DNA from: a virus
IMG/VR virus record: IMGVR_UViG_3300027396_000020
Span: 19,817-83,816 of that record
Length of the DNA: 64,000 bases
Direction: 5' to 3' (one strand)
Shown: positions 1 through 64,000 of the stretch, piece by piece
Layout of the letters: each line of letters starts with the position of its first letter
How positions within the stretch are numbered: position 1 is the stretch's first letter
The notes under the pieces: generated by a model
What the model was told of the DNA's origin: nothing
Seen by the model: the letters and a program-made list of their open reading frames with translations, nothing else
Database searches by the model: none
Program-made: the position numbers and the translations under genes

Positions 1-3000
1 TGCGAGGAACACTCCCTGACCATATGCTACGCTAGTTCCTGTGATGGCCAAGTTAGATTGATACCATGTAGTTAGATCAAAGCTATAAATGGTCTTAGAA
101 CTTGCACTTGATACTATCAAGAATCTATTGTTACCGTATGCAATATCGCTCCAAGTAGCACTGATCGGTAATGTCACTGAAGTCCAGTTTATTCCATCTG
201 TAGATTTTGCTGCTACGGTGCCTGATGCAGCGATAGCGACAAAGACTCCCTTGCCATATACCACTTTGACCCATGCTTGATTTGGCAATCCAGAACCACT
301 GGCCCATGTCTGTCCAGAGTTTGTTGAATATGCTGCTGTAGTAGAGTTTGAAGCTATCGCTACGAATTTACCATTTCCATATGCGACACTGGTCCATGTT
401 GTTGATGACGGAAGGGTAAATGGTCTCCATCCATTACCATTGTTAAATGATACTAGCACTGTAGAGTTAGTCGCTCCACCTGAGCTAATGATAACCCATG
501 CACCTTGACCGTAGGCGATTCCAGTCCAGTTTCCACTGGTTGGCAACGGAACATTAGACCAGTTAAGGCCGTCTGATGTCCTAGATGCTGTCGAACCACC
601 ATTGGCGATCGCGATCCAATAACCATCGCCATCGCCATAAGCTACATCAACCCAGTTATTAGTTGGGGGTAGTATGCTCATAGTACCAGCTGTCTGAGAG
701 AATGTTGGGTCTGTAAACTCTAGTTTCGGTTCTATAAAGTAAACAGTAGAACTATCTAATGGAGATATCGCCGGTGTTCCTGGAATAATATGATCCCAAC
801 CACTAGCACCAAGTTTCATAGCACCAGTTTTGGTTGCTAGATTAAATGATATGCCACTACCTTGAGAAGCTGTTACTGTGAATGTGTTGTTATTCGAGTC
901 AATAGTATTGACATAATATGTTGTTCCAGATACTGGACCACCAAATAATGATGTTCTGAACTGTACATTCATAGTACCTGTAGAAGTTGTCACATTAGTC
1001 TTTGTACTTGTTGAGGTTCCTGTTAGATTAGAAACGCTGGCGTTAGTACCTGGGTTAAATGCTGCTGGTGATGTCCTTACTAGCACATTACCAGTAGCGT
1101 TAATCAATCCAACTGCTGATCCGCCAGGAGTCTGGCTGATCGTAAATGAAGTGGCATTGTTAACCGCTAGGATATAATATACTACTTCTGCCTGTACGTT
1201 TCCAAATGTATTTCCTATGAATACCACTGGGTTATTAGCTTGGAAACCAGCTGTCGATCCTACAGTGATTAGGTTAGTTGTTATCTGAGTAGCTGTTGCC
1301 TGTGTTGACAAAATGCTGCTAGAAATCTGGAAAGTATTTGCACTGACTATCTTGCTGATATAATATTTTGTTCCTTCTACGATATTGGTTCCAGTTGTAG
1401 TTCCTGCAAATACGATCGGATTCAATGGAATCAACGTAGAGGTCGATGACACTGTAATCAAGTTACCAGTCGATGCCACGGCTGTTGGAGCTACAGTTAC
1501 TAGACTATTAGAAATAGTAAAGTTATATCCATCTATGATATCTTGTATGTAGTAGGTATTTCCTAGTGTGAGTCCTCCGAGTGCGGTTCCACCGGTAAAC
1601 TGTGCAACTAAGTTTGGTAGCATATTTGCTGTGCTGCCTACAGTGATAAAACTATTTCCTGCAGGGAAACTCATAGTCATCTGACCAGTGGCTGTCACTA
1701 ACTGTGCAACAGGTCCATAGATAGTAGCAGTAATCTGTATGGTTGTACTATCAATGATCGACGAAATATAGTAGAAATAATCAGGAGTAATACCACCAAA
1801 CATAGCTTGTGTATTGTCTGATGCAAAAAACTTAATAGGCTGGTTTACTCTCAACTGAGCTGTTGTAGCCACAGTTACAAGATTGTAAATACCGCCAGAT
1901 ACTGCTGTGACTAGCACAGTTCCTGTACTTGTATTTGTGGTCGATGTTGTATAATAGGTTGGCGTAAACTCACATGGCATTCCAACATACAGCTGAGACA
2001 CGTTAGATCCTGAACCAAGAGTAAAGTTATTAGTACTGCTTGTTGTTGCTGTGATGTTCAACTGTTTAAAGGAAGGCTTCAATACGTTGGCACGTTTACT
2101 ATTGCCACTGTCAAAATAACTGATAGTACCATATTGACCAGCACCTGTTCCACTATTAATAAAGACATTCATACCTACATAGTTGGTATCTGACTTAGTG
2201 TCTGATCCTGCTAATAATACATAGGTATCAGTACCGCCTTGGGCGTTATTACTAGCTGTTAGATAACCAGCTCCACCAGGAGTTCCGCTTCCGGAAAGAT
2301 CAGTGATACGTGTCTGGAATACTGACTGTGTTCTATTTTCATCGCCGACTACAAGAGCTCCAGTACCAGCACCTTGTATGTTGAAGTTGGCATATGAAGT
2401 GTAGTTGTTATTATCAGTTTCAAAATAGAAACTAGGTTTACCAGTGTTTGTTGAAAGCTCTAGTTGAGAACCATAGAAATAAGTATATCCTGCACCGTTA
2501 TTTCTACCACGTGCATATAATCTATATTCTAGATTGGTATTAAGACCGGTTACATCATTTACGGCCATCCATAGTCTATACCATCCGTTTGGCAACACCA
2601 CAACGCCGTATTGTGAAGGAACAAATCCAGTTCCGTCGCTGCTGGCTGTGGTTACACCTGTGAGGAAGTTATAGTTTACTGAACTTCTAACTGTGGTATT
2701 ACCGCTAAATGTTCCGTAAAGATCAACCGATGGAACATTTCCATATTTTACATAAGCACTAAGAGTATAGTTTCTAGCACTGTTCTGCGGAACTGTTCCA
2801 GTTACACTAACTGTTAATATAGCCGAGCCGCTTAGTGAAGTTACAGTGATTGTACAATCATTAGTAGTTACTAGACCACCTAGCTGATCGCCAGGTACGA
2901 ACATCTGGTTTCCAGTAACATAGCCGCTACCGCCTTGATTGACCGAAACTACATAACCGGTACTTGTAACAGTTATGTCAAATAATGCACCGATACCACT

Positions 3001-6000
3001 ACCTGTTAAGTTAGTAGCTGAAAGGCCTGAATAAGTTTTACCTGCCGCTGGTATCGCTACTGATTGATAGATGTAAGCACTATCTGTACCGCCAGTAGTA
3101 CCTGTAAGAGTCCATGCTTCGGAGTTTCCTGTAGGTGCTATCTGGTTTTTCTGTATGCTAACATTACCATCAGTGCTCCACGCCACGTTGTTATAGACGT
3201 TACTGTAGTCTAAGAAGTTTAGTGTACTGGTCAAATAGTTATTACCAGCATTCTTATAGTTTAGACCAACTAGCTGGGCATTACCGCTCAATGAGCTCTG
3301 TACTGATGCTTGTATCTGTGATGATTTGTTGTATACATTTCCAGAGATAGGAACTTCGGCAAGATCGTAACCTTCTGCGATAACACCATATGTACCATAT
3401 GATGTATTACCGTTAGTTGCACGAATCTTTCCTCCACCTTCAGCGATGTAACCGGCATAAGAATAATATGCGAACACAGAAACAAGTTCTGTTAGTGCGT
3501 TATGTCCGGTACACCATACGCCTACACCGCCTGAAAGAATAGTTGTGTAGTCGTTGGCAACGATTGATTTGTTTCCACCGTTGTGTAGGTCTCCGTCAAT
3601 CTTGATACCAGTACATCCATATCCGAACACAGAACAGTTCTGTGTGTATGGAGAACGTTGGTAAATCCAACTACGTGAGTCATTTGGTCCACGTCCTGGG
3701 TCAAGGCTTGAATAAGAACCGCCTGTGGGACGCTGAGTTTGATTAGCGTTAATACCGCTCAATGAACCTAACAGTCCAGTAAACGTCATATTTCTTAGAC
3801 CTGTTCCGTTTCTTAAATGGAACATATCTTTGATTGCATCACCGCCGAACAAGAAAATAGCTACATTACCTGCTGTTTGTGTTTGAACAGGGAATATAGG
3901 TCCGCCTGGGAATGTACTAAGGCTGAACTTAGTACTAGTAATCGCTGTGCCAACGATAGTTGAACCTAGACCGGTAGTCCATGCTTCTGCAAAACTAAAA
4001 TCATGATAGTGATATGTACTATCAGGCGTAGCATGACCACCTGCAAGATCTTCACCAAATGAATAACCTAGTGCCTCGCCAGCTGCATATGATGCATTGT
4101 AGGTATATCCAGGTATAGAAGTAAATCCGTTAGGTGAACCTTGTGCTGCGCTAGGTGAGAACATAGCGACACCATTTAACCAGAATCCAATAGGACCATA
4201 TCCTACATCAGGATGTGTCAACGATGCTACGTTAGTTCCTGCACGAAGCTTAAATGTTAGGTTCCAATCTTTTACGTTAGGATTGTTTGCGCCTGCTGGG
4301 TTTCCAAAACTGTGATAAGGGACACCAGTAGATTTAATCTTGATGTTACCACCGCCATTGGTAATAGTCCAGCTGTGCTGGCGTCCGTCAAAGTTTGATT
4401 TTTGACTTGTATATGCGATTTCATATCCTGCAGGTGCTGATCCTCCGCCACTGTAGTAGTCGCTGATAAAAGGATTTGGATCGCCATAGAACTTTTTACC
4501 TAGGACATATGGATATGCTGGGTCGCCGTTTGCATCAATAGTGCAGAAATAAGCATATGTGCCGTTAGGATAATCAGGAGTTACACAATAACGTCCATTA
4601 TAAAGATCGAGATCGGTGCCTTGAGGGTTAGTAAAGCTCCAATCTTCGTTAAACATGCCCATAGGATACTGGCTAACGTTTGTAGCTGGTGCTACTCTAG
4701 TCGAAGGACTATTAAGAGTATAACCACTCTGCATACGTTTTGTAGCAGAGTTAGCATTAGTAGCTTGAGAATAGCCATAAGGACCATAAACAGGATAACC
4801 GTCAAGTGCAAATCCAAGGATCTTACTGTGTCCATCTGGATGTGTTAAGCTACCGTTAAGGTATTCGATTTCATTTACTTCTGGCACACCAACGTTAGCA
4901 GCGTTTGTGTCATTCACATAGAAAGTTGTTCCGGTAGTAGTTCCGCCGATAGTTTTTGTTGGAGCACCAATATCGATAGCTCCAGAAAACTGTACCGGAG
5001 TTCCATGATTTAGACCTTCTGTAGTTATAACTGTAAATGAGTTATCGGCAGAAGATGAACTTTTAACTACTGTGTTGATAACAATATTAGGTTGTACGAC
5101 TGTACCTCTAAGTTCATCACCAACGATTGCAGTCATCTCTGGAACTGTGATTGGCAATGTTTCTTTATATGTACCTGTCTTAACAAAGATAGTCGATGTA
5201 ATACCTTGGTTAGCTGGAGGCAATCCAGTAGTAGAATGACTGGTGAACGCTGAAATAGGTAAAGCAAATAGAGCATTTATCGCATCGATAGCACCGGTTT
5301 CCAACGGATGATTTGCCGCATCAGTAATCTGCGGTACTCGGAGATCCACAGGTATGTTATTCAAGACCTGATAGTCGTTAATCGGTAATAATGGTGTGCT
5401 AGTGATCGCATTTTGTATCACTAAACTTTGTATCTTGTTAATAGCAGCAATGATGTACGGCATGACCGCTTCAGTTCCTGCATTGTAAAACTGTGTTTTT
5501 GATCCGTCAACAAAATATGCTAGAGTCTGCATAACTGTCTGACCGTTGCCGCCACGTCCTAGATCATATAAGACAGCTTCTAGAATAAATCCAGCATCTC
5601 TTCTTGTTTTTGTTTCGTCAAATACCGAGCTTGGAGTGAATCCGTCGAGCGAGTTAGCTTTGGCATATAACATATATTGCCACATCTCTTCGATGATCCA
5701 ATCTCTATTCGCTTCAGCTAGATACCTAGCATTATGGAAGAAAGTTCCTTCTAGGATTTTATCGCAGGCATATTTGATTGTGGCAAAAGGCTTGTCCCAT
5801 GATGTTCCGTGTTGTGTGTCATCTACACCTTGTGTAGTTGATACATAGAATACGTTAGTAATCTCGTTAATCGTGCTCCATGTAGGAAGTTTAGAACTGG
5901 CTTTTAGAACCTTATCTTTTTCACCTATCGCGATAGCTGTGTTTGTATAACCAGAAACATATGTTTCTAGGTCACCAAGTTGATTCATAGCATTCTTAGG

Positions 6001-7428
6001 AGCATGTGCTACTAGTTTGACCCAATACATATTAGCTGTATCTAGGTCAGGTCTATTCATTATGATATCAATCTTTGTACTAGCACTATGATTTCTTATG
6101 CAACGATAGGTAAAGTTTTGCCAGTAGACAACATCACCGACTGAATAAACTATAGGACTAGAATTGGTGCTGTACTGCCAACGAGCTAGATAGTTTAGAC
6201 CCATAACCAACGGAGTCCAATAGACATAGTTAACACCTGTAAATGTAACCGTATCACCGTTGGTACTAACACCGTCTGGTCCTCTATCCATCACTAGGGT
6301 AGTTCCGTCAGTTACCTGTGAAACTCTTTGACCAATCGTAAAACCAGGTCCAGTAATGATCATTCCAGGACGGATAGCAGCAGTACTAGTCACTACCAAT
6401 GTAGTTCCTGTAGCTGAAGTAACTGATGTTGAAACAACATATGAAGTAGGATCTGTATCGAGCTGTTGAGTTGTAGCAGGAACATCTTGTGCTGCTTCAA
6501 AAAGTATTCCACCTTTTCTTACTACATCGCCAATCTTATAAGATTGCATTCCATCCCATTCGGCCTTCATGTTGAAACCTTGAGTCAAGATAGACCAAGA
6601 CAACGATGACATTGAAGGAATGTTATTTTGATTGTTTTCTTCTGTACAAACGTATGTGTATCCACCATAGATAACTACGTCACCTGGATTGTAGATAGCA
6701 AACTGACTCCATGTTGTTTGGAGTTCAAGTCCAGGCATCCATATCTGCCATTTTGTAGGATCAAATGTTATCGAAGAATCATATGTTCCTGATGTGTGAC
6801 CAGCTGTACAAATATAAAGATCTGGACTACGATAAACGATATCGTTTAACTTATATCGTACATTAGACATCCATGTGCCTTTGTACTCTATTCCATTGTT
6901 AACTAATGACCATTTAGATTGATCTGATTCAAGTCCTGTGGCAACATCAACAGCAGAAATATGATTTGTATTACATTCGTAGACGATTCCGCCATACTTG
7001 ACGGTGTCACCTTTGCCGTATACTGTATTAGGAGTCCATGCGTTGTCCCACTTAGTAAAGGTAGATAGCGTTACCCATTTGCTAAGATCGATCTGAGGCT
7101 GTGGATTGTTTGAGCTGGTATGACTCTCTGAACAGACATAAACTACACCGCCGTAGGTGACAATATTACCTAGACTGTAATAGGTATTGGAGGTCCACTC
7201 TTGTTTCCAGGTCTTACCATCTACCGATAGTTCCCAATATGGAGTAATAGCACCCGAAGGTGTTACGTGTGCTAGGTCATTATAAAAATCGCTAGCATTA
7301 TGTGGAATAAGACATATGTATGTCTTACCATTATACTGAACTACGGCGTCTCTGTTATAAAACTCACCAGTAACCCACTGTCCTGCCCAGTTATATCTTA
7401 ATCTCGCTATCTTAAACTCTGCTGCCAT
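1..7428 (-). CDS. Giant virion adhesin with CBM-like, YHYH and Asp-box-like repeats (partial, runs off left edge)
   Basis: The frame is open from the ATG at 7428 (AGGA box about 9 bases upstream) to base 1, giving at least 2,476 residues; the C-terminus lies outside the window. Residues ~1-470 hold about seven modules of 50-65 residues with the pattern W...Y..GD.V.Y.G..Y.C...W, resembling CBM5/12-type carbohydrate-binding modules. At ~535-560 is DDTQHGTSWDKPFATI, a motif seen at the start of phage beta-helix regions. Residues ~870-1140 contain both hallmarks of the YHYH domain, GYPVYGPYGY and YHYHDF. Residues ~1800-2195 hold about five tandem beta-rich repeats ending in YYI. From ~2230 onward come Asp-box-like repeats (VAYGNGKFVAIA, STDGINW) suggestive of a beta-propeller. 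It is the last gene of the late fibre block seen here. A role as a long host- or polysaccharide-binding virion protein is inferred. Confidence 0.85.
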   Translation of the reverse strand, partial: MAAEFKIARLRYNWAGQWVTGEFYNRDAVVQYNGKTYICLIPHNASDFYNDLAHVTPSGAITPYWELSVDGKTWKQEWTSNTYYSLGNIVTYGGVVYVCSESHTSSNNPQPQIDLSKWVTLSTFTKWDNAWTPNTVYGKGDTVKYGGIVYECNTNHISAVDVATGLESDQSKWSLVNNGIEYKGTWMSNVRYKLNDIVYRSPDLYICTAGHTSGTYDSSITFDPTKWQIWMPGLELQTTWSQFAIYNPGDVVIYGGYTYVCTEENNQNNIPSMSSLSWSILTQGFNMKAEWDGMQSYKIGDVVRKGGILFEAAQDVPATTQQLDTDPTSYVVSTSVTSATGTTLVVTSTAAIRPGMIITGPGFTIGQRVSQVTDGTTLVMDRGPDGVSTNGDTVTFTGVNYVYWTPLVMGLNYLARWQYSTNSSPIVYSVGDVVYWQNFTYRCIRNHSASTKIDIIMNRPDLDTANMYWVKLVAHAPKNAMNQLGDLETYVSGYTNTAIAIGEKDKVLKASSKLPTWSTINEITNVFYVSTTQGVDDTQHGTSWDKPFATIKYACDKILEGTFFHNARYLAEANRDWIIEEMWQYMLYAKANSLDGFTPSSVFDETKTRRDAGFILEAVLYDLGRGGNGQTVMQTLAYFVDGSKTQFYNAGTEAVMPYIIAAINKIQSLVIQNAITSTPLLPINDYQVLNNIPVDLRVPQITDAANHPLETGAIDAINALFALPISAFTSHSTTGLPPANQGITSTIFVKTGTYKETLPITVPEMTAIVGDELRGTVVQPNIVINTVVKSSSSADNSFTVITTEGLNHGTPVQFSGAIDIGAPTKTIGGTTTGTTFYVNDTNAANVGVPEVNEIEYLNGSLTHPDGHSKILGFALDGYPVYGPYGYSQATNANSATKRMQSGYTLNSPSTRVAPATNVSQYPMGMFNEDWSFTNPQGTDLDLYNGRYCVTPDYPNGTYAYFCTIDANGDPAYPYVLGKKFYGDPNPFISDYYSGGGSAPAGYEIAYTSQKSNFDGRQHSWTITNGGGNIKIKSTGVPYHSFGNPAGANNPNVKDWNLTFKLRAGTNVASLTHPDVGYGPIGFWLNGVAMFSPSAAQGSPNGFTSIPGYTYNASYAAGEALGYSFGEDLAGGHATPDSTYHYHDFSFAEAWTTGLGSTIVGTAITSTKFSLSTFPGGPIFPVQTQTAGNVAIFLFGGDAIKDMFHLRNGTGLRNMTFTGLLGSLSGINANQTQRPTGGSYSSLDPGRGPNDSRSWIYQRSPYTQNCSVFGYGCTGIKIDGDLHNGGNKSIVANDYTTILSGGVGVWCTGHNALTELVSVFAYYSYAGYIAEGGGKIRATNGNTSYGTYGVIAEGYDLAEVPISGNVYNKSSQIQASVQSSLSGNAQLVGLNYKNAGNNYLTSTLNFLDYSNVYNNVAWSTDGNVSIQKNQIAPTGNSEAWTLTGTTGGTDSAYIYQSVAIPAAGKTYSGLSATNLTGSGIGALFDITVTSTGYVVSVNQGGSGYVTGNQMFVPGDQLGGLVTTNDCTITVTSLSGSAILTVSVTGTVPQNSARNYTLSAYVKYGNVPSVDLYGTFSGNTTVRSSVNYNFLTGVTTASSDGTGFVPSQYGVVVLPNGWYRLWMAVNDVTGLNTNLEYRLYARGRNNGAGYTYFYGSQLELSTNTGKPSFYFETDNNNYTSYANFNIQGAGTGALVVGDENRTQSVFQTRITDLSGSGTPGGAGYLTASNNAQGGTDTYVLLAGSDTKSDTNYVGMNVFINSGTGAGQYGTISYFDSGNSKRANVLKPSFKQLNITATTSSTNNFTLGSGSNVSQLYVGMPCEFTPTYYTTSTTNTSTGTVLVTAVSGGIYNLVTVATTAQLRVNQPIKFFASDNTQAMFGGITPDYFYYISSIIDSTTIQITATIYGPVAQLVTATGQMTMSFPAGNSFITVGSTANMLPNLVAQFTGGTALGGLTLGNTYYIQDIIDGYNFTISNSLVTVAPTAVASTGNLITVSSTSTLIPLNPIVFAGTTTGTNIVEGTKYYISKIVSANTFQISSSILSTQATATQITTNLITVGSTAGFQANNPVVFIGNTFGNVQAEVVYYILAVNNATSFTISQTPGGSAVGLINATGNVLVRTSPAAFNPGTNASVSNLTGTSTSTKTNVTTSTGTMNVQFRTSLFGGPVSGTTYYVNTIDSNNNTFTVTASQGSGISFNLATKTGAMKLGASGWDHIIPGTPAISPLDSSTVYFIEPKLEFTDPTFSQTAGTMSILPPTNNWVDVAYGDGDGYWIAIANGGSTASRTSDGLNWSNVPLPTSGNWTGIAYGQGAWVIISSGGATNSTVLVSFNNGNGWRPFTLPSSTTWTSVAYGNGKFVAIASNSTTAAYSTNSGQTWASGSGLPNQAWVKVVYGKGVFVAIAASGTVAAKSTDGINWTSVTLPISATWSDIAYGNNRFLIVSSASSKTIYSFDLTTWYQSNLAITGTSVAYGQGVFLA

Positions 7429-7449
7429 TTTTGTGTTTTCCTAAATATT

Positions 7450-7827
7450 TTAGACTACCGGTGGCATGATCTGACTTGGATCATACTCATAGGCCTGGTT
7501 AACTCTTACTGCCAACTCTCCTTTGGCTGTGATATAATAAAAAATATTCTTGTCATCCCAACGATATTGATCGTAGAACAGATTTTCATATGGTCTGCTA
7601 TGGTCTTGGGCTGTTCTTCCATCAAAAAAATCAACACCGTATTCAAAATCTTCGTAGTTCTGGGCATTAGGTCCGGGAACATTAATAATGATCTTTTCTG
7701 TAGAGTTGATCTGATCAATCTTAGCAAAATAAAGATTGCCTGCTTCATCTCTACGAAGTGCAAGGAAATATCTCGGGTTACCTGTACCAAGTATGTCTGC
7801 GGTTGTAATCTGTCCAACGTAACTCAT
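7450..7827 (-). CDS. Small virion-associated protein of unknown function (125 aa)
   Basis: A 125-residue soluble protein with no signal peptide or membrane segment. It is rich in aromatic and acidic residues (YGVDFFDG, FYDQYRWDD) and reads like a small mixed alpha/beta domain. I do not recognise the family. A strong ribosome binding site (AAGGAG, 6 bases before the ATG at 7827) decides the start. It lies 10 bases after the 110-residue gene and 21 bases before the giant adhesin gene, all on the minus strand, so it is probably translated from the same late message. A structural or assembly-helper role for the neighbouring fibre is inferred from position only. Confidence 0.7.
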   Translation of the reverse strand: MSYVGQITTADILGTGNPRYFLALRRDEAGNLYFAKIDQINSTEKIIINVPGPNAQNYEDFEYGVDFFDGRTAQDHSRPYENLFYDQYRWDDKNIFYYITAKGELAVRVNQAYEYDPSQIMPPVV

Positions 7828-7837
7828 TTATATCTCC

Positions 7838-8170
7838 TTAGCTGATCTCTACGTAACTTAATACTAGATCAACACTATCATCGGTATTTGTAGTTATAAC
7901 TATTGCTGTTTGCTCACCTAACACTAGACGTTCGCCGCCATTGACTACTCGCAAACTCTGGTTGGGCGGTATTACAGCATTCTGTATGTAATACGCAGAA
8001 GTAGCCGATACGCTATCTTCTAGGTGTATGCTAGCTAATACGATACTGCTAGTAACATTTGTAAGGCTGATTCCTACTATCGTAGTTTTAACACCAGCGT
8101 CTGTAGTCAATACTGTAGTTGGCGCTGTTCCTAAGTTCGATTGTAAAACGTTTTTAAATGCTGTTGGCAT
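7838..8170 (-). CDS. Small beta-sandwich virion protein (110 aa)
   Basis: An all-beta protein of 110 residues starting MPTAFKNVLQ, of a type I associate with T4-like marine phage structural proteins. The pattern IPPNQSLRVVNGGERLVL followed by a closing strand pair (DSVDLVLSYVEI) is echoed in the 122-residue protein encoded at 12583-12951 (VPAGETVFF.EERIVLDG), so the two look like distant paralogues. An AGGATAAGAGA ribosome binding region precedes the ATG at 8170, and the gene starts 7 bases after the 349-residue fibre gene ends. Function is unknown; a small capping or decoration subunit on the neighbouring fibre proteins is a guess. Confidence 0.7.
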   Translation of the reverse strand: MPTAFKNVLQSNLGTAPTTVLTTDAGVKTTIVGISLTNVTSSIVLASIHLEDSVSATSAYYIQNAVIPPNQSLRVVNGGERLVLGEQTAIVITTNTDDSVDLVLSYVEIS

Positions 8171-8177
8171 AGTTCTC

Positions 8178-9227
8178 TTATCCTAATATGATCACTAAAG
8201 ACAGCGCGATGTCTTGTGCTTGTGCTTGACTGACAGCACCTGCAGCACCTGCAGGGCTAGCCCATGTTAATCCATCCCATACTTCAAGTGCTTTTGACTG
8301 AGTGTTATATCTTGTCATACCTAGAACTTGATTGTTTGGACGTTGAGCGTTGGTTCCAACCGGTGGAACAAAACCGTTAGTGCCGGCAAACTTGACGTAA
8401 CCTGTTCCTGTTTGTACTATCTGGCTGATAGCACCAGATAATACGTTAGTGATAGTGTTGTCAACTACCTTGAAGTTACCTAATCTTATACCACCGGTAC
8501 CATTACCGTTGATAAAGAGATCTTGTCCTGTTGGTGTACTGATTGTGTTACCAGTAAAGTTAATATTGCCGACATTGAATGTTGGAGTATTAAAGTTATC
8601 AGTGAACAAGTTTGTGGCATACACGCTGCGCCATCTCTTTGAAGGACTTCCTAGACTGTATGCGTTGTCGGTTACAGGCAGAACGTTGCTGTTAATGCCT
8701 GCATTGAATACTACATTATCTGTTGATTGATCACCGATGGTTACATTACCACCGATAGTGATATTTCCTGTAGCGGAAATGTTTCCAGTGACATTCAAAT
8801 CACCGGTGATGTTTGTGTTACCGGTAATCATTAGCTTGCCAGAACCGTTTGGAACTAGTTCTAGATTTGCATTTGAGTTGAATGTGGAAATAGTATTTCC
8901 GCTGATCTGTATCTCATCAACTTGTAGTTTTGAATGATATACAGTAGCTTGATTACCCGAAGGAACAAAAGAAATAGTTCCTGATGTGCTGGCAAGTGTG
9001 TTGCCAGAAATAACTAGGTTTCCAACAGTAACTTGATTTGCTACTGTTATGTTTGTTGATTTTGTTGTACCGTTAACATCTAGAGCGGCCGTAGGAGATA
9101 CGTTATTAACGCCGATGCGCGAGTTATTAACACTTAGATAGAGTAAGTCCGTCTCAAAGGCTAGGTCCACACCGTCACGGTTCAGGTTAGCCTTGAGCAG
9201 CGGCCCACTGATACGACCAATAGCCAT
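8178..9227 (-). CDS. Fibre-like virion protein, paralogue of the 402-aa neighbour
   Basis: A 349-residue protein with Gly/Asn/Thr-rich low-complexity beta repeats (TGNTNITGDLNVTGNIS), typical of phage fibre shafts. Its N-terminus (GRISGPLLKANLNRDGVDLAF, then DLLYL..NNSRIGVN..SPTAALD) matches the neighbour at 9379-10587 (GRIGGKLLKDNLLRNGVDLTF), so the pair arose by duplication. The middle DNAYSLGSPSKRWRSVYA resembles the lead-in to knob domains in tail fibres. Near the C-terminus is the motif FVPPVGTNAQRP...G.TRYNT...LEVWDG.TW, shared by several proteins of this block. AGGAGAG lies 4 bases before the ATG at 9227, and a 130-base leader with a late-promoter box precedes it. Likely a fibre or adhesin subunit; its place on the virion is unknown. 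Confidence 0.8.
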   Translation of the reverse strand: MAIGRISGPLLKANLNRDGVDLAFETDLLYLSVNNSRIGVNNVSPTAALDVNGTTKSTNITVANQVTVGNLVISGNTLASTSGTISFVPSGNQATVYHSKLQVDEIQISGNTISTFNSNANLELVPNGSGKLMITGNTNITGDLNVTGNISATGNITIGGNVTIGDQSTDNVVFNAGINSNVLPVTDNAYSLGSPSKRWRSVYATNLFTDNFNTPTFNVGNINFTGNTISTPTGQDLFINGNGTGGIRLGNFKVVDNTITNVLSGAISQIVQTGTGYVKFAGTNGFVPPVGTNAQRPNNQVLGMTRYNTQSKALEVWDGLTWASPAGAAGAVSQAQAQDIALSLVIILG

Positions 9228-9378
9228 GCGCTCTCCTATACGACCCCGTGTTTCACGGTTAACCTATTTTGGATTTCTCCGCATCCGCTTTAACGGCTCT
9301 TTGCTGGTTTACCACAGTTGAGTATCGTAAAGACCTTGGTCGGGTCCTTACAGTAATAGTATTTATGCCGAATAGGAA
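9228..9378 (-). promoter_or_regulatory. Late promoter region and structured 5' leader of the 349-aa fibre gene
   Basis: Between two fibre genes on the minus strand lies about 150 bases without a gene. The minus-strand box CATAAATA occupies 9360-9367, one mismatch from the T4 late consensus TATAAATA, and would give a leader of roughly 125 bases. The leader contains a perfect hairpin CCGTG-AAA-CACGG (9246-9258) close to the AGGAGAG ribosome binding site, plus a GACC..GGTC pairing near its 5' end. Leaders elsewhere in this phage are about 10-50 bases, so this one is long. Regulation by the structure is inferred. Confidence 0.5.
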
Positions 9379-10587
9379 TTAACCCAGTACGAAGGTCCAA
9401 AGATTGACATACTCTTCCATTTTATCACGGTTGACTACATCGCCCGGGCCAGTGGCAATAATATAAACGCTGCCATCATAGCACTCTACGTAGCCCTTGT
9501 CAGTATTCCAACGGGTAAATCCAGGTTCTGGGTTTACAGGTGCTTCTGCGTCTGTTCCCGATGGGAGTACAAAGCCATTGCTGTCAGCAAACTTCCAATA
9601 ACCGTTACCTGTACTAGCTAGCTGTAAAGGAGTAGAAGCTGATAGATTAGTGATATCACTGTCTTTGATACTTATATTTTCTATGTTAACGACACCTGTT
9701 CCTGGAGAAAGCGTAAGTGTATCGTTAGTAGCGATGTCAAAAAGAGTATTGTTAACACCGTCAATTTTTGTATTGTTATTAATCGTTAATGCGTTAACAT
9801 TAAGATTAGTAAATCGACGCCATTCTTCAGTGTATATGTTTTGCCACTTCTTACTGGCACTACCAATGTCTACGGTGTTTGTTGTGCTAGGTAATAGATC
9901 TTGTGATATATTTGGAGATATGGTTACTGTATCAGTGGCTTGGTCGCCGATGGTAATATTTCCGCCATTGGCTTTAACATTGCCCTGTACAAATATGTTT
10001 CCAGTAACATCTACATCGCCAACAGTATTAGTAGTAGTTGTAAACTCTACGGTACCCGAACCATTAGGATCAAGCACGATATTTCCATTGCTAAGACTAC
10101 CAATGTAGTTTGCACGTATTTCTAATCCACTGGTCTGTAATATCTTATGCTGGAAGGGAGTTCCAATATCTGCAGGACTGATAGCTAAAGGGCCAGTTAC
10201 TGTACTGAAAGTATTAGGTGCTTGTATTAAAACATTGCCGATCTGTGCTTGTCCGGTAGCTTCTAGCCCTTTGGTTACAATATTCTGACCGGTAAGATCT
10301 AATGCTACAGTTGGGCTGCTGATGTTTATACCGATTCGTTTATTAGTAACGTCTAGGTATAATAGATCAGGGTCGCTGGCGAGATTCCTGAAGGTTAAAT
10401 CAACACCATTCCTTAGAAGGTTGTCTTTTAATAACTTGCCACCGATACGACCTAATGCCGCTGCGGGATTATAGGCGTTATAACTTTCGCCTAGAGCGCC
10501 TTCGCCAGAAGTAATATCATCTAATACTACTGGTTCCTCATCGTTTAAAAATATTGGAGGTCCGCCTCCACCGCCGACTGGTGCCAT
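9379..10587 (-). CDS. Fibre-like virion protein (402 aa)
   Basis: A 402-residue protein with a short Gly/Pro-rich start and the same GRIGGKLLKDNLLRNGVDL block as its downstream paralogue, followed by DLLYLDVTNKRIGIN. The middle is made of beta repeats (VDVTGNIFVQGNVKANGGN), and TVDIGSASKKWQNIYTEEWRR resembles a fibre segment before a terminal domain. The end carries FVLPSGTDAEAP...GFTRWNT...VECYDGSVY, the block's shared motif. The start overlaps the end of the upstream 483-residue gene region (ATA TAA T ATG), so translation is probably coupled. A virion fibre or adhesin subunit is inferred; I cannot place it on head or tail. Confidence 0.8.
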   Translation of the reverse strand: MAPVGGGGGPPIFLNDEEPVVLDDITSGEGALGESYNAYNPAAALGRIGGKLLKDNLLRNGVDLTFRNLASDPDLLYLDVTNKRIGINISSPTVALDLTGQNIVTKGLEATGQAQIGNVLIQAPNTFSTVTGPLAISPADIGTPFQHKILQTSGLEIRANYIGSLSNGNIVLDPNGSGTVEFTTTTNTVGDVDVTGNIFVQGNVKANGGNITIGDQATDTVTISPNISQDLLPSTTNTVDIGSASKKWQNIYTEEWRRFTNLNVNALTINNNTKIDGVNNTLFDIATNDTLTLSPGTGVVNIENISIKDSDITNLSASTPLQLASTGNGYWKFADSNGFVLPSGTDAEAPVNPEPGFTRWNTDKGYVECYDGSVYIIATGPGDVVNRDKMEEYVNLWTFVLG

Positions 10588-10588
10588 A

Positions 10589-12040
10589 TTATATCCAAGT
10601 TACTTCAACATAGTTTCCACCAAACGGTCCAGTGCCAGTGGCAAGGTTAACGCCTGATGTTTGATAAGCATATATTTCAAAATATTCTGTAGGAGCTAGA
10701 GTAAATGTAGTCGAAATACTAATCTGTGGGTAGTCACCTGCTATGGGTACTGTGGTAGATTTAAGTTTGATAACTCCGACTTTTTCTATCCATGCAGCTC
10801 TAAAACCTGCATTGTTTACATCAAAAGGTATACTAAAACTCACATGCACAGATCTAGTTTCGCCGCTGGTGTTTACAAAACGTCCTGGAAATGCATCAAG
10901 TGCTCCTTGATATGTTATACCTGTAGTTGATACTGAATCAACCACTGTGTCAAATTCTATCTTACCTGCTGTGGCATTTGATACTAGCTGTGTAGTAGAA
11001 TGTTTTCTTGTAAATGTAGCTACGGTTCTATGGACGGTATTATTAACAGTTAGTGCAGTTAATGTACCAACGCTGGTAAGACTGCTGTTAACGACATTAG
11101 ATGCTAGTGTTGTGCCAGTTAATGTATTAGATGCTGCAGGAACTGTTATGTCAATCTGTCCGTCAAAAGCAACTCCGTTAATATTCCTTGAAGTCTGTAA
11201 CTTTGTAGCACTGTAGGCATTTCCATCAACGCTGATTCCTGTTAAGGTCTGTGATGCTGGTCCTCTATTAAGTGCTATCTGTGTAGTACCTACATAGAGA
11301 TTGCTGTTACCTAAGACACCGTATGGTATGGTTCCAGTTAAGTTTCCTGCTGTTAGGTTAGTTAAATTTGCTCCGCTGACAGCACCAAAGTTTGCTGACC
11401 ATGTTCCAGTAGTGATAGTTCCTACGCTGACTAGACTAGAGTTGATCACTGCTGGTTTTAGTGTTGTGCCAGATAAAGTGTTAGCATCGGCTGTAACAGT
11501 TATGTTAGCTGAACCGTCAAATGCTACACCGTTGATTGTTCTTGATGTTAAAAGTTTTGTAGCTGTAGCAGCATTTCCAGCAAAACTTCCTGTGGAAATA
11601 ACGTTTCCATTTACTGTTAGATTTCCGTTAACAGTAGTAGCTCGCTGTAAGGTAATCGCTCCAGCATCAGTGGTATCGATAGTATGCCCGTTTAGAGTAA
11701 AACTACCAAAACCCGATCCTGCATTAGAGAAGTTTGTCTGCGCTAGGCTGGCTGGAAATGTGCAGAAAACTGTCTTTGATCCTATGTCAAAGGGTACTAG
11801 TTGATTGTTGTTGCTTGAAGAAAGTACTGAATCTCTAGATAAGGTCGGGCCTACAGAACTATATGTACCGCGTCCGATTTCCCAGTTACCCACAGTATCA
11901 GTGATACCGTAGTAGGTTTCATTTCCATTGCCCACTGCTTCAAAGCTCTGGAATCCTGGAACTGTATTTTCTAATGTTAAAGAGCCCGTACCAACTGTAC
12001 GAGTCCTTGCTTTTACTCTATCTTTGATGACTAATGCCAT
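10589..12040 (-). CDS. Tail-fibre-like protein with INGVAFDGS repeats and a C1q-like end
   Basis: A 483-residue protein. The N-terminal ~95 residues (MALVIKDRVKARTRT...GFQSFEAVGNGNETYYGI...WEIGRGTYS...VFCTFPA) match a conserved module found at the start of many phage fibre proteins. The centre has two copies of T(S)R.INGV.FDG..DITV separated by ~110 residues, a repeat also found in the fibre at 61593-63809. The last ~120 residues (from STTGITYQGALDAFPGRF to YVEVTWI) look like a C1q/TNF-type trimeric jelly roll. The ATG at 12040 has GGAG seven bases upstream and a late box AATAAATA ending about 25 bases before it. It probably starts its own late transcript and acts in host binding. Confidence 0.85.
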   Translation of the reverse strand: MALVIKDRVKARTRTVGTGSLTLENTVPGFQSFEAVGNGNETYYGITDTVGNWEIGRGTYSSVGPTLSRDSVLSSSNNNQLVPFDIGSKTVFCTFPASLAQTNFSNAGSGFGSFTLNGHTIDTTDAGAITLQRATTVNGNLTVNGNVISTGSFAGNAATATKLLTSRTINGVAFDGSANITVTADANTLSGTTLKPAVINSSLVSVGTITTGTWSANFGAVSGANLTNLTAGNLTGTIPYGVLGNSNLYVGTTQIALNRGPASQTLTGISVDGNAYSATKLQTSRNINGVAFDGQIDITVPAASNTLTGTTLASNVVNSSLTSVGTLTALTVNNTVHRTVATFTRKHSTTQLVSNATAGKIEFDTVVDSVSTTGITYQGALDAFPGRFVNTSGETRSVHVSFSIPFDVNNAGFRAAWIEKVGVIKLKSTTVPIAGDYPQISISTTFTLAPTEYFEIYAYQTSGVNLATGTGPFGGNYVEVTWI

Positions 12041-12064
12041 TACGTATCTCCAACCCGATACGTA

Positions 12065-12072
12065 TATTTATT
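12065..12072 (-). promoter_or_regulatory. Late promoter box for the 483-aa fibre gene
   Basis: The minus strand reads AATAAATA here (7 of 8 match to T4 TATAAATA). A start about 6 bases downstream gives a leader of about 19 bases containing GGAG before the ATG at 12040. Confidence 0.5.
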
Positions 12073-12082
12073 GCTATTTGGA

Positions 12083-12586
12083 TTATCTAGAGAATCCAAG
12101 ATAGACGGTAATATCGGCGCCGATTGGTGGGGGGCTTGTAAACTGTAGCCAGGCGTTGCCTGTGCCCTGGTAGTTATAGAGAATATTGAAGTTTGAGACA
12201 GAAATCTGCCATACATTTCCTACAAGAACAATAATCGCATCGTCCTGTGGAGGGCTCGATAATAATGGTCCAAACTCTGTGGTGCTGGCATCACCAGGTC
12301 CAAGTGTTTGTTTTTGGATAGCGTTTGAAGCCGGTGCTGATACAACCTGCCAAACACCCAAAACATATGCTTCGATAGCGTTGGTTGTTGTGTTGTAGCG
12401 TATGTAACCGTTGCTATCACCGTTAGGAACTTTTACTCCGCTGACCTTGGGTCGTTGACCTGTAGTTCCTTTTGGCAGCATCAGACCGCCTGTGGCATTG
12501 GTCACTTGACGACCAAACTCGTTGGTAAACAAAGTTTGATCAGTAAGGCCAAAACGGCTGATATTTTTTTGCTTAAGAAACTTCAT
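12083..12586 (-). CDS. Small virion protein with the shared LPKGTTGQRP...RYNT motif
   Basis: A 167-residue protein. Residues ~30-85 contain GGLMLPKGTTGQRP...GYIRYNTTTNAIEAYVLGVW, the same motif that ends the 349- and 402-residue fibres, followed by a Ser/Thr/Pro linker and a C-terminal beta domain (WLQFTSPPPIGADITVYLGF). The ATG at 12586 overlaps the TGA of the upstream 122-residue gene (ATGA), a coupling arrangement. The combination suggests a fibre-associated capping or adaptor subunit. No family name can be given, and function is inferred only from motif sharing and operon position. Confidence 0.7.
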   Translation of the reverse strand: MKFLKQKNISRFGLTDQTLFTNEFGRQVTNATGGLMLPKGTTGQRPKVSGVKVPNGDSNGYIRYNTTTNAIEAYVLGVWQVVSAPASNAIQKQTLGPGDASTTEFGPLLSSPPQDDAIIVLVGNVWQISVSNFNILYNYQGTGNAWLQFTSPPPIGADITVYLGFSR

Positions 12587-12951
12587 ACTGGCAACGAGCT
12601 CACTGTTACGGCTAGAACGTTAGCTGCCGATGTACCTACCCAGATTTCATCGTTACCATCTAGAACGATACGTTCTTCGCTAAAGAATACCGTTTCGCCT
12701 GCAGGCACGATAAGACTGTTTACTACTTGGTTAGAAGTGCTATAACTGCTGCCCGATTTGACCAAATAAATGTTGACTGTTACAGAGTTTACAGTTTCAT
12801 CAGTGATTGTTACTGCTGCGGTGTTACAGAGCATGATAGTAGTTACCGCTGAAACTTGTGCAGTTCCTCCCACAGCGCCGGTAGTGGTACTTTTAAAAAC
12901 CCTTACTGGAACTGTTATTGATGTCGATGTGCTTAATGTACTTGTTATCAT
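12583..12951 (-). CDS. Small beta-rich virion protein (122 aa)
   Basis: A 122-residue protein very rich in Val, Thr and Ser, predicted all-beta. The stretch SLIVPAGETVFFSEERIVL plus a closing strand pair resembles the 110-residue protein at 7838-8170, so they may be two versions of the same small Ig- or jelly-roll-like domain. AAGAGATAGAC precedes the ATG at 12951, and the gene overlaps the next one by 4 bases (ATGA). Function is unknown. Its place inside an operon of fibre-like proteins points to a virion component. Confidence 0.65.
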   Translation of the reverse strand: MITSTLSTSTSITVPVRVFKSTTTGAVGGTAQVSAVTTIMLCNTAAVTITDETVNSVTVNIYLVKSGSSYSTSNQVVNSLIVPAGETVFFSEERIVLDGNDEIWVGTSAANVLAVTVSSLPV

Positions 12952-12960
12952 GTCTATCTC

Positions 12961-13935
12961 TTAAAATATCATGCTTAGAACCAATGCTCTATTCTTACTT
13001 ATTAATTCTCCACTGTATGATGTATTCACAAATGAAAGTCCTGTAGAACCAAGTCCTACAGGAGAACTATAAAATAATGTTGAGCTAGAGATTGTAGCTG
13101 GGGTAACATTAATAGTTTCTAGTTGTAGAGCATAGTTTGTTTTAATTTTACCTGTGCCCTGTGTTCTTAAACTAATATCACCGTTGGTTAGATTATTTGT
13201 TATTTCGTTAGCGTTAAACTCAAGTCCTTGGATTACAGCTCTGTTGCTGTAAAACTGTGATGTAAGAACGCCATCTATTAACACAGATACCGCACTTTCA
13301 CCGAAAGTCGAATACCCTGTATTAGCTATAATATAGTTTAGAGAACCGCTAACATCTTTGTCTGTTGCGATTACTCTCGTATTTGAACTAGTAATCTGGA
13401 AGGACGGACTATTTTGAATAGCATAGTCAACATAGCCTTTGTTAGTTAGAATGGTGTCATCATTTCTAGCCAGTACCTGTCCGGTATAGTTAGATGTACC
13501 AGTTACTTTAACAACACCATTACCTGTTCCGATTAGAGTAAGATCTCCACCGTCGGTATCTGAGTTTGTTAGAATATTTTTTACTTTTATTTTACTGTTG
13601 CTGTAGTTAAAAGCGCCGCCAACAACACCTTGAGGAAATAACCAAGTCTGTGTTACTTCATCAAAAATAATTCCTGCGGGTGCGAGTGTTCCTCGATCTA
13701 CCTGTACTCCAGAATAGCGTAGAGTTACACCCGCTCCGGTTTCACCATAGTTAACAGTAATGATGTTATCTTTAACGTTTAAGTTATCAGACGAAACAGT
13801 TAGATTCGTTCCTTTGACGATAAGATTACCAGTGACTAATACCGTTCCTACTTGAGGACCGGTATCTAGAGTGATGATGTGACCATCACCTGTCTTAATC
13901 TTATAATCGCCGTTGGTTTGAACTACTTGTCCCAT
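12961..13935 (-). CDS. Fibre-like structural protein (324 aa)
   Basis: A 324-residue beta-rich protein. The N-terminus (MGQVVQTNGDYKIKTGDGHI, then VTGNLIVKGTNLTVSSDNLN, VKDNIITVNYGE) carries the pattern 'dissociated repeat strand plus DNIITVN' also seen in the plus-strand fibre at 59688 (TVTVEDKNIVLAKTTG). The middle has GVTLRYSGVQVDRG and FDEVTQTWLFP, and the rest alternates short strands and Gly/Ser turns (NGDISLRTQGTGKIKTNYAL). AAGGAATCATA precedes the ATG at 13935. The gene lies 12 bases after the 164-residue gene. A virion fibre or adhesin role is likely, but the attachment site is not known. Confidence 0.75.
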   Translation of the reverse strand: MGQVVQTNGDYKIKTGDGHIITLDTGPQVGTVLVTGNLIVKGTNLTVSSDNLNVKDNIITVNYGETGAGVTLRYSGVQVDRGTLAPAGIIFDEVTQTWLFPQGVVGGAFNYSNSKIKVKNILTNSDTDGGDLTLIGTGNGVVKVTGTSNYTGQVLARNDDTILTNKGYVDYAIQNSPSFQITSSNTRVIATDKDVSGSLNYIIANTGYSTFGESAVSVLIDGVLTSQFYSNRAVIQGLEFNANEITNNLTNGDISLRTQGTGKIKTNYALQLETINVTPATISSSTLFYSSPVGLGSTGLSFVNTSYSGELISKNRALVLSMIF

Positions 13936-13947
13936 TATGATTCCTTA

Positions 13948-14442
13948 TTAGCTCTTAGCAGTGATTGGTGTCAATACGATATAATCTGCTGAAGAGTCGT
14001 TGGATAGATACCATGTATAACGCTTTTCATCGTGGTTAGTAGAACTGGTGCTATCTTCGCTGTCCCAGAATCCGTTACTGTTTAATACTGGACTGCTTGG
14101 AAATCCTACAGCAGTTGTTCTTGTGATTTTGGCGATTGGAACTAGGTTGGCTGTAACCTGTGCACCTTGTCCGCCTGCGCTAACATCATAACCACGAATA
14201 CGCATTTCTCCTGCGGCATTTGGTGTTGTGTCAACTAAAGAACATGTCTTATAGTTAGCTGTAGTTCCAATGTCCCCTACGCGGCAAACTACGAAAGTTC
14301 TTGCACCTCTTTGCTTGATGATAACACCATCAGTTTGGTTTGTTGAACCATCATAAAACTCGCACTTGATACCAGCTCCGCTGTTAACATATGTGCCTAG
14401 TACTTCTGTACCGTTAATATCTTTCTTTAATGGGCGTGCCAT
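13948..14442 (-). CDS. Conserved-looking small virion protein (164 aa), probably abundant
   Basis: A 164-residue protein beginning MARPLKKDINGTEVLGTYVNSG, with IIKQRGARTFVVCRVGD in the middle and a YTWYLSND...YIVLTPITAKS end. The style is that of small structural proteins of T4-like marine phages, but I cannot name its function. Expression signals are strong: its own late-promoter box (14526-14533), a leader of roughly 75-80 bases with a GCGG-AACCAA-CCGC hairpin, and a perfect AAGGAG 7 bases before the ATG at 14442. It follows gp23 and a small helical gene. These signals suggest an abundant head or tail decoration protein, which is an inference. Confidence 0.75.
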   Translation of the reverse strand: MARPLKKDINGTEVLGTYVNSGAGIKCEFYDGSTNQTDGVIIKQRGARTFVVCRVGDIGTTANYKTCSLVDTTPNAAGEMRIRGYDVSAGGQGAQVTANLVPIAKITRTTAVGFPSSPVLNSNGFWDSEDSTSSTNHDEKRYTWYLSNDSSADYIVLTPITAKS

Positions 14443-14525
14443 TTGTTTTCTCCTTGTGACGTTCTAGGTCTACGCGGTTGGTTCCGCATAAGTCCGAACT
14501 GTGCCGGCTCTTATATTAGACAAAG

Positions 14526-14533
14526 TATTTATC
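14526..14533 (-). promoter_or_regulatory. Late promoter box for the 164-aa virion protein
   Basis: The minus strand reads GATAAATAC, 7 of 8 matches to the late consensus. The box overlaps the TAA stop codon of the upstream 89-residue gene. The resulting leader to 14442 is about 77 bases and can fold a GCGG/CCGC hairpin. Confidence 0.5.
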
Positions 14534-14798
14534 TTTGGCTGAGTAAAGCCATAACTTGGGCTTTTTCAGCCTGCAGGATCACACGATTTATTTCATTTAT
14601 TTCGTCTTGGGCACGTTCTAAAAATCTACGTTGCTTGGTCTGTCTATAATGTACTAGTGCTATGCTGTAGTTTTGTATATGGGTTTCGATGATATTTTCT
14701 ATCTTATCAACATCGTGTTTAAACATAGGAAACTGTCTGCGCCAAGAGTCCATTAAACTCCTAGCTTTGTTAAAATCGTCTTCAGAATGTATTTCCAC
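14529..14798 (-). CDS. Small helical protein of unknown function (89 aa)
   Basis: An 89-residue, probably all-helical protein (DDFNKARSLMDSWRRQF...KIENIIETHIQNY...FLERAQDEINEINRV) with a charged coiled-coil character. The start is GTG at 14798; there is no Shine-Dalgarno sequence because the upstream bases are a CTTAAATA box only 5 bases away, so it may be translated from a leaderless message. It comes just after the gp23 terminator hairpin and before the 164-residue virion gene. The family is not recognised; it could be a small head or core protein. Confidence 0.55.
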   Translation of the reverse strand: MEIHSEDDFNKARSLMDSWRRQFPMFKHDVDKIENIIETHIQNYSIALVHYRQTKQRRFLERAQDEINEINRVILQAEKAQVMALLSQR

Positions 14799-14803
14799 GC
14801 AGA

Positions 14804-14811
14804 TATTTAAG
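14804..14811 (-). promoter_or_regulatory. Candidate late promoter abutting a GTG start
   Basis: The minus strand reads CTTAAATA (6 of 8), followed by TCTGC and then the GTG at 14798. A start about 6 bases past the box would coincide with the first base of the codon. Confidence 0.3.
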
Positions 14812-14817
14812 TCAAAA

Positions 14818-14841
14818 AGAAAGCCCCTTGCGGGGCTTTCT
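14818..14841 (-). terminator. Rho-independent terminator after gp23
   Basis: A perfect 10-bp stem AGAAAGCCCC / GGGGCTTTCT with a 4-base loop. On the minus strand it is followed by TTTTTG, 25 bases past the gp23 stop. It would end or attenuate the capsid transcript before the fibre block. Confidence 0.85.
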
Positions 14842-14866
14842 GATCGTTTATTAATCGTGTTATCGA

Positions 14867-16036
14867 TTAAGCAAAACGTAGATTTGCAGATGTTACAGCA
14901 ACCTTGCCTAGGTAGTCAGCTGCGTTACCTAGAGACGAAGCAGTATTTGTAAGTTCAACATAACCATAACGTGTCATGAAGCTTACGACTGGTTCGAAGG
15001 TTGATGGATCTAGCACAACACCGCTTGACATCAATGGGATGTATGGGCAGTAGAATGCTGCTGCATCGCTTTCGCTTGAACCCTTGTAACCAACTAGAAC
15101 ATCGTCAGATGTTGCATAGCCGTTTACATAAACACGCATTGCGCTGTTCAATGTACCAACGAACTTGGTGTTTGTTGGAGCTTCGAAAGTTCCTTCTGTT
15201 GTACGTGCAAATGCTGAAGTAGTTGCACTCTGTAGCAGTGTCAAGGTTGTTGGGGAAACAACAGCCCAGTTACCTGCGCCGCGACGTGTACGCTGAGCGA
15301 TCAAGTTAGCAACACGGTTGATTTGAACTGCCAATGCGGCATGCTCGTCACCAACGAATGTAGCTGTACCTGAAACTGCGTTCTGGTCGTATGTTAGCAC
15401 TGTACCTGCTAAGTTATTTAGGCTACCAATAACTTCCTGGTCGATTTCAGCAGTGATTTCTTGAGCCAAAGCTGCCATGATTTCAGCTTCGATGTCAATG
15501 CCTTGTTGGGCTTGTGCATCTTGAGCTGCTTCAAATGTCCAGCGAGCTGACAACTTACGTGTCTTCGCTTCGACAGTTTGTTTCAAGATTTGAATGCTTA
15601 GTCTGTTACCAGCTACGCCTTCCATTGCTGCTGTAGTAGCTGCTTTGTCAGACTTGCTGCCAGAATAGCCTTCAGCAATCTTGAATGGGCTTAGTGCCTC
15701 ATCACCAGCTGTGATATCAGTACCACTTGTGCTGTTAAAGCTGTCGCTGTAACGAACACGTAGAGTGTGGATCTGACCAACTGGGCCAGTTAGTGGCTGT
15801 ACGCCTACCAACTCGTTAGCAATAACGGTTGGCATTACACGTCTGATCACTGGAAGGATCACACGATTTAGTGTTGCAATATTGCCAGCGGAAGTAGCAC
15901 CAGCAGTAGCAGCTTCTGCGAGATACTTGCGGGTATTCTCTAGAGTTGTTGCCATTACTGAACGCTTGTTACCTTGTAGGCCTTCAAGTAGTGCCTCTTT
16001 GGTTTCCGACCAGCGTGACTCGAGTAGTTGTGACAT
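14867..16036 (-). CDS. gp23: Major capsid protein gp23
   Basis: A 389-residue T4-type major capsid protein with the HK97 fold. It forms the hexamers of the head shell after assembly on the gp22 scaffold. The N-terminus MSQLLESRWSETKEALLEG and the region NRVILPVIRRVMPTVIANELV, followed by QPLTGPVGQIHTLRVRYS, are signatures of gp23. A gp21 protease site, L-A-E|A after residue 41 (KYLAE|AATAG), would remove the propeptide as in T4. At 389 residues it is much shorter than T4 gp23 (521), consistent with lack of the inserted domain. AAGGAG precedes the ATG at 16036. It follows gp22 directly and is ended by the hairpin at 14818-14841. Confidence 0.97.
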   Translation of the reverse strand: MSQLLESRWSETKEALLEGLQGNKRSVMATTLENTRKYLAEAATAGATSAGNIATLNRVILPVIRRVMPTVIANELVGVQPLTGPVGQIHTLRVRYSDSFNSTSGTDITAGDEALSPFKIAEGYSGSKSDKAATTAAMEGVAGNRLSIQILKQTVEAKTRKLSARWTFEAAQDAQAQQGIDIEAEIMAALAQEITAEIDQEVIGSLNNLAGTVLTYDQNAVSGTATFVGDEHAALAVQINRVANLIAQRTRRGAGNWAVVSPTTLTLLQSATTSAFARTTEGTFEAPTNTKFVGTLNSAMRVYVNGYATSDDVLVGYKGSSESDAAAFYCPYIPLMSSGVVLDPSTFEPVVSFMTRYGYVELTNTASSLGNAADYLGKVAVTSANLRFA

Positions 16037-16047
16037 TATAGTTCTCC

Positions 16048-17148
16048 TTAAACTTTTAGTCCCGCAAGCCTGCGGATGTCAAAGATTTCGGCAGTCTTGG
16101 TTTCTGTGCCGCCGAAAGTTTGTGCCTGTTCTTTATTGCCTGTGATTTCTTTCGCCTCTGTTAGTGCTTTCTTCGCTGGCGCACTTGCTCCGTTCATAAC
16201 GGCTGGCAAGTACTTGTCGAAAGCTGCACGTAGCTTTTCAGTTTGTACTGATTCAAGTAACTCTTTCATTACTGTACGCTTGTCACCAGCTAGCGGGTTT
16301 AGCAACTCAGACATGATGTCTTTGCGCTGTGCCGATTCCTTGATGATTCGTAGTTCACGATCTTTTTCAGCTACTTGGGTTTGTGTTTCTGCAACAATTT
16401 TAGCTGCTTCTTCCAACTCAATTTCCTTCTGCGCTACTACTTTTAATAGTTTTGCAGTTTCGGATTTTTCATTTAGATGACTTGCAGCGTATTCGCTGGC
16501 AAACGATTCAAAGATCCTGCGACCAAAGTCATTCTTGCGAGCTGCGTCGATATCTTCCTTAAGCTGTGACATTTCAGAACGCAGTCCTTTTGCGACTGTT
16601 TCTTCAATGATACTTGCTGACTTGTTGATGAAATCTTTCTTGATAGCTTCAAACTTAGCTTTGCTGTCACGGATTAAACGTACTTTAGTTTCAGCTAGGT
16701 CTTTCTTGTCAGCGTGGAATTCTGCGATTTCTTTCGCCAGTGCGTCCACGATAAAGGATTCATATCTTGCGATATTCTCTGCAACTGCTTTACGATCTGC
16801 GTGTAGTTCTGACAGTTCTTTGTTTAAGTTACGCAATACAAATGACTCCAACACTTTCGCATCTTCGGTCATCTTTTTGGCATACTTAGCACGAGCTTCG
16901 ATTAGGCTGTTGCGGTCTTCTGCAAACTCACCTAGTTCTGCTTGTAGACGATCTGTAAGCATGGCTTCGACAGCTTCTGTCATAGCCTGCTTGTCATATT
17001 CGTATTTCTGTGCAAATTCTTCACGTAGCGTAGCAGTGACTTGTTCACGGTTTTCTTGAATCCTTGCTTCCCAAGCGGATTCAATTTCCGATTTGATTTC
17101 TTCGGAAATCACATTGTTTTCAAACAACTGTTTTACGATATCTAACAT
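16048..17148 (-). CDS. gp22: Prohead scaffolding core protein gp22
   Basis: A 366-residue, highly charged, almost wholly helical protein placed between the protease and capsid genes, as in T4. It starts MLDIVKQLFENNVISEEIKSE, typical of gp22-type scaffolds. Residues ~70-210 hold a degenerate ~35-residue coiled-coil repeat (EL.E...DRN.L.EA..KY; EL.EL.ADRKAVAENIARYE; EI.EF.ADKKDLAETK). Near the C-terminus L-T-E|A (KKALTEAKE) matches the gp21 cleavage rule, as expected for a scaffold digested during maturation. AAGGAG lies 7 bases before the ATG at 17148. It is longer than T4 gp22 (269), and the extra length appears to be the repeat. Confidence 0.95.
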   Translation of the reverse strand: MLDIVKQLFENNVISEEIKSEIESAWEARIQENREQVTATLREEFAQKYEYDKQAMTEAVEAMLTDRLQAELGEFAEDRNSLIEARAKYAKKMTEDAKVLESFVLRNLNKELSELHADRKAVAENIARYESFIVDALAKEIAEFHADKKDLAETKVRLIRDSKAKFEAIKKDFINKSASIIEETVAKGLRSEMSQLKEDIDAARKNDFGRRIFESFASEYAASHLNEKSETAKLLKVVAQKEIELEEAAKIVAETQTQVAEKDRELRIIKESAQRKDIMSELLNPLAGDKRTVMKELLESVQTEKLRAAFDKYLPAVMNGASAPAKKALTEAKEITGNKEQAQTFGGTETKTAEIFDIRRLAGLKV

Positions 17149-17161
17149 GTGATTCTCCTTG

Positions 17162-17791
17162 TTATCTCAGTTTCTTGATGATTCTCACCAAGCTTTCTGC
17201 TATGTATTTTTGTGCCTTTGGATCGCCTTGGACTTCTTGTGCTATTTTAAATGCCTGATAACCACCTGTGTTGTTCATCAGATGTTCATATACTGGAGTG
17301 GGATAAGCGCCTGGGGCGCTTGGTTGTGCGACTACATCCACTGTGATTATTTCAAATCCTTGTACATTTCCGCTATTGTCGACTTCGCCTGAGCCTCGAC
17401 TGGAAACGCCAAGTTTAACTCCCGACTCCAACATTGTCTGTACTAGTTGACCCATTGGAGTAGGGAGTATTTTAAGTTTTCCGTAGCCGTTAGGACCGTC
17501 CATCCACATCTTCGTGATCATGTGCGAAACACGATCTAGATTGATGCGTAAATCTTGAGGATGATCAACTTCTCCTAGCACGGAGTAACCACCAGCGATC
17601 TGTTCGTTGAGAGTCTTGACAGCCTTGCCAATCTCTTGAGAAGAATAAACACGTTGATTTGCATTCCTAATGTCGCCCTGAATGCAAATCCCGTTGAGAT
17701 ACAGCGACTTTTTACCGTCGCTGCCTTCGTCTCTCTCAAGGACAATCTTAGCCTGGTCGTAACTCAAATGTTCTGCTAGAGTAGTTTTCAC
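17162..17791 (-). CDS. gp21: Prohead core protease gp21
   Basis: A 209-residue serine protease of the T4 gp21 (herpesvirus assemblin-like) family, which digests the scaffold and trims capsid proteins at (L/I)xE|(A/G/S) sites. Expected catalytic residues are visible: His77 in LGEVDHPQD, Ser130/131 in LGVSSRGSG, and an acidic partner near TVDVVAQPS at ~152. The start is GTG at 17791, with AGGA about 12 bases upstream. The length matches T4 gp21 (212). It lies 15 bases after the acidic core gene and 13 bases before gp22, in the conserved head-gene order. Confidence 0.95.
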   Translation of the reverse strand: MKTTLAEHLSYDQAKIVLERDEGSDGKKSLYLNGICIQGDIRNANQRVYSSQEIGKAVKTLNEQIAGGYSVLGEVDHPQDLRINLDRVSHMITKMWMDGPNGYGKLKILPTPMGQLVQTMLESGVKLGVSSRGSGEVDNSGNVQGFEIITVDVVAQPSAPGAYPTPVYEHLMNNTGGYQAFKIAQEVQGDPKAQKYIAESLVRIIKKLR

Positions 17792-17806
17792 CGGTTTACG
17801 ATCCTA

Positions 17807-18757
17807 TTATCTACGACCACGGAAAAGGCTTTGGGTGTTGACACTTGGCTTATCGCTGTGATTACCTGTACCACTTAGAACGCCTTCGCCACCGCCCTTT
17901 TTCTCTGCACCATGTCCAGCGGAGTTTTTCTTGAAAGCATCGCCTGCTTTGCCGCCGGGAACATTGATGTTACCTGTATTCATATCCTTTGCTTTAGTAT
18001 CGCTTAGGCCGTTGCCTTTTAGAGCACCGCCTTCTGCGCCTGCGTGTGTAACGCTGCCATCTTCGTAGGCTTGGTTAAGATTGCTAGCTGTACCGCCCAT
18101 GTCATTCTTACCTGCTACGATAGATTTTGTATTAACGCTTGGCTTGTCACTTTGTGAACCTGTGCCGCTTAGTTGACCTTCTGCGCCACCTTTCTTTTCA
18201 ACACCGTGACCTGCTGGAACTTTTTCTACGTACTCACGAACTGTTGCTAGTTGTGGGTCACCAAATGTTTCCATTTCTTCTTCACCAGTGTCACCGTCCA
18301 TTTCGTGCTCACCAGCTTCCATGCCCTTTAGCTCGTCGAACTTAGCTTGTAGTTCATCAACGATAGCGTCTAGGTCTTGGAACAATTCTTCTTCGGACTT
18401 TTCTTCTTCTTCGCCTTCTTCTGGGCCCATGTCTAGATCACCTTCTAGATCACCTGTCATATCGTCGCCGCCCATATCGTCTTCTTCGTCGTCGCCTTCG
18501 ATAGCGATATCTTCGAAGTTTTCGTCCATTTCTTCGTCATCTGATTCAGAAGATTCTTCCATTGATTCTTCATCATCTTCTTCAGTTGCTTCTTCAACTT
18601 CTTCGTCTTCTTCGTCTTTGATCTCTGATTCGATCAAATCTTCATAAATTTCGCGGGATTTTTGTACCACGTATTCGTGGAATAGTTCTTCAGCTTTAGC
18701 TGAATCATCGTTAACTAGATGCTCAAGCATCTGAGTCAATAGGTTCTTATCTGCCAT
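17807..18757 (-). CDS. Acidic prohead core protein (gp67/gp68-like position)
   Basis: A 316-residue protein. I start it at the second possible codon, ATG 18757 (MADKNLLTQML), because AAGGAG sits 6 bases upstream; a TTG at 18772 would lie upstream of that site. The N-terminal ~45 residues are helical, followed by a long run of Asp/Glu (~50-165) and then a Gly/Lys-rich tail. The tail contains a duplicated segment: GHGVEKKGGAEG.LSGTGSQSDKPSVNT near 190 and GHGAEKKGGGEG.LSGTGNHSDKPSVNT near the end. T4 encodes the acidic core proteins gp67 and gp68 at this position between gp20 and gp21. The role as a head-core component is inferred from position and composition. Confidence 0.8.
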   Translation of the reverse strand: MADKNLLTQMLEHLVNDDSAKAEELFHEYVVQKSREIYEDLIESEIKDEEDEEVEEATEEDDEESMEESSESDDEEMDENFEDIAIEGDDEEDDMGGDDMTGDLEGDLDMGPEEGEEEEKSEEELFQDLDAIVDELQAKFDELKGMEAGEHEMDGDTGEEEMETFGDPQLATVREYVEKVPAGHGVEKKGGAEGQLSGTGSQSDKPSVNTKSIVAGKNDMGGTASNLNQAYEDGSVTHAGAEGGALKGNGLSDTKAKDMNTGNINVPGGKAGDAFKKNSAGHGAEKKGGGEGVLSGTGNHSDKPSVNTQSLFRGRR

Positions 18758-18792
18758 AGTATTCTCCTTCAAGATGTGGTTAGGCTGTGTTT

Positions 18793-18800
18793 TATTTAAT
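18793..18800 (-). promoter_or_regulatory. Candidate late promoter for the acidic core/protease/scaffold/capsid genes
   Basis: The minus strand reads ATTAAATA (6 of 8 matches). Transcription from about 18787 would give a ~29-base leader with AAGGAG before 18757. No other gene lies in the 48-base gap at 18773-18820. Confidence 0.35.
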
Positions 18801-18820
18801 ACATATATTTTAAATCGGGT

Positions 18821-19468
18821 TTAAATGGTAGTTTTTTGATCGTTTTGATCAGAATATATAGCCGTTGGAAATTTTTCAAAGAAATAACGATAAGTCATAT
18901 GTGAAAGGTTTCCGAGGTCTGTAGTCAGTTCTACCGGCTTAAAATCGCTGGGTTCTATAACTCTAATGAACTTTGTTTTTGGAAATTCCTTGATAGTTTT
19001 AACGGTCTGAGCCATCCAGTTTCCATAATAAGTCGCAGGTTCAGAGCTTTTTTTATAGTTGTTTGTGTCTGCGTATATGTTGTTTACTAGTCCTTTTTCG
19101 CCTTGATAATCAAACCCTAGTATGTAGATCTCAGTGTGTCCTCTGCTAGCAGCCATATGTAATGCTGTAGGACCACTGCTCCAACCTTTATGCGGATGGA
19201 AAAAGTTAATATCTTTGTGATCTACGATGCCTTTGTTGTGATTAGTCCACACTTGGTTGCATCTGTGATAGCCCGTACCGATGATTTCGTTGACCATTTT
19301 TACGTCAACGGCTATTAAAAAATGTGGATTAAGTTCGCGATATATGGCGTTACAGCCATAGACGATACCAAGATTCAGTAGCTCGTTTGCGTTTGCTGCT
19401 AACCGAGTTTTACCGTTTCCTAATACAAAAGCTATGTTATTGTGCTGGTTGCTCAACTGGGGTTGCAT
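18821..19468 (-). CDS. MptE/DUF115-like protein inserted in the head gene cluster
   Basis: A 215-residue soluble protein. The N-terminus NNIAFVLGNGKTRLAAN, followed by GIVYGCNAIYRELNPHFLIAVD, resembles the nucleotide-binding-like start of MptE/DUF115-type proteins, which occur near glycan-transfer genes. A second block, HKGWSSGPTALHMAASRGH then EIYILGFDYQG, supports a Rossmann-like alpha/beta fold. The ATG at 19468 overlaps the end of the 80-residue gene by 32 bases and has no clear ribosome binding site, so it may depend on coupling. T4 has no such gene between gp20 and gp21, so this looks like a cargo or accessory gene. The enzymatic role is not known and the family call is tentative. Confidence 0.65.
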   Translation of the reverse strand: MQPQLSNQHNNIAFVLGNGKTRLAANANELLNLGIVYGCNAIYRELNPHFLIAVDVKMVNEIIGTGYHRCNQVWTNHNKGIVDHKDINFFHPHKGWSSGPTALHMAASRGHTEIYILGFDYQGEKGLVNNIYADTNNYKKSSEPATYYGNWMAQTVKTIKEFPKTKFIRVIEPSDFKPVELTTDLGNLSHMTYRYFFEKFPTAIYSDQNDQKTTI

Positions 19469-19679
19469 ACATTTGTTGTATAAAAGCAGATTCGCTCTCT
19501 ACTTCAGCTTTGTGAGCTTCGGCTTGCAGCCTTAGTTGATTGATTTGTCTTAGTGTAAGACGCACTTTACGTGTATCACCTTTTTCCAAAACAGAACTGT
19601 CCTTGCTGTTATCGTATCGGCGATCAACAGCAAAGTCATTAATATTGTCGTTAAAATAGATGAACTCTCGTAGAAGCAT
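19437..19679 (-). CDS. Small prohead-associated protein after the portal gene (80 aa)
   Basis: An 80-residue protein, MLLREFIYFNDNINDF then RRYDNSKDSSVL.KGDTRKVRLTLRQINQLRLQAEAH and a helical end. Its place right after the portal is that of T4 gp67, a small prohead core protein, and basic helical proteins of this size are common there; I cannot prove identity. The ATG at 19679 has no Shine-Dalgarno sequence. Instead a late box AATAAATA ends 4 bases before it, suggesting a leaderless late start. Its 3' end overlaps the start of the 215-residue gene. Confidence 0.65.
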   Translation of the reverse strand: MLLREFIYFNDNINDFAVDRRYDNSKDSSVLEKGDTRKVRLTLRQINQLRLQAEAHKAEVESESAFIQQMYATPVEQPAQ

Positions 19680-19683
19680 ATTG

Positions 19684-19691
19684 TATTTATT
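19684..19691 (-). promoter_or_regulatory. Late promoter box abutting the 80-aa gene start
   Basis: The minus strand reads AATAAATAC (7 of 8) right after the portal stop codon. The expected start lies within a base of the ATG at 19679. Confidence 0.45.
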
Positions 19692-19692
19692 A

Positions 19693-21411
19693 TTATGCTG
19701 CGGGAGGCGGAGGTGCAGCTCCAGCTCCTGGTTCAGCTCCTGTAGCTGCTTCGCCCTCGGCTGCTGCGGCCATATCTGGACTTGCTTCAGCTTCTTGCCC
19801 TGCTACATCGCCTGCGATACCTCCAGGAGTGATTCCTGCTCCACGCATTTCTCCCTGTGCATCAGTAGGCGGTGCTAGTTTGCTGCCGTTTTCTTCTCTC
19901 CACATCTGTTCATTTTCTTTGATTTCTTCTTCGGTCATGCCCAAGAATCTCTTCATAGCAAAACGTTTGCTCAGATGCGGAATCTGTTGTACTTGTGCGA
20001 ATGTTGCTACGCGAGCAGTATCAAGTTCACTTTGACGATAAGCGGCAAAGTTTTGAGGAGTGTTGAACTTGAGTTTGAATAAAGTGTTGTCGATATTGAC
20101 CCCTTGATCCATTAACCAAAGTTTAAACTCTGTGTCAAAAGCTTCAATGATAAGACTCTGTAGACGTTCGCAGTATTTGTTAAAACGCAGTTCTTGTATG
20201 TAGGCTGTTCCTACCTTACCGTCTGCGATATTGTTTGGTTGTTCGTCAATCTGTGTAGGCAGATAGCTACTTGGAATACGCAGAGCACGGAATAGCTTGT
20301 TGGTAAAATAGCGTAGATCTGTGATTTCACCTAGATTAGTACCGCCTGGAAGTGTTTCAACTTTTGATCCACGACCTTCTGCAGTCTGCGGAAAGAAGTA
20401 ATCTTCGTTTACACTTAGAGGATTATAACTAGCGTCTATGACGTTCTGTCCACCACCTGTAGCACTTGGAATACGTCGTTGTTGTATTTCGTTTTTAACA
20501 CGTTCAACGAATCCCATAGCCATGTGTGCTGGCATATTTCCAACGTCCACGTAGAAGATTCTACGTTCTGGAGCACGTTGTATACGATAGATAATGATAG
20601 CATCTTCGAGCAGTTCTTTCTGCTTGTAGACTTTGAATACTGATTCTAGTAGGCTGTTACCAAATGGATAGTTTTGATCAAGTCCTTCTGAAAGACTGAT
20701 ATGTATCATGTGTTTGGCATCAACAGTTACTTCATTAACTTGGTTACTGAAACGTGTGCCAGGTGGGCGGGCAGCATCACCTGTAAAGCCTCGACCAAAT
20801 CCACCTGCTGTGGTGTAATAAGATGTACCACTAGGCTGTGTGTTTGTGGTTTGATGCGGTGTTACTGCTATTAAGTTCTTGAAATTAAAGTTAATATCTT
20901 TGAGCGTGTACTGCTCAGGAATCTTACCTTCGCTTTCATTGACGATGATTTTTGTAACCTTGGTAGGGTCTACATACAACCATTTTTTGTTTTCTGGATC
21001 ACGTATGAAGAAACAATCTCCATACTTAAATGTGTTACGCACGATACGGAAGATTCTTGTTTCAAAATCATTTTCCTTGTACCATTTTTGTAGACTGTCT
21101 TTGATCAATCTAACTTCTACGGCAGTCGGTTTTCCTTTGTATTTTACCTGGAAAGCTGTATCGTTTTCTTTATCTGATTGTGTGCAAAACTCACTAAGGA
21201 TATCCAGTGCTGCATTAACTTCTGAGTCCATATCCATTGTGTCATATTGGATATATCGTTCGATACGGTTTGGCGAGCCTGCATAGACATCCGGTAGGTA
21301 ACTGCTGTAGTTTGATCGTGCTGGTCCAGGGCGTGTGGCTCCTGAAATAGGACTAAACCCTGCCTTTTGGACATTAGTGTTAACCGGCGTAAAATATTTT
21401 TTCCAACTCAT
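19693..21411 (-). CDS. gp20: Portal vertex protein gp20
   Basis: A 572-residue portal protein forming the dodecameric ring at the head vertex through which DNA is packaged and to which the neck attaches. Hallmarks of the T4 gp20 family include NRIERYIQYDTMDMDSEVNAAL, ALDILSEFCTQ, a ...WLYVDPTKVTKI segment, PFGNSLLESVFKVYKQ and YRIQRAPERRIFYVDVGN, then FFPQTAEGRGSKVETLPGG. The C-terminal ~45 residues are Ala/Gly/Pro/Glu-rich and probably disordered. TAAGG precedes the ATG at 21411, and the gene starts 9 bases after the tape-measure gene ends. The length is close to T4 gp20 (524). Capsid-side genes follow in T4 order. Confidence 0.97.
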   Translation of the reverse strand: MSWKKYFTPVNTNVQKAGFSPISGATRPGPARSNYSSYLPDVYAGSPNRIERYIQYDTMDMDSEVNAALDILSEFCTQSDKENDTAFQVKYKGKPTAVEVRLIKDSLQKWYKENDFETRIFRIVRNTFKYGDCFFIRDPENKKWLYVDPTKVTKIIVNESEGKIPEQYTLKDINFNFKNLIAVTPHQTTNTQPSGTSYYTTAGGFGRGFTGDAARPPGTRFSNQVNEVTVDAKHMIHISLSEGLDQNYPFGNSLLESVFKVYKQKELLEDAIIIYRIQRAPERRIFYVDVGNMPAHMAMGFVERVKNEIQQRRIPSATGGGQNVIDASYNPLSVNEDYFFPQTAEGRGSKVETLPGGTNLGEITDLRYFTNKLFRALRIPSSYLPTQIDEQPNNIADGKVGTAYIQELRFNKYCERLQSLIIEAFDTEFKLWLMDQGVNIDNTLFKLKFNTPQNFAAYRQSELDTARVATFAQVQQIPHLSKRFAMKRFLGMTEEEIKENEQMWREENGSKLAPPTDAQGEMRGAGITPGGIAGDVAGQEAEASPDMAAAAEGEAATGAEPGAGAAPPPPAA

Positions 21412-21420
21412 TGCAGTACC

Positions 21421-24246
21421 TTAAATGTTAAACATGTCTTTGCTTAGACCTCTAGTAACGCTTAGTTGGCGCTCGGCAACATTAAACGATTCTCGATTTA
21501 CTCTTAGAAGTTGATCCATCTTAGTATTTAACTGTGCAAGCAATGACTCGGCGGATTCTTGAGCTTGGGTCGGAGACTTTGGAGCTGCTGGATTAGTAGT
21601 TGAACCACCTCCACTTTCTCTGGCTTGACGCTCGGCTGCTTCTTTGGCTTTTTTAGCTCTTTCTTCTTCGCTGACCGCTGCAATTTCTCTTCTAGTAGTA
21701 TCTGCACCTGCAGAAGCCGAAGCAGGGGCTGGTTCTCTTCCTACAGTTTTAGCTGCCTGTGGAACTAAATCACTTCCTTGTTGTGTTGCTACCTGTTTCA
21801 ATAATGAAATAGAATCAGTAGTGTTATAATCAACATTTGCTAGTTTCTTTTCTGCTTCTTCTGCTTTATCAGCAATCTCTTCTTTTTTGTCTGCATGTTT
21901 TTTGTCAGCAGCCAAACTAGCTCCTTTAATTGATAAACCATTCTTGAACAGTGTTTCTTCTTTCTTAGCAAGATTCTCTTCGATATCTTTAGCATTCTGA
22001 CGACGAGCTTCTTTTTTCTTGTTATCAGCTTCTTCTTTTGCGGCCTCGGCTTTTGCTTCAGCTTCTTGAGCTTCTCTGTTTTTCCTCATACGCTCAGCCA
22101 TGTCTTTTTCAAGCTGAGTTGCTTCCTCGCTATTCTTTTTTCGTTCTTCCTGTATGTCTTTAATATCTTTATCGTAGTCTCCACGCATACCAGGAATAGC
22201 ATTTAGGAAAACTAATATACCTTCCTTGAGCATAAGGAACATAGACTTGAACTGTTTACCTAACCAGCTAAATGCATCAGACACAACCTGTGTATCACCA
22301 CCTAGTTTTTTAAACACATAGATAGCAGCGGCGATGGCAGCAGCTATGGCTAAAAACGGCCACGTGGCTGCCACAACTCCTGCAATCAAAGGAATAAATG
22401 CTGCCGCAGTTGCAAATGCCTGTGCAGCAGTAGCTATCATCGAGGGAATCATAGAAGCGAGCTGTATAGCTTTCATTGTTACAAATGCTCCAACAACTCC
22501 TATCAATATTGGAGTTAGGTTATCTGCGATAAACAATGCTACATTCTTAAAGATTGGAATAACATAATCTTTGATAACATTAGAAATCCATTCGAATGCA
22601 GGTTTGAGATCTTCCAAGGTAGTTTGTATAGCTTCAACAAATGCAGGAATGACTTCGCCTATTATTATTCCTGTTAGTCGATTTAAAATAGGAAGAACGT
22701 TTGTTACAAAAAAATCTGCTAGAGCTGTAACTGCGGGCATTAAAAGATCAATAAATGTTGAACCTGCTGAGTTTATTACCTGAGCAAACATTTGAAAAAT
22801 AGGCACAACAAAAGTCATTATTATATTTGCTACAAACTCAAAGGCTTTTAACAACAAATCTAATAGACCGCTATTAGCCAGAGCCATTTGAAAAGCGTTA
22901 CTAAATTCTGCTAACCTTTGTTTAGTAGCTTCCATCTGTGCATTCATACCGTCAGTTTTCTTAGCAGCTTCTGCTTGTTGTTCTCCTGCTTTTTTAACAG
23001 CGTCTGTATTAATTTCTTGCGTACCTGCTAGAGCATTAACAGTCCCTGATAGCTCTTGACTAGCGGCACCTGCTGTTTTAATATTTTTTAGTGCTGCTCC
23101 GCCTTCTACTTTCATTAGATTGTTTAATCTGTTTCTTTCTTCAACACTGATTGTTTCGCCACGTGCTATTTTAGCATTAAACTCTGCGAGCATGGCTGCT
23201 GATTTAGGCATCATGGCCATAATCTTTTGATTTTCTTCAGTGGTAGCAACACCGTTTGCCATAACGTCTTTGGCAAAGTTTTGTAGTGCGGGATTTTTAA
23301 ACTGTAGAACTGTATCTCGAAAACTATTTCTTACTTCTTCACTGGCTCCGGCCAATGCTGCTTGGAACTGAGCATCTTTTGCTAGTGCTTCTGCTTGTGC
23401 TTCTTTTGCTTTGCGCTCTTCACCAGTTATCTTGGCTAACGCATCCATTTCTTTTAGATAATTTTTAGCACCGCTGGCTAACTGTGCGTTTGTTTGATTA
23501 CCTTGTAGACCTTGTTGTCTTAACAATGAACCGTACTTAGCGAGGCCTTCATTAATATCTTGAGTAGAATACCCAAGTGCATATAGTTCACCACTAGAGG
23601 TTCTTAAGGCTTTTGACACCTGTGCAAATCTCTTTGCACCATCTTCAACCGTTGTTCCAAACCCAAGCATGCCAGCGCCGTTGTTTCTTATTAATGCACC
23701 AAAATCGGCCATTGTCATACCTGCTCCACTGGCTGCGGCAGCAAACTGATTAACACTACCTGTGAATGTAGCTCCACTGGCTGCGGCATCTTGATATGAT
23801 TTAACTACTCCAGAAGCTGCGGCTGCTACCGCACTAAACATCGTTCCAACAATAGGAACCTTACTGAATACTGCGGCCGCACTGTTAACATCATCTCCTA
23901 CTTTAGAAAACTGTTCTATGAGTTTTGTGCTACCTTCACCAAGCCCTACGATAGCACCAGTAGTCCATTTTACTGCTTTTTCAACTTTAGCAAATGCAAA
24001 ACCTGTTGCGTAGGCTAGCTTTCCTAGAGATTCCAGGCCGCTACCAGCTTTAGATCCGCCGCCACCACCTCCGGTGTCGCCACCGCCACCACCGCCTTTG
24101 TCCCCAGGATTCTTTTTAAATCCCCCGGTTTCTTTATCGGCTTTTCTAACTACTTTTAATATTTCCTGTAGCGTGGCTTCAGAGGCCGCATTTTTGGCTT
24201 CTACTGTTCCAACTCCGGGTATGTCTATTAGGACGGATGCTGCCAT
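21421..24246 (-). CDS. Tail tape-measure protein (gp29-like)
   Basis: A 941-residue protein with the layout of a tape measure that sets tail length and sits in the tube lumen. The N-terminus is short, then comes a Gly-rich linker (~50-70), Ala/Gly-rich helices, a coiled-coil section, and a long strongly hydrophobic stretch at ~440-660 (e.g. NIIMTFVVPIFQMFAQVIN, AIAAAIAAAIYVFKKLG), then charged Ala/Glu/Lys-rich coiled coils (~690-830) and an amphipathic C-terminus. T4 gp29 has this role and size class (590), so this version is longer, which predicts a longer tail. It is transcribed divergently from gp26, whose product acts in tail-hub assembly. No strong ribosome site is seen before the ATG at 24246. 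Confidence 0.85.
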   Translation of the reverse strand: MAASVLIDIPGVGTVEAKNAASEATLQEILKVVRKADKETGGFKKNPGDKGGGGGGDTGGGGGGSKAGSGLESLGKLAYATGFAFAKVEKAVKWTTGAIVGLGEGSTKLIEQFSKVGDDVNSAAAVFSKVPIVGTMFSAVAAAASGVVKSYQDAAASGATFTGSVNQFAAAASGAGMTMADFGALIRNNGAGMLGFGTTVEDGAKRFAQVSKALRTSSGELYALGYSTQDINEGLAKYGSLLRQQGLQGNQTNAQLASGAKNYLKEMDALAKITGEERKAKEAQAEALAKDAQFQAALAGASEEVRNSFRDTVLQFKNPALQNFAKDVMANGVATTEENQKIMAMMPKSAAMLAEFNAKIARGETISVEERNRLNNLMKVEGGAALKNIKTAGAASQELSGTVNALAGTQEINTDAVKKAGEQQAEAAKKTDGMNAQMEATKQRLAEFSNAFQMALANSGLLDLLLKAFEFVANIIMTFVVPIFQMFAQVINSAGSTFIDLLMPAVTALADFFVTNVLPILNRLTGIIIGEVIPAFVEAIQTTLEDLKPAFEWISNVIKDYVIPIFKNVALFIADNLTPILIGVVGAFVTMKAIQLASMIPSMIATAAQAFATAAAFIPLIAGVVAATWPFLAIAAAIAAAIYVFKKLGGDTQVVSDAFSWLGKQFKSMFLMLKEGILVFLNAIPGMRGDYDKDIKDIQEERKKNSEEATQLEKDMAERMRKNREAQEAEAKAEAAKEEADNKKKEARRQNAKDIEENLAKKEETLFKNGLSIKGASLAADKKHADKKEEIADKAEEAEKKLANVDYNTTDSISLLKQVATQQGSDLVPQAAKTVGREPAPASASAGADTTRREIAAVSEEERAKKAKEAAERQARESGGGSTTNPAAPKSPTQAQESAESLLAQLNTKMDQLLRVNRESFNVAERQLSVTRGLSKDMFNI

Positions 24247-24273
24247 CTTTAGTTTTCCATGGTTTTATGCGTA

Positions 24274-24281
24274 TATAAATA
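24274..24281 (+). promoter_or_regulatory. Perfect late promoter for gp26
   Basis: TATAAATAC is identical to the T4 late consensus. The start is predicted near 24287, giving a ~31-base leader with GGAG 8 bases before the ATG at 24318. Confidence 0.75.
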
Positions 24282-24300
24282 CTGGCATATGATACAATAT

Positions 24301-24308
24301 TATTTATT
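24301..24308 (-). promoter_or_regulatory. Candidate late promoter for the tape-measure gene
   Basis: The minus strand reads AATAAATA (7 of 8). It lies inside the gp26 leader on the opposite strand and would give a leader of about 49 bases to 24246. The two divergent transcripts would overlap slightly. Confidence 0.4.
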
Positions 24309-24317
24309 GGAGAAAAA

Positions 24318-25181
24318 ATGAGTGATCTAGAGAATGTCAATCAACCTAAAAAGAATCCCTTAGCGGGTTGGTACAGACAACCAAAACTATATGTAAAACT
24401 GCCTAGTAAAGGACGGTTTTATCCTCCTGGTGCTCTAGATGTCAGCACCAACGAAGAATATCCTGTATATGCTATGACAGCCAAGGATGAACTACTGTTT
24501 AAAACACCAGATGCTCTGCTTACTGGTGCTAGCACTGTAGAACTTATTAAAAGTTGTATACCTGCTATCAAAGATCCTTGGTTAATGCCTGCTATCGATC
24601 TTGATTTTGCACTGATCGCTATTCGAATCGCTACCTATGGCGAAAAGATGGAGATCGATTCTAACTGTCCTTATTGTAATGCAGAAAACACCTATGACAT
24701 TGATCTTAACAACTGGATGGCATTGTTTGCTGCATTTGAATACCGAGATATGATCGAAGTAGATCCCTTACAGATCTATATTAGACCGTATACATATCAA
24801 GAAGTTACAAAGACACAACTTAAGACTTTAGAGCAACAAAAGATATTCACAATCATCAATGATGAAAAGTTAACTGACGAGCAAAAAGTTGATCAGTTTG
24901 GCAAGAGCTTTGTCAAGCTCACAGAACTAACTGTTGAGATTGTAGCTGAGTGTATTAGTCGAGTCGTAACACCCGATGGTGAAACTACTGATAAAAAAAT
25001 CATCAAAGAGTTTATCAATAACACTAGCAAGGATATCTTTGATCAAATACAAGATCGCCTTAAGTTGTTAAGAGAGCAAGTTGAGCTAAAAGCTCAAAAT
25101 GTCCAGTGCGGAGAGTGTAAGGAAACGTTTGATATTCCTATCACTATGGACCAATCAAATTTTTTCGTAGTAAAATCTTAA
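24318..25181 (+). CDS. gp26: Baseplate hub/tail assembly protein gp26
   Basis: A 287-residue protein of the T4 gp26 (T4_baseplate) type. Signatures are KLYVKLPSKGRFYPPGALD near the start, LFKTPDALLTGASTVELIKSC and the zinc-ribbon-like pairs CPYC (near 116) and CGEC (near 269). The gene is transcribed divergently from the tape-measure gene. At its 3' end the reading frame crosses a slippery sequence (25157-25166), and a -1 shift would extend the protein by 75 residues instead of ending at TAA 25181. The long form would be 358 residues. In other phages similar pairs of short and shifted proteins are tape-measure chaperones; extending that to this pair is inferred. Confidence 0.85.
   Translation: MSDLENVNQPKKNPLAGWYRQPKLYVKLPSKGRFYPPGALDVSTNEEYPVYAMTAKDELLFKTPDALLTGASTVELIKSCIPAIKDPWLMPAIDLDFALIAIRIATYGEKMEIDSNCPYCNAENTYDIDLNNWMALFAAFEYRDMIEVDPLQIYIRPYTYQEVTKTQLKTLEQQKIFTIINDEKLTDEQKVDQFGKSFVKLTELTVEIVAECISRVVTPDGETTDKKIIKEFINNTSKDIFDQIQDRLKLLREQVELKAQNVQCGECKETFDIPITMDQSNFFVVKS
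25157..25166 (+). promoter_or_regulatory. Candidate programmed -1 ribosomal frameshift site
   Basis: In the gp26 frame the codons are TCA AAT TTT TTC. The heptamer A AAT TTT (25157-25163) fits X XXY YYZ, and the overlapping T TTT TTC (25160-25166) fits as well. Six bases after the first heptamer a perfect 9-bp stem begins: GTAAAATCT (25170-25178) pairs with AGATTTTAC (25197-25205) across an 18-base loop. The -1 frame is open to 25393. Confidence 0.75.
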
Positions 25182-25393
25182 ATCTATCTCTGCCGGAGAT
25201 TTTACAGGAATCTGCGAAACTAGACGCACAGGCTAGAGAAATCAAAAAAGAAGCCATGAAGCTCTGTTGGTATATGCGCGGAATGAGTTTTTCTGAAGCT
25301 ATGCATCTCAGCTATGAAGAAAGACAGATCATAGGTGAGATAATCAAAGAAAATTTAGAAACTACTAAGAAATCTGGATTGCCGTTTTTTTAA
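25157..25393 (+). CDS. gp51-like extension translated by -1 frameshift from gp26
   Basis: This frame is -1 relative to gp26 and open from 25133 to the TAA at 25391-25393. It has no ATG, GTG or TTG before an internal ATG at 25256, yet the residues from KFFRSKILNLSLPEILQE onward look like real coding sequence: a charged helix (AREIKKEA), then WYMRGMSFSEAMHLSYEER and a C-terminal KKSGLPFF. The MRGMS..EAM.LS.EER pattern is of the kind I associate with small hub-assembly proteins downstream of gp26 (gp51-like). A fused gp26-gp51 form is the simplest reading. Independent initiation at 25256 (45 residues, weak ribosome site) is the alternative. It converges on the 133-residue minus-strand gene, whose stop overlaps this one by 3 bases. 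Confidence 0.75.
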   Translation, partial: KFFRSKILNLSLPEILQESAKLDAQAREIKKEAMKLCWYMRGMSFSEAMHLSYEERQIIGEIIKENLETTKKSGLPFF

Positions 25394-25791
25394 CGGAACT
25401 GTTTGTGGAACTGTTTGATAGCTTCAATCTGCTGAGGATTAGCAGCTCTACCACTAAGTGCTGCTCTTAAACCTGACACCAATGCTTTAGCATCAATATC
25501 GTTAGAGGGTTTCATCTGCCCACTGGTTATCTGATCTAGTACACGTTGTATAAATGTTTTGTCTGCTGAATAAAGAGCTTTACCTCGTATTACTAGATCT
25601 AGACTATTTTGTCCACTGCTCATAAAAGCGGCAGGATTCTGTATAAGATTAGGATCAACTTTTTCTTTATCAGAATCAGTGTTAATCCACGATAAAGGAC
25701 TTAATAGTTTTTGACCAAACTTTTTTCCTTTATCGTAAGGATCTGTATTATCTATTTCTAGATTTTTTTCGATCAGTTCACTGATTCTCAT
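25390..25791 (-). CDS. Probable internal head or virion protein, small member (133 aa)
   Basis: A 133-residue helical protein, MRISELIEKNLEIDNTD, then DPYDKGKKFGQKLLSPLSWI and a C-terminus ending NPQQIEAIKQFHKQFR. The MxISELIEK start resembles the short N-terminal targeting segments of proteins packed into T4-type heads, and the helical end resembles the ends of its two upstream neighbours. The ATG at 25791 overlaps the TGA of the 389-residue gene (ATGA). The stop at 25390 overlaps the stop of the gp51 frame from the other strand, and no terminator lies between them. Function is inferred from the cluster only. Confidence 0.6.
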   Translation of the reverse strand: MRISELIEKNLEIDNTDPYDKGKKFGQKLLSPLSWINTDSDKEKVDPNLIQNPAAFMSSGQNSLDLVIRGKALYSADKTFIQRVLDQITSGQMKPSNDIDAKALVSGLRAALSGRAANPQQIEAIKQFHKQFR

Positions 25792-26957
25792 TTTCTGAAC
25801 AAGCTCGCACGACCGTTGACTAACTCAACTTCAAATATCTCACGCTTCTTAGATTCAATCTTAGCTGCTAGTGCTTCGCTTAGACTGTTGCCTGTGCGAA
25901 TAATGCTGTCGCTAGTTGGTCCCATGATACGCTCACGGTCAGCATCGATAGTAGCTTGATCAGGTGCTGCGCCTGGTGCTGGCTCTGCTGCACCTTTCTT
26001 AGCGGCACGAGCTTGACGTTTTCTGATAGCGCCAGGTGTTTGGCTAACTTGTCCGGCAACTTTGCCACCAGTGCGTTTTGGTGCTGGTGCTGCTGCGCCA
26101 CCTGCTACTGGTTCTGCTGTTGCGGCTGCTGGTGCTGCTGTTGCGGCTGCTGGTTCTGCTGCTGGTTCTGAACCTGCTGGTGCTGGAGGAGCTCCCGGAG
26201 GAGTTGCTGCCGCTGCTGGTTCTGCTGCTGGAGCACCACCTGCTGCTGGTGCTGCTGCACCTGCCGCTGCTTTTTGGTCAGCTGGTCCAGGTTGTGCTAG
26301 AGATTTTTGTAGTAGCTGTAGGATACGTTGCTTGCCTTTCTTGTCTAGCTGGTTCAATGATGCTTTGACCTGTGCATAGACTGTCTGTCCTGCTTTTTCT
26401 GCACCTGCGCCTGCGGTAGCATCTGCTGTTTTCTTCATGGCTTGTGCTGCTGCACCTGTCTGTGCTTTTGCGGGTGCTGTACCTTTAGGACCTTGTGCAT
26501 TAGCATCTGCGGCGGTAGTAGCTGGTGCTGCTGCGCCTCCGGCTGCATTACCGCCTGATACATTAACATTTGTTGTATTTCCAGGAGCTGAACCTGCGCC
26601 ACCTGCTGCGGGTGCGCTAGCGCCACTTGCTGGAGCTGCTGCTGCTCCACCTGCAGGTGCTGCCGCTGCTGGTTCTTCTCCGCCTGCGGGTGCTGCTGCC
26701 GCACTTTTTGCGGGTGCTGCTGCGTCTGGAGCATCTGGATAAGGATCAGGATCGCCTGCTACTGTGGCTTTGCCAGTGGCATAACCTTTCTTGAAGGCTT
26801 TGCCAATACCTGCAACACCGCCTGCTACGGCTCCTACACCTTTGGCCAATCCGCCTACCCCTTTGCCTACTGCTGTGCCTAGGCTTCCTAGAGGACCTTC
26901 TTCAAGATATTCTAGATGTTGTTGTTCTGATTCAGTTATGATTTCATTTAATTTCAT
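25788..26957 (-). CDS. Ala/Pro-rich putative internal head protein with gp21 site
   Basis: A 389-residue low-complexity protein. Residues 1-20 end in YLEE|GPLG, a textbook gp21 cleavage site (LxE|G), so the leading 20 residues could be a capsid-targeting peptide removed during maturation, as in T4 internal proteins. Then follow a Gly-rich amphipathic segment, long Ala/Pro-rich linkers, a central helix LDKKGKQRILQLLQKSL shared with the neighbour, and a basic patch (PKRTGGKV, IRKRQARAAKKG) that could bind DNA. The frame and composition hold over the whole length, and the complementary-strand Ala-rich frames are shadows. The start ATG is at 26957, close to the upstream gene's stop. An injected or DNA-associated head protein is inferred. 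Confidence 0.75.
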   Translation of the reverse strand: MKLNEIITESEQQHLEYLEEGPLGSLGTAVGKGVGGLAKGVGAVAGGVAGIGKAFKKGYATGKATVAGDPDPYPDAPDAAAPAKSAAAAPAGGEEPAAAAPAGGAAAAPASGASAPAAGGAGSAPGNTTNVNVSGGNAAGGAAAPATTAADANAQGPKGTAPAKAQTGAAAQAMKKTADATAGAGAEKAGQTVYAQVKASLNQLDKKGKQRILQLLQKSLAQPGPADQKAAAGAAAPAAGGAPAAEPAAAATPPGAPPAPAGSEPAAEPAAATAAPAAATAEPVAGGAAAPAPKRTGGKVAGQVSQTPGAIRKRQARAAKKGAAEPAPGAAPDQATIDADRERIMGPTSDSIIRTGNSLSEALAAKIESKKREIFEVELVNGRASLFRK

Positions 26958-26958
26958 T

Positions 26959-28443
26959 TTATGCGGTTCCTAGGTCTTTTTGCAGGTATGCCATGATACG
27001 CTTCTGCTGTTTCTTATTTAACTTTAATACTTGGTCTTTGATCTGCATGTATGCACTGGTAGCTTTGACAGGATCTAGCGTAGGTTCCTGAGGTCCTACA
27101 GGCAGTTTCATGTCTGTGTAGACCTGATCCACGATCTTAGGATCGATGCCGCCATAGTTCTGTAGGAACTTTCTCAGCTGCTCAGAGTCTGTAGGCGAAC
27201 CTTCTAGCTTCCATGCAGCTAATAGTTTGGCGGATGTGACCTTTTCAGTGGCCTGTTTGCCTGCCCAGGCAACACCTTTGGTCACTGCGCCTAGAGCCTT
27301 GCCACCTAGCTCCTTGGCCTTGTCCAAGAATCCTGCTTCAGTAAGAACACGATTCACGATCATATAGACCTGTCCTTCGCTGAGTGGACGAGTCTGTAGA
27401 TAATAACTTTCTTGTTTAGCTGGTGCTGCTGCTCCAGCTGCTGCCACTGCACCCTGCGAAGCAGCCTGCATGCCAGTCTTGGTAGCATTGATAAACTGTA
27501 GTAGGCTGTCATTATCCTTAGCAGCCTTCCATGCACCTTGGACTAGTTGATCCATGCTAGACGTATATTCTTGGCTTCTAACTATGTCTGCTATATTTTT
27601 AAGTTGATCAAAACCTTCAGCAGCACCATCACCTCCGGATTTAACTAGATTCATCGCAGCACGGATAGCACTGGCTTCTTCAGGTTTAACTAAGGCATTG
27701 AATCCTTGAGTGGTCTGTGTCCACTCCATGCCTGGAGCTCTTAGTGTTTTACTAGCGTCCCAACTGATCTGTTCAAGTCCTGCATCCTCAGGACCAAATG
27801 GTATAGACTGCTCACGGAATCCAGCCATCCAGTTGCCCAACATTTGAAAGGCTTTACCAGATAGATAACCCAGAGCCGCTGTCTTGATACCTTTGCCAAT
27901 AGCAGTGGATAGTTTCTCACCTTTGAGCAGTTCATTGGCACCACGCAAGACCTGACCAGCGATAGCACCGCCTACAGGACCACCTGCTAGTGAAGCTAGT
28001 GCTGTGAGTATGCCGATGACTGCTGCTGATTTACCAGGATTGGCCTTGACCCACTCACCTAAGGCCGCGGTTTTTTCTGCTAGATCTGGAAACTTCTCAG
28101 CGACCTTGGCTTTTAGGTCCTCAAACTTTTGATCAAATGCTTTAACAGGAGTAGTGTCCTGTAGCCAACGTCCTGCTTTGTTGATGATTTCATCTGCTTT
28201 CTTGATAGCATCTTTGCCAGCACCAATGACTGTTCTGCTTTGTCCACCTGCGATACTTTGCTTTTCGATCTCACCAAATATCTGTGTGATCTGATCAGCG
28301 GTTAATGATGCTTCGATCAGTGGAAGCATGTCGCGGTAGTAGCCTTCTACAATCCTTCTTTGATCTAGAGTTAGGTAATAACAGGATTCTCTTAGTATTT
28401 CTCGAGAATCAGCCATATGTTGTTCAAGCAGAAAAGTATTCAT
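26959..28443 (-). CDS. Putative internal head protein with central hydrophobic segment (494 aa)
   Basis: A 494-residue protein. An N-terminal helical region is followed by a Gly/Ala-rich hydrophobic stretch near 135-165 (SAAVIGILTALASLAGGPVGG) that could insert in membranes. Near residue 366 is VLTEA|GFLDKAKELGGKALG, with an LxE|A gp21 site, followed by AWKLEGSPTDSEQLRKFLQNYGGIDPKIVDQVY and a C-terminal helix LNKKQQKRIMAYLQKDLG like that of the next gene. ATG 28443 has no Shine-Dalgarno sequence; a GATAAATA box ends 5 bases before it. A second Met at residue 10 is an alternative start. A head-packed protein possibly acting at DNA entry is inferred from the cleavage motif and hydrophobic segment. 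Confidence 0.7.
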   Translation of the reverse strand: MNTFLLEQHMADSREILRESCYYLTLDQRRIVEGYYRDMLPLIEASLTADQITQIFGEIEKQSIAGGQSRTVIGAGKDAIKKADEIINKAGRWLQDTTPVKAFDQKFEDLKAKVAEKFPDLAEKTAALGEWVKANPGKSAAVIGILTALASLAGGPVGGAIAGQVLRGANELLKGEKLSTAIGKGIKTAALGYLSGKAFQMLGNWMAGFREQSIPFGPEDAGLEQISWDASKTLRAPGMEWTQTTQGFNALVKPEEASAIRAAMNLVKSGGDGAAEGFDQLKNIADIVRSQEYTSSMDQLVQGAWKAAKDNDSLLQFINATKTGMQAASQGAVAAAGAAAPAKQESYYLQTRPLSEGQVYMIVNRVLTEAGFLDKAKELGGKALGAVTKGVAWAGKQATEKVTSAKLLAAWKLEGSPTDSEQLRKFLQNYGGIDPKIVDQVYTDMKLPVGPQEPTLDPVKATSAYMQIKDQVLKLNKKQQKRIMAYLQKDLGTA

Positions 28444-28448
28444 ATGTT

Positions 28449-28456
28449 TATTTATC
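28449..28456 (-). promoter_or_regulatory. Late promoter box at the start of the internal-protein operon
   Basis: The minus strand reads GATAAATA, then AACAT, then the ATG at 28443. The predicted start coincides with the A of the ATG. It follows a strong hairpin (28461-28480) that could end upstream transcription. Confidence 0.5.
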
Positions 28457-28460
28457 GGTA

Positions 28461-28480
28461 AAACGAGCTAACGCTCGTTT
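28461..28480 (-). terminator. Perfect 8-bp hairpin ahead of the internal-protein operon
   Basis: AAACGAGC pairs with GCTCGTTT around a 4-base loop. On the minus strand the stem ends in TTTT and is followed by ACC, so it may stop transcription just before the late box at 28449. Confidence 0.4.
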
Positions 28481-28901
28481 GCGCTTTCGCTTACGCTCAG
28501 CGCATTTTTTCTTTTTTTAGATTTTTATCTAGATGATCTAAAAATCTTTTTTCCGCGAAGCGGAAAGTTTAGCATTATCCAGATTCTAATGGTCACACTT
28601 AGCCCGTTTCCGGGCTAAAAGTTTGAGCTTTATCCGAGTTCGGCAAGTCACACAGCAGTAGAGCATTACAGAGGCGGTTGTCCGGTACCTCGAGCTCCGT
28701 CTTTATACAACGGCGGCATACGTAAATCTGCTATCACTTACGTATACGTGGGGTTTTTCTCCCCTCATTTTGCCTTATTTCGCTCTCAAAAACAACCAAA
28801 CAGCAAGGTCTTTGCTATCAACGTCCTGTTAAGGATAGTGGTTGAGTCGCTCTTCACCAAGGTAGAGCTTCCTTACCGCCACACATCAGAGCGGATTTCG
28901 G

Positions 28902-28933
28902 GCACCATAACAGTCACCGGTGCGGGTTTTTTT
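28902..28933 (+). terminator. Plus-strand terminator-like hairpin
   Basis: GCACC (28902-28906) pairs with GGTGC (28919-28923); GGG and then seven T follow. No plus-strand protein gene is seen upstream of it in this region, so it could end a plus-strand non-coding RNA. Confidence 0.4.
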
Positions 28934-28938
28934 GGCGA

Positions 28939-29373
28939 TTATTTGGCCTTTTTATGCTCTTCTAGACGCTGCCTAAGTATGTTTGAACCGCCTACTCTGA
29001 CGTTTATAATGCCATTATAATACTCGTCAGTTTCTAAAACTCTGCGTTCAAACTGTTCTCTAGCCTCTAAATAGCCCATTTCTGCCTTAGATTTACAGTA
29101 GTAGAGTATTTCTCGGGTGAAGTTTTCCGGACCTAATGCTTGGACATCTGCGTTTAACCTATCGCTAGAACCCCAGTAATCGCGCCAATCGCTTTCTACT
29201 GTGCTTCTGCGTTTAAGTTTTTTGCCTTTGAGTGGTGGTTTAGTACGTTTAAACTGTGCTAGTTTCTTGCCTATGTACTTCTGTCCGGTGGTTGTGTTGG
29301 TGATGAGATAAACGAAGCCAATGTAGCCTTCAGGTATTTCTTCTACGGGTTGATTTTGATATGTCCACTGCAC
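28939..29373 (-). CDS. GIY-YIG family endonuclease-like protein
   Basis: A 144-residue protein with the nuclease signature near the N-terminus: GFVYLITN (Tyr22) then KYIGKK (Tyr33-Gly35), followed by SDWRDYWGSS and YLEAREQFERRVL, where the Glu could complete the active site. The size and motifs resemble the T4-type single-domain GIY-YIG proteins, some of which are homing endonucleases of the Seg group. No DNA-binding C-terminal domain is visible, so homing activity is uncertain. The GTG start at 29373 directly abuts the TGA of the upstream gene (TGAGTG), so translation is coupled. It is the last gene of the gp55-gp47-gp46 operon. Confidence 0.85.
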   Translation of the reverse strand: MQWTYQNQPVEEIPEGYIGFVYLITNTTTGQKYIGKKLAQFKRTKPPLKGKKLKRRSTVESDWRDYWGSSDRLNADVQALGPENFTREILYYCKSKAEMGYLEAREQFERRVLETDEYYNGIINVRVGGSNILRQRLEEHKKAK

Positions 29374-29604
29374 TCATTTAGTTATAGACAGTGGTTTGCC
29401 TCTCATGCCTTTTCTGGCTTTGCGCCTTTCCTTGCGTTTTTCTTGTATTTCTACTCGCCTTTTTGATGCCTCATTGCGTATTTCTGATAGCCAAAATCGT
29501 GCCTTAATGCCAGCTTCGTCGCTGTGCTTGTATTCAAATCGTTCTTGCCACTTGAAATATTCTTGAAAAGCAGCAATCATCTTGTCGTGTGATTCTGTAC
29601 TCAC
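29374..29604 (-). CDS. Small basic protein of unknown function (76 aa)
   Basis: A 76-residue helical protein, MIAAFQEYFKWQERFEYKHS with a charged middle and a very basic C-terminal third (QEKRKERRKARKGMRGK), which suggests nucleic-acid or acidic-partner binding. The GTG start at 29604 overlaps the TGA of the oxygenase-like gene (GTGA). Every junction in this operon is a 4-base overlap or direct abutment, consistent with translational coupling. The family is not recognised. Confidence 0.65.
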   Translation of the reverse strand: MSTESHDKMIAAFQEYFKWQERFEYKHSDEAGIKARFWLSEIRNEASKRRVEIQEKRKERRKARKGMRGKPLSITK

Positions 29605-30221
29605 GGTTCTTGTCCAAGAAACACATTACCTGATACAGATATTCGTATTTCGTCAGAGTTGCTAAATGGATATACACAGTGTCTTAGTAGACTAGGAAAT
29701 AACATAGTCTGTCCAACGCTGTATTTGTTAACACCCATAGTAGCACCTTGAGTTCTTCCTAGCATATCTGTGTAGGTAAACTCTAGTTGTCCAGAGAATG
29801 GATCTTTAGTATCGTCAATGACTTCCGGAATCCTTAGCCATATGGTATAACTTAGTACACCGCCATGCATATGATTAGGAAGAAACTCTCCAGCTCTTTG
29901 AAAGTTAATCCATGGACGTTCGCAATAATATTGCGGTTCAACTTTAGGAGAATCAAAGGTCTTTAAATAGTGACAACTTTCTCTATACATTTGAGTACAT
30001 TCTAAAATATACTCCTTTAGTAGATCTTCTGTAGACTTGGTAAATCTATAGTGCTTAGGAACGCCAGGAGAAGATAGTCCAGACTTAGTTTCTTCTGCAG
30101 ACCCCTCGTCTTTTTCTATTTGATCTATTTCATCTAACATTATCCTTAAAAGATTGACAGGAACTTCTGCCCTAAGAAGGGTCATGTTTGACAAAGCTAT
30201 GATTCTACTGTTGATGTTCAC
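29601..30221 (-). CDS. 2OG-Fe(II) oxygenase-like protein
   Basis: A 206-residue protein of the double-stranded beta-helix oxygenase type that T4-like marine phages often carry. Candidate iron ligands are His117 and His119 (PNHMHGGVLSYTIWL) and His181 (LLRHCVYPF), with Arg193 (EIRISVSGN) in the place that binds 2-oxoglutarate. The usual HxD is here HxH, which may alter metal binding. An N-terminal helical section (~1-90) precedes the core. The GTG start at 30221 overlaps the gp46 stop (GTGA). The substrate is unknown; a link to DNA, protein or nutrient metabolism cannot be decided from sequence. Confidence 0.75.
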   Translation of the reverse strand: MNINSRIIALSNMTLLRAEVPVNLLRIMLDEIDQIEKDEGSAEETKSGLSSPGVPKHYRFTKSTEDLLKEYILECTQMYRESCHYLKTFDSPKVEPQYYCERPWINFQRAGEFLPNHMHGGVLSYTIWLRIPEVIDDTKDPFSGQLEFTYTDMLGRTQGATMGVNKYSVGQTMLFPSLLRHCVYPFSNSDEIRISVSGNVFLGQEP

Positions 30222-31999
30222 GCTACGATCTCCACGTCATTGCTATAACTAGTAAAACCGTTTTCTTTAATAACTTTTAACACATGGTTTACACGATTAG
30301 TTAGATCATCTCTATGGCTGATCAAGAACACATTCTTATCGCGTTCACGAGTCATGCGTTTTAATACAGCGATACTAGATTCAACACCGCTGGCGTCCAT
30401 GCCGCTATCTACTAACTCGTCAATAAACAGCAAGTTGATGTTATGATATAGATTCTCCCACACATCACGGAACGCCCAACTTAGACTTAGTATCAACCTA
30501 TTACGTTCTCCTCGGCTTAGATTATCAAAATCTAGATCTTGACCTAGCTGTGTAATGATGACACTTAGGTCATTTTGAAACTCGACGATATGAGGCAGAC
30601 CAATCTTATCGAGATAATAGGTCAATCGCTGATTTAAGAACGCTAGATTCTGATCAATGATGCGTTTGCGTACAAAACTATCTTTGTTAGTGAGTAGTTT
30701 GTATAGAAACTCTTGATGCTCTTTAACTCGTACTAGTTCATTTAGTTGATCCCAATCAATCTCTTGTACCGCAGTTTTCTTAAGTTCTTCGATCTGTTCT
30801 TGATAGGGGTTTACTTCAGAAGTTTTAGTCTGTAGATCTTTAGTAAGGCCTTCGATAGTGTTCTTATGATTAAGTGCTTCTTCTAGATTTTCATAGACAA
30901 CCTTAGGACAATCAGTTTGTTCTCCTAGTAGATCCATTTCGCCTTGCAGTTTCATTAGATCATCGGCATGGTTATCTATAAAGGACTGTGCGTCATCGAT
31001 CTGTTTGACCTTATTAGTCATCATTTCTTCGTGCTTGTGGTCATGCAGATCCTGACCACAGCTATGACACTTGTGTTCAGCTAACAAGACCAACTCAGAT
31101 TCTAGTTTTTTAAGAGTCTTTTGTTCTTTTTCTAGTGTGGCTATAGACTTAGCCAACAGAGCCTGTACTCTATCACGTTCCTTTTTATTCTTATTCCATT
31201 CTTCTAGAGCACGTTGATTTGAGATCTCTTGCTCAATATCAATAGTTGACAGTACATCGATGCTTTTCTGTAGGTCAGTGACTGCTTTGGTCTTTTGTTC
31301 TTCCCACAGTTTTTGTTTTCTTTCTAGTGCTTCGATGCTTTGTTGTATGCGATCGTTAGATGCTTTAACAGTTTCAATCCTTGTGTTTTCACTGTTGATA
31401 GCATCTTTGGTTAGTTTAACTTGTTCTTTGAGATTTTCTGCTTTTTCACTGAGCAGAGTAATACCTAATAGCTGTTCAATGATGGCTCGTTGATCAGCAG
31501 CCTTCATACTAAGGAACGGTTCAGTATAGGTATTCAGCGCCACAAGATGTTTAAACATCTCATGGGTCATTGGAAATATTTCTTCGATAGCTTTTTGTGT
31601 TTCTCGAGAGTCGCCTTGACTTTCGTCAGTGGCATTTTCAAGATCTTGCTCCTCTCCGTTTACACTAAACTTGAGAAGATTAGGTTTTCGTCCACGTTCG
31701 ATATGATATTCAACACCATCTTTTTCAAAGGTAACTGTAACCAACATACCTTTGCTGTTAATCTTATTGATAAGATTATCACGCTTGATGTTAGTTAGGG
31801 CTTGACCATAGATAGCGTAGCTCAGTCCGTTGATGATTGTAGTTTTGCCTGTTCCGTTACGGGCGCCAGAGTCATCACCTCCTAGATCTAGATTTTCACC
31901 TAAGACTAAGGTCAGCTGTCCACGGTCAAAGTCGATAGCTTGGGTTTGGTTGCCCACGCTCATAAAGTTTCTAACTGTTAGATTTTTAATCTTTATCAT
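30218..31999 (-). CDS. gp46: Recombination endonuclease subunit gp46 (Rad50/SbcC-like)
   Basis: A 593-residue ABC-type ATPase of the Rad50/SbcC family that works with gp47 to resect DNA ends for recombination-dependent replication and to help degrade host DNA. Visible motifs are Walker A GARNGTGKTT (~residues 44-53), a long coiled coil with the zinc hook CHSC (~307-310) at its middle, ABC signature LSRGERNRL (~492) and Walker B LLFIDELVDSG (~522), with an H-loop-like LISHRDD near the end. T4 gp46 is 560 residues. The start ATG overlaps the gp47 stop (ATGA), typical of this pair. Confidence 0.96.
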   Translation of the reverse strand: MIKIKNLTVRNFMSVGNQTQAIDFDRGQLTLVLGENLDLGGDDSGARNGTGKTTIINGLSYAIYGQALTNIKRDNLINKINSKGMLVTVTFEKDGVEYHIERGRKPNLLKFSVNGEEQDLENATDESQGDSRETQKAIEEIFPMTHEMFKHLVALNTYTEPFLSMKAADQRAIIEQLLGITLLSEKAENLKEQVKLTKDAINSENTRIETVKASNDRIQQSIEALERKQKLWEEQKTKAVTDLQKSIDVLSTIDIEQEISNQRALEEWNKNKKERDRVQALLAKSIATLEKEQKTLKKLESELVLLAEHKCHSCGQDLHDHKHEEMMTNKVKQIDDAQSFIDNHADDLMKLQGEMDLLGEQTDCPKVVYENLEEALNHKNTIEGLTKDLQTKTSEVNPYQEQIEELKKTAVQEIDWDQLNELVRVKEHQEFLYKLLTNKDSFVRKRIIDQNLAFLNQRLTYYLDKIGLPHIVEFQNDLSVIITQLGQDLDFDNLSRGERNRLILSLSWAFRDVWENLYHNINLLFIDELVDSGMDASGVESSIAVLKRMTRERDKNVFLISHRDDLTNRVNHVLKVIKENGFTSYSNDVEIVA

Positions 32000-33000
32000 A
32001 GGTCTCTATAGATCTCCAGTAACAGTTTTTTGTCATAGGTATCGCTTTCGATAGCATTGATTTGGTTCATGACGATAGTATCGACGCTTTCAAACTTAAG
32101 ATCTATCGCTACAGCATTACTTTCAACTTCTACTTTTTCAGGAATAAGCATCAGTTCACGCAGATTATATTGTGGCATGAACTGTTCTTTGATAAAGTTA
32201 GCTTCTTCAAAAGTGATAGGCAAGTCAATAGTAACACGACAATGCATCTTTTCACGCAATAGCTTGTCGGGAGTATCAATGATTTGACTTAGCTTATAGG
32301 TCCTATAAATGGGTTGACCAGGCCATGTCTTATAAACAGGCTCCTTACCCCATTCAAGCAGCATCATACCTCGATCGTCATCAAACGAATCTGCATAGTT
32401 GTGCGGAAACGCATTGCCGATGTAAACGATATTGCCTTTGGTCTGTCGTTTATGGAAATGCCCTGTAAACACATATTCTTGATTAGCAAAGTGTGTAGAC
32501 TGCAACTGACCGTGGTCTGGCATCTGCACCATGGCGTTCATATAAAAATGCGGAAGCTCAAGATGCGAAAACATATAACGGCTCTTGATCTTAGGAATCT
32601 TCTGCCACTCGTCACCAACAAGCCATGGCATGATAGTTACATCGCCATCAGTTATGGTTTGGTTCACTACCGTGATATTAGGAAACAGTCTAGCAAACTC
32701 TAGGCTGTGTATTTCACGTTTGTCCTTGTAGTATTCATCATGGTTGCCCATGATCAGATATACATGATCAAAACTGTTGTTTAGTTTTTCTAGATTGCTA
32801 ACAGTATAGTTCATGGTACTAACATCAGTCGTTGATCGATTATGATGCCAGTCACCAAGGAAGATACAGGTTTCTGCACCTTCTTGTTTGGCAGTTTCGC
32901 AGAACCAATCTACGAAATCTTCGCAGTCTTGATTGTGGATCCTACTACCAGATTTTAATCCAAAATGGATGTCTGTAAAACAGGCAACTTTTTTAAACAT
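31996..33000 (-). CDS. gp47: Recombination nuclease subunit gp47 (Mre11/SbcD-like)
   Basis: A 334-residue metallophosphoesterase nuclease. The conserved metal-binding motifs are present: D10-I-H12 (FTDIHFG), GD49-50 (FLGDWHH), GNHD 85-88 and GHFHKR near 183. With gp46 it forms the end-processing complex used in T4 recombination and host-DNA breakdown. The length matches T4 gp47 (339). GGAG lies about 13 bases before the ATG at 33000, and the gene follows gp55 by 47 bases, keeping the T4 order 55-47-46 (without the T4 alpha-glucosyltransferase between them). Confidence 0.96.
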   Translation of the reverse strand: MFKKVACFTDIHFGLKSGSRIHNQDCEDFVDWFCETAKQEGAETCIFLGDWHHNRSTTDVSTMNYTVSNLEKLNNSFDHVYLIMGNHDEYYKDKREIHSLEFARLFPNITVVNQTITDGDVTIMPWLVGDEWQKIPKIKSRYMFSHLELPHFYMNAMVQMPDHGQLQSTHFANQEYVFTGHFHKRQTKGNIVYIGNAFPHNYADSFDDDRGMMLLEWGKEPVYKTWPGQPIYRTYKLSQIIDTPDKLLREKMHCRVTIDLPITFEEANFIKEQFMPQYNLRELMLIPEKVEVESNAVAIDLKFESVDTIVMNQINAIESDTYDKKLLLEIYRDL

Positions 33001-33047
33001 TGATTTTGTCTACTCCACTAATAGTGTACAATTCTTTTTGAATCAAG

Positions 33048-33893
33048 TCAATCCCAATCATCACTGCTTACAGGGGCTGCTGGTGCTGCTGGTGCTGTAG
33101 AACTGCCACTATTTTGTCGAGTCCAACTAGGAGTCATTCCGTTCATTTCTAAGATATCATCTCGGATATTTTGATTCCGCTTCTCAATATTAATGATACG
33201 AACGAAACTATTAGTGACAGCAGCAGTATAGTAAGCAAACGGATTATCTGATTTAGATTCGTCAAACTGTAGTCCTATCTGTGTGAGCTGCAAAATGGCC
33301 TGGCCCTTCATTTCATCATTGTAGGTATAGCCACGGACGTTGCCGCGAGTAGCATAACGATCACAGAGCTTCAAGAACATGCGGGCAAGATTGTCAGTCA
33401 TCTTTCCGTGGTCCTTGCTGTAAACACCTTTGACAAGCCCACCTTTCCAGTGGCTTTTACCTACGCAGATAAGGTTATCGTTGTCGTCAAACTTCCAATG
33501 TTGGAATGGAGGAAAGTTGATTTTTTCGTGGCTGTCGGCAGTATTTTTAAGAGTCTTTTTTCTTCCTGGTGCTAACGGGATATGCTCGAAAGTCATGATC
33601 CTAAACACTACATCGACCTTAGCTACTTTTTTGTAATCTACTTCAAAATCTTTTGGGCTTAGTTTTTTGCCACCTGCTGCTTGGGCAGCTTCATAGGCTC
33701 GCTTACTGAGCTTAGAAGCCTTATTTCTCTTGGCTTCTGCTATAGTTCTAATATTGATTTTGTCTAGACTGGGCAGTATCAAATCATATTCGTGATGTTC
33801 AGGCTTATCGAAACTGCAATATGTATTTTTACTAAGGTGTATCTCTCTGAGGAGATCTTTATTTGTTAGATATTTTATTTTTGGAATAGTCAT
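33048..33893 (-). CDS. gp55: Late transcription sigma factor gp55
   Basis: A 281-residue protein whose C-terminal part carries the divergent sigma-70-like region of T4 gp55 (LARMFLKLCDRYATRGNVRG, then GYTYNDEMKGQAILQLTQIG, NPFAYYTAAVTNSFVRIIN, EKRNQNIRDDIL). It directs host RNA polymerase to TATAAATA boxes, which occur at many gene starts in this window. T4 gp55 is 185 residues; this version has an extra ~110 residues at the N-terminus, rich in Lys (RNKASKLSKRAYEAAQ) and of unknown role, and an Ala/Pro tail. AGGAG lies about 11 bases before the ATG at 33893. Confidence 0.92.
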   Translation of the reverse strand: MTIPKIKYLTNKDLLREIHLSKNTYCSFDKPEHHEYDLILPSLDKINIRTIAEAKRNKASKLSKRAYEAAQAAGGKKLSPKDFEVDYKKVAKVDVVFRIMTFEHIPLAPGRKKTLKNTADSHEKINFPPFQHWKFDDNDNLICVGKSHWKGGLVKGVYSKDHGKMTDNLARMFLKLCDRYATRGNVRGYTYNDEMKGQAILQLTQIGLQFDESKSDNPFAYYTAAVTNSFVRIINIEKRNQNIRDDILEMNGMTPSWTRQNSGSSTAPAAPAAPVSSDDWD

Positions 33894-33913
33894 TAGATGT
33901 CATTCTCCTAGTA

Positions 33914-33942
33914 CTTATAATAATAGCATATTTTATTAAGAA
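33914..33942 (-). promoter_or_regulatory. Candidate early (sigma-70-type) promoter for the gp55-gp47-gp46 operon
   Basis: On the minus strand TTCTTA and TATAAG are 17 bases apart, just upstream of gp55. The -10 matches 5 of 6 but the -35 only 3 of 6, so this is tentative. Confidence 0.3.
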
Positions 33943-33948
33943 TAAATA
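33941..33948 (+). promoter_or_regulatory. Late promoter for the baseplate operon
   Basis: AATAAATA (7 of 8). A start near 33954 gives a ~21-base leader with AGAGGAA before the ATG at 33975. Confidence 0.5.
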
Positions 33949-33974
33949 GAGTATAAAGAGGAAATTTGTTCAAA

Positions 33975-35096
33975 ATGGCAGGATTATCTATAAACCCGCA
34001 GGCCTTATTGGTACAACAACTTGGTGCTAAGATCTCAGAGGCCTCTAACGCAGCAAGCAGTGCCATGGGCAATGCCAGTAATACCTTGGCAAAGGCCAAC
34101 TTAGACTCAGTGGTCAACCAACAGAGTGGTGGTATTGGCAGCGGTCTAAACAGTTTCACAGGCAATATTAAACAAGGTCTCGGAAACTTCGGTAATCAAA
34201 TACCTGGGAGTCTTGGTGCTCTCGGAGGCATCGGTGGACAGATACAGTCTCAAGTAGGTGGCGCCGTTAACTCTTTACAGTCTGTTGCAGCAAACACAAG
34301 TAATATTACTGCTGACATTTCAGGAGCGATAGGAAAGCTCACAGGTGGAAATCTAGCAGGTGGTTTAATGGGATTGGCGGGTACTATTAGTTCTGCAGCA
34401 GGTATGCTTAATAACTTACTTAGTCTAGGAAGAGGCATCAATCTTCCTGCTGGTGGAGAGCTTTTTGCAAAACAAGGAACAGCTATTAAGTTGAATCCAG
34501 GAGCACCTGATGATTGGCGTGTTAGGATAAACGCACAATGGAGTATGTTTAAATCGCCAATGTTTGGTCTTTTAGAAAATACAGGTGGTGTTGTCTGGCC
34601 TTACAACCCATCTATAAACATTACTACTAAATCAAACTACACAGAAATCGATCCCGTACACAGCAACTATAAGTTTTATTCTTATAAGAATAGTACAATA
34701 GAAGATATACAGATTTCAGGCGACTTTACCTGCGAAACAGCAACAGATGGCGCATATTGGATAGCGGCAACTACATTTTTTAAGACAGCTACAAAGATGT
34801 TTTTTGGTACTGGCGAAAACGCAGGGAACCCACCGATCATTTGTAATCTAACAGGCTACGGTGCTAGTGTGTTTGACAACGTTCCGGTTATTATAAAATC
34901 ATTTACTGTTGATTTAAAAGATGACGTTAACTACATACTTTGTGATAGCTTTGGAACAAGAACGTGGGTTCCTGTATTAAGCACTATAAGTGTAACAGTA
35001 TCACCAATCTACAACAGATCGAGATTGCGTCAGTTCAGTCTTGAAGATTATTCAAGAGGTCGTCGTGCTGGTAACTCTACGGTAGGATTCATTTAA
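33975..35096 (+). CDS. Baseplate tail-tube cap/initiator protein (gp48/gp54 type)
   Basis: A 373-residue protein, started at ATG 33975 (MAGLSINPQALL) because AGAGGAA is correctly spaced there; a TTG three codons upstream is too close. The first ~170 residues are Ala/Gly/Ser-rich with coiled-coil character. The C-terminal ~200 residues are a beta-rich tail-tube-like domain (DDWRVRINAQWSMF, VWPYNPSINI, YKNSTIEDIQISGDF, PVIIKSFTVDL). T4 gp48 (364) and gp54 (320), which cap the baseplate and start the tube, have similar size and such a C-terminal fold. I cannot decide between the two. It is the first gene of the baseplate operon. Confidence 0.75.
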   Translation: MAGLSINPQALLVQQLGAKISEASNAASSAMGNASNTLAKANLDSVVNQQSGGIGSGLNSFTGNIKQGLGNFGNQIPGSLGALGGIGGQIQSQVGGAVNSLQSVAANTSNITADISGAIGKLTGGNLAGGLMGLAGTISSAAGMLNNLLSLGRGINLPAGGELFAKQGTAIKLNPGAPDDWRVRINAQWSMFKSPMFGLLENTGGVVWPYNPSINITTKSNYTEIDPVHSNYKFYSYKNSTIEDIQISGDFTCETATDGAYWIAATTFFKTATKMFFGTGENAGNPPIICNLTGYGASVFDNVPVIIKSFTVDLKDDVNYILCDSFGTRTWVPVLSTISVTVSPIYNRSRLRQFSLEDYSRGRRAGNSTVGFI

Positions 35097-35097
35097 T

Positions 35098-35400
35098 ATG
35101 TCAGAACTATATCCTGAAACATCTCCGTGGGCTAGTACAAATATTAACAACCTGTACATGGAGTTGTTAACTATTCGTCCAGTTCCTGCAGAACCAGATG
35201 ATTTCAAATATACTATAGAAAATCAATATAAGCATAGGCCAGATCTTCTTGCCTATGATCTTTATGGAACATCTAAACTATGGTGGGTGTTTGTTCAAAG
35301 GAATATGAATGTTATTAGAGATCCTATCTATGACTTTGAACCAGGAGTGACCATTTATATTCCTAAGAAAAGTAATCTACAAAAGTTTCTAGGAGTTTAA
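35098..35400 (+). CDS. LysM-like baseplate wedge protein (gp53-like)
   Basis: A 100-residue protein. From residue ~45, YKHRPDLLAYDLYGTSKLWW then VFVQRN and ...PGVTIYIPKK match the LysM-like domain found in gp53-type wedge proteins and related baseplate subunits. T4 gp53 is 196 residues, so this is a short form, about the LysM part plus a small N-terminal arm. TAGGA lies 11 bases before the ATG at 35098, 1 base after the upstream stop. It joins baseplate wedges around the hub, inferred from the family. Confidence 0.75.
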   Translation: MSELYPETSPWASTNINNLYMELLTIRPVPAEPDDFKYTIENQYKHRPDLLAYDLYGTSKLWWVFVQRNMNVIRDPIYDFEPGVTIYIPKKSNLQKFLGV

Positions 35401-35401
35401 T

Positions 35402-37771
35402 ATGGCCTGGTTTGATTCTATTACAGATGCTATTCGTAAGCCCGACGGTACTAACATAGTACAGAATGTTGTTGGAAATGCACTCAACGCAGGCTCGGCT
35501 CTACGTTCGACATTTTTAAATCCTGCTAGAGCTATAGATTCTATAGTAGGAGGAGCCAGCAGTTTACTACAAGATACCACAAAGACTAGTGCAAATATAG
35601 AAGCTCAGTTAACAAATGTTATACCTAACCCTTTGGAAAAATATGCATCATATGCTCCTCTTTGGACACTGGCTTGTCTAACCCCTGCACAGTTTAATAA
35701 TCCTGCATCTTACAGAAATAGTCCCAACGATTTAAAATATGTTGTATTTTCGTCTGCAGGAAGATTTGATTCAAACAGAGTAAAAACCGCATACGGATCG
35801 CCTGAATTTTTTGTCAACAACTTTTCTATGAATGCTGTTATTTCTGCAAATACGCAGACAGGGAACAGCAATGCTATTAAGTTTAGTTTTGACATTTATG
35901 AACCTTACAGTATGGGATTACTGTTACAAAGTATGCAGGTAGCAGCAGTCAACGCAGGCTATGTAAACTATCTACAAAATGCTCCATTTGTTTTAAGATT
36001 AGACATCCAAGGTTATGATGATGTTGGAAATATCTATACCGCTGTAAAACCTAAATTCTTTACACTAAAACTAGTTAGTTGTAAGTTTAGCGTCAATGAA
36101 GGCGGCAGCACATATAAAGTAGAAGGAATCCCATGGAACCATCAAGGGTTTGCTGATGCTACAAACATTACCTACACAGACATATCGATATCTGGAACTA
36201 CAGGTAAAGGTACAGCCGAAGGCGGCTTTGAACCAGGAACAGTTGGTGATCTTTTAGTGACCGGTGAAAAGAGTCTATGTAGAACTATCAATGAAAATGA
36301 AAAACGTCTAGTAGAAGAAAAGAAGATTTTATTTCCGGACGTGTATGAAATACAGTTTCCTGATAACACTTATGAGATGTTTACAGGGAATCCGCCCCTA
36401 GAAGAAAAGAAAGCCACAGTAAATCCTAATGCTGCTGAGAAAAAAACTATCTTAGGAACTAACCTTGCTCCTAACCTAGGTGGTGCAGGAAACTATGGAA
36501 ACAATCCTATAGGAAAATCAAGTTTTGGGTTTTCTCAGAGTTCTGGGGGAACATTTGTACCAAAGCGCAATGGTGATGTGAGAGATGAAAAAACTGGTAT
36601 AGTGAAACGAGATAAAATGGCGATAGATCCTAAGAGCAGGACCTTCCAGTTTTCTCAATCACAATCGCTGACATCTATTATCAATCAAGTCATTGTTAGC
36701 TCTGACTATGGCATGAATGCTCTTAAAAAAGAAAATGTCACTAACGGTTTTATCAAATGGTTTAAACTTGATATACAAATAATGTTTCAACAAGACAAGT
36801 TTGATTCATTAACAGGTGACTATGCTAGAAAGATAATTTTTAGAGTAGTTCCTTTTTTAGTTCACGAAAGCGTTTTCAGTGCAGCAACAGCTAGTCCCGA
36901 AGGATACGGAGACTTAGCTACAAAAATATGCAAGTCCTACAACTATATCTACACTGGCAAGAACGTAGACATTCTCAAGTTTGATATTAATATTAACAAT
37001 CTGTTCTATGCAGGTGTGAACCCTAGTGCCGAAGCTAAAGCAGGCAAACAGGCATCGCCAGACGGGCAAGGAACAGCTGAAAATCTTCCTAAGAAAACAG
37101 AAACTGGATCGGGTGATGCAGACAAAGCCGGGTTGACAGCTAATACGGGTAGAGCTAGACCATTTAGAGATCCAGATTTGATCAGTAAGTTTAAAGGCGG
37201 TTCTTCAGGAACTTCGACTGAAAAAGAAGTTGCAGAAGCTTTCCATAGCGCATTCGTTAAAGGCAGCAGCGCAGACATGGTCACTATAGATCTAGAAACT
37301 CTAGGCGACCCTTATTGGATGATTGACAGCGGAATGGGGAATTATTTTGCTCAGCCGGTTGGCGGTGGCGGAGTGAGTCAGATTACTAAAGACGGTACGG
37401 CTCACTATGAAGGAAATGATGTTTACATACATATAGGTTTTAGATCTCCTATTGATATTAACGAAGGACTGATAGATGGTAATGGATTATATAACTTTCC
37501 TAATGGCAAAACTGCGAGCAGTCCGTTTGGTGGAATCTATCGAGTAATAATGTGTGAAAATATTTTTAATGATGGTGTTTTCAAACAAAAATTAAAGTGC
37601 GTAAGGATGCCTGGACAAGCATCAGATTACGGCAAACCTAACACACCTGCTCCAGGCGGTAGTAAGTTTGCTATTGAAACTAAAGAACCAGTCAAACCAG
37701 CTAAAGACCTTGGCGATGCAGGTGAAGTAGCGGATCAACCTTCAGAAAACGGCGAAACACAAGTGGCATAA
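35402..37771 (+). CDS. Baseplate hub protein (gp27 position)
   Basis: A 789-residue protein placed directly before gp5, where a hub component is expected. After an N-terminal amphipathic segment come beta-rich domains (NFSMNAVISANTQTGNSNAI, KFSFDIYEPYSMGLLLQSMQ, RLDIQGYDDVG, KLVSCKFSVNEGGSTYKVEG) like the tube-like domains of hub proteins, a flexible Gly/Lys-rich middle, and a second domain (GFIKWFKLDIQIMFQQDKFD, YNYIYTGKNVDILKFDININ) of a kind seen in other T4-like phage structural proteins. T4 gp27 is 391 residues, so homology is not certain. AGGAG precedes the ATG by 7 bases. Confidence 0.7.
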   Translation: MAWFDSITDAIRKPDGTNIVQNVVGNALNAGSALRSTFLNPARAIDSIVGGASSLLQDTTKTSANIEAQLTNVIPNPLEKYASYAPLWTLACLTPAQFNNPASYRNSPNDLKYVVFSSAGRFDSNRVKTAYGSPEFFVNNFSMNAVISANTQTGNSNAIKFSFDIYEPYSMGLLLQSMQVAAVNAGYVNYLQNAPFVLRLDIQGYDDVGNIYTAVKPKFFTLKLVSCKFSVNEGGSTYKVEGIPWNHQGFADATNITYTDISISGTTGKGTAEGGFEPGTVGDLLVTGEKSLCRTINENEKRLVEEKKILFPDVYEIQFPDNTYEMFTGNPPLEEKKATVNPNAAEKKTILGTNLAPNLGGAGNYGNNPIGKSSFGFSQSSGGTFVPKRNGDVRDEKTGIVKRDKMAIDPKSRTFQFSQSQSLTSIINQVIVSSDYGMNALKKENVTNGFIKWFKLDIQIMFQQDKFDSLTGDYARKIIFRVVPFLVHESVFSAATASPEGYGDLATKICKSYNYIYTGKNVDILKFDININNLFYAGVNPSAEAKAGKQASPDGQGTAENLPKKTETGSGDADKAGLTANTGRARPFRDPDLISKFKGGSSGTSTEKEVAEAFHSAFVKGSSADMVTIDLETLGDPYWMIDSGMGNYFAQPVGGGGVSQITKDGTAHYEGNDVYIHIGFRSPIDINEGLIDGNGLYNFPNGKTASSPFGGIYRVIMCENIFNDGVFKQKLKCVRMPGQASDYGKPNTPAPGGSKFAIETKEPVKPAKDLGDAGEVADQPSENGETQVA

Positions 37772-37783
37772 TAAAGGAAAAAC

Positions 37784-39373
37784 ATGGCAACATTATCTAG
37801 ACCAACAGAAGATTTACAACAGTCAAAAGACATCGGAGCAGGACCTTATCTTGCTAGAGTGGTAGATCATCTTGACCCTAGTTTTATGGGTGATCTAGAA
37901 GTCACGCTCTTAAGACAGCAAGGTAATACAGTAGCCGACGAAAATCAAACATACACTGTAAGGTATTGTAGTCCATTCTTTGGTTATACTGGCTTTGAGT
38001 TCATGGGAAATAACAAAGCAGATTTCAATGATACACAGAAATCTTACGGAATGTGGTTTGTTCCACCAGATGTTGGTGTAACAGTTATGGTTTGTTTTGT
38101 TGATGGAGATCCTAGCCAAGGTTATTGGTTTGGATGCATACCGCCACGCTTTGCTAATAATATGGTTCCGTCTATAGGTGGTACTACTGAAGTAGAACTC
38201 ACAGAAGAAGATAAAAAGAAATATAATACCAAGATGCCTTTGCCAGTTGGTGAAGTTAACAAACGTCTCAACGGTAATCCTAATGAAGGCGATGAAACAC
38301 AGATCGATACGGATAAGATAAAAAAACCAGTACACCCTATTGCTGACGCCTTCTTACAACAAGGACTTTTAGAAGACGATGTTAGAGGAGTTACGACTTC
38401 AACATCTAGAAGAGAAGCTCCGAGTTCGGTATTTGGAATCAGTACACCAGGACCGTTAGATAGGAGAGAAAATGCCAAGAAGGCTAAGATTGGTAGAATA
38501 CAAGATGAAACAACCAATCCAGTTCCGGTAAGTCGTCTTGGTGGAACTACTATTACCATGGATGACGGAGATGATCGTTACCATAGAAAAAAACCAGCCG
38601 ATGAAGGTCCTGTTGAATATGTAGATATTACCACAGCCAAGACAACCAAAGATTATCAACCTGACATTCCTTACAATGAATATTTTAGGATTAGAACTAG
38701 AACAGGTCATCAGTTGTTGATGCATAACAGCGAAGATTTAATCTACATTGCCAACAGTCAAGGTACTACATGGATAGAAATGACATCCATGGGAAAGATA
38801 GATATCTATGCTTCTGACTGCGTCAGTATACACACTGAGGCAGATTTTAATCTTAAAGCAGCTAGAGATATAAACATGGAAGCTGGTCGCAATATTAATA
38901 TGAAAGCAGAAAGCGGCCGCTGGCAGGTTGAAGTTGCGACTGATTTAAATTTTTTAGTAGCAAACGATGCTAAGATCACAGTTGGTAACGATTACAATCT
39001 TCTTGTAGGCAAAGATAATAAAATATCTACTCACGGAACATTTAATCTTAACACAAATATAGACAATAAATTTACCGCTGGAGGATCTACTAATATAGGC
39101 AGCGGCAGTAATCATATTGAAAGCGCAGAAAAGATCTATATGAATAGCAGTGTTGTAGCTGCCCCTGCAGAAACAGCAGCGTTTGTTACACCATTAGCAC
39201 TAAGATCAAATATAAGTGTAAGTACTGAAGTGGGGTGGAATCCTAAAAAATATCAGGCAGGAGAGTTCAAGAGTATTCTAAAACGAGTTCCTCAACACGA
39301 ACCTTGGCCATTGCATGAGCATTTTGCTCCGACTTTACTAGATTCCGATAAGTTGGATAGGGAGACAGATTAA
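37784..39373 (+). CDS. gp5: Baseplate hub needle protein gp5 (no lysozyme domain seen)
   Basis: A 529-residue protein. Residues ~15-135 form the OB-fold that sits on the hub (ARVVDHLDPSFMGDLEVTL, then GMWFVPPDVGVTVMVCFVDG). Residues ~300-450 form the membrane-piercing beta-helix (RTRTGHQLLMHNSEDLIYIA, DINMEAGRNINMKAES, LLVGKDNKISTHGTF). Between them, where T4 gp5 (575) carries lysozyme, is a Lys/Glu/Pro-rich linker (~140-270) with no recognisable lysozyme residues. AAAGGA precedes the ATG. Cell-wall digestion must therefore come from another protein or not be needed here, which is inferred. Confidence 0.92.
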   Translation: MATLSRPTEDLQQSKDIGAGPYLARVVDHLDPSFMGDLEVTLLRQQGNTVADENQTYTVRYCSPFFGYTGFEFMGNNKADFNDTQKSYGMWFVPPDVGVTVMVCFVDGDPSQGYWFGCIPPRFANNMVPSIGGTTEVELTEEDKKKYNTKMPLPVGEVNKRLNGNPNEGDETQIDTDKIKKPVHPIADAFLQQGLLEDDVRGVTTSTSRREAPSSVFGISTPGPLDRRENAKKAKIGRIQDETTNPVPVSRLGGTTITMDDGDDRYHRKKPADEGPVEYVDITTAKTTKDYQPDIPYNEYFRIRTRTGHQLLMHNSEDLIYIANSQGTTWIEMTSMGKIDIYASDCVSIHTEADFNLKAARDINMEAGRNINMKAESGRWQVEVATDLNFLVANDAKITVGNDYNLLVGKDNKISTHGTFNLNTNIDNKFTAGGSTNIGSGSNHIESAEKIYMNSSVVAAPAETAAFVTPLALRSNISVSTEVGWNPKKYQAGEFKSILKRVPQHEPWPLHEHFAPTLLDSDKLDRETD

Positions 39374-39822
39374 TGGGATTAGCAACTAAAAAACTTTATA
39401 ACAATCAAGTTGTAGCAGCAAATAAGGCATCTGTAGGATCCGAAGGATCTAGATCTTTTACCTATAGAGGGTTTAACTCTCAGGAATCTGCTAGAAACTA
39501 TAAGCTCTACGATATAGATTTAGTCAAGCAAGATATAATCAACCATTTCCATATTCGTAAGGGAGAAAAATTAGAAAATCCTGATTTCGGAACTATCATT
39601 TGGGATCTGTTGTTTGAACCTTTTACACAAGAAGTTAAACGATTGATAGCCAAGGATGTTGAGGATATCGTCAACTATGATCCTAGGATTTCTGTCACGG
39701 CAGTAACAGTAGACAGCACAGATCAAGGAATAAGGATAGAAGCAGATCTTGTTTATATTCCTTTCAATATCAATGAAAGGATGACCTTTGACTTTGACCG
39801 AAGGAACGCGATAATAAAGTGA
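39373..39822 (+). CDS. gp25: Baseplate wedge protein gp25
   Basis: A 149-residue member of the gp25/lysozyme-like baseplate family found in contractile injection systems. The core is DIDLVKQDIINHFHIRKGEK then NPDFGTIIWDLLFEPFTQEV (with the EP(R/F) motif) and ISVTAVTVDSTDQGIRIEA. It connects the wedge to the sheath. T4 gp25 has 132 residues. The ATG overlaps the gp5 stop (TTAATGG), and a GGGAG site lies within the end of gp5. Confidence 0.93.
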   Translation: MGLATKKLYNNQVVAANKASVGSEGSRSFTYRGFNSQESARNYKLYDIDLVKQDIINHFHIRKGEKLENPDFGTIIWDLLFEPFTQEVKRLIAKDVEDIVNYDPRISVTAVTVDSTDQGIRIEADLVYIPFNINERMTFDFDRRNAIIK

Positions 39823-39838
39823 CCACTTAATTTTCTAA

Positions 39839-39846
39839 GGTAAATA
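39839..39846 (+). promoter_or_regulatory. Candidate late promoter before gp6
   Basis: GGTAAATA (6 of 8). A start near 39852 would leave a short 12-base leader containing AGGA before the ATG at 39864. Confidence 0.3.
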
Positions 39847-39863
39847 TCATATAGGAAAACACA

Positions 39864-42800
39864 ATGACCACGACTTCTAGACAGAATAACCTGATTTTAA
39901 ATCAAGATTGGAAAAGGATTTATCAGACATTTAAAAATGCTGATTTCAAATCCTACGATTTTGAAAACTTACGTAGGGTTATCATCACATATCTAAGGCA
40001 GAACTACCCAGAAGATTTCAATGACTATATTGAAAGTTCTGAATACATGGCCCTCATTGACGCTGTTGCGTTCTTGGGACAGAGCCTAGCGTTTAGGGTT
40101 GATCTGGCCAGTCGTGAAAACTTTATTGATCTAGCAGAACGAAGAGACAGTGTTTTAAGACTAGCTCGTATGCTTTCTTATAATGCTAAAAGAAACGTTC
40201 CTGCACAAGGACTTTTAAAGTTTACTTCAGTCAGTACTACTGAATCCTTGCTTGACGGCAATGGTAAGAATCTTGCTAATCAGATCATCCAATGGAATGA
40301 TCCAACCAACACCAACTGGTTAGAACAGTTTATTGTTGTATTAAACGCTGCGATGGCTGATAACACACAGTTTGGTCGTAGCCAAGGAACAAGCACCATA
40401 CAAGGTATTCCTACTGAACAATATCGTTTTAAAACCACATCAGCAGACGTTCCTATCTATTCTTATTCTAAAACAGTTAGTGGTCGAGGTATGAGTTTTG
40501 AAATCGTGTCTACAAGTTTTTCAAATAGCACAGTATTCTATGAAGAAGCTCCAGTTCCTGCTAACCAACTAGGATTCATTTATAAGAATGACGGTAAAGG
40601 TCCAGCAAGTCCTAATACAGGATTCTTTTTAATGTTTAAACAGGGAAGTCTCGAGTTTGCAGATTTCACTGTTGACATTCCTACCACTAACGAAACTATC
40701 AGCGTTGGAGCACAGAACATCAATAATGATGATGTTTGGTTATTTTCTTTAAGTTCGGCAGGAGTACAACAAAATCAATGGACTAAGGTTTCAGATCTAT
40801 TAGGCAACAATATTATCTATAATAGTATCGATAAAAATATACGTAACATCTACTCAGTCGTTACTAAAGAAAATGATCAGGTTGATCTAGAGTTTTCAGA
40901 TGGAGTGTATGGAAATCTACCACAAGGAAGTTTCCGTTTCTATTATAGAGTCAGTAATGGTTTGTCGTATACAATCTATCCAAACGAGATGAAAGGAATC
41001 AGCATTGCTATTCCTTATTACAACAAGCAAGGTGTTAGACATACAATCACTGTAAATCTTGGCCTACAGTATACTGTCACTTCTTCTGCATCGTCAGAAA
41101 GTACAGACAGCATACGAGCAAATGCTCCTGCTCTATTCTATACACAGAATAGAATGATAACTGGAGAAGATTATAATCTTGCTCCGTTAGCAACCAGTCA
41201 AAATATTCTTAAGATCAAATCGATCAACAGAACTTCTAGCGGTATTAGCAGAAACTTTGAAGTTATTGATGCTTCAGGAAAATACAGCAGCGTCAATGTT
41301 TTTGCTGACGACGGTTATATCTATAAAGAAACTTCAGAAAAGAATATACTTTTCAAATATGCCAGTACTATCGATATTATCAACTTTATACGAAATACCA
41401 TAGAACCTACTTTTGCTAGTACAGATGTTTATAACTTCTATCTCACAAAGTTTGATAGAACACCTTATACTTTTACAGATAGCAACTATATATGGAAACA
41501 GGTCACATCAACAGGTAATAAAACCACAGGTTACTTTGTCAGCGGAATCGATGGTAGTCTTTTAAAAGTTGGAACTTATACAACCAGCGTACTAAAGAGC
41601 GCCGCCCCGGGAGCACTATTAAGATTTGTTGCACCTGCAGGTAAATCATTTAGGAAAGGAAAGTTAGTTACAACTAATACATCGGATCCTTTGCAAACAT
41701 CTTATATTTGGTCTGAAGTAGTTTCAATCGTAGGCGATGGAACTAATGCAGGTCGTGGTGTCCTTACATCAGGTCTCGGACCGGTTACATTTAATACAAC
41801 TATTCCTAGCGGTGCCATAGCAGATAGATTTGTTCCTAGATTTAGTACATCTCTAACTGATGCTCTTGAACTTGAAATGATAAATCAAATATCTCAAAAC
41901 TTTAACTTTGGTTTAAGATATGACATTGATACAGCATCTTGGAAAGTTATTACTGCTGGCAACCTTAATCTATCAGATGTTTATAACTCAGGTAAGGCAG
42001 GCGATACAACGAATGCAGGTTTAGATGCATCTTGGTACATAGCTTTTGTTAGACAAGCGGATCAATATTTTATACGCATTAGAGTTATGCATTATATATT
42101 TGGCAGTGTGCAACAAAATAGATTTTATTTTGATGGACAGCAAAAAGTCTATAATAGTGAAACAGGTACTGTAATAAAAGATAAGGTTAAGATACTGGGT
42201 ATCAACACCGGCGGTGACCTGTTGACATCTATCAAACAAGATATCGATTTTGAAATCGACGAAACGATTAAGTTTGATGATGGGTACGAAAGCACCAAAG
42301 AAATAAAAATAGCATTTGCAGATTCTGATAATAATGGTGTTATCGACAATCCGGATGCATTTGAAAAGATAGTAGGGCTTGATAGTCTACATAACTTTTT
42401 GTTTTTTAAGAAGACCACCGATGCATCAGGTGCAACATACTATGACATTATCGATAACTCTGATGAGCTTATAATGATTTGGCCTAAAGAAACTACCGCA
42501 GTTATTTCAAACTATAACAACGGTCAGTTGGTTTATTTTTATGATTCTGCAGAAGATGTAGTTAAGCGTGTTGATAAAACAACCAATACATTTGTTCTAG
42601 AAAGTTCTTATAAGGCTGCGGTCGGTCGTGATAGACTCAAGTTCCAATATCTTCATAATGCTAACAGCGAAAGAAGGATAGATCCTAGTTCTAGTAACAT
42701 AATAGATTTATTCATATTGACTAGAGCGTATGACACATCATACAGAAACTATCTTGCAGGTTATATTTCTACAGAACCAACACCACCTAACAATGATTCT

Positions 42801-43274
42801 CTAAGAGACACATTTGGTGTTAACTTAGATTTAATCAAATCAATCAGTGATGAGATTATATATCATCCGGTAAAGTACAAGGTATTGTTTGGCGCCAAGG
42901 CAAACTCAAAGTTACAGGCAGTTTTTAAAATAGTTAAGAACTCAAACAAGACAGTTAACGATAACGATATAAAAGTAAGAGTAGTGTCAGCTATAAATGA
43001 TTTCTTTAGTGTTAACAACTGGGACTTTGGTGATCGTTTTTATCTCAGTGAGTTGATAACTTATATTTTGACAGCCACTGCTCCGGATATTAGCAACTTG
43101 GTTATCGTACCCAAGCAAGCAGACCAATCATTTGGTAGTTTGTTTGAGATACAAGCAGCACCGGATGAAATATTTGTTAACGGTGCTACGGTTGACGATA
43201 TAGAAATAGTAACAGCTATCACAGCCGCAGAAATCGGCGCAAACCCATCAACAATAGTTAATACAACAGCGTGA
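39864..43274 (+). CDS. gp6: Baseplate wedge protein gp6
   Basis: A 1136-residue wedge protein that dimerises to form the iris-like inner ring of the baseplate. The N-terminus is characteristic: QDWKRIYQTFKNADFKSYDF, LRQNYPEDFNDYIESSEYMA, IDAVAFLGQSLAFRVDLASR and RRDSVLRLARMLSYNAKRNV (the gp6/J-like start). The C-terminal part keeps the KVLFGAKANSKLQAVFKIVK and DRFYLSELITYILTATAPDI blocks. T4 gp6 is 660 residues, so this version is nearly twice as long, with additional beta-rich insertions in the middle. It lies between gp25 and the giant gene, as in T4. Confidence 0.93.
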   Translation: MTTTSRQNNLILNQDWKRIYQTFKNADFKSYDFENLRRVIITYLRQNYPEDFNDYIESSEYMALIDAVAFLGQSLAFRVDLASRENFIDLAERRDSVLRLARMLSYNAKRNVPAQGLLKFTSVSTTESLLDGNGKNLANQIIQWNDPTNTNWLEQFIVVLNAAMADNTQFGRSQGTSTIQGIPTEQYRFKTTSADVPIYSYSKTVSGRGMSFEIVSTSFSNSTVFYEEAPVPANQLGFIYKNDGKGPASPNTGFFLMFKQGSLEFADFTVDIPTTNETISVGAQNINNDDVWLFSLSSAGVQQNQWTKVSDLLGNNIIYNSIDKNIRNIYSVVTKENDQVDLEFSDGVYGNLPQGSFRFYYRVSNGLSYTIYPNEMKGISIAIPYYNKQGVRHTITVNLGLQYTVTSSASSESTDSIRANAPALFYTQNRMITGEDYNLAPLATSQNILKIKSINRTSSGISRNFEVIDASGKYSSVNVFADDGYIYKETSEKNILFKYASTIDIINFIRNTIEPTFASTDVYNFYLTKFDRTPYTFTDSNYIWKQVTSTGNKTTGYFVSGIDGSLLKVGTYTTSVLKSAAPGALLRFVAPAGKSFRKGKLVTTNTSDPLQTSYIWSEVVSIVGDGTNAGRGVLTSGLGPVTFNTTIPSGAIADRFVPRFSTSLTDALELEMINQISQNFNFGLRYDIDTASWKVITAGNLNLSDVYNSGKAGDTTNAGLDASWYIAFVRQADQYFIRIRVMHYIFGSVQQNRFYFDGQQKVYNSETGTVIKDKVKILGINTGGDLLTSIKQDIDFEIDETIKFDDGYESTKEIKIAFADSDNNGVIDNPDAFEKIVGLDSLHNFLFFKKTTDASGATYYDIIDNSDELIMIWPKETTAVISNYNNGQLVYFYDSAEDVVKRVDKTTNTFVLESSYKAAVGRDRLKFQYLHNANSERRIDPSSSNIIDLFILTRAYDTSYRNYLAGYISTEPTPPNNDSLRDTFGVNLDLIKSISDEIIYHPVKYKVLFGAKANSKLQAVFKIVKNSNKTVNDNDIKVRVVSAINDFFSVNNWDFGDRFYLSELITYILTATAPDISNLVIVPKQADQSFGSLFEIQAAPDEIFVNGATVDDIEIVTAITAAEIGANPSTIVNTTA

Positions 43275-43281
43275 GTAAGTA

Positions 43282-46200
43282 ATGGCAGATAAAATTTATC
43301 CACAAAGTCAACTTCCAATAAGAAAGACTAAAGATCTATTGCCGAATGTTTTCCAAACACCGGCAAATAATAAGTTCATGGCCGCCGTGGTCGATCCTTT
43401 GGTACAGCCAGGAGTCTTACAAAAAACTGCCGGTTATGTCGGTCGAAGATATGGAAAAACTTATCGTGGTAGCGACATATATCTTGATACAGACAATACA
43501 TTACGTAGTAGATATCAAGTCGAGCCAGGAGTCATTTTTAGAGAAAATGAAACCATACAGAATTTTTATGATTATTTAGATGTAAAGAATCAGATAAAGT
43601 TCTTTGGAAACGAAGTTGATAGAGATTATCTAACTACTAGCCAAGAACACTATAGTTGGAATCCCCCTATTGATTGGGACAAGTTTATTAACTTTAGAGA
43701 ATACTATTGGCAACCAAGTGGTCCGCCTCCGTTGCAGATCTACGGACAGTCGGCAAAAATAACCAGCACTTATAAGGTAGAACTAGGGTTAGGATCATCT
43801 TGGGTTTTCAGTCCTGATGGTGTTACAAACAATCCTAAGATAACACTGTACAGAGGTCAAACCTATAAGTTTAAGATCAATGCTCCTAGTGAAGCATTTG
43901 TGATCAGGACCAACCCTGATCTAGGTTCATTGGTCTACAATCCAAATCTTGGATATAAGGCTGGATCAGTAGTTCTTTACAATGATCAACTTTGGAGAGC
44001 TAAAGTTGATGTGTTACCAGACGGCAGCACTATCAATGTTGATAGTCAAGACTGGGAGCTTATCAGTATCAACGACTATAACTCAATCTTTGATTACAAC
44101 GATGGTATAAAAAATAACAAGATAGAGAACGGAACTTTAACATTTACAGTTCCCTATGATTCACCTGATGTATTGTTTTATCAGAGTGTAGTAAATCTTG
44201 ATAGACAGGGTCAGTTCGTAATACAGTCAATAGTTGAAAATACCTACATCGATGTAACTAAAGATGTTCTAGGTAAATCTCAATACAAGAGCAGCAACGG
44301 CATAGAGTTTACTAATGGACTAGTTGTTGAGTTTATGGGCAAGGTCAGCCCTGAAAAATATGCAACGGATACTTGGTTAGTTGAGGGAGTTGGAAAAGCT
44401 ATAACATTAACTAGATTTTCTGATCTTATCGTTCCGGTATTGTCTACAGATGTTCCTGAAGTTTTGTTTGACAATGCACCGTTTGATGCTGAACCATTTG
44501 ATGATGCATCTGCATATCCAGGACAACTTGATTATATCACAATATCAAAAAACAGCCAAGATTCAAATCCGTGGTCACGGTATAATCGTTGGTTCCATCG
44601 ATCTGTTTTAGAATATGCTTATACACAGCGAGGACAAGATTTTCCTGCTGATGAAAATCTCAGAGCAAAACGACCTATCATAGAGTTTAGATCAAATATA
44701 CAGTTGTACAACCACTGTTCTATTGCAAAGACTCAGGTTGATTATATCGATACCTTTACAGATGATATCTTTAGTAAAATAGAAGGTAGTTCCGGATATA
44801 ACGTCGACGGCGAGTTTTTGTTTGAAGGTGCAAGAGTACTAGTGGTAGCAGATACTGATTCTTTAGCTAACAACAAGATCTATACTGTTCATTTTATAAA
44901 GTTTGGCAACAACACGCAGATTACACTCAAAGAAGCTACAGATTCTCAATCTGTAGTTGGCCAGGGTGTATTGGTTCGCCGCGGCAAATCAAACTCTGGA
45001 TTGATGTATCATTTTACCGGAGAGAGTTGGGTCAAGAGTCAGGCCAAGACTACTGTAAATCAATCTCCATTGTTTGATGTCTATGATGAAAACTATGTTA
45101 GTTTTTCGGATCCGGAAACATATCCTATTAGTTCTTTTAACGGCAATCCTTTAGTTAGCTACAAGATAGGCAACGGTCTGACAGATAGTCAGCTAGGATT
45201 CAGTTTAAGTTATCTCAATATTGATAATGTTGGAGATATTCAGTTTAACTGGGACTTTGGTTCTGAAACAGTAAACTATACAATCGATAGACAAGCTCTT
45301 TCTAAAAAAGTTGCTGTAGGTTATTTTAAAGATAACTCAACAGGAGGGTACGATAACGGCTGGACACTTACAGACCTGACCTATATCCAACCGTTAATTG
45401 ATAGTGTTACTATACAAGAAGCCACTAACACCATAAAGTTGACCACTATAGATTGGGCGCAGGTCACGACTGAACCAGTTATTAACTTTTATCTCAATGG
45501 AGATAAGCTGACAGATAATCCATGGACAAGAAATAAAGATACTTTTACTTTCCAAGATTCTTTTTCTGTTAATGATATTATATCTGTAAAAATTGTTACA
45601 GATTTAGAACCAGTAACAGGTTACTATGAAATACCCGTTGGGCTAGAAAGGAATCCGTTAAACTCTCCATTGACTACATTTACGTATGGTCAAGCGATTG
45701 ATCATATTGTTTCTGCTGTAGAGTTTGATACTGAGTTTCAAGGAAACATCCCAGGCAAATCTAATCTTAGAGATCTTGATGGATATCAAGATAACGCCAA
45801 GAGATTTTTAACACATTCTGGTTTGACTCCAGTTGCGATCGCATTGCTCTGTGATAAGACTAATAACATCATTAAATCTCTGCAGTACGCTAAGAGATCA
45901 TACACAGAATGGAAAAGTAACTTTATTACCAAGGCGTTGGAAATAGAATACAACGAAAGTATTCCAGATTTTGTCGATGACATTATCAACGAACTATCAA
46001 GAACTAAGAACGGTGATTCGCCGTTCTCTGATTCTGATATGATCGGTTCCGGTGCATATTCTACTATTTCTTATACTGTAGAAGATACTGGAATAAAAAC
46101 TTTTGCATTGTCTGCGCCATTTAGTTTAACTACCCTGTCTAGGAAAGCAGTTTATGTATATCTAAATGATAATCAGTTGCTACACGGACGAGACTATACA

Positions 46201-49200
46201 TTCAACGATACTTTTGGTTTTGTTAATATATCTCTAGATCTGAATGAAAATGATCTAGTAGAGATAAGAGAGTATGTTTCAACAGCACATTGCTTTGTGC
46301 CACCAACTCCTACAAGTCTTGGTCTTTACAAGAAATATACTCCGAGCAAGTTTTTAGATGATACTTACAAAACACCTACCGAAGTTATACAAGGGCACGA
46401 TGGTAGTATAACTGTCGCCTACGGCGATTTCAGAGATGATCTTCTATTAGAGATAGAATACAGGATTTACAATAATATTAAACAAGAGTATGATCATACT
46501 ATTTTTGATATCGATGCTGTCTTGGGCGGATATTATGGTAATGCTATTTTTAATAAAGATGATTTAGATAATATTGTAGAACAGGAATTTTTAAAATGGA
46601 TCAATAATACAAATATTGATTACACCAACAATACCTATTTTACAGAATATGAAACATTTACTTACAGTTATACCAATATGACTGATCCTACAGGTAAGCA
46701 AAACTTACCTGGATGGTGGAGAGGAGTGTATAACTGGTTCTATGACACCGATCGCCCACACAGATGTCCTTGGGAAATCTTAGGATTTAGCCAAAAACCA
46801 ATCTGGTGGGAAAAATATTATGGACCTGCTCCATACACCAGCGGCAATCTGATTTTGTGGGAAGACATACGAGATGGTATCATTCGAGAAGGAGACCGTG
46901 CTGGAACATATCTAAGATATGCTCGACCAACAATACTAAGTCATCTTCCTGTTGATGTAGAAGGTAAGCTTCTAAGCCCGCTTGAGTCTGGGCTAGCCAA
47001 CGACTTTGTTCTTATCAATAATAGAGGACCATTTAAGTTAGGAGATATATCTCCAGTTGAGTATGCATGGAGGTCAAGCTCAGAGTTTCCGTTTGCTATC
47101 ACTATTGCTCTATGCCTATTAAAACCTTTCGAGTTTATAGGAGACAGCTTTGATCGCTCTCAGGTTAAGTTAAACAATCTCGGTCAGACTGTTAATGTTA
47201 ATACAAATCTTCCTGTAACTTTAAATGATATAAAAGTTCCTAAGACAGGTATACAGCAAGGAGCAGGATTAGTTGTCTACTTGATAGACTATGCTAAATC
47301 TAGAGGTGTTTCTTTAGATCTAGTCGAAAATAAAATAAAAAATATTGATGTAAATCTTACAACTCGACTAGGCGGTTTTGTTGATAAAGCTCAGCAGAAA
47401 TATCTGTTAGACAGCAAGAATCCAAAATCTACTTCTACAGGAGTTTATATTCCTGCAGAAAACTACGACATTATTTTTAATGTAAGTGCTCCTATTTCCA
47501 CTATATCATACAGTGGTGTGATCATAGAAAAAACATTAAACGGTTGGTATGTTACAGGATATGATGATCTTCATCCATACTTTCCTTATTACGAACCGTT
47601 GGCTAGTCAAGGTGATCCATTAATCTCTGTTGGCGGAGTGAGCGAAACATTTTCAGATTGGACGCTAGGAACTTCTTATGCTAACGGTGTGATCGTTAGA
47701 AACAACAACACTTATTATAGGAGTTTGATCACTCATACAGATTCATCTGCGGATGATCTAAACAACAAGACTATATGGAAGAAACTTCCTAAACTTCCTT
47801 TAGTTGGAGCAGTTGAAGCATTCAAGAGAAGAAACTTCAACTTCTCGGCAGTTAGCAAAATGAGCTATGGAACAGAGATAAATGAAATCCAAGACATAGT
47901 TAACTTCCTACTAGGATACGAAGCCTATCTCAAATCTAGAGGATTTGTATTTGAAAATTATGATCCTGATAATCAAGTAAGCCAAGACTGGACCACTAGT
48001 TGTAAAGAGTTCATGTTCTGGACCAGACATAACTGGGCTATAGGATCGATTATCACATTAAGTCCAGCCTCTCAGAAAGTCTATATAAAGACTCCTGTTG
48101 GAGTAGCAGACAACCTGTTAGATGGCTTTTATGATTATCAGGTATTAAAGAGTGATGGTAAACCTTTACAGCCACAATATATCAACGTGGATCGACAGTT
48201 CCAAGAAATAACTGTTGAAACTACCAATACTACAGAGGGCATATATTATATTAGATTATATTATGTTCTAAAAGAACACGTAACAGTGTTCAGTGATAAA
48301 ACGGTGTTCAGTGACATCATCTATGATAAACCAACCGGATATAGACAGCAACGAATCAAGAGTCTAGGATTCCGTACCACTGACTGGTACGGCGATTATA
48401 CAAGTCCGGGTTTCTTATTTGACAACGTTGATATCGCTGTATGGCAACCATTTGTAGATTATAGACTAGGGGATATTGTTGCTTATCAGCAATACTATTG
48501 GGTAAGCCAAGTTAATCAAGAAGGATCAGAATCTTTCAATACTAATCTATGGACTAAACTAGATACAGTTCCAGAAAAACAACTGTTATCAAACTTTGAT
48601 TACAAGATCAAACAGTTTGATGATTATTTTAATGTTGAATCACAAGGCATTGGAGAAACTCAGCGAGAGCTTGCACGTCATACTGTGGGATATCAGTCTA
48701 GAGAATATCTACAGAATCTCGCAGAAGATCCAGTGACCCAGTTCCAGTTGTATCAAGGATTCATTAGAGAAAAAGGAACTATAAACTCTGTCAAGAAAGT
48801 TTTTGATAAAATAAGTCGCTCATCGGAATCGGCATTAGTTCTTGATGAAGAGTGGGCATTTAGAGTTGGACGCTTTGGTGGTGTTGATCAACTTAAAGAA
48901 TATGAAATAAAGATAGAAAAATCCGAGTTTCCATTAAATCCTCAGCCTCTGCTGTTTGTAAATTCTATTCCGTCTGTTTCTAGCGATCGTTATTATAGAG
49001 TTATTGGCAGTGATTTTACTATCTCCCCAACACCTTATACTACAAACATAAATCCTTTAAGTCTAGAGGCAGAACCTGAAAACACAGCAGGATATGTAGC
49101 AACATCTCAAGTTGATTTTGCTCTATATAATGCAGACGCTATATTAGGTATAGACATTTCTACAGTTTCTGAAGGCGCACATTTTTGGCTTACATTTTAT

Positions 49201-52200
49201 TCACCTGATTGGACCGTATGGAGATTCTCAGAAGCTGCAAACCTCAAGGTCGTTGATGCTGTAAAATCTGGGTTAACTGTTACTGTTACAATGAATCGCC
49301 GCCATGGGTTGACTGTGGGCGACATTGTAGGCTTTAGATCGATTCCTAACCTAACAGGATTTTATAAGATTACTGAAGTCAGTGATATGACTATTAGCGT
49401 TACTGTTACTCCTGCAGCACAGGATCCGGTTATTGACGGCAGCACAGTTACCAATGTAGGATTGTTTACTGAAGTTAGATTTGATACCTACGACATGGTT
49501 GATCCTGAAAAAGTAGCTTTGTGGAAAGAAGGATCTACTCTATGGGTTGACGATAATGGTAGCGGGCTGTGGGAAGTTATTAGAAAAACCAAACAATATT
49601 CTTTTGGAGAAATCAGTGAATATGGTTTAACATCACCACTGAGAACTGGTGCAGCAGTCTTTTATGATAATAGATCAAAAGAATCTATAGTTGGTATTCC
49701 GGGATCGGGCTATGCCGTTGTTTATTCTGATATTAACGGTGCATTGACTCCTAAGCAGATATTATCACCGCTGATCGAGTTTAGAACATTATCAATAGGA
49801 TCATTCGGTCAGGCCATTACAGTAAGTCCAGACGGTCAATGGTTGGCTATTGGCGTTCCCTTAGCCAGTGGTGTTAAAAATACATATCTAGGACCATTTA
49901 GTTCTACAAAGAGTTATGCTCTTGAGGATGTTGTCCTTTATGATGATATTTTATGGACACCTAACAAGTTTGTGTCACCTGATGGCAGCACTTTAACATT
50001 TAACACAGAAGATTGGGACCGAGCAACAAACATTGAAGCCTATGGAGAAGCCAGGGGAGATGGATTCTCAGAACAGGGAATGATTGTTCTTTATACAAGG
50101 ACATCTCAAGGTTGGGATTATTATAAAACTTTTGCAAGCCCAAGACCGGCAGCCGGGGAACTATTTGGTTCATCTATTAAGATGGCCAAGAGCGGTACAT
50201 CATATTCGATGATAGTGTCAGCTCCTGGATCTTTAGATGGCATCGGTCGAGTTTACGTATACAGTCATAACGGAACTGGATGGGAGATTGGCGAGATTCT
50301 TCCATCTGAACTAGCATTGAACAACTCACTAGTTCAAGATAGATCTACTATGGCTCACGGTATACTTAACAGTGATGTTGAAATGCTAAAGATAGGAGAC
50401 CAGTATGGCTCGGCGATAGCCATGAGCTATACAGGTGATATTATTGCAGTTGGCGCTCCGTTTAGTGATGGACAGGTTTTTGATCAGTACAGAGGTGTGT
50501 GGAATTCTACTACAGAATACTTCGAAGGTGAAGTAGTACAGTATGAAGGATTGTACTATAAGTTAGCTCCAGACACATCAGATTCCACATATACTAATAC
50601 CGGAACCAATCCGACAACATTGCCGTGGGTGTCTATTGGCGATAGTACGATGAATCCATCTGGAAAAGTTTTTGTTTACAAAAAAGAATCAACCGGTTAC
50701 AGATTAGTGCAGACTATTGGTGCAGATAATCTTTCTGAGTACAGCGATCTTTCTAAAGTAGAAACAATAAATGTAGGCGATCAGTTCGGTGCATCATTGG
50801 ATTTAGATTGGTCAGGAACTACATTGGTTATCGCTAGTCCGCTGGGAGATATAAATCTACAGAATCAAGGTTCGGCCTATGTATTAAGATTAACAAACAA
50901 TATTTTTAGAGTAAAACAAAAACTAGAAAGTTTTGAAGATTATCCTAATGAATATTTTGGACAGAGCATCTGTATAAGTGGAAATACAGAAAAAATTGTT
51001 ATTGGAGCAAAGAATACTCCTTATCATGAGTCGGTTACATTCTTTAGCAAGGATGAAGGAACTACTACCTTCGATCACGGAGCTACAAGATTTAGTAAAG
51101 ATTATGGTTTTGCCGGAGCAGTTTACGTATTCGAGAGAAAAGCAGATGTTTATTTCTTAGCTGAAAAACTATCTGCTGATCTGTCATCGAACGAATCTTT
51201 TGGTTACAGCGTGTATTGTACACCAGATAACATTTTAGTTGGTTCTCCTGATTATTATTCTAACGTATTAAATCAAAAGACCGGTCATGTGAGACTGTTC
51301 AAGAAACTAGAAAATGTAAATTCTTGGGAGATCCTATCGCAAAGAAGCTTAGTCGTTGATATAGAAAAGTTAAAGAGCATTTCTCTTTACGATGATGTAA
51401 ACAATAAAAAAATACAAGATCTGGATATAATCGATCCAGCTAAGGGTAAAATATTAAACGAAGCAGAACAAGAGTTAACTTTCAAAGTTCCTTACGATCC
51501 TGCTGTGTATTCTATTGGTACAGACTTACAAACAGTTATACCATCGCAAGAATGGACTGATCATCATGTAGGAAAACTATGGTGGAATACATCTACAGCT
51601 AAGTGGATGTACTACGAACAAGGTGATACATCTTATAGAGTAGGAAACTGGAGTAGACAAGTTCCTGGTTCTAGCATCGATGTTTATGAATGGGTAAAGA
51701 CCAAACTGTTGCCTAGTGAGTGGGCCGCATTAGCAGATACAAACAACGGAATAGCCAACGGTATCTCAGGACAACCTTTATATCCTAACGACGATGTCTA
51801 TTCTCAACGTATTCTATATAATGCGTCGACTGGTGCGGCAACAGAAACGTACTACTATTACTGGGTAAAAAATAAAACTATTTTACCTACTAATGTTATA
51901 GGCAGAAATATATCAGCATCAACAGTGGCTTCATATATTAATAACCCTATTGGTTCGGGAACAGCATTTGTAGGCATAGCAGCAGAAAATACTCTTTTGT
52001 TGTATAACTTCAAATCGATTATTTCAACTGATTATGCTTTGTTGAATATAGAGTATAAGAAAGATACTAGTTCGTTAAACCCTGTACACAACGAATACCA
52101 GTTGATTAGAGAAGGGTCAACTCAAGGTGTTCCGTCTTATAAACTTGAAACCAAATGGATCGACAGTCTTGTAGGATACGATTCTGTTGGTAATAGAGTT

Positions 52201-55200
52201 CCTGATCCGGGACTGCCTGCGAAATTAAGATACGGAATCGAGTTTAGACCTAGACAAGGTATGTTTATTAACCGATTAACTGCACTAAGATTAACAGTCG
52301 ATAATCTGAATGCATTCTTGTCAACGTATCCGTTGACAGATTCATTGGACTTTACGTACCTAAATCTAGTCGATCCTGCCCCTAACAGCCAACTAAATCT
52401 CTATGATGTAGCAGTTGACACAGATATCGATCTTGAAACCGTAAGCACTACTCGTGTAGAACCTGCGATTTTGCAAGTGAATATCATAAACGGACAGGTA
52501 GATACTATTGATATAGTAAGCAAAGGTTTTGGTTACAAAGTAGTTCCACCAGTAATCATTGACGGAGATGGTGAACTAGCAGCAGCCGAAGCAACTATAG
52601 ATTCACAAGGCAGAATAATATCTGTTACGGTTACAACTAAAGGTAGAAAGTACAGTTATGCTTCTGCATCCATTAGACCTTTCTCAGTGTTGGTTAACAA
52701 AGATGCTACAGCCAATAACTTCTGGGGCATATATGCCTACAACAGTGATAAGAAGACATTCTATCGCACAAGAACTCAGGCTTATGATACAACTAGATAT
52801 TGGAGTTTACAAGACTGGTGGTTGACCGGTTATTCATCAGTTGACAGAATAGTCAAAGAGATTCCTAATATTTCATATCTAGGGTTTGTTACCACCTATG
52901 TAGGCGATATGGTACGTATAAAAGAATACGCATCTGGCGGTTGGGCTGTATTGTTAAAAACTTCTGAAGGTAGCTCGAATCCGTCAGATGACTGGATGCT
53001 AGTAGGAAGAGAAAAAGGAACAGTTTTATTAGAACCTTCTCTATACGATCCAACAGTTGGCGGAATAGGTTATGATAATAACAAGTCATACGATACTGCA
53101 TTTTATGATCTTGAAAACGCTAAAGAACTAAGAAATATTCTACGTGCAGTAAAAGATAATGCCTATAATCTAGGTTTCGGCGACCAATGGAGTAGTTTGT
53201 TCTTTGTAGCAGTTCGATATGTATTAACAGAACAGAAATATGTTGATTGGATGTTCAAGACTAGTCTTGTTACTGCCACACATAATGTTGGAGCTTTTGA
53301 GCAGAAGTTAAACTATAAAAATGATAACCTTGCGAGCTTCCAAGATTATATCAACGAAGTTAAACCATATAGAACAACAGTGAGAGAATACATTAGTAGG
53401 TATAATACCCTAGAAACAACAGGACTATCTACTTCTGATTTTGACCTTCCACCTGCATATAATGTATCTGAAGGAAAAATAACATCAGTAACAGAAACCC
53501 AAGAAACGATTCAGAGATATCCATGGAAATGGTGGCTCGATAATCATAGATATTCTATAACTGAGATTAGGTTGTCTAATCCGGGATCAGAATATAATTC
53601 ACCGCCTACAGTTATTATTGACGGCGACGGAACCGGCGCAACTGCAAAAGCCTACATCTCAAACGGATCTGTGTCTGGTGTTGAGTTGTTAACTGCTGGC
53701 TCAGGATACACAAGAGCTTCTATAAAACTAGTTGGCGGCAACGGAAACAGCACCGATATAGCAACAGCAATACCGGTACTTGGTGATTCTAAAACTAGGA
53801 CATTTAATCTTTCATTGAGATTTGATCGAGTTAATAAAGAATCTTCTTATTCTACTTTTACAAAGACAGATACTTTTGTTGCTGAAGGAAACAATGCTGT
53901 TTTTAAACTCAGCTATGCACCATCTAACAATAAGAATAAGATCAACATTTTAAGAAATGGTAATGTTGTTTATAAAGATGAATATTCTGTAAAGATTTAT
54001 AAAGAAGGTATAGACAACTACTCTTTATTAAAAGGATCGGTAATCTTTGTTTCAGCTCCAAACAAAGGTGACAATATCGTTATTACCTACGAAAAGAACG
54101 ATGAGTTATTGTATGCTGTTGACAGGATAAACAAATATTATCTAACAGAATCATCATCGCCTACTGCTTCTGGAATGCTAGGAAAAGAACTTAATCAGTT
54201 AATGACCGGTCTAGACTTTGGTGGCGTCCAAGTACAAGGAACAACATTTGAAGTCACTGGTGGTTGGGATGCTCTACCTTGGTTTTCTGACAGCTGGGAC
54301 AGTGTAGAATCATCAAATGACATTTATTTTAGGGCAGATGGAAGTACGGCATCGTATACTTTTGATGCACCTCCTGCTGCTGGCCAAATTTATAACATCT
54401 ATATTAAGAGAAATGGTGACACACAGTTTATAAGAATAGACGATCCATATTTTAACCCTGCGCAAGATAGTTCTATGCAGACTAATCCTCATGCAGAAAT
54501 ACCTACCTTTATAGGGGATGGATCGACTTCTGTGATAATGCTAACTCCTTATTTGAGTTTAAATGCAGGTGATACATTGGTATTCAGACAAATCGAAAGT
54601 GATGGTTCTGTTACTATTAATGATTCCAACATTTTAGACACAAAGATAAGTGGTGGCACATTAGCTGCTATGAGCGGAGCATATTCAACTGCTTCAGGTA
54701 CTGCCGCAGAAGAAATAGTTCTAGAGGGTGGTAAATTTATAAGTCCTGAACAAGTTCCTGCACCTGAAGAAAATGTTCCTGGACAGGTACTAGATAGTCT
54801 TTCTATAAAAGTGTTTAATAACACAAGGTCGGGAGCCACTCCTCTTAACCACAGGACTATCTATTCAGATGGAATAACTTTAACTTATAAGATAGGACAA
54901 AAAATAATCGAAAATAGCTCTTTGTTAGTCTATATCAATAAGATTAAGAAAACAGAAACTATAGATTATTCTATCGATTATAAAGATCAAGAAATAACTT
55001 TAAACAGCCTAGCACCTGCGGGAAATATTATTGAAATTATTTCTTTAGGTATTGGCGGCCACAATCTTTTAGATTATCAAGAGTTTGTAGCTGATGGTGA
55101 TACTAGTTTATTTTTAACTGATGCAAACTATACAGATACTACTTCAATATTTGTAACAGTAAATGGAATCTATAAGGAAACAGCATTCGTCAACAGTACA

Positions 55201-56859
55201 GGAGTTGTTGATTCTCAAAATAGAACATTGGTCCAGTTTGGTATAAAACCAACTCTAGGTGATGTAATATCTATACTTGTTTTAGGTTCTGAAAACGGTA
55301 ATGTATTAGACGGATACGGTGTAGTAAGGATCAATCAACAAGTGTTTAACTATGAAGGAAGTACAAGAACCTTTAGTTTAAATCATTCTGTAACTGAAGA
55401 TCCTAAACTAGTATCTCAGATCGGTGCCAACTTTAATAATGTTCTTAACGCATCGGCCGCGTCATCGATGATAGTCGAAGTTAACGGAAAAGCATTAAAG
55501 GGACCCGATAGTGTTTATTTTGTCTATGATGGAGTAACTAAAGATTTTGTTCTAGGAGAAGATCCTTACACCGGCCCGGGTGCTGTACTAACTAGCAACA
55601 TTTCTGTTTATATTAACGATGAACTTAAGACTTTTATTCAAGATTATGTCTATGATGGTACTTCTAAAACTATTACTATCACAAAATCATTGACTAAAGG
55701 TGATGTTATTAAAATAGAAACAAATTTTATATCTGATTATAAAATAGAAAACAATAGTCTAGTTTTATTAGATACAATATCATTAGTTGACGGTGACACT
55801 ATTGGTGTTACATGGTTCAACGAATATACTTCGATGGATCTAATCTCAGACGAATATACTGGTGGTAAGGTACAATACCGACTCTCTCACAGCCCTATAT
55901 CAGTAAGCTATGTATGGGTTTATAAAAATGGAGATAGATTGTCACAAGATGTTGATTATTATGTAGATCAAGATCGATCATTGATATATCTCAAGAACAA
56001 GACTACTGAAGATGATAATATAAAAATTCTTTTATTTGGGTCTCAGATCTATAGATTACCTAGTGGATATGAAATCTATAAAGACATGTTAAATGTCTAC
56101 CACTTCAAGAGGTATTCACAAGGAATGGATGTTGTACTGGCAAAAGATTTGAACTATTTTGACACCTCACTAGAAGTTACAGATTCTACTGAACTTTCAG
56201 ATCCTATTCCTTCTAGAAATATTCCTGGAATAATAACCATAAACAACGAGCGTATTGAGTATCTATCTAAGGTTGGAAATGTTCTTTCTAAACTCAGAAG
56301 AGGAAGCCTAGGAACATCGATAGCTACATTGCATGCCAAGGGCAGCTATGTCGTTGATGTAGGTATCAAGGAAACAGTTCCTTATAACGAAACGCAAGAT
56401 CGTACAGATTTTACCAGCGATGGGAAATCAGACGATTCTACTATAGGAACAGCTCAAACAATCGGACCGTTAGAGTTTACACCTAGCAAAGGAACTAGAT
56501 CAATATGGTATAAAAATACCATCCCATCAGATTTTGGGCCTTGTGATCAGATAGAAGTATTTGTAGGCGGCCGCAGACTGCGTAAAGATCCCTTACAGGT
56601 ATTTGATGAAACTCTAGGAGCCGAAGGATCCGGAAAATACAAGACTCTTGAAGCAGAGTTTAGTGTTGACGGAACCACCCCTTACATAAGACTAACCGAA
56701 ACAGTTCCAGCAAATACGCTGATAACTGTCATCAGGAAACTAGGTAGAACTTGGTATGATCGAGGCGAAAATACCGTTACTAGAGGCGTTACGCTGCTAG
56801 AAAACACAACTCCGATCGCTAGATTCATAGCAGAAAAGACTACTAAAATACCTGAATAA
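43282..56859 (+). CDS. Giant 4,525-aa baseplate/adhesin protein in the gp7 position
   Basis: One open frame of 13.6 kb following gp6. T4 has gp7 (1,032 residues, wedge initiator) here. The start (MADKIYPQSQLPIRKTKDLL, later HYSWNPPIDWDKFINFREYY) and the WWRGVYNWFYDTDRPHRCPW block at ~1150 look like a baseplate protein. It then carries many added modules: CBM-like domains (W..Y..GDIV.Y...W) near 220, 1460, 1720, 2206 and 2405; six FG-GAP-like propeller blades (e.g. YGSAIAMSYTGDIIAVGAP) at ~2174-2650; two PP.VIIDGDG repeats near 3086 and 3436; and at least five C-terminal ~90-residue beta domains (VYINDELK..DY.YD.....ITKSLTKGD). No signal peptide. It probably combines baseplate structure with host binding; gp7 homology is inferred from position. 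Confidence 0.8.
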   Translation: MADKIYPQSQLPIRKTKDLLPNVFQTPANNKFMAAVVDPLVQPGVLQKTAGYVGRRYGKTYRGSDIYLDTDNTLRSRYQVEPGVIFRENETIQNFYDYLDVKNQIKFFGNEVDRDYLTTSQEHYSWNPPIDWDKFINFREYYWQPSGPPPLQIYGQSAKITSTYKVELGLGSSWVFSPDGVTNNPKITLYRGQTYKFKINAPSEAFVIRTNPDLGSLVYNPNLGYKAGSVVLYNDQLWRAKVDVLPDGSTINVDSQDWELISINDYNSIFDYNDGIKNNKIENGTLTFTVPYDSPDVLFYQSVVNLDRQGQFVIQSIVENTYIDVTKDVLGKSQYKSSNGIEFTNGLVVEFMGKVSPEKYATDTWLVEGVGKAITLTRFSDLIVPVLSTDVPEVLFDNAPFDAEPFDDASAYPGQLDYITISKNSQDSNPWSRYNRWFHRSVLEYAYTQRGQDFPADENLRAKRPIIEFRSNIQLYNHCSIAKTQVDYIDTFTDDIFSKIEGSSGYNVDGEFLFEGARVLVVADTDSLANNKIYTVHFIKFGNNTQITLKEATDSQSVVGQGVLVRRGKSNSGLMYHFTGESWVKSQAKTTVNQSPLFDVYDENYVSFSDPETYPISSFNGNPLVSYKIGNGLTDSQLGFSLSYLNIDNVGDIQFNWDFGSETVNYTIDRQALSKKVAVGYFKDNSTGGYDNGWTLTDLTYIQPLIDSVTIQEATNTIKLTTIDWAQVTTEPVINFYLNGDKLTDNPWTRNKDTFTFQDSFSVNDIISVKIVTDLEPVTGYYEIPVGLERNPLNSPLTTFTYGQAIDHIVSAVEFDTEFQGNIPGKSNLRDLDGYQDNAKRFLTHSGLTPVAIALLCDKTNNIIKSLQYAKRSYTEWKSNFITKALEIEYNESIPDFVDDIINELSRTKNGDSPFSDSDMIGSGAYSTISYTVEDTGIKTFALSAPFSLTTLSRKAVYVYLNDNQLLHGRDYTFNDTFGFVNISLDLNENDLVEIREYVSTAHCFVPPTPTSLGLYKKYTPSKFLDDTYKTPTEVIQGHDGSITVAYGDFRDDLLLEIEYRIYNNIKQEYDHTIFDIDAVLGGYYGNAIFNKDDLDNIVEQEFLKWINNTNIDYTNNTYFTEYETFTYSYTNMTDPTGKQNLPGWWRGVYNWFYDTDRPHRCPWEILGFSQKPIWWEKYYGPAPYTSGNLILWEDIRDGIIREGDRAGTYLRYARPTILSHLPVDVEGKLLSPLESGLANDFVLINNRGPFKLGDISPVEYAWRSSSEFPFAITIALCLLKPFEFIGDSFDRSQVKLNNLGQTVNVNTNLPVTLNDIKVPKTGIQQGAGLVVYLIDYAKSRGVSLDLVENKIKNIDVNLTTRLGGFVDKAQQKYLLDSKNPKSTSTGVYIPAENYDIIFNVSAPISTISYSGVIIEKTLNGWYVTGYDDLHPYFPYYEPLASQGDPLISVGGVSETFSDWTLGTSYANGVIVRNNNTYYRSLITHTDSSADDLNNKTIWKKLPKLPLVGAVEAFKRRNFNFSAVSKMSYGTEINEIQDIVNFLLGYEAYLKSRGFVFENYDPDNQVSQDWTTSCKEFMFWTRHNWAIGSIITLSPASQKVYIKTPVGVADNLLDGFYDYQVLKSDGKPLQPQYINVDRQFQEITVETTNTTEGIYYIRLYYVLKEHVTVFSDKTVFSDIIYDKPTGYRQQRIKSLGFRTTDWYGDYTSPGFLFDNVDIAVWQPFVDYRLGDIVAYQQYYWVSQVNQEGSESFNTNLWTKLDTVPEKQLLSNFDYKIKQFDDYFNVESQGIGETQRELARHTVGYQSREYLQNLAEDPVTQFQLYQGFIREKGTINSVKKVFDKISRSSESALVLDEEWAFRVGRFGGVDQLKEYEIKIEKSEFPLNPQPLLFVNSIPSVSSDRYYRVIGSDFTISPTPYTTNINPLSLEAEPENTAGYVATSQVDFALYNADAILGIDISTVSEGAHFWLTFYSPDWTVWRFSEAANLKVVDAVKSGLTVTVTMNRRHGLTVGDIVGFRSIPNLTGFYKITEVSDMTISVTVTPAAQDPVIDGSTVTNVGLFTEVRFDTYDMVDPEKVALWKEGSTLWVDDNGSGLWEVIRKTKQYSFGEISEYGLTSPLRTGAAVFYDNRSKESIVGIPGSGYAVVYSDINGALTPKQILSPLIEFRTLSIGSFGQAITVSPDGQWLAIGVPLASGVKNTYLGPFSSTKSYALEDVVLYDDILWTPNKFVSPDGSTLTFNTEDWDRATNIEAYGEARGDGFSEQGMIVLYTRTSQGWDYYKTFASPRPAAGELFGSSIKMAKSGTSYSMIVSAPGSLDGIGRVYVYSHNGTGWEIGEILPSELALNNSLVQDRSTMAHGILNSDVEMLKIGDQYGSAIAMSYTGDIIAVGAPFSDGQVFDQYRGVWNSTTEYFEGEVVQYEGLYYKLAPDTSDSTYTNTGTNPTTLPWVSIGDSTMNPSGKVFVYKKESTGYRLVQTIGADNLSEYSDLSKVETINVGDQFGASLDLDWSGTTLVIASPLGDINLQNQGSAYVLRLTNNIFRVKQKLESFEDYPNEYFGQSICISGNTEKIVIGAKNTPYHESVTFFSKDEGTTTFDHGATRFSKDYGFAGAVYVFERKADVYFLAEKLSADLSSNESFGYSVYCTPDNILVGSPDYYSNVLNQKTGHVRLFKKLENVNSWEILSQRSLVVDIEKLKSISLYDDVNNKKIQDLDIIDPAKGKILNEAEQELTFKVPYDPAVYSIGTDLQTVIPSQEWTDHHVGKLWWNTSTAKWMYYEQGDTSYRVGNWSRQVPGSSIDVYEWVKTKLLPSEWAALADTNNGIANGISGQPLYPNDDVYSQRILYNASTGAATETYYYYWVKNKTILPTNVIGRNISASTVASYINNPIGSGTAFVGIAAENTLLLYNFKSIISTDYALLNIEYKKDTSSLNPVHNEYQLIREGSTQGVPSYKLETKWIDSLVGYDSVGNRVPDPGLPAKLRYGIEFRPRQGMFINRLTALRLTVDNLNAFLSTYPLTDSLDFTYLNLVDPAPNSQLNLYDVAVDTDIDLETVSTTRVEPAILQVNIINGQVDTIDIVSKGFGYKVVPPVIIDGDGELAAAEATIDSQGRIISVTVTTKGRKYSYASASIRPFSVLVNKDATANNFWGIYAYNSDKKTFYRTRTQAYDTTRYWSLQDWWLTGYSSVDRIVKEIPNISYLGFVTTYVGDMVRIKEYASGGWAVLLKTSEGSSNPSDDWMLVGREKGTVLLEPSLYDPTVGGIGYDNNKSYDTAFYDLENAKELRNILRAVKDNAYNLGFGDQWSSLFFVAVRYVLTEQKYVDWMFKTSLVTATHNVGAFEQKLNYKNDNLASFQDYINEVKPYRTTVREYISRYNTLETTGLSTSDFDLPPAYNVSEGKITSVTETQETIQRYPWKWWLDNHRYSITEIRLSNPGSEYNSPPTVIIDGDGTGATAKAYISNGSVSGVELLTAGSGYTRASIKLVGGNGNSTDIATAIPVLGDSKTRTFNLSLRFDRVNKESSYSTFTKTDTFVAEGNNAVFKLSYAPSNNKNKINILRNGNVVYKDEYSVKIYKEGIDNYSLLKGSVIFVSAPNKGDNIVITYEKNDELLYAVDRINKYYLTESSSPTASGMLGKELNQLMTGLDFGGVQVQGTTFEVTGGWDALPWFSDSWDSVESSNDIYFRADGSTASYTFDAPPAAGQIYNIYIKRNGDTQFIRIDDPYFNPAQDSSMQTNPHAEIPTFIGDGSTSVIMLTPYLSLNAGDTLVFRQIESDGSVTINDSNILDTKISGGTLAAMSGAYSTASGTAAEEIVLEGGKFISPEQVPAPEENVPGQVLDSLSIKVFNNTRSGATPLNHRTIYSDGITLTYKIGQKIIENSSLLVYINKIKKTETIDYSIDYKDQEITLNSLAPAGNIIEIISLGIGGHNLLDYQEFVADGDTSLFLTDANYTDTTSIFVTVNGIYKETAFVNSTGVVDSQNRTLVQFGIKPTLGDVISILVLGSENGNVLDGYGVVRINQQVFNYEGSTRTFSLNHSVTEDPKLVSQIGANFNNVLNASAASSMIVEVNGKALKGPDSVYFVYDGVTKDFVLGEDPYTGPGAVLTSNISVYINDELKTFIQDYVYDGTSKTITITKSLTKGDVIKIETNFISDYKIENNSLVLLDTISLVDGDTIGVTWFNEYTSMDLISDEYTGGKVQYRLSHSPISVSYVWVYKNGDRLSQDVDYYVDQDRSLIYLKNKTTEDDNIKILLFGSQIYRLPSGYEIYKDMLNVYHFKRYSQGMDVVLAKDLNYFDTSLEVTDSTELSDPIPSRNIPGIITINNERIEYLSKVGNVLSKLRRGSLGTSIATLHAKGSYVVDVGIKETVPYNETQDRTDFTSDGKSDDSTIGTAQTIGPLEFTPSKGTRSIWYKNTIPSDFGPCDQIEVFVGGRRLRKDPLQVFDETLGAEGSGKYKTLEAEFSVDGTTPYIRLTETVPANTLITVIRKLGRTWYDRGENTVTRGVTLLENTTPIARFIAEKTTKIPE

Positions 56860-56862
56860 ATA
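56855..56862 (+). promoter_or_regulatory. Late promoter box overlapping the giant gene's stop
   Basis: AATAAATAC (7 of 8) spans the TAA stop of the giant gene, and the next ATG (56868) starts 5 bases later. The predicted transcription start coincides with the A of that ATG. Confidence 0.5.
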
Positions 56863-56867
56863 CTGAT

Positions 56868-57527
56868 ATGGAACCACAAGAGACTAACATGACCGAAAAC
56901 CAACAGCAAAAAACTGATGCTCAGCCCAACGAAATTGGAGGTTTCCATTTTGAAGGGCATATCAAGATCTATGATCCGCAAAACGGCGAGATATTCGTAG
57001 ATAAGCGTAATGCTATTCATTATGAAAATATGTCTGTAGCGATGGTACAGAGTTTATCAAACCAGGGATTGGGTACTATCTATCAAATGGATTTTGGTAA
57101 CGGCGGAACAACCGTCGATCCTACAGGACTCATAACTTATCTTACTCCGAATACTATCGGTGTAAACTCTAGTTTATACAGCAAAACCTATCAAAAAATA
57201 GTAGATCAGCAAGCAGCAATCAACTCAGATCCTGTTCGTAATAAGATGGAAATACGTCATATTAGTGGAGCCACTTACTCGGATATTGTTGTTAGTTGTT
57301 TATTAGATTACGGCGAACCTACTGATCAGGAAGCATTTGACAACTCTGTGGATTTAAGCGGAAACTTTGTTTTTGACGAACTTGGTCTAAGAAGTTACGA
57401 TCCTAGCGGAACAGGTAAACTTCTTACACACGTGGTATTTCACCCCGTACAAAAATCTTTGAATAGGTTATTACAGATTGATTATACAATACGTATTCAG
57501 AGTCTAACTGGATTCACTGGAGCTTAA
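56868..57527 (+). CDS. Baseplate-associated structural protein (219 aa)
   Basis: A 219-residue protein. After a short hydrophilic arm, GFHFEGHIKIYDPQNGEIF and DKRNAIHYENMSVAMVQSLS lead into a beta-rich body ending FDELGLRSYDPSG, LLTHVVFHPVQKSLNR and LLQIDYTIRI. T4 has gp8 near here, but I see no convincing gp8 motif. ATG 56868 has no Shine-Dalgarno sequence and lies 5 bases after a late box, so a leaderless message is possible. The alternative start ATG 56889 has a weak AAGAG ahead of it. It lies between the giant protein and the fibre cluster. Confidence 0.7.
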   Translation: MEPQETNMTENQQQKTDAQPNEIGGFHFEGHIKIYDPQNGEIFVDKRNAIHYENMSVAMVQSLSNQGLGTIYQMDFGNGGTTVDPTGLITYLTPNTIGVNSSLYSKTYQKIVDQQAAINSDPVRNKMEIRHISGATYSDIVVSCLLDYGEPTDQEAFDNSVDLSGNFVFDELGLRSYDPSGTGKLLTHVVFHPVQKSLNRLLQIDYTIRIQSLTGFTGA

Positions 57528-57530
57528 TAA

Positions 57531-59675
57531 ATGCCATATAATGTAACCAGTACTGATAAAACAAAGATTATCACTGTCTATGACAATACGTCAGACACTT
57601 CTAGCACCAGTCTAACATTTCCTGGTAGAAATGTAACAGGATACGGTCAAACTATAGCAGAAAACTTTCTACATCTACTAGAAAATTTTGCCGCTGGAAC
57701 CGAACCAGTTAACCCTACAGTGGGTCAGGTTTGGTACGATACAGTAAATGCACAGCTCAAACTTTACGATGGTGATTGGAAAGCAGCTTCAGGAATACAA
57801 AAAGGTCCTTCTGAACCAAGTGTAGAAACAGCCAAAGTTGGTGAGTTATGGATTGACACAACCAATCAACAGTTAAGAATCTTCACAGGTGCTAGATGGA
57901 TTCTTGTAGGTCCTGCAGAAAGTTCAGTTGATGGTCTAAGATACGGACCGGCTGTAGAAGCTATATCAGATAGCGACAACGTAACAAGAAATATTTTAGT
58001 TTTCTATATCGCTGATGTACCTATCATCATTGTAAGTAAAGATAGTTTTACACCAAAAGTAAACATTCCAGGGTTTAGTCCGACAGCAATAAATCCCGTA
58101 CCTATACATTCTGGTATCAACATCCATATCCCAGATGCAACAACACAAGATAAATTTCAAGGCGGGTACATTCCTAAACTTTTTGGAACAGCAAAAAATG
58201 CGGACGCACTAAATGTCGGTGGTACAGAAGTTGCCGCCGGTAAGTTTTTAAGATCGGATATTTCTAATACAACAGATTATGGGATCATTATTCGAAGCAA
58301 TGAAGGTTTAACTCTAGGTGTTAACAGTGATTTCCGTATATCTAATGACAATACATCAGCATCGATTTACAACTCTAAATCGGGAAGCTCTTTAGATTTA
58401 CAAACTAACAAAGACGGAATACCAAACACAGTCCTTCGAGTTAAAGGAACGTCTGTAGGTGTTAATGTTTTAGCGCCAGAAGAAGCTCTTGATATTGACG
58501 GTAACCTACAAATAACCGGTTCAGTTATTATTAATAATACCACACAGAGTACTAATCTTTCAAACGGAAGTTTAAGAACACTTGGTGGCATTTCTGTTAC
58601 AAAGAATGTACTGATCGGTACTGATCTAACAGTATCAGGAACATCCCAGTTAGGTGGAGTAGTTCCATCGGCAACAGAAACATTTGACCTGGGCTCGACA
58701 AGCAAGCGTTGGAAAACTGTGAGAGCAAAAACTATCGTTGCTGATGAAATACAAGGTATCTTGAATGGTAACATTAGTGGTAACGCCAACACAGCAACCA
58801 GTTTGAGAACAGCAACAACTTTTAAACTTGAAGGAGACGTCATTAGTCCTTCGATCTCTTTTGATGGGCAAGTGGGGGGTTCTACAAAAATATTTGTTAC
58901 ATCGCTGACATCAAATATTATCAGTAGTAAAGATTTTCCTAATCCTAACTATTCTAACGCTGAGGATTTAGTATTAACCTATAGACCTAGCTTGGCAGGA
59001 CAAGGTGGAGCTAGCGGTCTTCTCAAACAGACTAGAAATACTTTTATCGGAGATCTAGGTGTTCCTATAGGGACTATGTTCCCTTATGCAGGACAACTTC
59101 CACCATACGGATATTTGTTCTGCGATGGATCAGAAGTAGAGCGTGTAAAATATCCAGATCTTTATGACATCATTGGAACGACTTATAATGGATCCACAGC
59201 ACTAGTTGGTGTAGGAACATTTAGACTTCCGGATATGCGAGGACGCTTTGCTCTTGGCAGAGACAATATGGATAATGCTCAGAGTGTTCCAAACTCATTG
59301 GGCGGGTTTACTGATGCAGGCGGCGGCACGGCTGGTCGAGTACCTGACATCAAGGCACAAAGCATCGGCGGCTCTGCTGGTCAGAGTTCAGTTACATTAG
59401 ACCTGTCAAATCTTCCAGATCACGAACATTCTATGTTAGTAAATGGAATACAATATTCTGCAGTCAGAGTGGATACTGCTATTAACTCTCCTGCAACAAC
59501 TGGCCTTGGACCGAACGTACCTGGTGGCGCACAGTATCTTAATACTACAGGAGGCATTAAGAAACCAACAGTTGATTATACATTAAAACAGGCAGTTGGT
59601 ATAATGAATCCATATCTAACCGTGAACTACATTATTAGATCTGGTCCTCCGGCATTTACAACAACTACAACCTAA
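57531..59675 (+). CDS. Tail fibre/collar protein 1 of a four-member family (714 aa)
   Basis: A 714-residue fibre. The N-terminal ~220 residues (RNVTGYGQTIAENFLHLLEN, PTVGQVWYDT, LKLYDG, later SKDSFTPKVNIPGF) are shared with the next three genes and probably attach to the baseplate. The middle is fibre-shaft-like (AKNADALNVGGTEVAAGKFL, FDLGSTSKRWKTVRAK). From ~512 it carries a phage tail-collar domain as in T4 gp12: GTMFPYAGQLPPYGYLFCDG, then TYNGSTALVGVGTFRLPDMR. GGAG lies 8 bases before the ATG. Host receptor binding is expected for the family. Confidence 0.88.
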   Translation: MPYNVTSTDKTKIITVYDNTSDTSSTSLTFPGRNVTGYGQTIAENFLHLLENFAAGTEPVNPTVGQVWYDTVNAQLKLYDGDWKAASGIQKGPSEPSVETAKVGELWIDTTNQQLRIFTGARWILVGPAESSVDGLRYGPAVEAISDSDNVTRNILVFYIADVPIIIVSKDSFTPKVNIPGFSPTAINPVPIHSGINIHIPDATTQDKFQGGYIPKLFGTAKNADALNVGGTEVAAGKFLRSDISNTTDYGIIIRSNEGLTLGVNSDFRISNDNTSASIYNSKSGSSLDLQTNKDGIPNTVLRVKGTSVGVNVLAPEEALDIDGNLQITGSVIINNTTQSTNLSNGSLRTLGGISVTKNVLIGTDLTVSGTSQLGGVVPSATETFDLGSTSKRWKTVRAKTIVADEIQGILNGNISGNANTATSLRTATTFKLEGDVISPSISFDGQVGGSTKIFVTSLTSNIISSKDFPNPNYSNAEDLVLTYRPSLAGQGGASGLLKQTRNTFIGDLGVPIGTMFPYAGQLPPYGYLFCDGSEVERVKYPDLYDIIGTTYNGSTALVGVGTFRLPDMRGRFALGRDNMDNAQSVPNSLGGFTDAGGGTAGRVPDIKAQSIGGSAGQSSVTLDLSNLPDHEHSMLVNGIQYSAVRVDTAINSPATTGLGPNVPGGAQYLNTTGGIKKPTVDYTLKQAVGIMNPYLTVNYIIRSGPPAFTTTTT

Positions 59676-59687
59676 TAGGGCAAGAAC

Positions 59688-61571
59688 ATGGCGTATCAAG
59701 TTAACAGAACAGACGGATCAATAGTAGCTGTAGTTGCAGACGGTCAAATCGATACATTATCGACTGATCTTACTTTGATCGGAAAAAACTACAGCGGCTT
59801 TGGAGAAGCCCTTAATGAAAATTTAATAAAACTTCTAGAACATTTTTCAGGAAGTACAAAACCATCACATCCTATACGAGGACAGATATGGTTTGATACC
59901 GCAGAAGGAAAACTAAAGGTTTATACAGGAACTAGTTTTGTTCCCGTGAGCTCTGCTACTATTTCGAGTACCCAACCTTCGACGTTGGGTGTTGGTGATC
60001 TTTGGTTCAATGATGTAGACAAACAACTATTTTTCTATGACGGTACTAGCACGATATTGTTAGCGCCTGCTTATTCAGTGACTCAAGGTGTAAGTGGTCT
60101 AAAGATTGAAAGTATATTAGATACATTAAATCAAACTAGAGTTATTACATCATTGTATAATAACGGAATTTTACTTGGAATATTTGCTAAAGATTCATTT
60201 ACTCCAAAGAATGCTATCACAGGGTTTTCAGGCAGCATTATTCCTGGTTTCAATGCAGGTACACTAACCGGATTAAAGTTTAATGTAACGGCCACTAATG
60301 CTGAAAACTTAAATGCAGTTCCAGCCGCTAACTATGTTCGAACAGATACTGCGAACTCGATGCAAGGGCAGTTGAAGATTACCACAGACCTTGGTATTAT
60401 TATCGGTAGTGCTGACCAAGCGACATTGCGAGTTACCAATGGTGATGTGATATTAGCTAACTCTGCATCTAATAGAGATTTGTTTATTAATGTACGTAAA
60501 GACATTACAGCCGAAACAGGCATTAGGATATCAGGATCGACAAGGACGATTGACATATATCCTAATCAACCAGAAAGCCAAGTTAATCTTGCAGGTAATC
60601 TAACTATCGCTGGCAATCTAACAGTAAATGGTGACACTACTACAGTCAACGTTTCCACAGTAACGGTTGAAGATAAAAATATTGTATTGGCAAAAACTAC
60701 GGGAGTCTTACCTACTGATGCAAATGCTGATACAGGTGGCATGATAGTACAAGGTGCTACAGCACATGTCTTTGTTTGGTCAGATGGCGGAGCAGCCGCG
60801 GGTTCAAATAGTTCAGAAGCTATTGCTGGAGGATATATTGATGCGTTGCCTGCTTTATACAGTAAAGCATGGAATAGTTCAGAACATATCAATCTCGCAG
60901 CAGGAAAATATTTTGCTATCGACGGAGTTCCAGTTTTAACAGGAAACTCGTTGGGAGCTAATATTACTAGTATTCCTGGGGTTACATCATTTGGTACACA
61001 GTCTGTAGTTAATATTGGCCCAGGTGTTCCACCTGTACCTTATATGAAGTTGGAAGATAATAGGATTTCTACACTTCAAACCGACCAAGATTTAGAGATA
61101 GCACCTAATGGGAATGGAAATATAGCCCTTCAAGGTTATCCAAGAATCACAGGTATGGGAGATCCGGTCAGTGCCCAAGATGCTGCGACTAAAGAATATA
61201 CAGATAATAGATTAGAAACACGTCCGGTAGCATTAAGTATTGATCTTTCAGATGGTAAAGATAACTCTTACATCATCACAAATATTTTGAATAACGTTGC
61301 GCCACCTGCTGATTTTAGAAATGGAGCCGTTGCTAGAGTCTTATGTAATATTCTAAGTCCTCAGTCTACTACATTAGATATAAATCCCTTGCTCAATCAG
61401 AGTACGGCTACATTTAATACTCCGACAGGTACAGCTCCAGCAGTTACAAACGTTGCTATTAACACAGCAATCATTCCGCCTAGCACAATTTCAGTTACAC
61501 GTATCGTTAAGATATTCCAGATTATCGCAAATAACTGGCAGTTTGTAGGCGACACAGTATTACCACCATAA
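59688..61571 (+). CDS. Tail fibre protein 2 of the family (627 aa)
   Basis: A 627-residue paralogue of its neighbours. The N-terminal module is conserved (LTLIGKNYSGFGEALNENLI, LLEHF, GQIWFDTAEGKLKVYTG, FAKDSFTPKNAITGFSG). The shaft contains NLTIAGNLTVNGDTTTVNVS then TVTVEDKNIVLAKTTG and GGMIVQGATAHVFVWSDGG, patterns common in phage tail fibres and also found in the minus-strand gene at 12961. The C-terminus (~500-627) is a beta-rich tip without a collar motif. The ribosome site is weak (AGGGCAAG). It differs from its neighbours mainly at the C-terminus. Confidence 0.85.
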   Translation: MAYQVNRTDGSIVAVVADGQIDTLSTDLTLIGKNYSGFGEALNENLIKLLEHFSGSTKPSHPIRGQIWFDTAEGKLKVYTGTSFVPVSSATISSTQPSTLGVGDLWFNDVDKQLFFYDGTSTILLAPAYSVTQGVSGLKIESILDTLNQTRVITSLYNNGILLGIFAKDSFTPKNAITGFSGSIIPGFNAGTLTGLKFNVTATNAENLNAVPAANYVRTDTANSMQGQLKITTDLGIIIGSADQATLRVTNGDVILANSASNRDLFINVRKDITAETGIRISGSTRTIDIYPNQPESQVNLAGNLTIAGNLTVNGDTTTVNVSTVTVEDKNIVLAKTTGVLPTDANADTGGMIVQGATAHVFVWSDGGAAAGSNSSEAIAGGYIDALPALYSKAWNSSEHINLAAGKYFAIDGVPVLTGNSLGANITSIPGVTSFGTQSVVNIGPGVPPVPYMKLEDNRISTLQTDQDLEIAPNGNGNIALQGYPRITGMGDPVSAQDAATKEYTDNRLETRPVALSIDLSDGKDNSYIITNILNNVAPPADFRNGAVARVLCNILSPQSTTLDINPLLNQSTATFNTPTGTAPAVTNVAINTAIIPPSTISVTRIVKIFQIIANNWQFVGDTVLPP

Positions 61572-61592
61572 TGAGATCGGAGCGCATAGAAC

Positions 61593-63809
61593 ATGTCTTA
61601 CATTATTAACAGATATAACGGCCAGCAGCTTGTTGTTCTACAAGATGGAACGTTAGATACAACTACTAGCATTGGGCTAGTAGGTAAAAATTATATTGGC
61701 TATGGCACACAACAGAATGAAAACTTCTTATATCTGTTAGAAAACTTTGCCAATGATAAACCGCCACTGAGACCTATTAGCGGACAAACATGGTTTGATA
61801 CATCAAATAATACCATGAATGTGTACAATGGTACTGAATGGCACCCTATTGGCGGGTCAGTGCAGGATACAGAACCAGAAAATCCAGCTCCAGGAGCTCT
61901 ATGGTTAAAGACTCCTATCAATCAACTTTATGTATTCAACGGCGATGAATGGGCATTAATAGGTCCTGAAAACGTTGAAGGCTTTGGCGCAATGACCAGA
62001 GCCATATCTACAGTATTATTTGACTCTAATAATAACCCTCATCCTGTAATAGAGCTGTTAATAGCGGGCGAAGTTATTGCTATAGTATCCGGTGCGGCCT
62101 TTACTATTAGACCTGATGTTGGTATTTTAGGTTTTAACAATCTCATTAAAGGTATCAATCTAGCAGAGTTTGTTAAACTTAAAGGGGATATAGTAGGTCT
62201 TGCCGACAGAGCTTCAAGATTAGAAACACCAAGAAAAATCAACGGAGTATTTTTTGACGGGCAGTCTGATATAACTATTACAGCATCAACACCTGGCATA
62301 CTAAAGAAAGGTAGTTATATTACAGGTAGCAACTTTAATGGTAGTACTGATATTACCTGGGGTGTAGATGCTAGTCCAAATAATGTTATAGGCAAAGTTG
62401 TTGCACGTGATACCGCAGGAAACTTTTCTGCAAACAGAATCACAGCAGATTTAACAGGTAACGTCACTGGTGATGTTACATCAACCGGCATCAGCGATTT
62501 TAATATCATTACAGCCAATGAGTTTAGAGGTGCAGTATTAACTGGTAATAGCTATACTGCAACTAGATTACAAACCGCGAGGACTATAAACGGAGTCCTC
62601 TTTGACGGTTCAGCTAATATTGATGTAACTGTTGATGCAGAAAATTTAATCGGTACTGATCTAAATACAGGCATAATCAACTCAAATCTTACCAAGGTTG
62701 GGTATCTAAATGAGTTGTCAGTTCAGGGATTTGGGGGCATTAAACTAGGTAACGGCAGCACAACCAACTTTAGCCTATTAGTTGATGGATCTATTGGTAA
62801 AATTAAAGCAAACACAGAGTTTAATCTATCGATACAAGACATAACGATTTCAGGCAGCTATCCTACATTGAGATTAACTCCTAGTGCAGTGACTATTACC
62901 GAAGGGGGTGCATCTTTACCTGCGATTATTCCTGATACAGATGGTGGTTGGTTGCTAGGAACACCTAATAAAAAGTTTGGAGACTTGTACACTGCCGATG
63001 TATACGGTACAGTTTTCCATGGTGATATTACAGGAAATGCTCCTACAGCTGATCACGCTATAAACGCAACGAATCTTGATAGCGGCCAAATCGGTTCATT
63101 GCCATATCAGTCTGGACCAGGCACCACAACGATGCTGCCGCCAGGACAACCGGGTCAGGTATTGCAGACCGCAGGTACAGGAAATCCTCCATTTTGGGGA
63201 GCAGCTTTTGTTCGTGGTATGATCATGCAATGGTATGGAGCATCTAATGCCGTACCTAGTGGATGGGGCTTGTGCGATGGTACAAACGGAACCCCAGATT
63301 TACGAAACAAGTTTGTTGTTGGTGCAGGAAGCACTTATACAATGGGTACTACAGGTGGTTCTACATCATCAACTAACAATGTAAATCTTACTTTTACAGG
63401 TACAACATCGGCAGCAGGAGCTCACAGTCACGGTGGTTCTACTGGCAGTACTGCGCTAAGTGCTGCTATGATGCCCGAACACTATCATAACTTTACAGAC
63501 GTTTACGCGATCGTCGGTGACTACGGTCTTGGAGGCAGTACAGCCTCGGCATATGATAGAAATGGAACATACATCTATCCTAGCTTTTACGCTGGAAACG
63601 CTAGTGACGGAGATCGAGACAACGGATATTATGGGTTTCCAAGCAGAACTGATACAGCAGGTGGCGGGCCAACAGGAGCTCCGCACAATCACAGCCTTAG
63701 CACTGACGGAAATCACAATCACAGTATAACAGTAACAGCAAACAGCGGAGATATTGTGGTACAAACATTACCGCCCTATGTAGCATTGTTTTACATAATG
63801 AAACTCTAA
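61593..63809 (+). CDS. Tail fibre protein 3 of the family, histidine-rich collar tip (738 aa)
   Basis: A 738-residue paralogue. The shared start (GLVGKNYIGYGTQQNENFLY, LLENF, GQTWFDT) is followed by two copies of R.INGV.FDG..DI(T/D)(I/V)T, as in the fibre at 10589. The C-terminus carries a collar-like block (MIMQWYGASNAVPSGWGLCDG at ~540, PDLRNKFVVGAG) and then four HxH clusters (HSH ~609, HYH ~630, HNH ~700, HNH ~709). In the T4 long-fibre tip HxH pairs bind iron along the needle; the same is inferred here. GGAG lies about 11 bases before the ATG. Confidence 0.88.
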   Translation: MSYIINRYNGQQLVVLQDGTLDTTTSIGLVGKNYIGYGTQQNENFLYLLENFANDKPPLRPISGQTWFDTSNNTMNVYNGTEWHPIGGSVQDTEPENPAPGALWLKTPINQLYVFNGDEWALIGPENVEGFGAMTRAISTVLFDSNNNPHPVIELLIAGEVIAIVSGAAFTIRPDVGILGFNNLIKGINLAEFVKLKGDIVGLADRASRLETPRKINGVFFDGQSDITITASTPGILKKGSYITGSNFNGSTDITWGVDASPNNVIGKVVARDTAGNFSANRITADLTGNVTGDVTSTGISDFNIITANEFRGAVLTGNSYTATRLQTARTINGVLFDGSANIDVTVDAENLIGTDLNTGIINSNLTKVGYLNELSVQGFGGIKLGNGSTTNFSLLVDGSIGKIKANTEFNLSIQDITISGSYPTLRLTPSAVTITEGGASLPAIIPDTDGGWLLGTPNKKFGDLYTADVYGTVFHGDITGNAPTADHAINATNLDSGQIGSLPYQSGPGTTTMLPPGQPGQVLQTAGTGNPPFWGAAFVRGMIMQWYGASNAVPSGWGLCDGTNGTPDLRNKFVVGAGSTYTMGTTGGSTSSTNNVNLTFTGTTSAAGAHSHGGSTGSTALSAAMMPEHYHNFTDVYAIVGDYGLGGSTASAYDRNGTYIYPSFYAGNASDGDRDNGYYGFPSRTDTAGGGPTGAPHNHSLSTDGNHNHSITVTANSGDIVVQTLPPYVALFYIMKL

Positions 63810-63815
63810 TAAATA
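63808..63815 (+). promoter_or_regulatory. Late promoter box overlapping a stop codon
   Basis: AATAAATA (7 of 8) overlaps the TAA stop of the fibre at 61593-63809. A start near 63821 gives a ~20-base leader with GGTGGAG before ATG 63841. Confidence 0.5.
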
Positions 63816-63840
63816 TAACGAATAAAGGTGGAGCAGCCCA

Positions 63841-64000
63841 ATGGCATATACAATTAACAAATTTAACGGTTCTTTTTTAGTAACCGTACAAGACGGAACC
63901 GTAGATACTAGCACAGATCTTAATCTCGTAGGTAAAAACTACGCCGGTTACGGTGCTATTGAAAACGAAAATCTTGTTTATCTTCTAGAAAACTTTTCAA
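63841..64000 (+). CDS. Tail fibre protein 4 of the family (partial, right edge)
   Basis: The first 53 codons of a further paralogue: MAYTINKFNGSFLVTVQDG, then LNLVGKNYAGYGAIENENLV and LLENF match the starts of the three genes before it. GGTGGAG lies 7 bases upstream of the ATG, and a late box lies about 26 bases upstream. The rest is outside the window, so its tip domain is unknown. Confidence 0.85.
   Translation, partial: MAYTINKFNGSFLVTVQDGTVDTSTDLNLVGKNYAGYGAIENENLVYLLENFS

Follow-up and report, generated by a model that had tools for sequence, protein, structure and literature searches.

A tandem array of four paralogous fibre-like genes in uncultured phages, with tip replacement concentrated in the third gene

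The window, by which we mean the whole stretch of 64,000 nucleotides that was analysed, is the right end of an 83,816-bp viral contig. Four genes stand in tandem at its end, all on the plus strand, and their places in the array are referred to as slots 1 to 4. Gene 1 (57531-59675, 714 aa), gene 2 (59688-61571, 627 aa) and gene 3 (61593-63809, 738 aa) are complete. Gene 4 begins at 63841 and runs into the contig end, which truncates it at position 64000. Two other contigs (L002 and L003) have no mismatch to the window over 7,133 bp and there gene 4 is completed to 594 aa. The sequence-only reading had described at least four consecutive genes here, possibly continued past the right edge; the 41-kb L002 contig (G012), with its identical DNA, carries four full modules.

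The array follows a set of baseplate genes, likewise on the plus strand. The gp25-like protein encoded at 39373-39822 falls into a PHROG of baseplate wedge subunits (43/261) with an E-value of about 3e-16. The protein encoded at 39864-43274, which is gp6-like, matches PHROG 10646 and 219, also baseplate wedge subunits (E 1.7e-297 and 1.5e-21). In T4, genes 9-12 sit after the wedge genes, as the array does here. The next gene (43282-56859) codes for a giant virion structural protein of 4525 aa, of which residues 1-1000 match PHROG 10938 (E 4.8e-85). It adjoins a gene for a 219-aa protein (56868-57527; PHROG 11259, E 3.8e-71), which lies directly 5' of the array, is conserved in RaK2-type jumbo phages and is referred to as the anchor gene. 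Atu_ph07 and Phosso likewise have a gene of about this size (13,350 and 13,668 bp, respectively) upstream of their anchor, and the anchor homologue of phage CBB, CBB_230, is a virion protein according to published mass spectrometry. A separate tail-fibre-like gene occurs far from the array, at 10592-12040.

That one N-terminal module is common to all four genes was borne out. The N-termini of genes 2-4 show 36-43% identity to that of gene 1, with 16 invariant columns in the 53 residues of gene 4 that are present here. An HMM built from the array N-termini and iterated over relatives finds modules of 100-140 bits, far above chance, in 78 of 80 loci that had been fetched via the neighbouring gene. 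When 246 modules were compared, all of them at least 80 aa long, with duplicates and L001 removed, those from slots 1, 2 and 3 formed one clade each. Slot 4 modules formed one clade together with the extra genes (slot X) of 5-gene arrays. The nearest neighbour of each module was from the same slot. Invariant columns, HMM scores and same-slot clades together rule out a chance resemblance. The duplication proposed from the sequence is supported, but it is old. Sixteen metagenomic records were scanned over their whole length; 13 have four modules and three have five, and none of the 16 has a module outside the array. The predicted structure of the module is poor (mean pLDDT 69.4), its best Foldseek match, TSP4 of CBA120, from a type of tailspike with gp10-like XD branching domains at the N-terminus, is not significant (E 0.11), and its profile has no significant sequence relative in the PDB. 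With such a model and no significant fold match, a docking function of the module is something that we infer.

The combination of an anchor gene followed by a gene with this module is shared with five cultured genomes and, judged from its sequence, the virus is related to jumbo phages of the RaK2/Atu_ph07 type (Alcyoneusvirus, Mimasvirus, Polybotosvirus and kin). A tblastn search with the anchor found 60 phage records; among the 40 listed, 38 exceed 300 kb and two have 86 and 110 kb. Jumbo phages have genomes of more than 200 kb; the contig analysed here is itself an 83.8-kb fragment, and the longest contig of a relative among the matches listed has 280,019 bp. The whole genomes of RaK2, CBB, GAP32, Atu_ph07 and Phosso all contain a single full module (in gp065, CBB_231, GAP32_225, AUZ94958.1 and XYS97449.1, respectively), and all relatives with more than one module gene, among those found, are metagenomic contigs. 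CBB_231 carries the module with an E-value of 1e-18 and was identified in the CBB virion by published mass spectrometry (12 peptides, 53.3% coverage). This evidence for presence in the virion comes from CBB only; the text of the two RaK2 papers searched makes no mention of gp065. Further tblastn searches with genes 1 and 3 against cultured phages gave matches to parts of fibres, none covering 80% of the query, and these were not used for questions of descent.

The four proteins differ in their tips. The description of gene 1 as having a gp12-like collar holds, as a Collar domain (PF07484, E 1.2e-18) covers residues 514-573 (59070-59249) and T4 gp12 is matched in the PDB (1ocy, E 6e-4), over residues 508-610 only. 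The tip of gene 2, which the sequence-only reading had called a beta tip, could not be assigned to a named family. In gene 3, the N-terminal 190 residues (61593-62162) are common to relatives with 45-59% identity (n=17). The tip (residues 538-738, 63204-63806) is similar to 9qgo_A, a tail fibre chain (E 3.7e-10), and with its four HxH motifs is indeed histidine-rich, as had been noted. It represents tip family T7, which apart from this virus was found in L092 and L114. Gene 4, whose tip had been given as unknown, carries tip family T0 and has a weak match to Peptidase_G2 / intramolecular chaperones (25.8 bits, with a cut-off of 25).

Slot order and tips were compared among relatives, mostly IMG/VR fragments, of which the best 80 loci per viral scan were taken, so that the frequencies given here do not represent a random sample. 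One locus was counted per group with identical proteins (117 of 164). The order is 1234 in 55 groups, 124 in 22, where slot 3 is missing, and 123X4 in seven; in the remaining 33, one or both ends of the array are missing. Tips were classified for proteins of more than 400 aa with both ends complete (n=362), using average linkage on 200 residues. Slot 1 tips belong to one family in 94 of 95 cases and slot 4 tips in 90 of 91. Slot 2 tips (95) form three families, two of which are linked to the largest. In slot 3, twelve families occur among 74 distinct proteins. Single linkage gives one family each for slots 1, 2 and 4, except for two odd proteins, and seven for slot 3. When applied to 180 residues, single linkage united slot 2 tips with the commonest slot 3 tips; these were only chained via slot X and, as there is no direct link between them, average linkage was adopted.

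A virus tree was computed for the 43 loci whose gene 3 had been classified and which cover at least 1400 aa of the giant protein; slot 1 is known for 42 of these, slot 4 for 35, and the genes behind gene 3 for 40. On this tree, the tip label changes 0, 2, 13 and 0 times for genes 1, 2, 3 and 4, respectively; with single linkage, the counts are 0, 0, 9 and 0. Genes 1, 2 and 4 are thus constant in relatives at fixed positions, and gene 3 is not. The tip exchange that the sequence-only reading had proposed for the whole array therefore applies to gene 3 but could not be upheld for the other three.

We consider it likely that the array represents three constant baseplate fibres and one exchangeable adhesin, encoded in slot 3, of a jumbo myovirus. 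An alternative is that all four proteins are receptor-binding proteins with different specificities, making the virion multivalent by design, with all of the tips being traded. One module bearing four different tips would fit this, as would the tailspikes of Ackermannviridae, whose receptor domains are diverse in all four according to PMC11721090. Slot 3 tips are also related to those of other slots: 24 of 74 are homologous to the slot 4 family T0, and two (family T10) are linked to the collar family of slot 1. However, the tip families of slots 1, 2 and 4 are kept in the relatives compared. In a tree of T0-family tips (16 from slot 3 and 42 from slot 4), a single branch separates the two slots, so that no recent traffic or copying between them is seen. 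We regard this alternative as unlikely. That one virion carries several specificities, as had been suggested from the sequence, is possible.

The reading with a single exchangeable adhesin is supported by the replacement of blocks within gene 3. Contigs L045 and L095 are 98.7% identical over the 9,742 bp upstream of a gene-3 block that has been replaced between them, and the C-terminal stretch behind this block is kept. As they also differ by 5-6% downstream (identity about 94-95%; 94.3% over 3,557 bp), the exchange may have extended beyond the block. The L045 allele recurs in a second contig (L173), and the block of the L095 type in L178 and L184. In the pair L242/L244 it is the middle of gene 3, not the tip, that has been replaced. 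Among 61 close pairs, picked for a slot 2 identity of at least 70%, the two slot 3 tips belong to different families in 27 pairs, or in 20 when single linkage is used, with identities in the same pairs of at least 69% in slot 1 and at least 64% in slot 4. In a second set of 63 close pairs, replaced windows were found in slot 2 in one of 47 pairs and in slot 1 in none of six; no pair had any in slot 4, but this is no control as the set had been picked for a slot 4 identity of at least 90%. When each locus is used only once, gene 3 replacement affects four of 20 close pairs, so that such swaps are not frequent. The six contigs of the virus analysed here share one gene 3, the other five having the same gene as the window, and no tip exchange is seen among them.

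Switching between specificities within one virus, which had also been suggested, finds no support in this uniformity, nor in the genes and repeats that were looked for. No reverse transcriptase (PF00078) is encoded on the virus's own 83.8-kb contig, a fragment, and no serine recombinase (PF00239) in five records, all possibly fragments. The array contains no long repeats; the only inverted pair has 28 nt with 71% identity. On the evidence of that contig and those five records, we reject both a diversity-generating retroelement and a cassette of the Mu Gin / P1 Cin type, in which a serine recombinase acts on inverted repeats around alternative tips.

In relatives, small genes located behind gene 3 track the type of its tip, being chaperone-like or resembling 2-oxoglutarate oxygenases. 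No such cargo gene accompanies tips of family T0 (24 of 24) or T7 (3 of 3). T3-like tips occur with cargo gene g0 in 26 of 27 cases, and T5 and T4 tips with g1 and g2 (10 of 10 and 8 of 8, respectively). Family T9 (two proteins), whose loci have no slot downstream, is outside these counts. T3 and g0 change jointly in six to seven of seven independent pairs and never oppositely (p about 0.03). For the absence of cargo with T0 there are five independent pairs (p 0.06), and for T5 with the oxygenase two of three independent pairs agree (p 0.5). The protein encoded by g1, which is absent from the window, is predicted to form a double-stranded beta-helix (AF2 pLDDT 91.9), and its model matches PolD, P4H, PHD2 and AlkB in the PDB, from E 3e-7. 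HxD and distal H ligands were recognized by eye in 20 of 20 sequences; the protein has no PDB sequence match and all Pfam matches are under the cut-off. The model thus has the fold of a 2OG-Fe(II) oxygenase with HxD...H ligands. The g0 and g7 proteins weakly resemble two short PHROG families annotated as tail fibre, 8716 and 1766, have no Pfam or PDB support, and are putative tail fibre assembly chaperones, which would bind the fibre tip and help it to mature.

These data also bear on a second alternative, by which all four proteins are baseplate or adaptor proteins, the host-range fibre is encoded elsewhere, and slot 3 variation is neutral drift in a dispensable protein. The 22 of 117 groups that lack slot 3 are in line with this and indicate that slot 3 may be non-essential for attachment. 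Furthermore, PMC3622015 assigns the tail fibre and tail spike of RaK2 to ORF098, 527, 528 and 531-533, and the window has the other tail-fibre-like gene mentioned above. Drift, however, would not swap a block between close phages while leaving the C-terminal stretch behind it in place, nor would it hold T3 and g0 together across independent changes, and for both gene 1 and gene 3 the tip is similar to fibre tips of known structure. We therefore find this alternative quite improbable. That the replaced blocks and the tip diversity are chimaeras of metagenome assembly, as might be feared since all multi-module relatives found are metagenomic contigs, is hardly credible: the replaced alleles recur in further contigs, replaced windows are rare in slot 2 and absent from slot 1 in the same pairs, and cargo fits the tip in nearly all loci of the three commonest families.

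For the array of three constant fibres and one exchangeable adhesin, the following scenario can be proposed. The four genes would code for trimeric short fibres on the baseplate of a jumbo myovirus, each docked by its N-terminal module to the baseplate or to a neighbouring fibre. They would descend from one ancestral gene, still single in the five cultured phages, whose ancient duplication gave rise to slots 1, 2 and 4 and an optional slot 3, with the optional slot X in one clade. Slots 1, 2 and 4 would provide fixed parts with constant tips, and slot 3 an adhesin for the host receptor. Its tip, where needed together with the maturation gene behind it, would be replaced by homologous recombination between related phages via conserved flanks, namely the 5' half of gene 3 at one end and gene 4 or a conserved C-terminal domain at the other. 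Across the relatives compared, gene 3 has received new tips time and again, probably in response to changing hosts. A more speculative extension, to which we attach only a small chance, is that slot 3 is a plug-in site where an adhesin tip moves with its own maturation gene. In some phages, the tip would be hydroxylated by the prolyl-hydroxylase-like enzyme, with receptor specificity or fibre stability depending on this modification, and the three constant sister fibres would ensure that the baseplate still functions.

If the proposed scenario is correct, uncultured jumbo phages separate the fixed from the variable parts of their attachment apparatus, with three fibres locked and one free. Gene 3 and its partner would then be a marker for reading changes of host range from metagenomes, and would offer a natural experiment to reveal the maturation gene that each tip requires. 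The pairing of oxygenase and tip would make it testable whether phages hydroxylate their own adhesins.

Among known systems, the cultured homologues have the same module at the same place, right after the anchor gene. The Atu_ph07 protein aligns with slot 4 over most of its length (about 25% identity), and the RaK2, CBB and GAP32 copies have another, shorter C-terminal part in common. In contrast to the array, these phages have one module instead of three to five and no exchangeable slot. T4 gp12 resembles gene 1 only, which has the Collar / gp12 receptor-binding tip and belongs to an array placed after the wedge genes; the match is confined to that tip region, and the array consists of four paralogues. 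The tailspike genes TSP1-TSP4 of Ackermannviridae (CBA120), as described in PMC11721090, also lie next to one another, usually four and up to five in number, and their products combine a conserved N-terminus with receptor-binding tips that differ. Their receptor domains are all diverse and their bodies beta-helical, whereas three of the four tips are constant here (slots 1 and 4 each being one family except for one odd protein, the slot 2 families being linked), and the module has no significant sequence or fold match. In the case of Alteromonas phages A5 and V22, distant phages are reported to have a fibre in common together with its chaperone (PMC10579305); here, only one paralogue's tip moves, and its partner varies with the tip type, being chaperone-like, an oxygenase, or none. 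Finally, the metaviromic islands at tail fibre genes of marine phages (PMC3909814) comprise host-recognition genes that vary among close phages, and the proteins listed for them include an Fe(II)-dependent oxygenase as well as proteins for tail fibre assembly. Those islands were defined by read recruitment across genomes, whereas the variable unit here always occupies a single slot among paralogues, with its tip and cargo paired.

Four genes in the same direction, separated by short gaps, occupy the right end of the window, where its contig of 83,816 bp ends as well. Genes 1 (57531-59675, 714 aa), 2 (59688-61571, 627 aa) and 3 (61593-63809, 738 aa) are complete ORFs on the plus strand; gene 4, on the same strand, starts at 63841 and is cut by the contig end after 53 residues. 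Two further contigs of the same virus (L002, L003) are identical to the window across 7,133 bp and carry the complete gene 4 of 594 aa. The sequence-only reading had proposed four tandem genes with a common N-terminus, and this is confirmed by 16 invariant columns common to the N-termini of genes 1-4 and by the completion of gene 4. It had put the paralogues at four or more; past the right edge the count is four, based on a single contig of this virus, L002, which reaches further and has four full modules when scanned whole. The C-terminal part (tip) of gene 3 (63201-63809) has a G+C of 0.456, above that of the rest of the gene (0.403) and of the window (0.402), which might fit an acquired segment. 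Any such acquisition is not very recent, since a relative (L092) has the same tip family; this histidine-rich kind is also found in L002 and L114. Outside the array, a tail-fibre-like protein of 483 aa is encoded at 10592-12040 on the minus strand (best E 4e-20 against PHROG tail fibre families), and an ORF of 2476 aa or more (1-7428, minus strand) runs past the left edge.

Relatives of the anchor gene directly upstream of the array (56868-57527, 219 aa) were found in 60 phage records, including Phosso, Atu_ph07, GAP32, CBB and RaK2; 38 of the 40 listed exceed 300 kb. Also encoded upstream are baseplate wedge proteins and a protein of 4525 aa, the first 1000 residues of which match a virion structural family; portal and major head genes were found as well. 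In all five named phages a gene with the shared N-terminal module occupies the same place, and a second full module is absent from the whole genome. The module family is placed in the virion because CBB_231, the module gene of CBB, is listed in the CBB virion proteome (12 unique peptides, 53.3% coverage), as is the anchor homologue CBB_230 with 2 peptides (PMC5259590); by homology, the proteins of the window would be virion components too. Six short fibres are described beneath the CBB baseplate (PMC5259590), and no statement that CBB_231 makes them was found in the searched text of that paper. For RaK2 gp065, no mention was found in the searched text of two RaK2 papers.

Modules follow the anchor in 78 of the best 80 loci from an IMG/VR scan with this gene; the other two loci (L067, L070) break off no more than 100 bases from it. 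A tree was built from 246 distinct modules. In it, slots 1, 2 and 3 form one clade each, slot 4 modules form one clade together with the extra genes of five-gene arrays, and the nearest neighbour of every module is from the same slot. Sixteen records were scanned whole, with four full modules in 13 and five in 3. A second scan raised the total to 164 loci, or 117 groups once loci sharing an identical protein were removed. Their order is 1-2-3-4 in 55 groups, 1-2-4 in 22, where gene 3 is missing, and 1-2-3-X-4 in 7, and the remaining 33 do not show both array ends. From the clades, the same-slot neighbours and the fixed orders it follows that the paralogues are old, their order is fixed and gene 3 is optional.

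L065, L072 and L075-L080 carry one more module gene (slot X), located between slots 3 and 4; its placement there in five-gene loci has modest support (0.71). In 7 of 7 groups after deduplication, its tip is of family T4 and is followed by g1, a predicted oxygenase gene, and g2, another small gene. Gene 3 has twice its usual length (1434-1533 aa) in L046 (14757-19193), L052 and L056. Slot 1 of L072 and L080 and slot 2 of L159 look split, by frameshift, decay or assembly error.

When the last 200 residues were clustered by average linkage, a single family comprised 94 of 95 slot 1 tips and 90 of 91 slot 4 tips, the odd ones (L080, L057) being short genes, that of L080 split. Slot 2 has three families (85, 7 and 3 of 95), of which the two smaller are linked to the largest, and the 74 slot 3 proteins form twelve clusters (26, 24, 10, 3, 2, 2, 2 and five singles). 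A second count by single linkage leaves one group each for slots 1, 2 and 4, bar two odd proteins, and seven for slot 3 (41, 24, 3, 2, 2, 1, 1), the largest being chained with slot 2. On a virus tree built from the giant protein (43 rows), average-linkage tip labels require at least 13 changes in slot 3, two in slot 2 and none in slots 1 and 4; by single linkage there are 9 changes in slot 3 versus none in slots 1, 2 and 4. Slot 3 tips of the slot 4 kind number 24, and in a tree one branch separates 16 of these from 42 slot 4 tips. As the Atu_ph07 homologue aligns with slot 4 nearly to its end and the Phosso homologue is 52% identical to that of Atu_ph07, the slot 4-kind tip may be ancestral.

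Loci L045 and L095 share 98.7% identity over 9,742 bp on one side of a block in gene 3 and 94.3% over 3,557 bp on the other; on the latter side, L095 and L097 (same contig as L045) are 95.0% identical over 6,106 bp. The block itself is unrelated (about 570 bp in L095, 730 bp in L045), and a conserved C-terminal stretch lies behind it. The L045 allele was found again in another contig (L173), and the L095 type is shared by L178 and L184. The block boundaries are directly visible; homologous recombination, we infer, caused the replacement. Among 61 pairs picked by slot 2 identity of at least 70%, identity does not fall below 69% in slot 1 or 64% in slot 4, and the slot 3 tips belong to different families in 27 pairs (20 when single linkage is used). 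For 63 pairs picked by slot 4 identity of at least 90%, where slot 4 is thus no control, at least two 30-residue windows below 40% identity occur in slot 3 of 18/63, slot 2 of 1/47 and slot 1 of 0/6; with each locus used once, replacement occurs in 4 of 20 pairs. The block that sets the close phages L242 and L244 apart lies in the middle part of gene 3, around residues 390-480, rather than at the tip. Exchange was not seen in the window's own virus, as the five other contigs found for it have the same gene 3. A reverse transcriptase was not found on the window's contig, nor a recombinase in five records searched for the serine type, nor a long repeat in the array.

ORFs of at least 60 aa between slots were considered cargo. 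There is none in 93 of 95 gaps between slots 1 and 2, in all 72 between 2 and 3, and in 26 of 27 between 2 and 4; the three exceptions resemble split array genes. Behind slot 3, gene content goes with the tip family: T0, the slot 4 kind, has no cargo (24/24), T3 and its two linked singles have g0 (116-126 aa; 26/27), T5 has g1 and g2 (10/10), as has T4 (8/8, seven of these behind slot X), and T8 has g1 and g3 (2/2). The window's tip kind (3/3) and T11 (n=1) lack cargo, T13 has g5 and g6 (n=1), and T10 occurs once without cargo and once with g7. Across 7 independent pairs, a change of T3 goes with the matching change of g0 in 6-7 and never with the opposite one (p about 0.03). Agreement was found in 4.7 of 5 pairs on average for T0 without cargo (p 0.06) and in 2 of 3 for T5 with g1 (p 0.5); of these three pairings, only T3-g0 was tested with any power. 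Both g0 and g7 have weak similarity to short PHROG 'tail fiber' families and are putative chaperones. The g1 product is a 2OG-Fe(II) oxygenase by its predicted fold (pLDDT 91.9; matches to PolD, prolyl hydroxylases and AlkB from E 3e-7) and by HxD and a distal H, present in 20/20; its Pfam scores are below the cut-offs. The window's virus has no oxygenase gene behind gene 3, the gap there being 31 bp (L002).

We propose that genes 1, 2 and 4 would be constant baseplate fibres and gene 3 an adhesin, the tip of which would be exchanged along with a partner gene by recombination in the conserved flanks. In the searched literature, which includes the Atu_ph07 paper and covers subscription journals thinly, we found neither the present array described nor any arrangement in which a single slot is free and the other paralogues are locked. 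In Ackermannviridae, four receptor-binding genes with conserved N-termini are known to lie next to each other, and there all four tips are diverse (PMC11721090). Alteromonas phages share a fibre together with its chaperone (PMC10579305), and a hypervariable cluster for host recognition is known in Pelagimyophages (PMC7029224). A 2014 study of marine phages described variable fibre genes, and it lists genes for Fe(II) oxygenase and for fibre assembly in islands of that type (PMC3909814).
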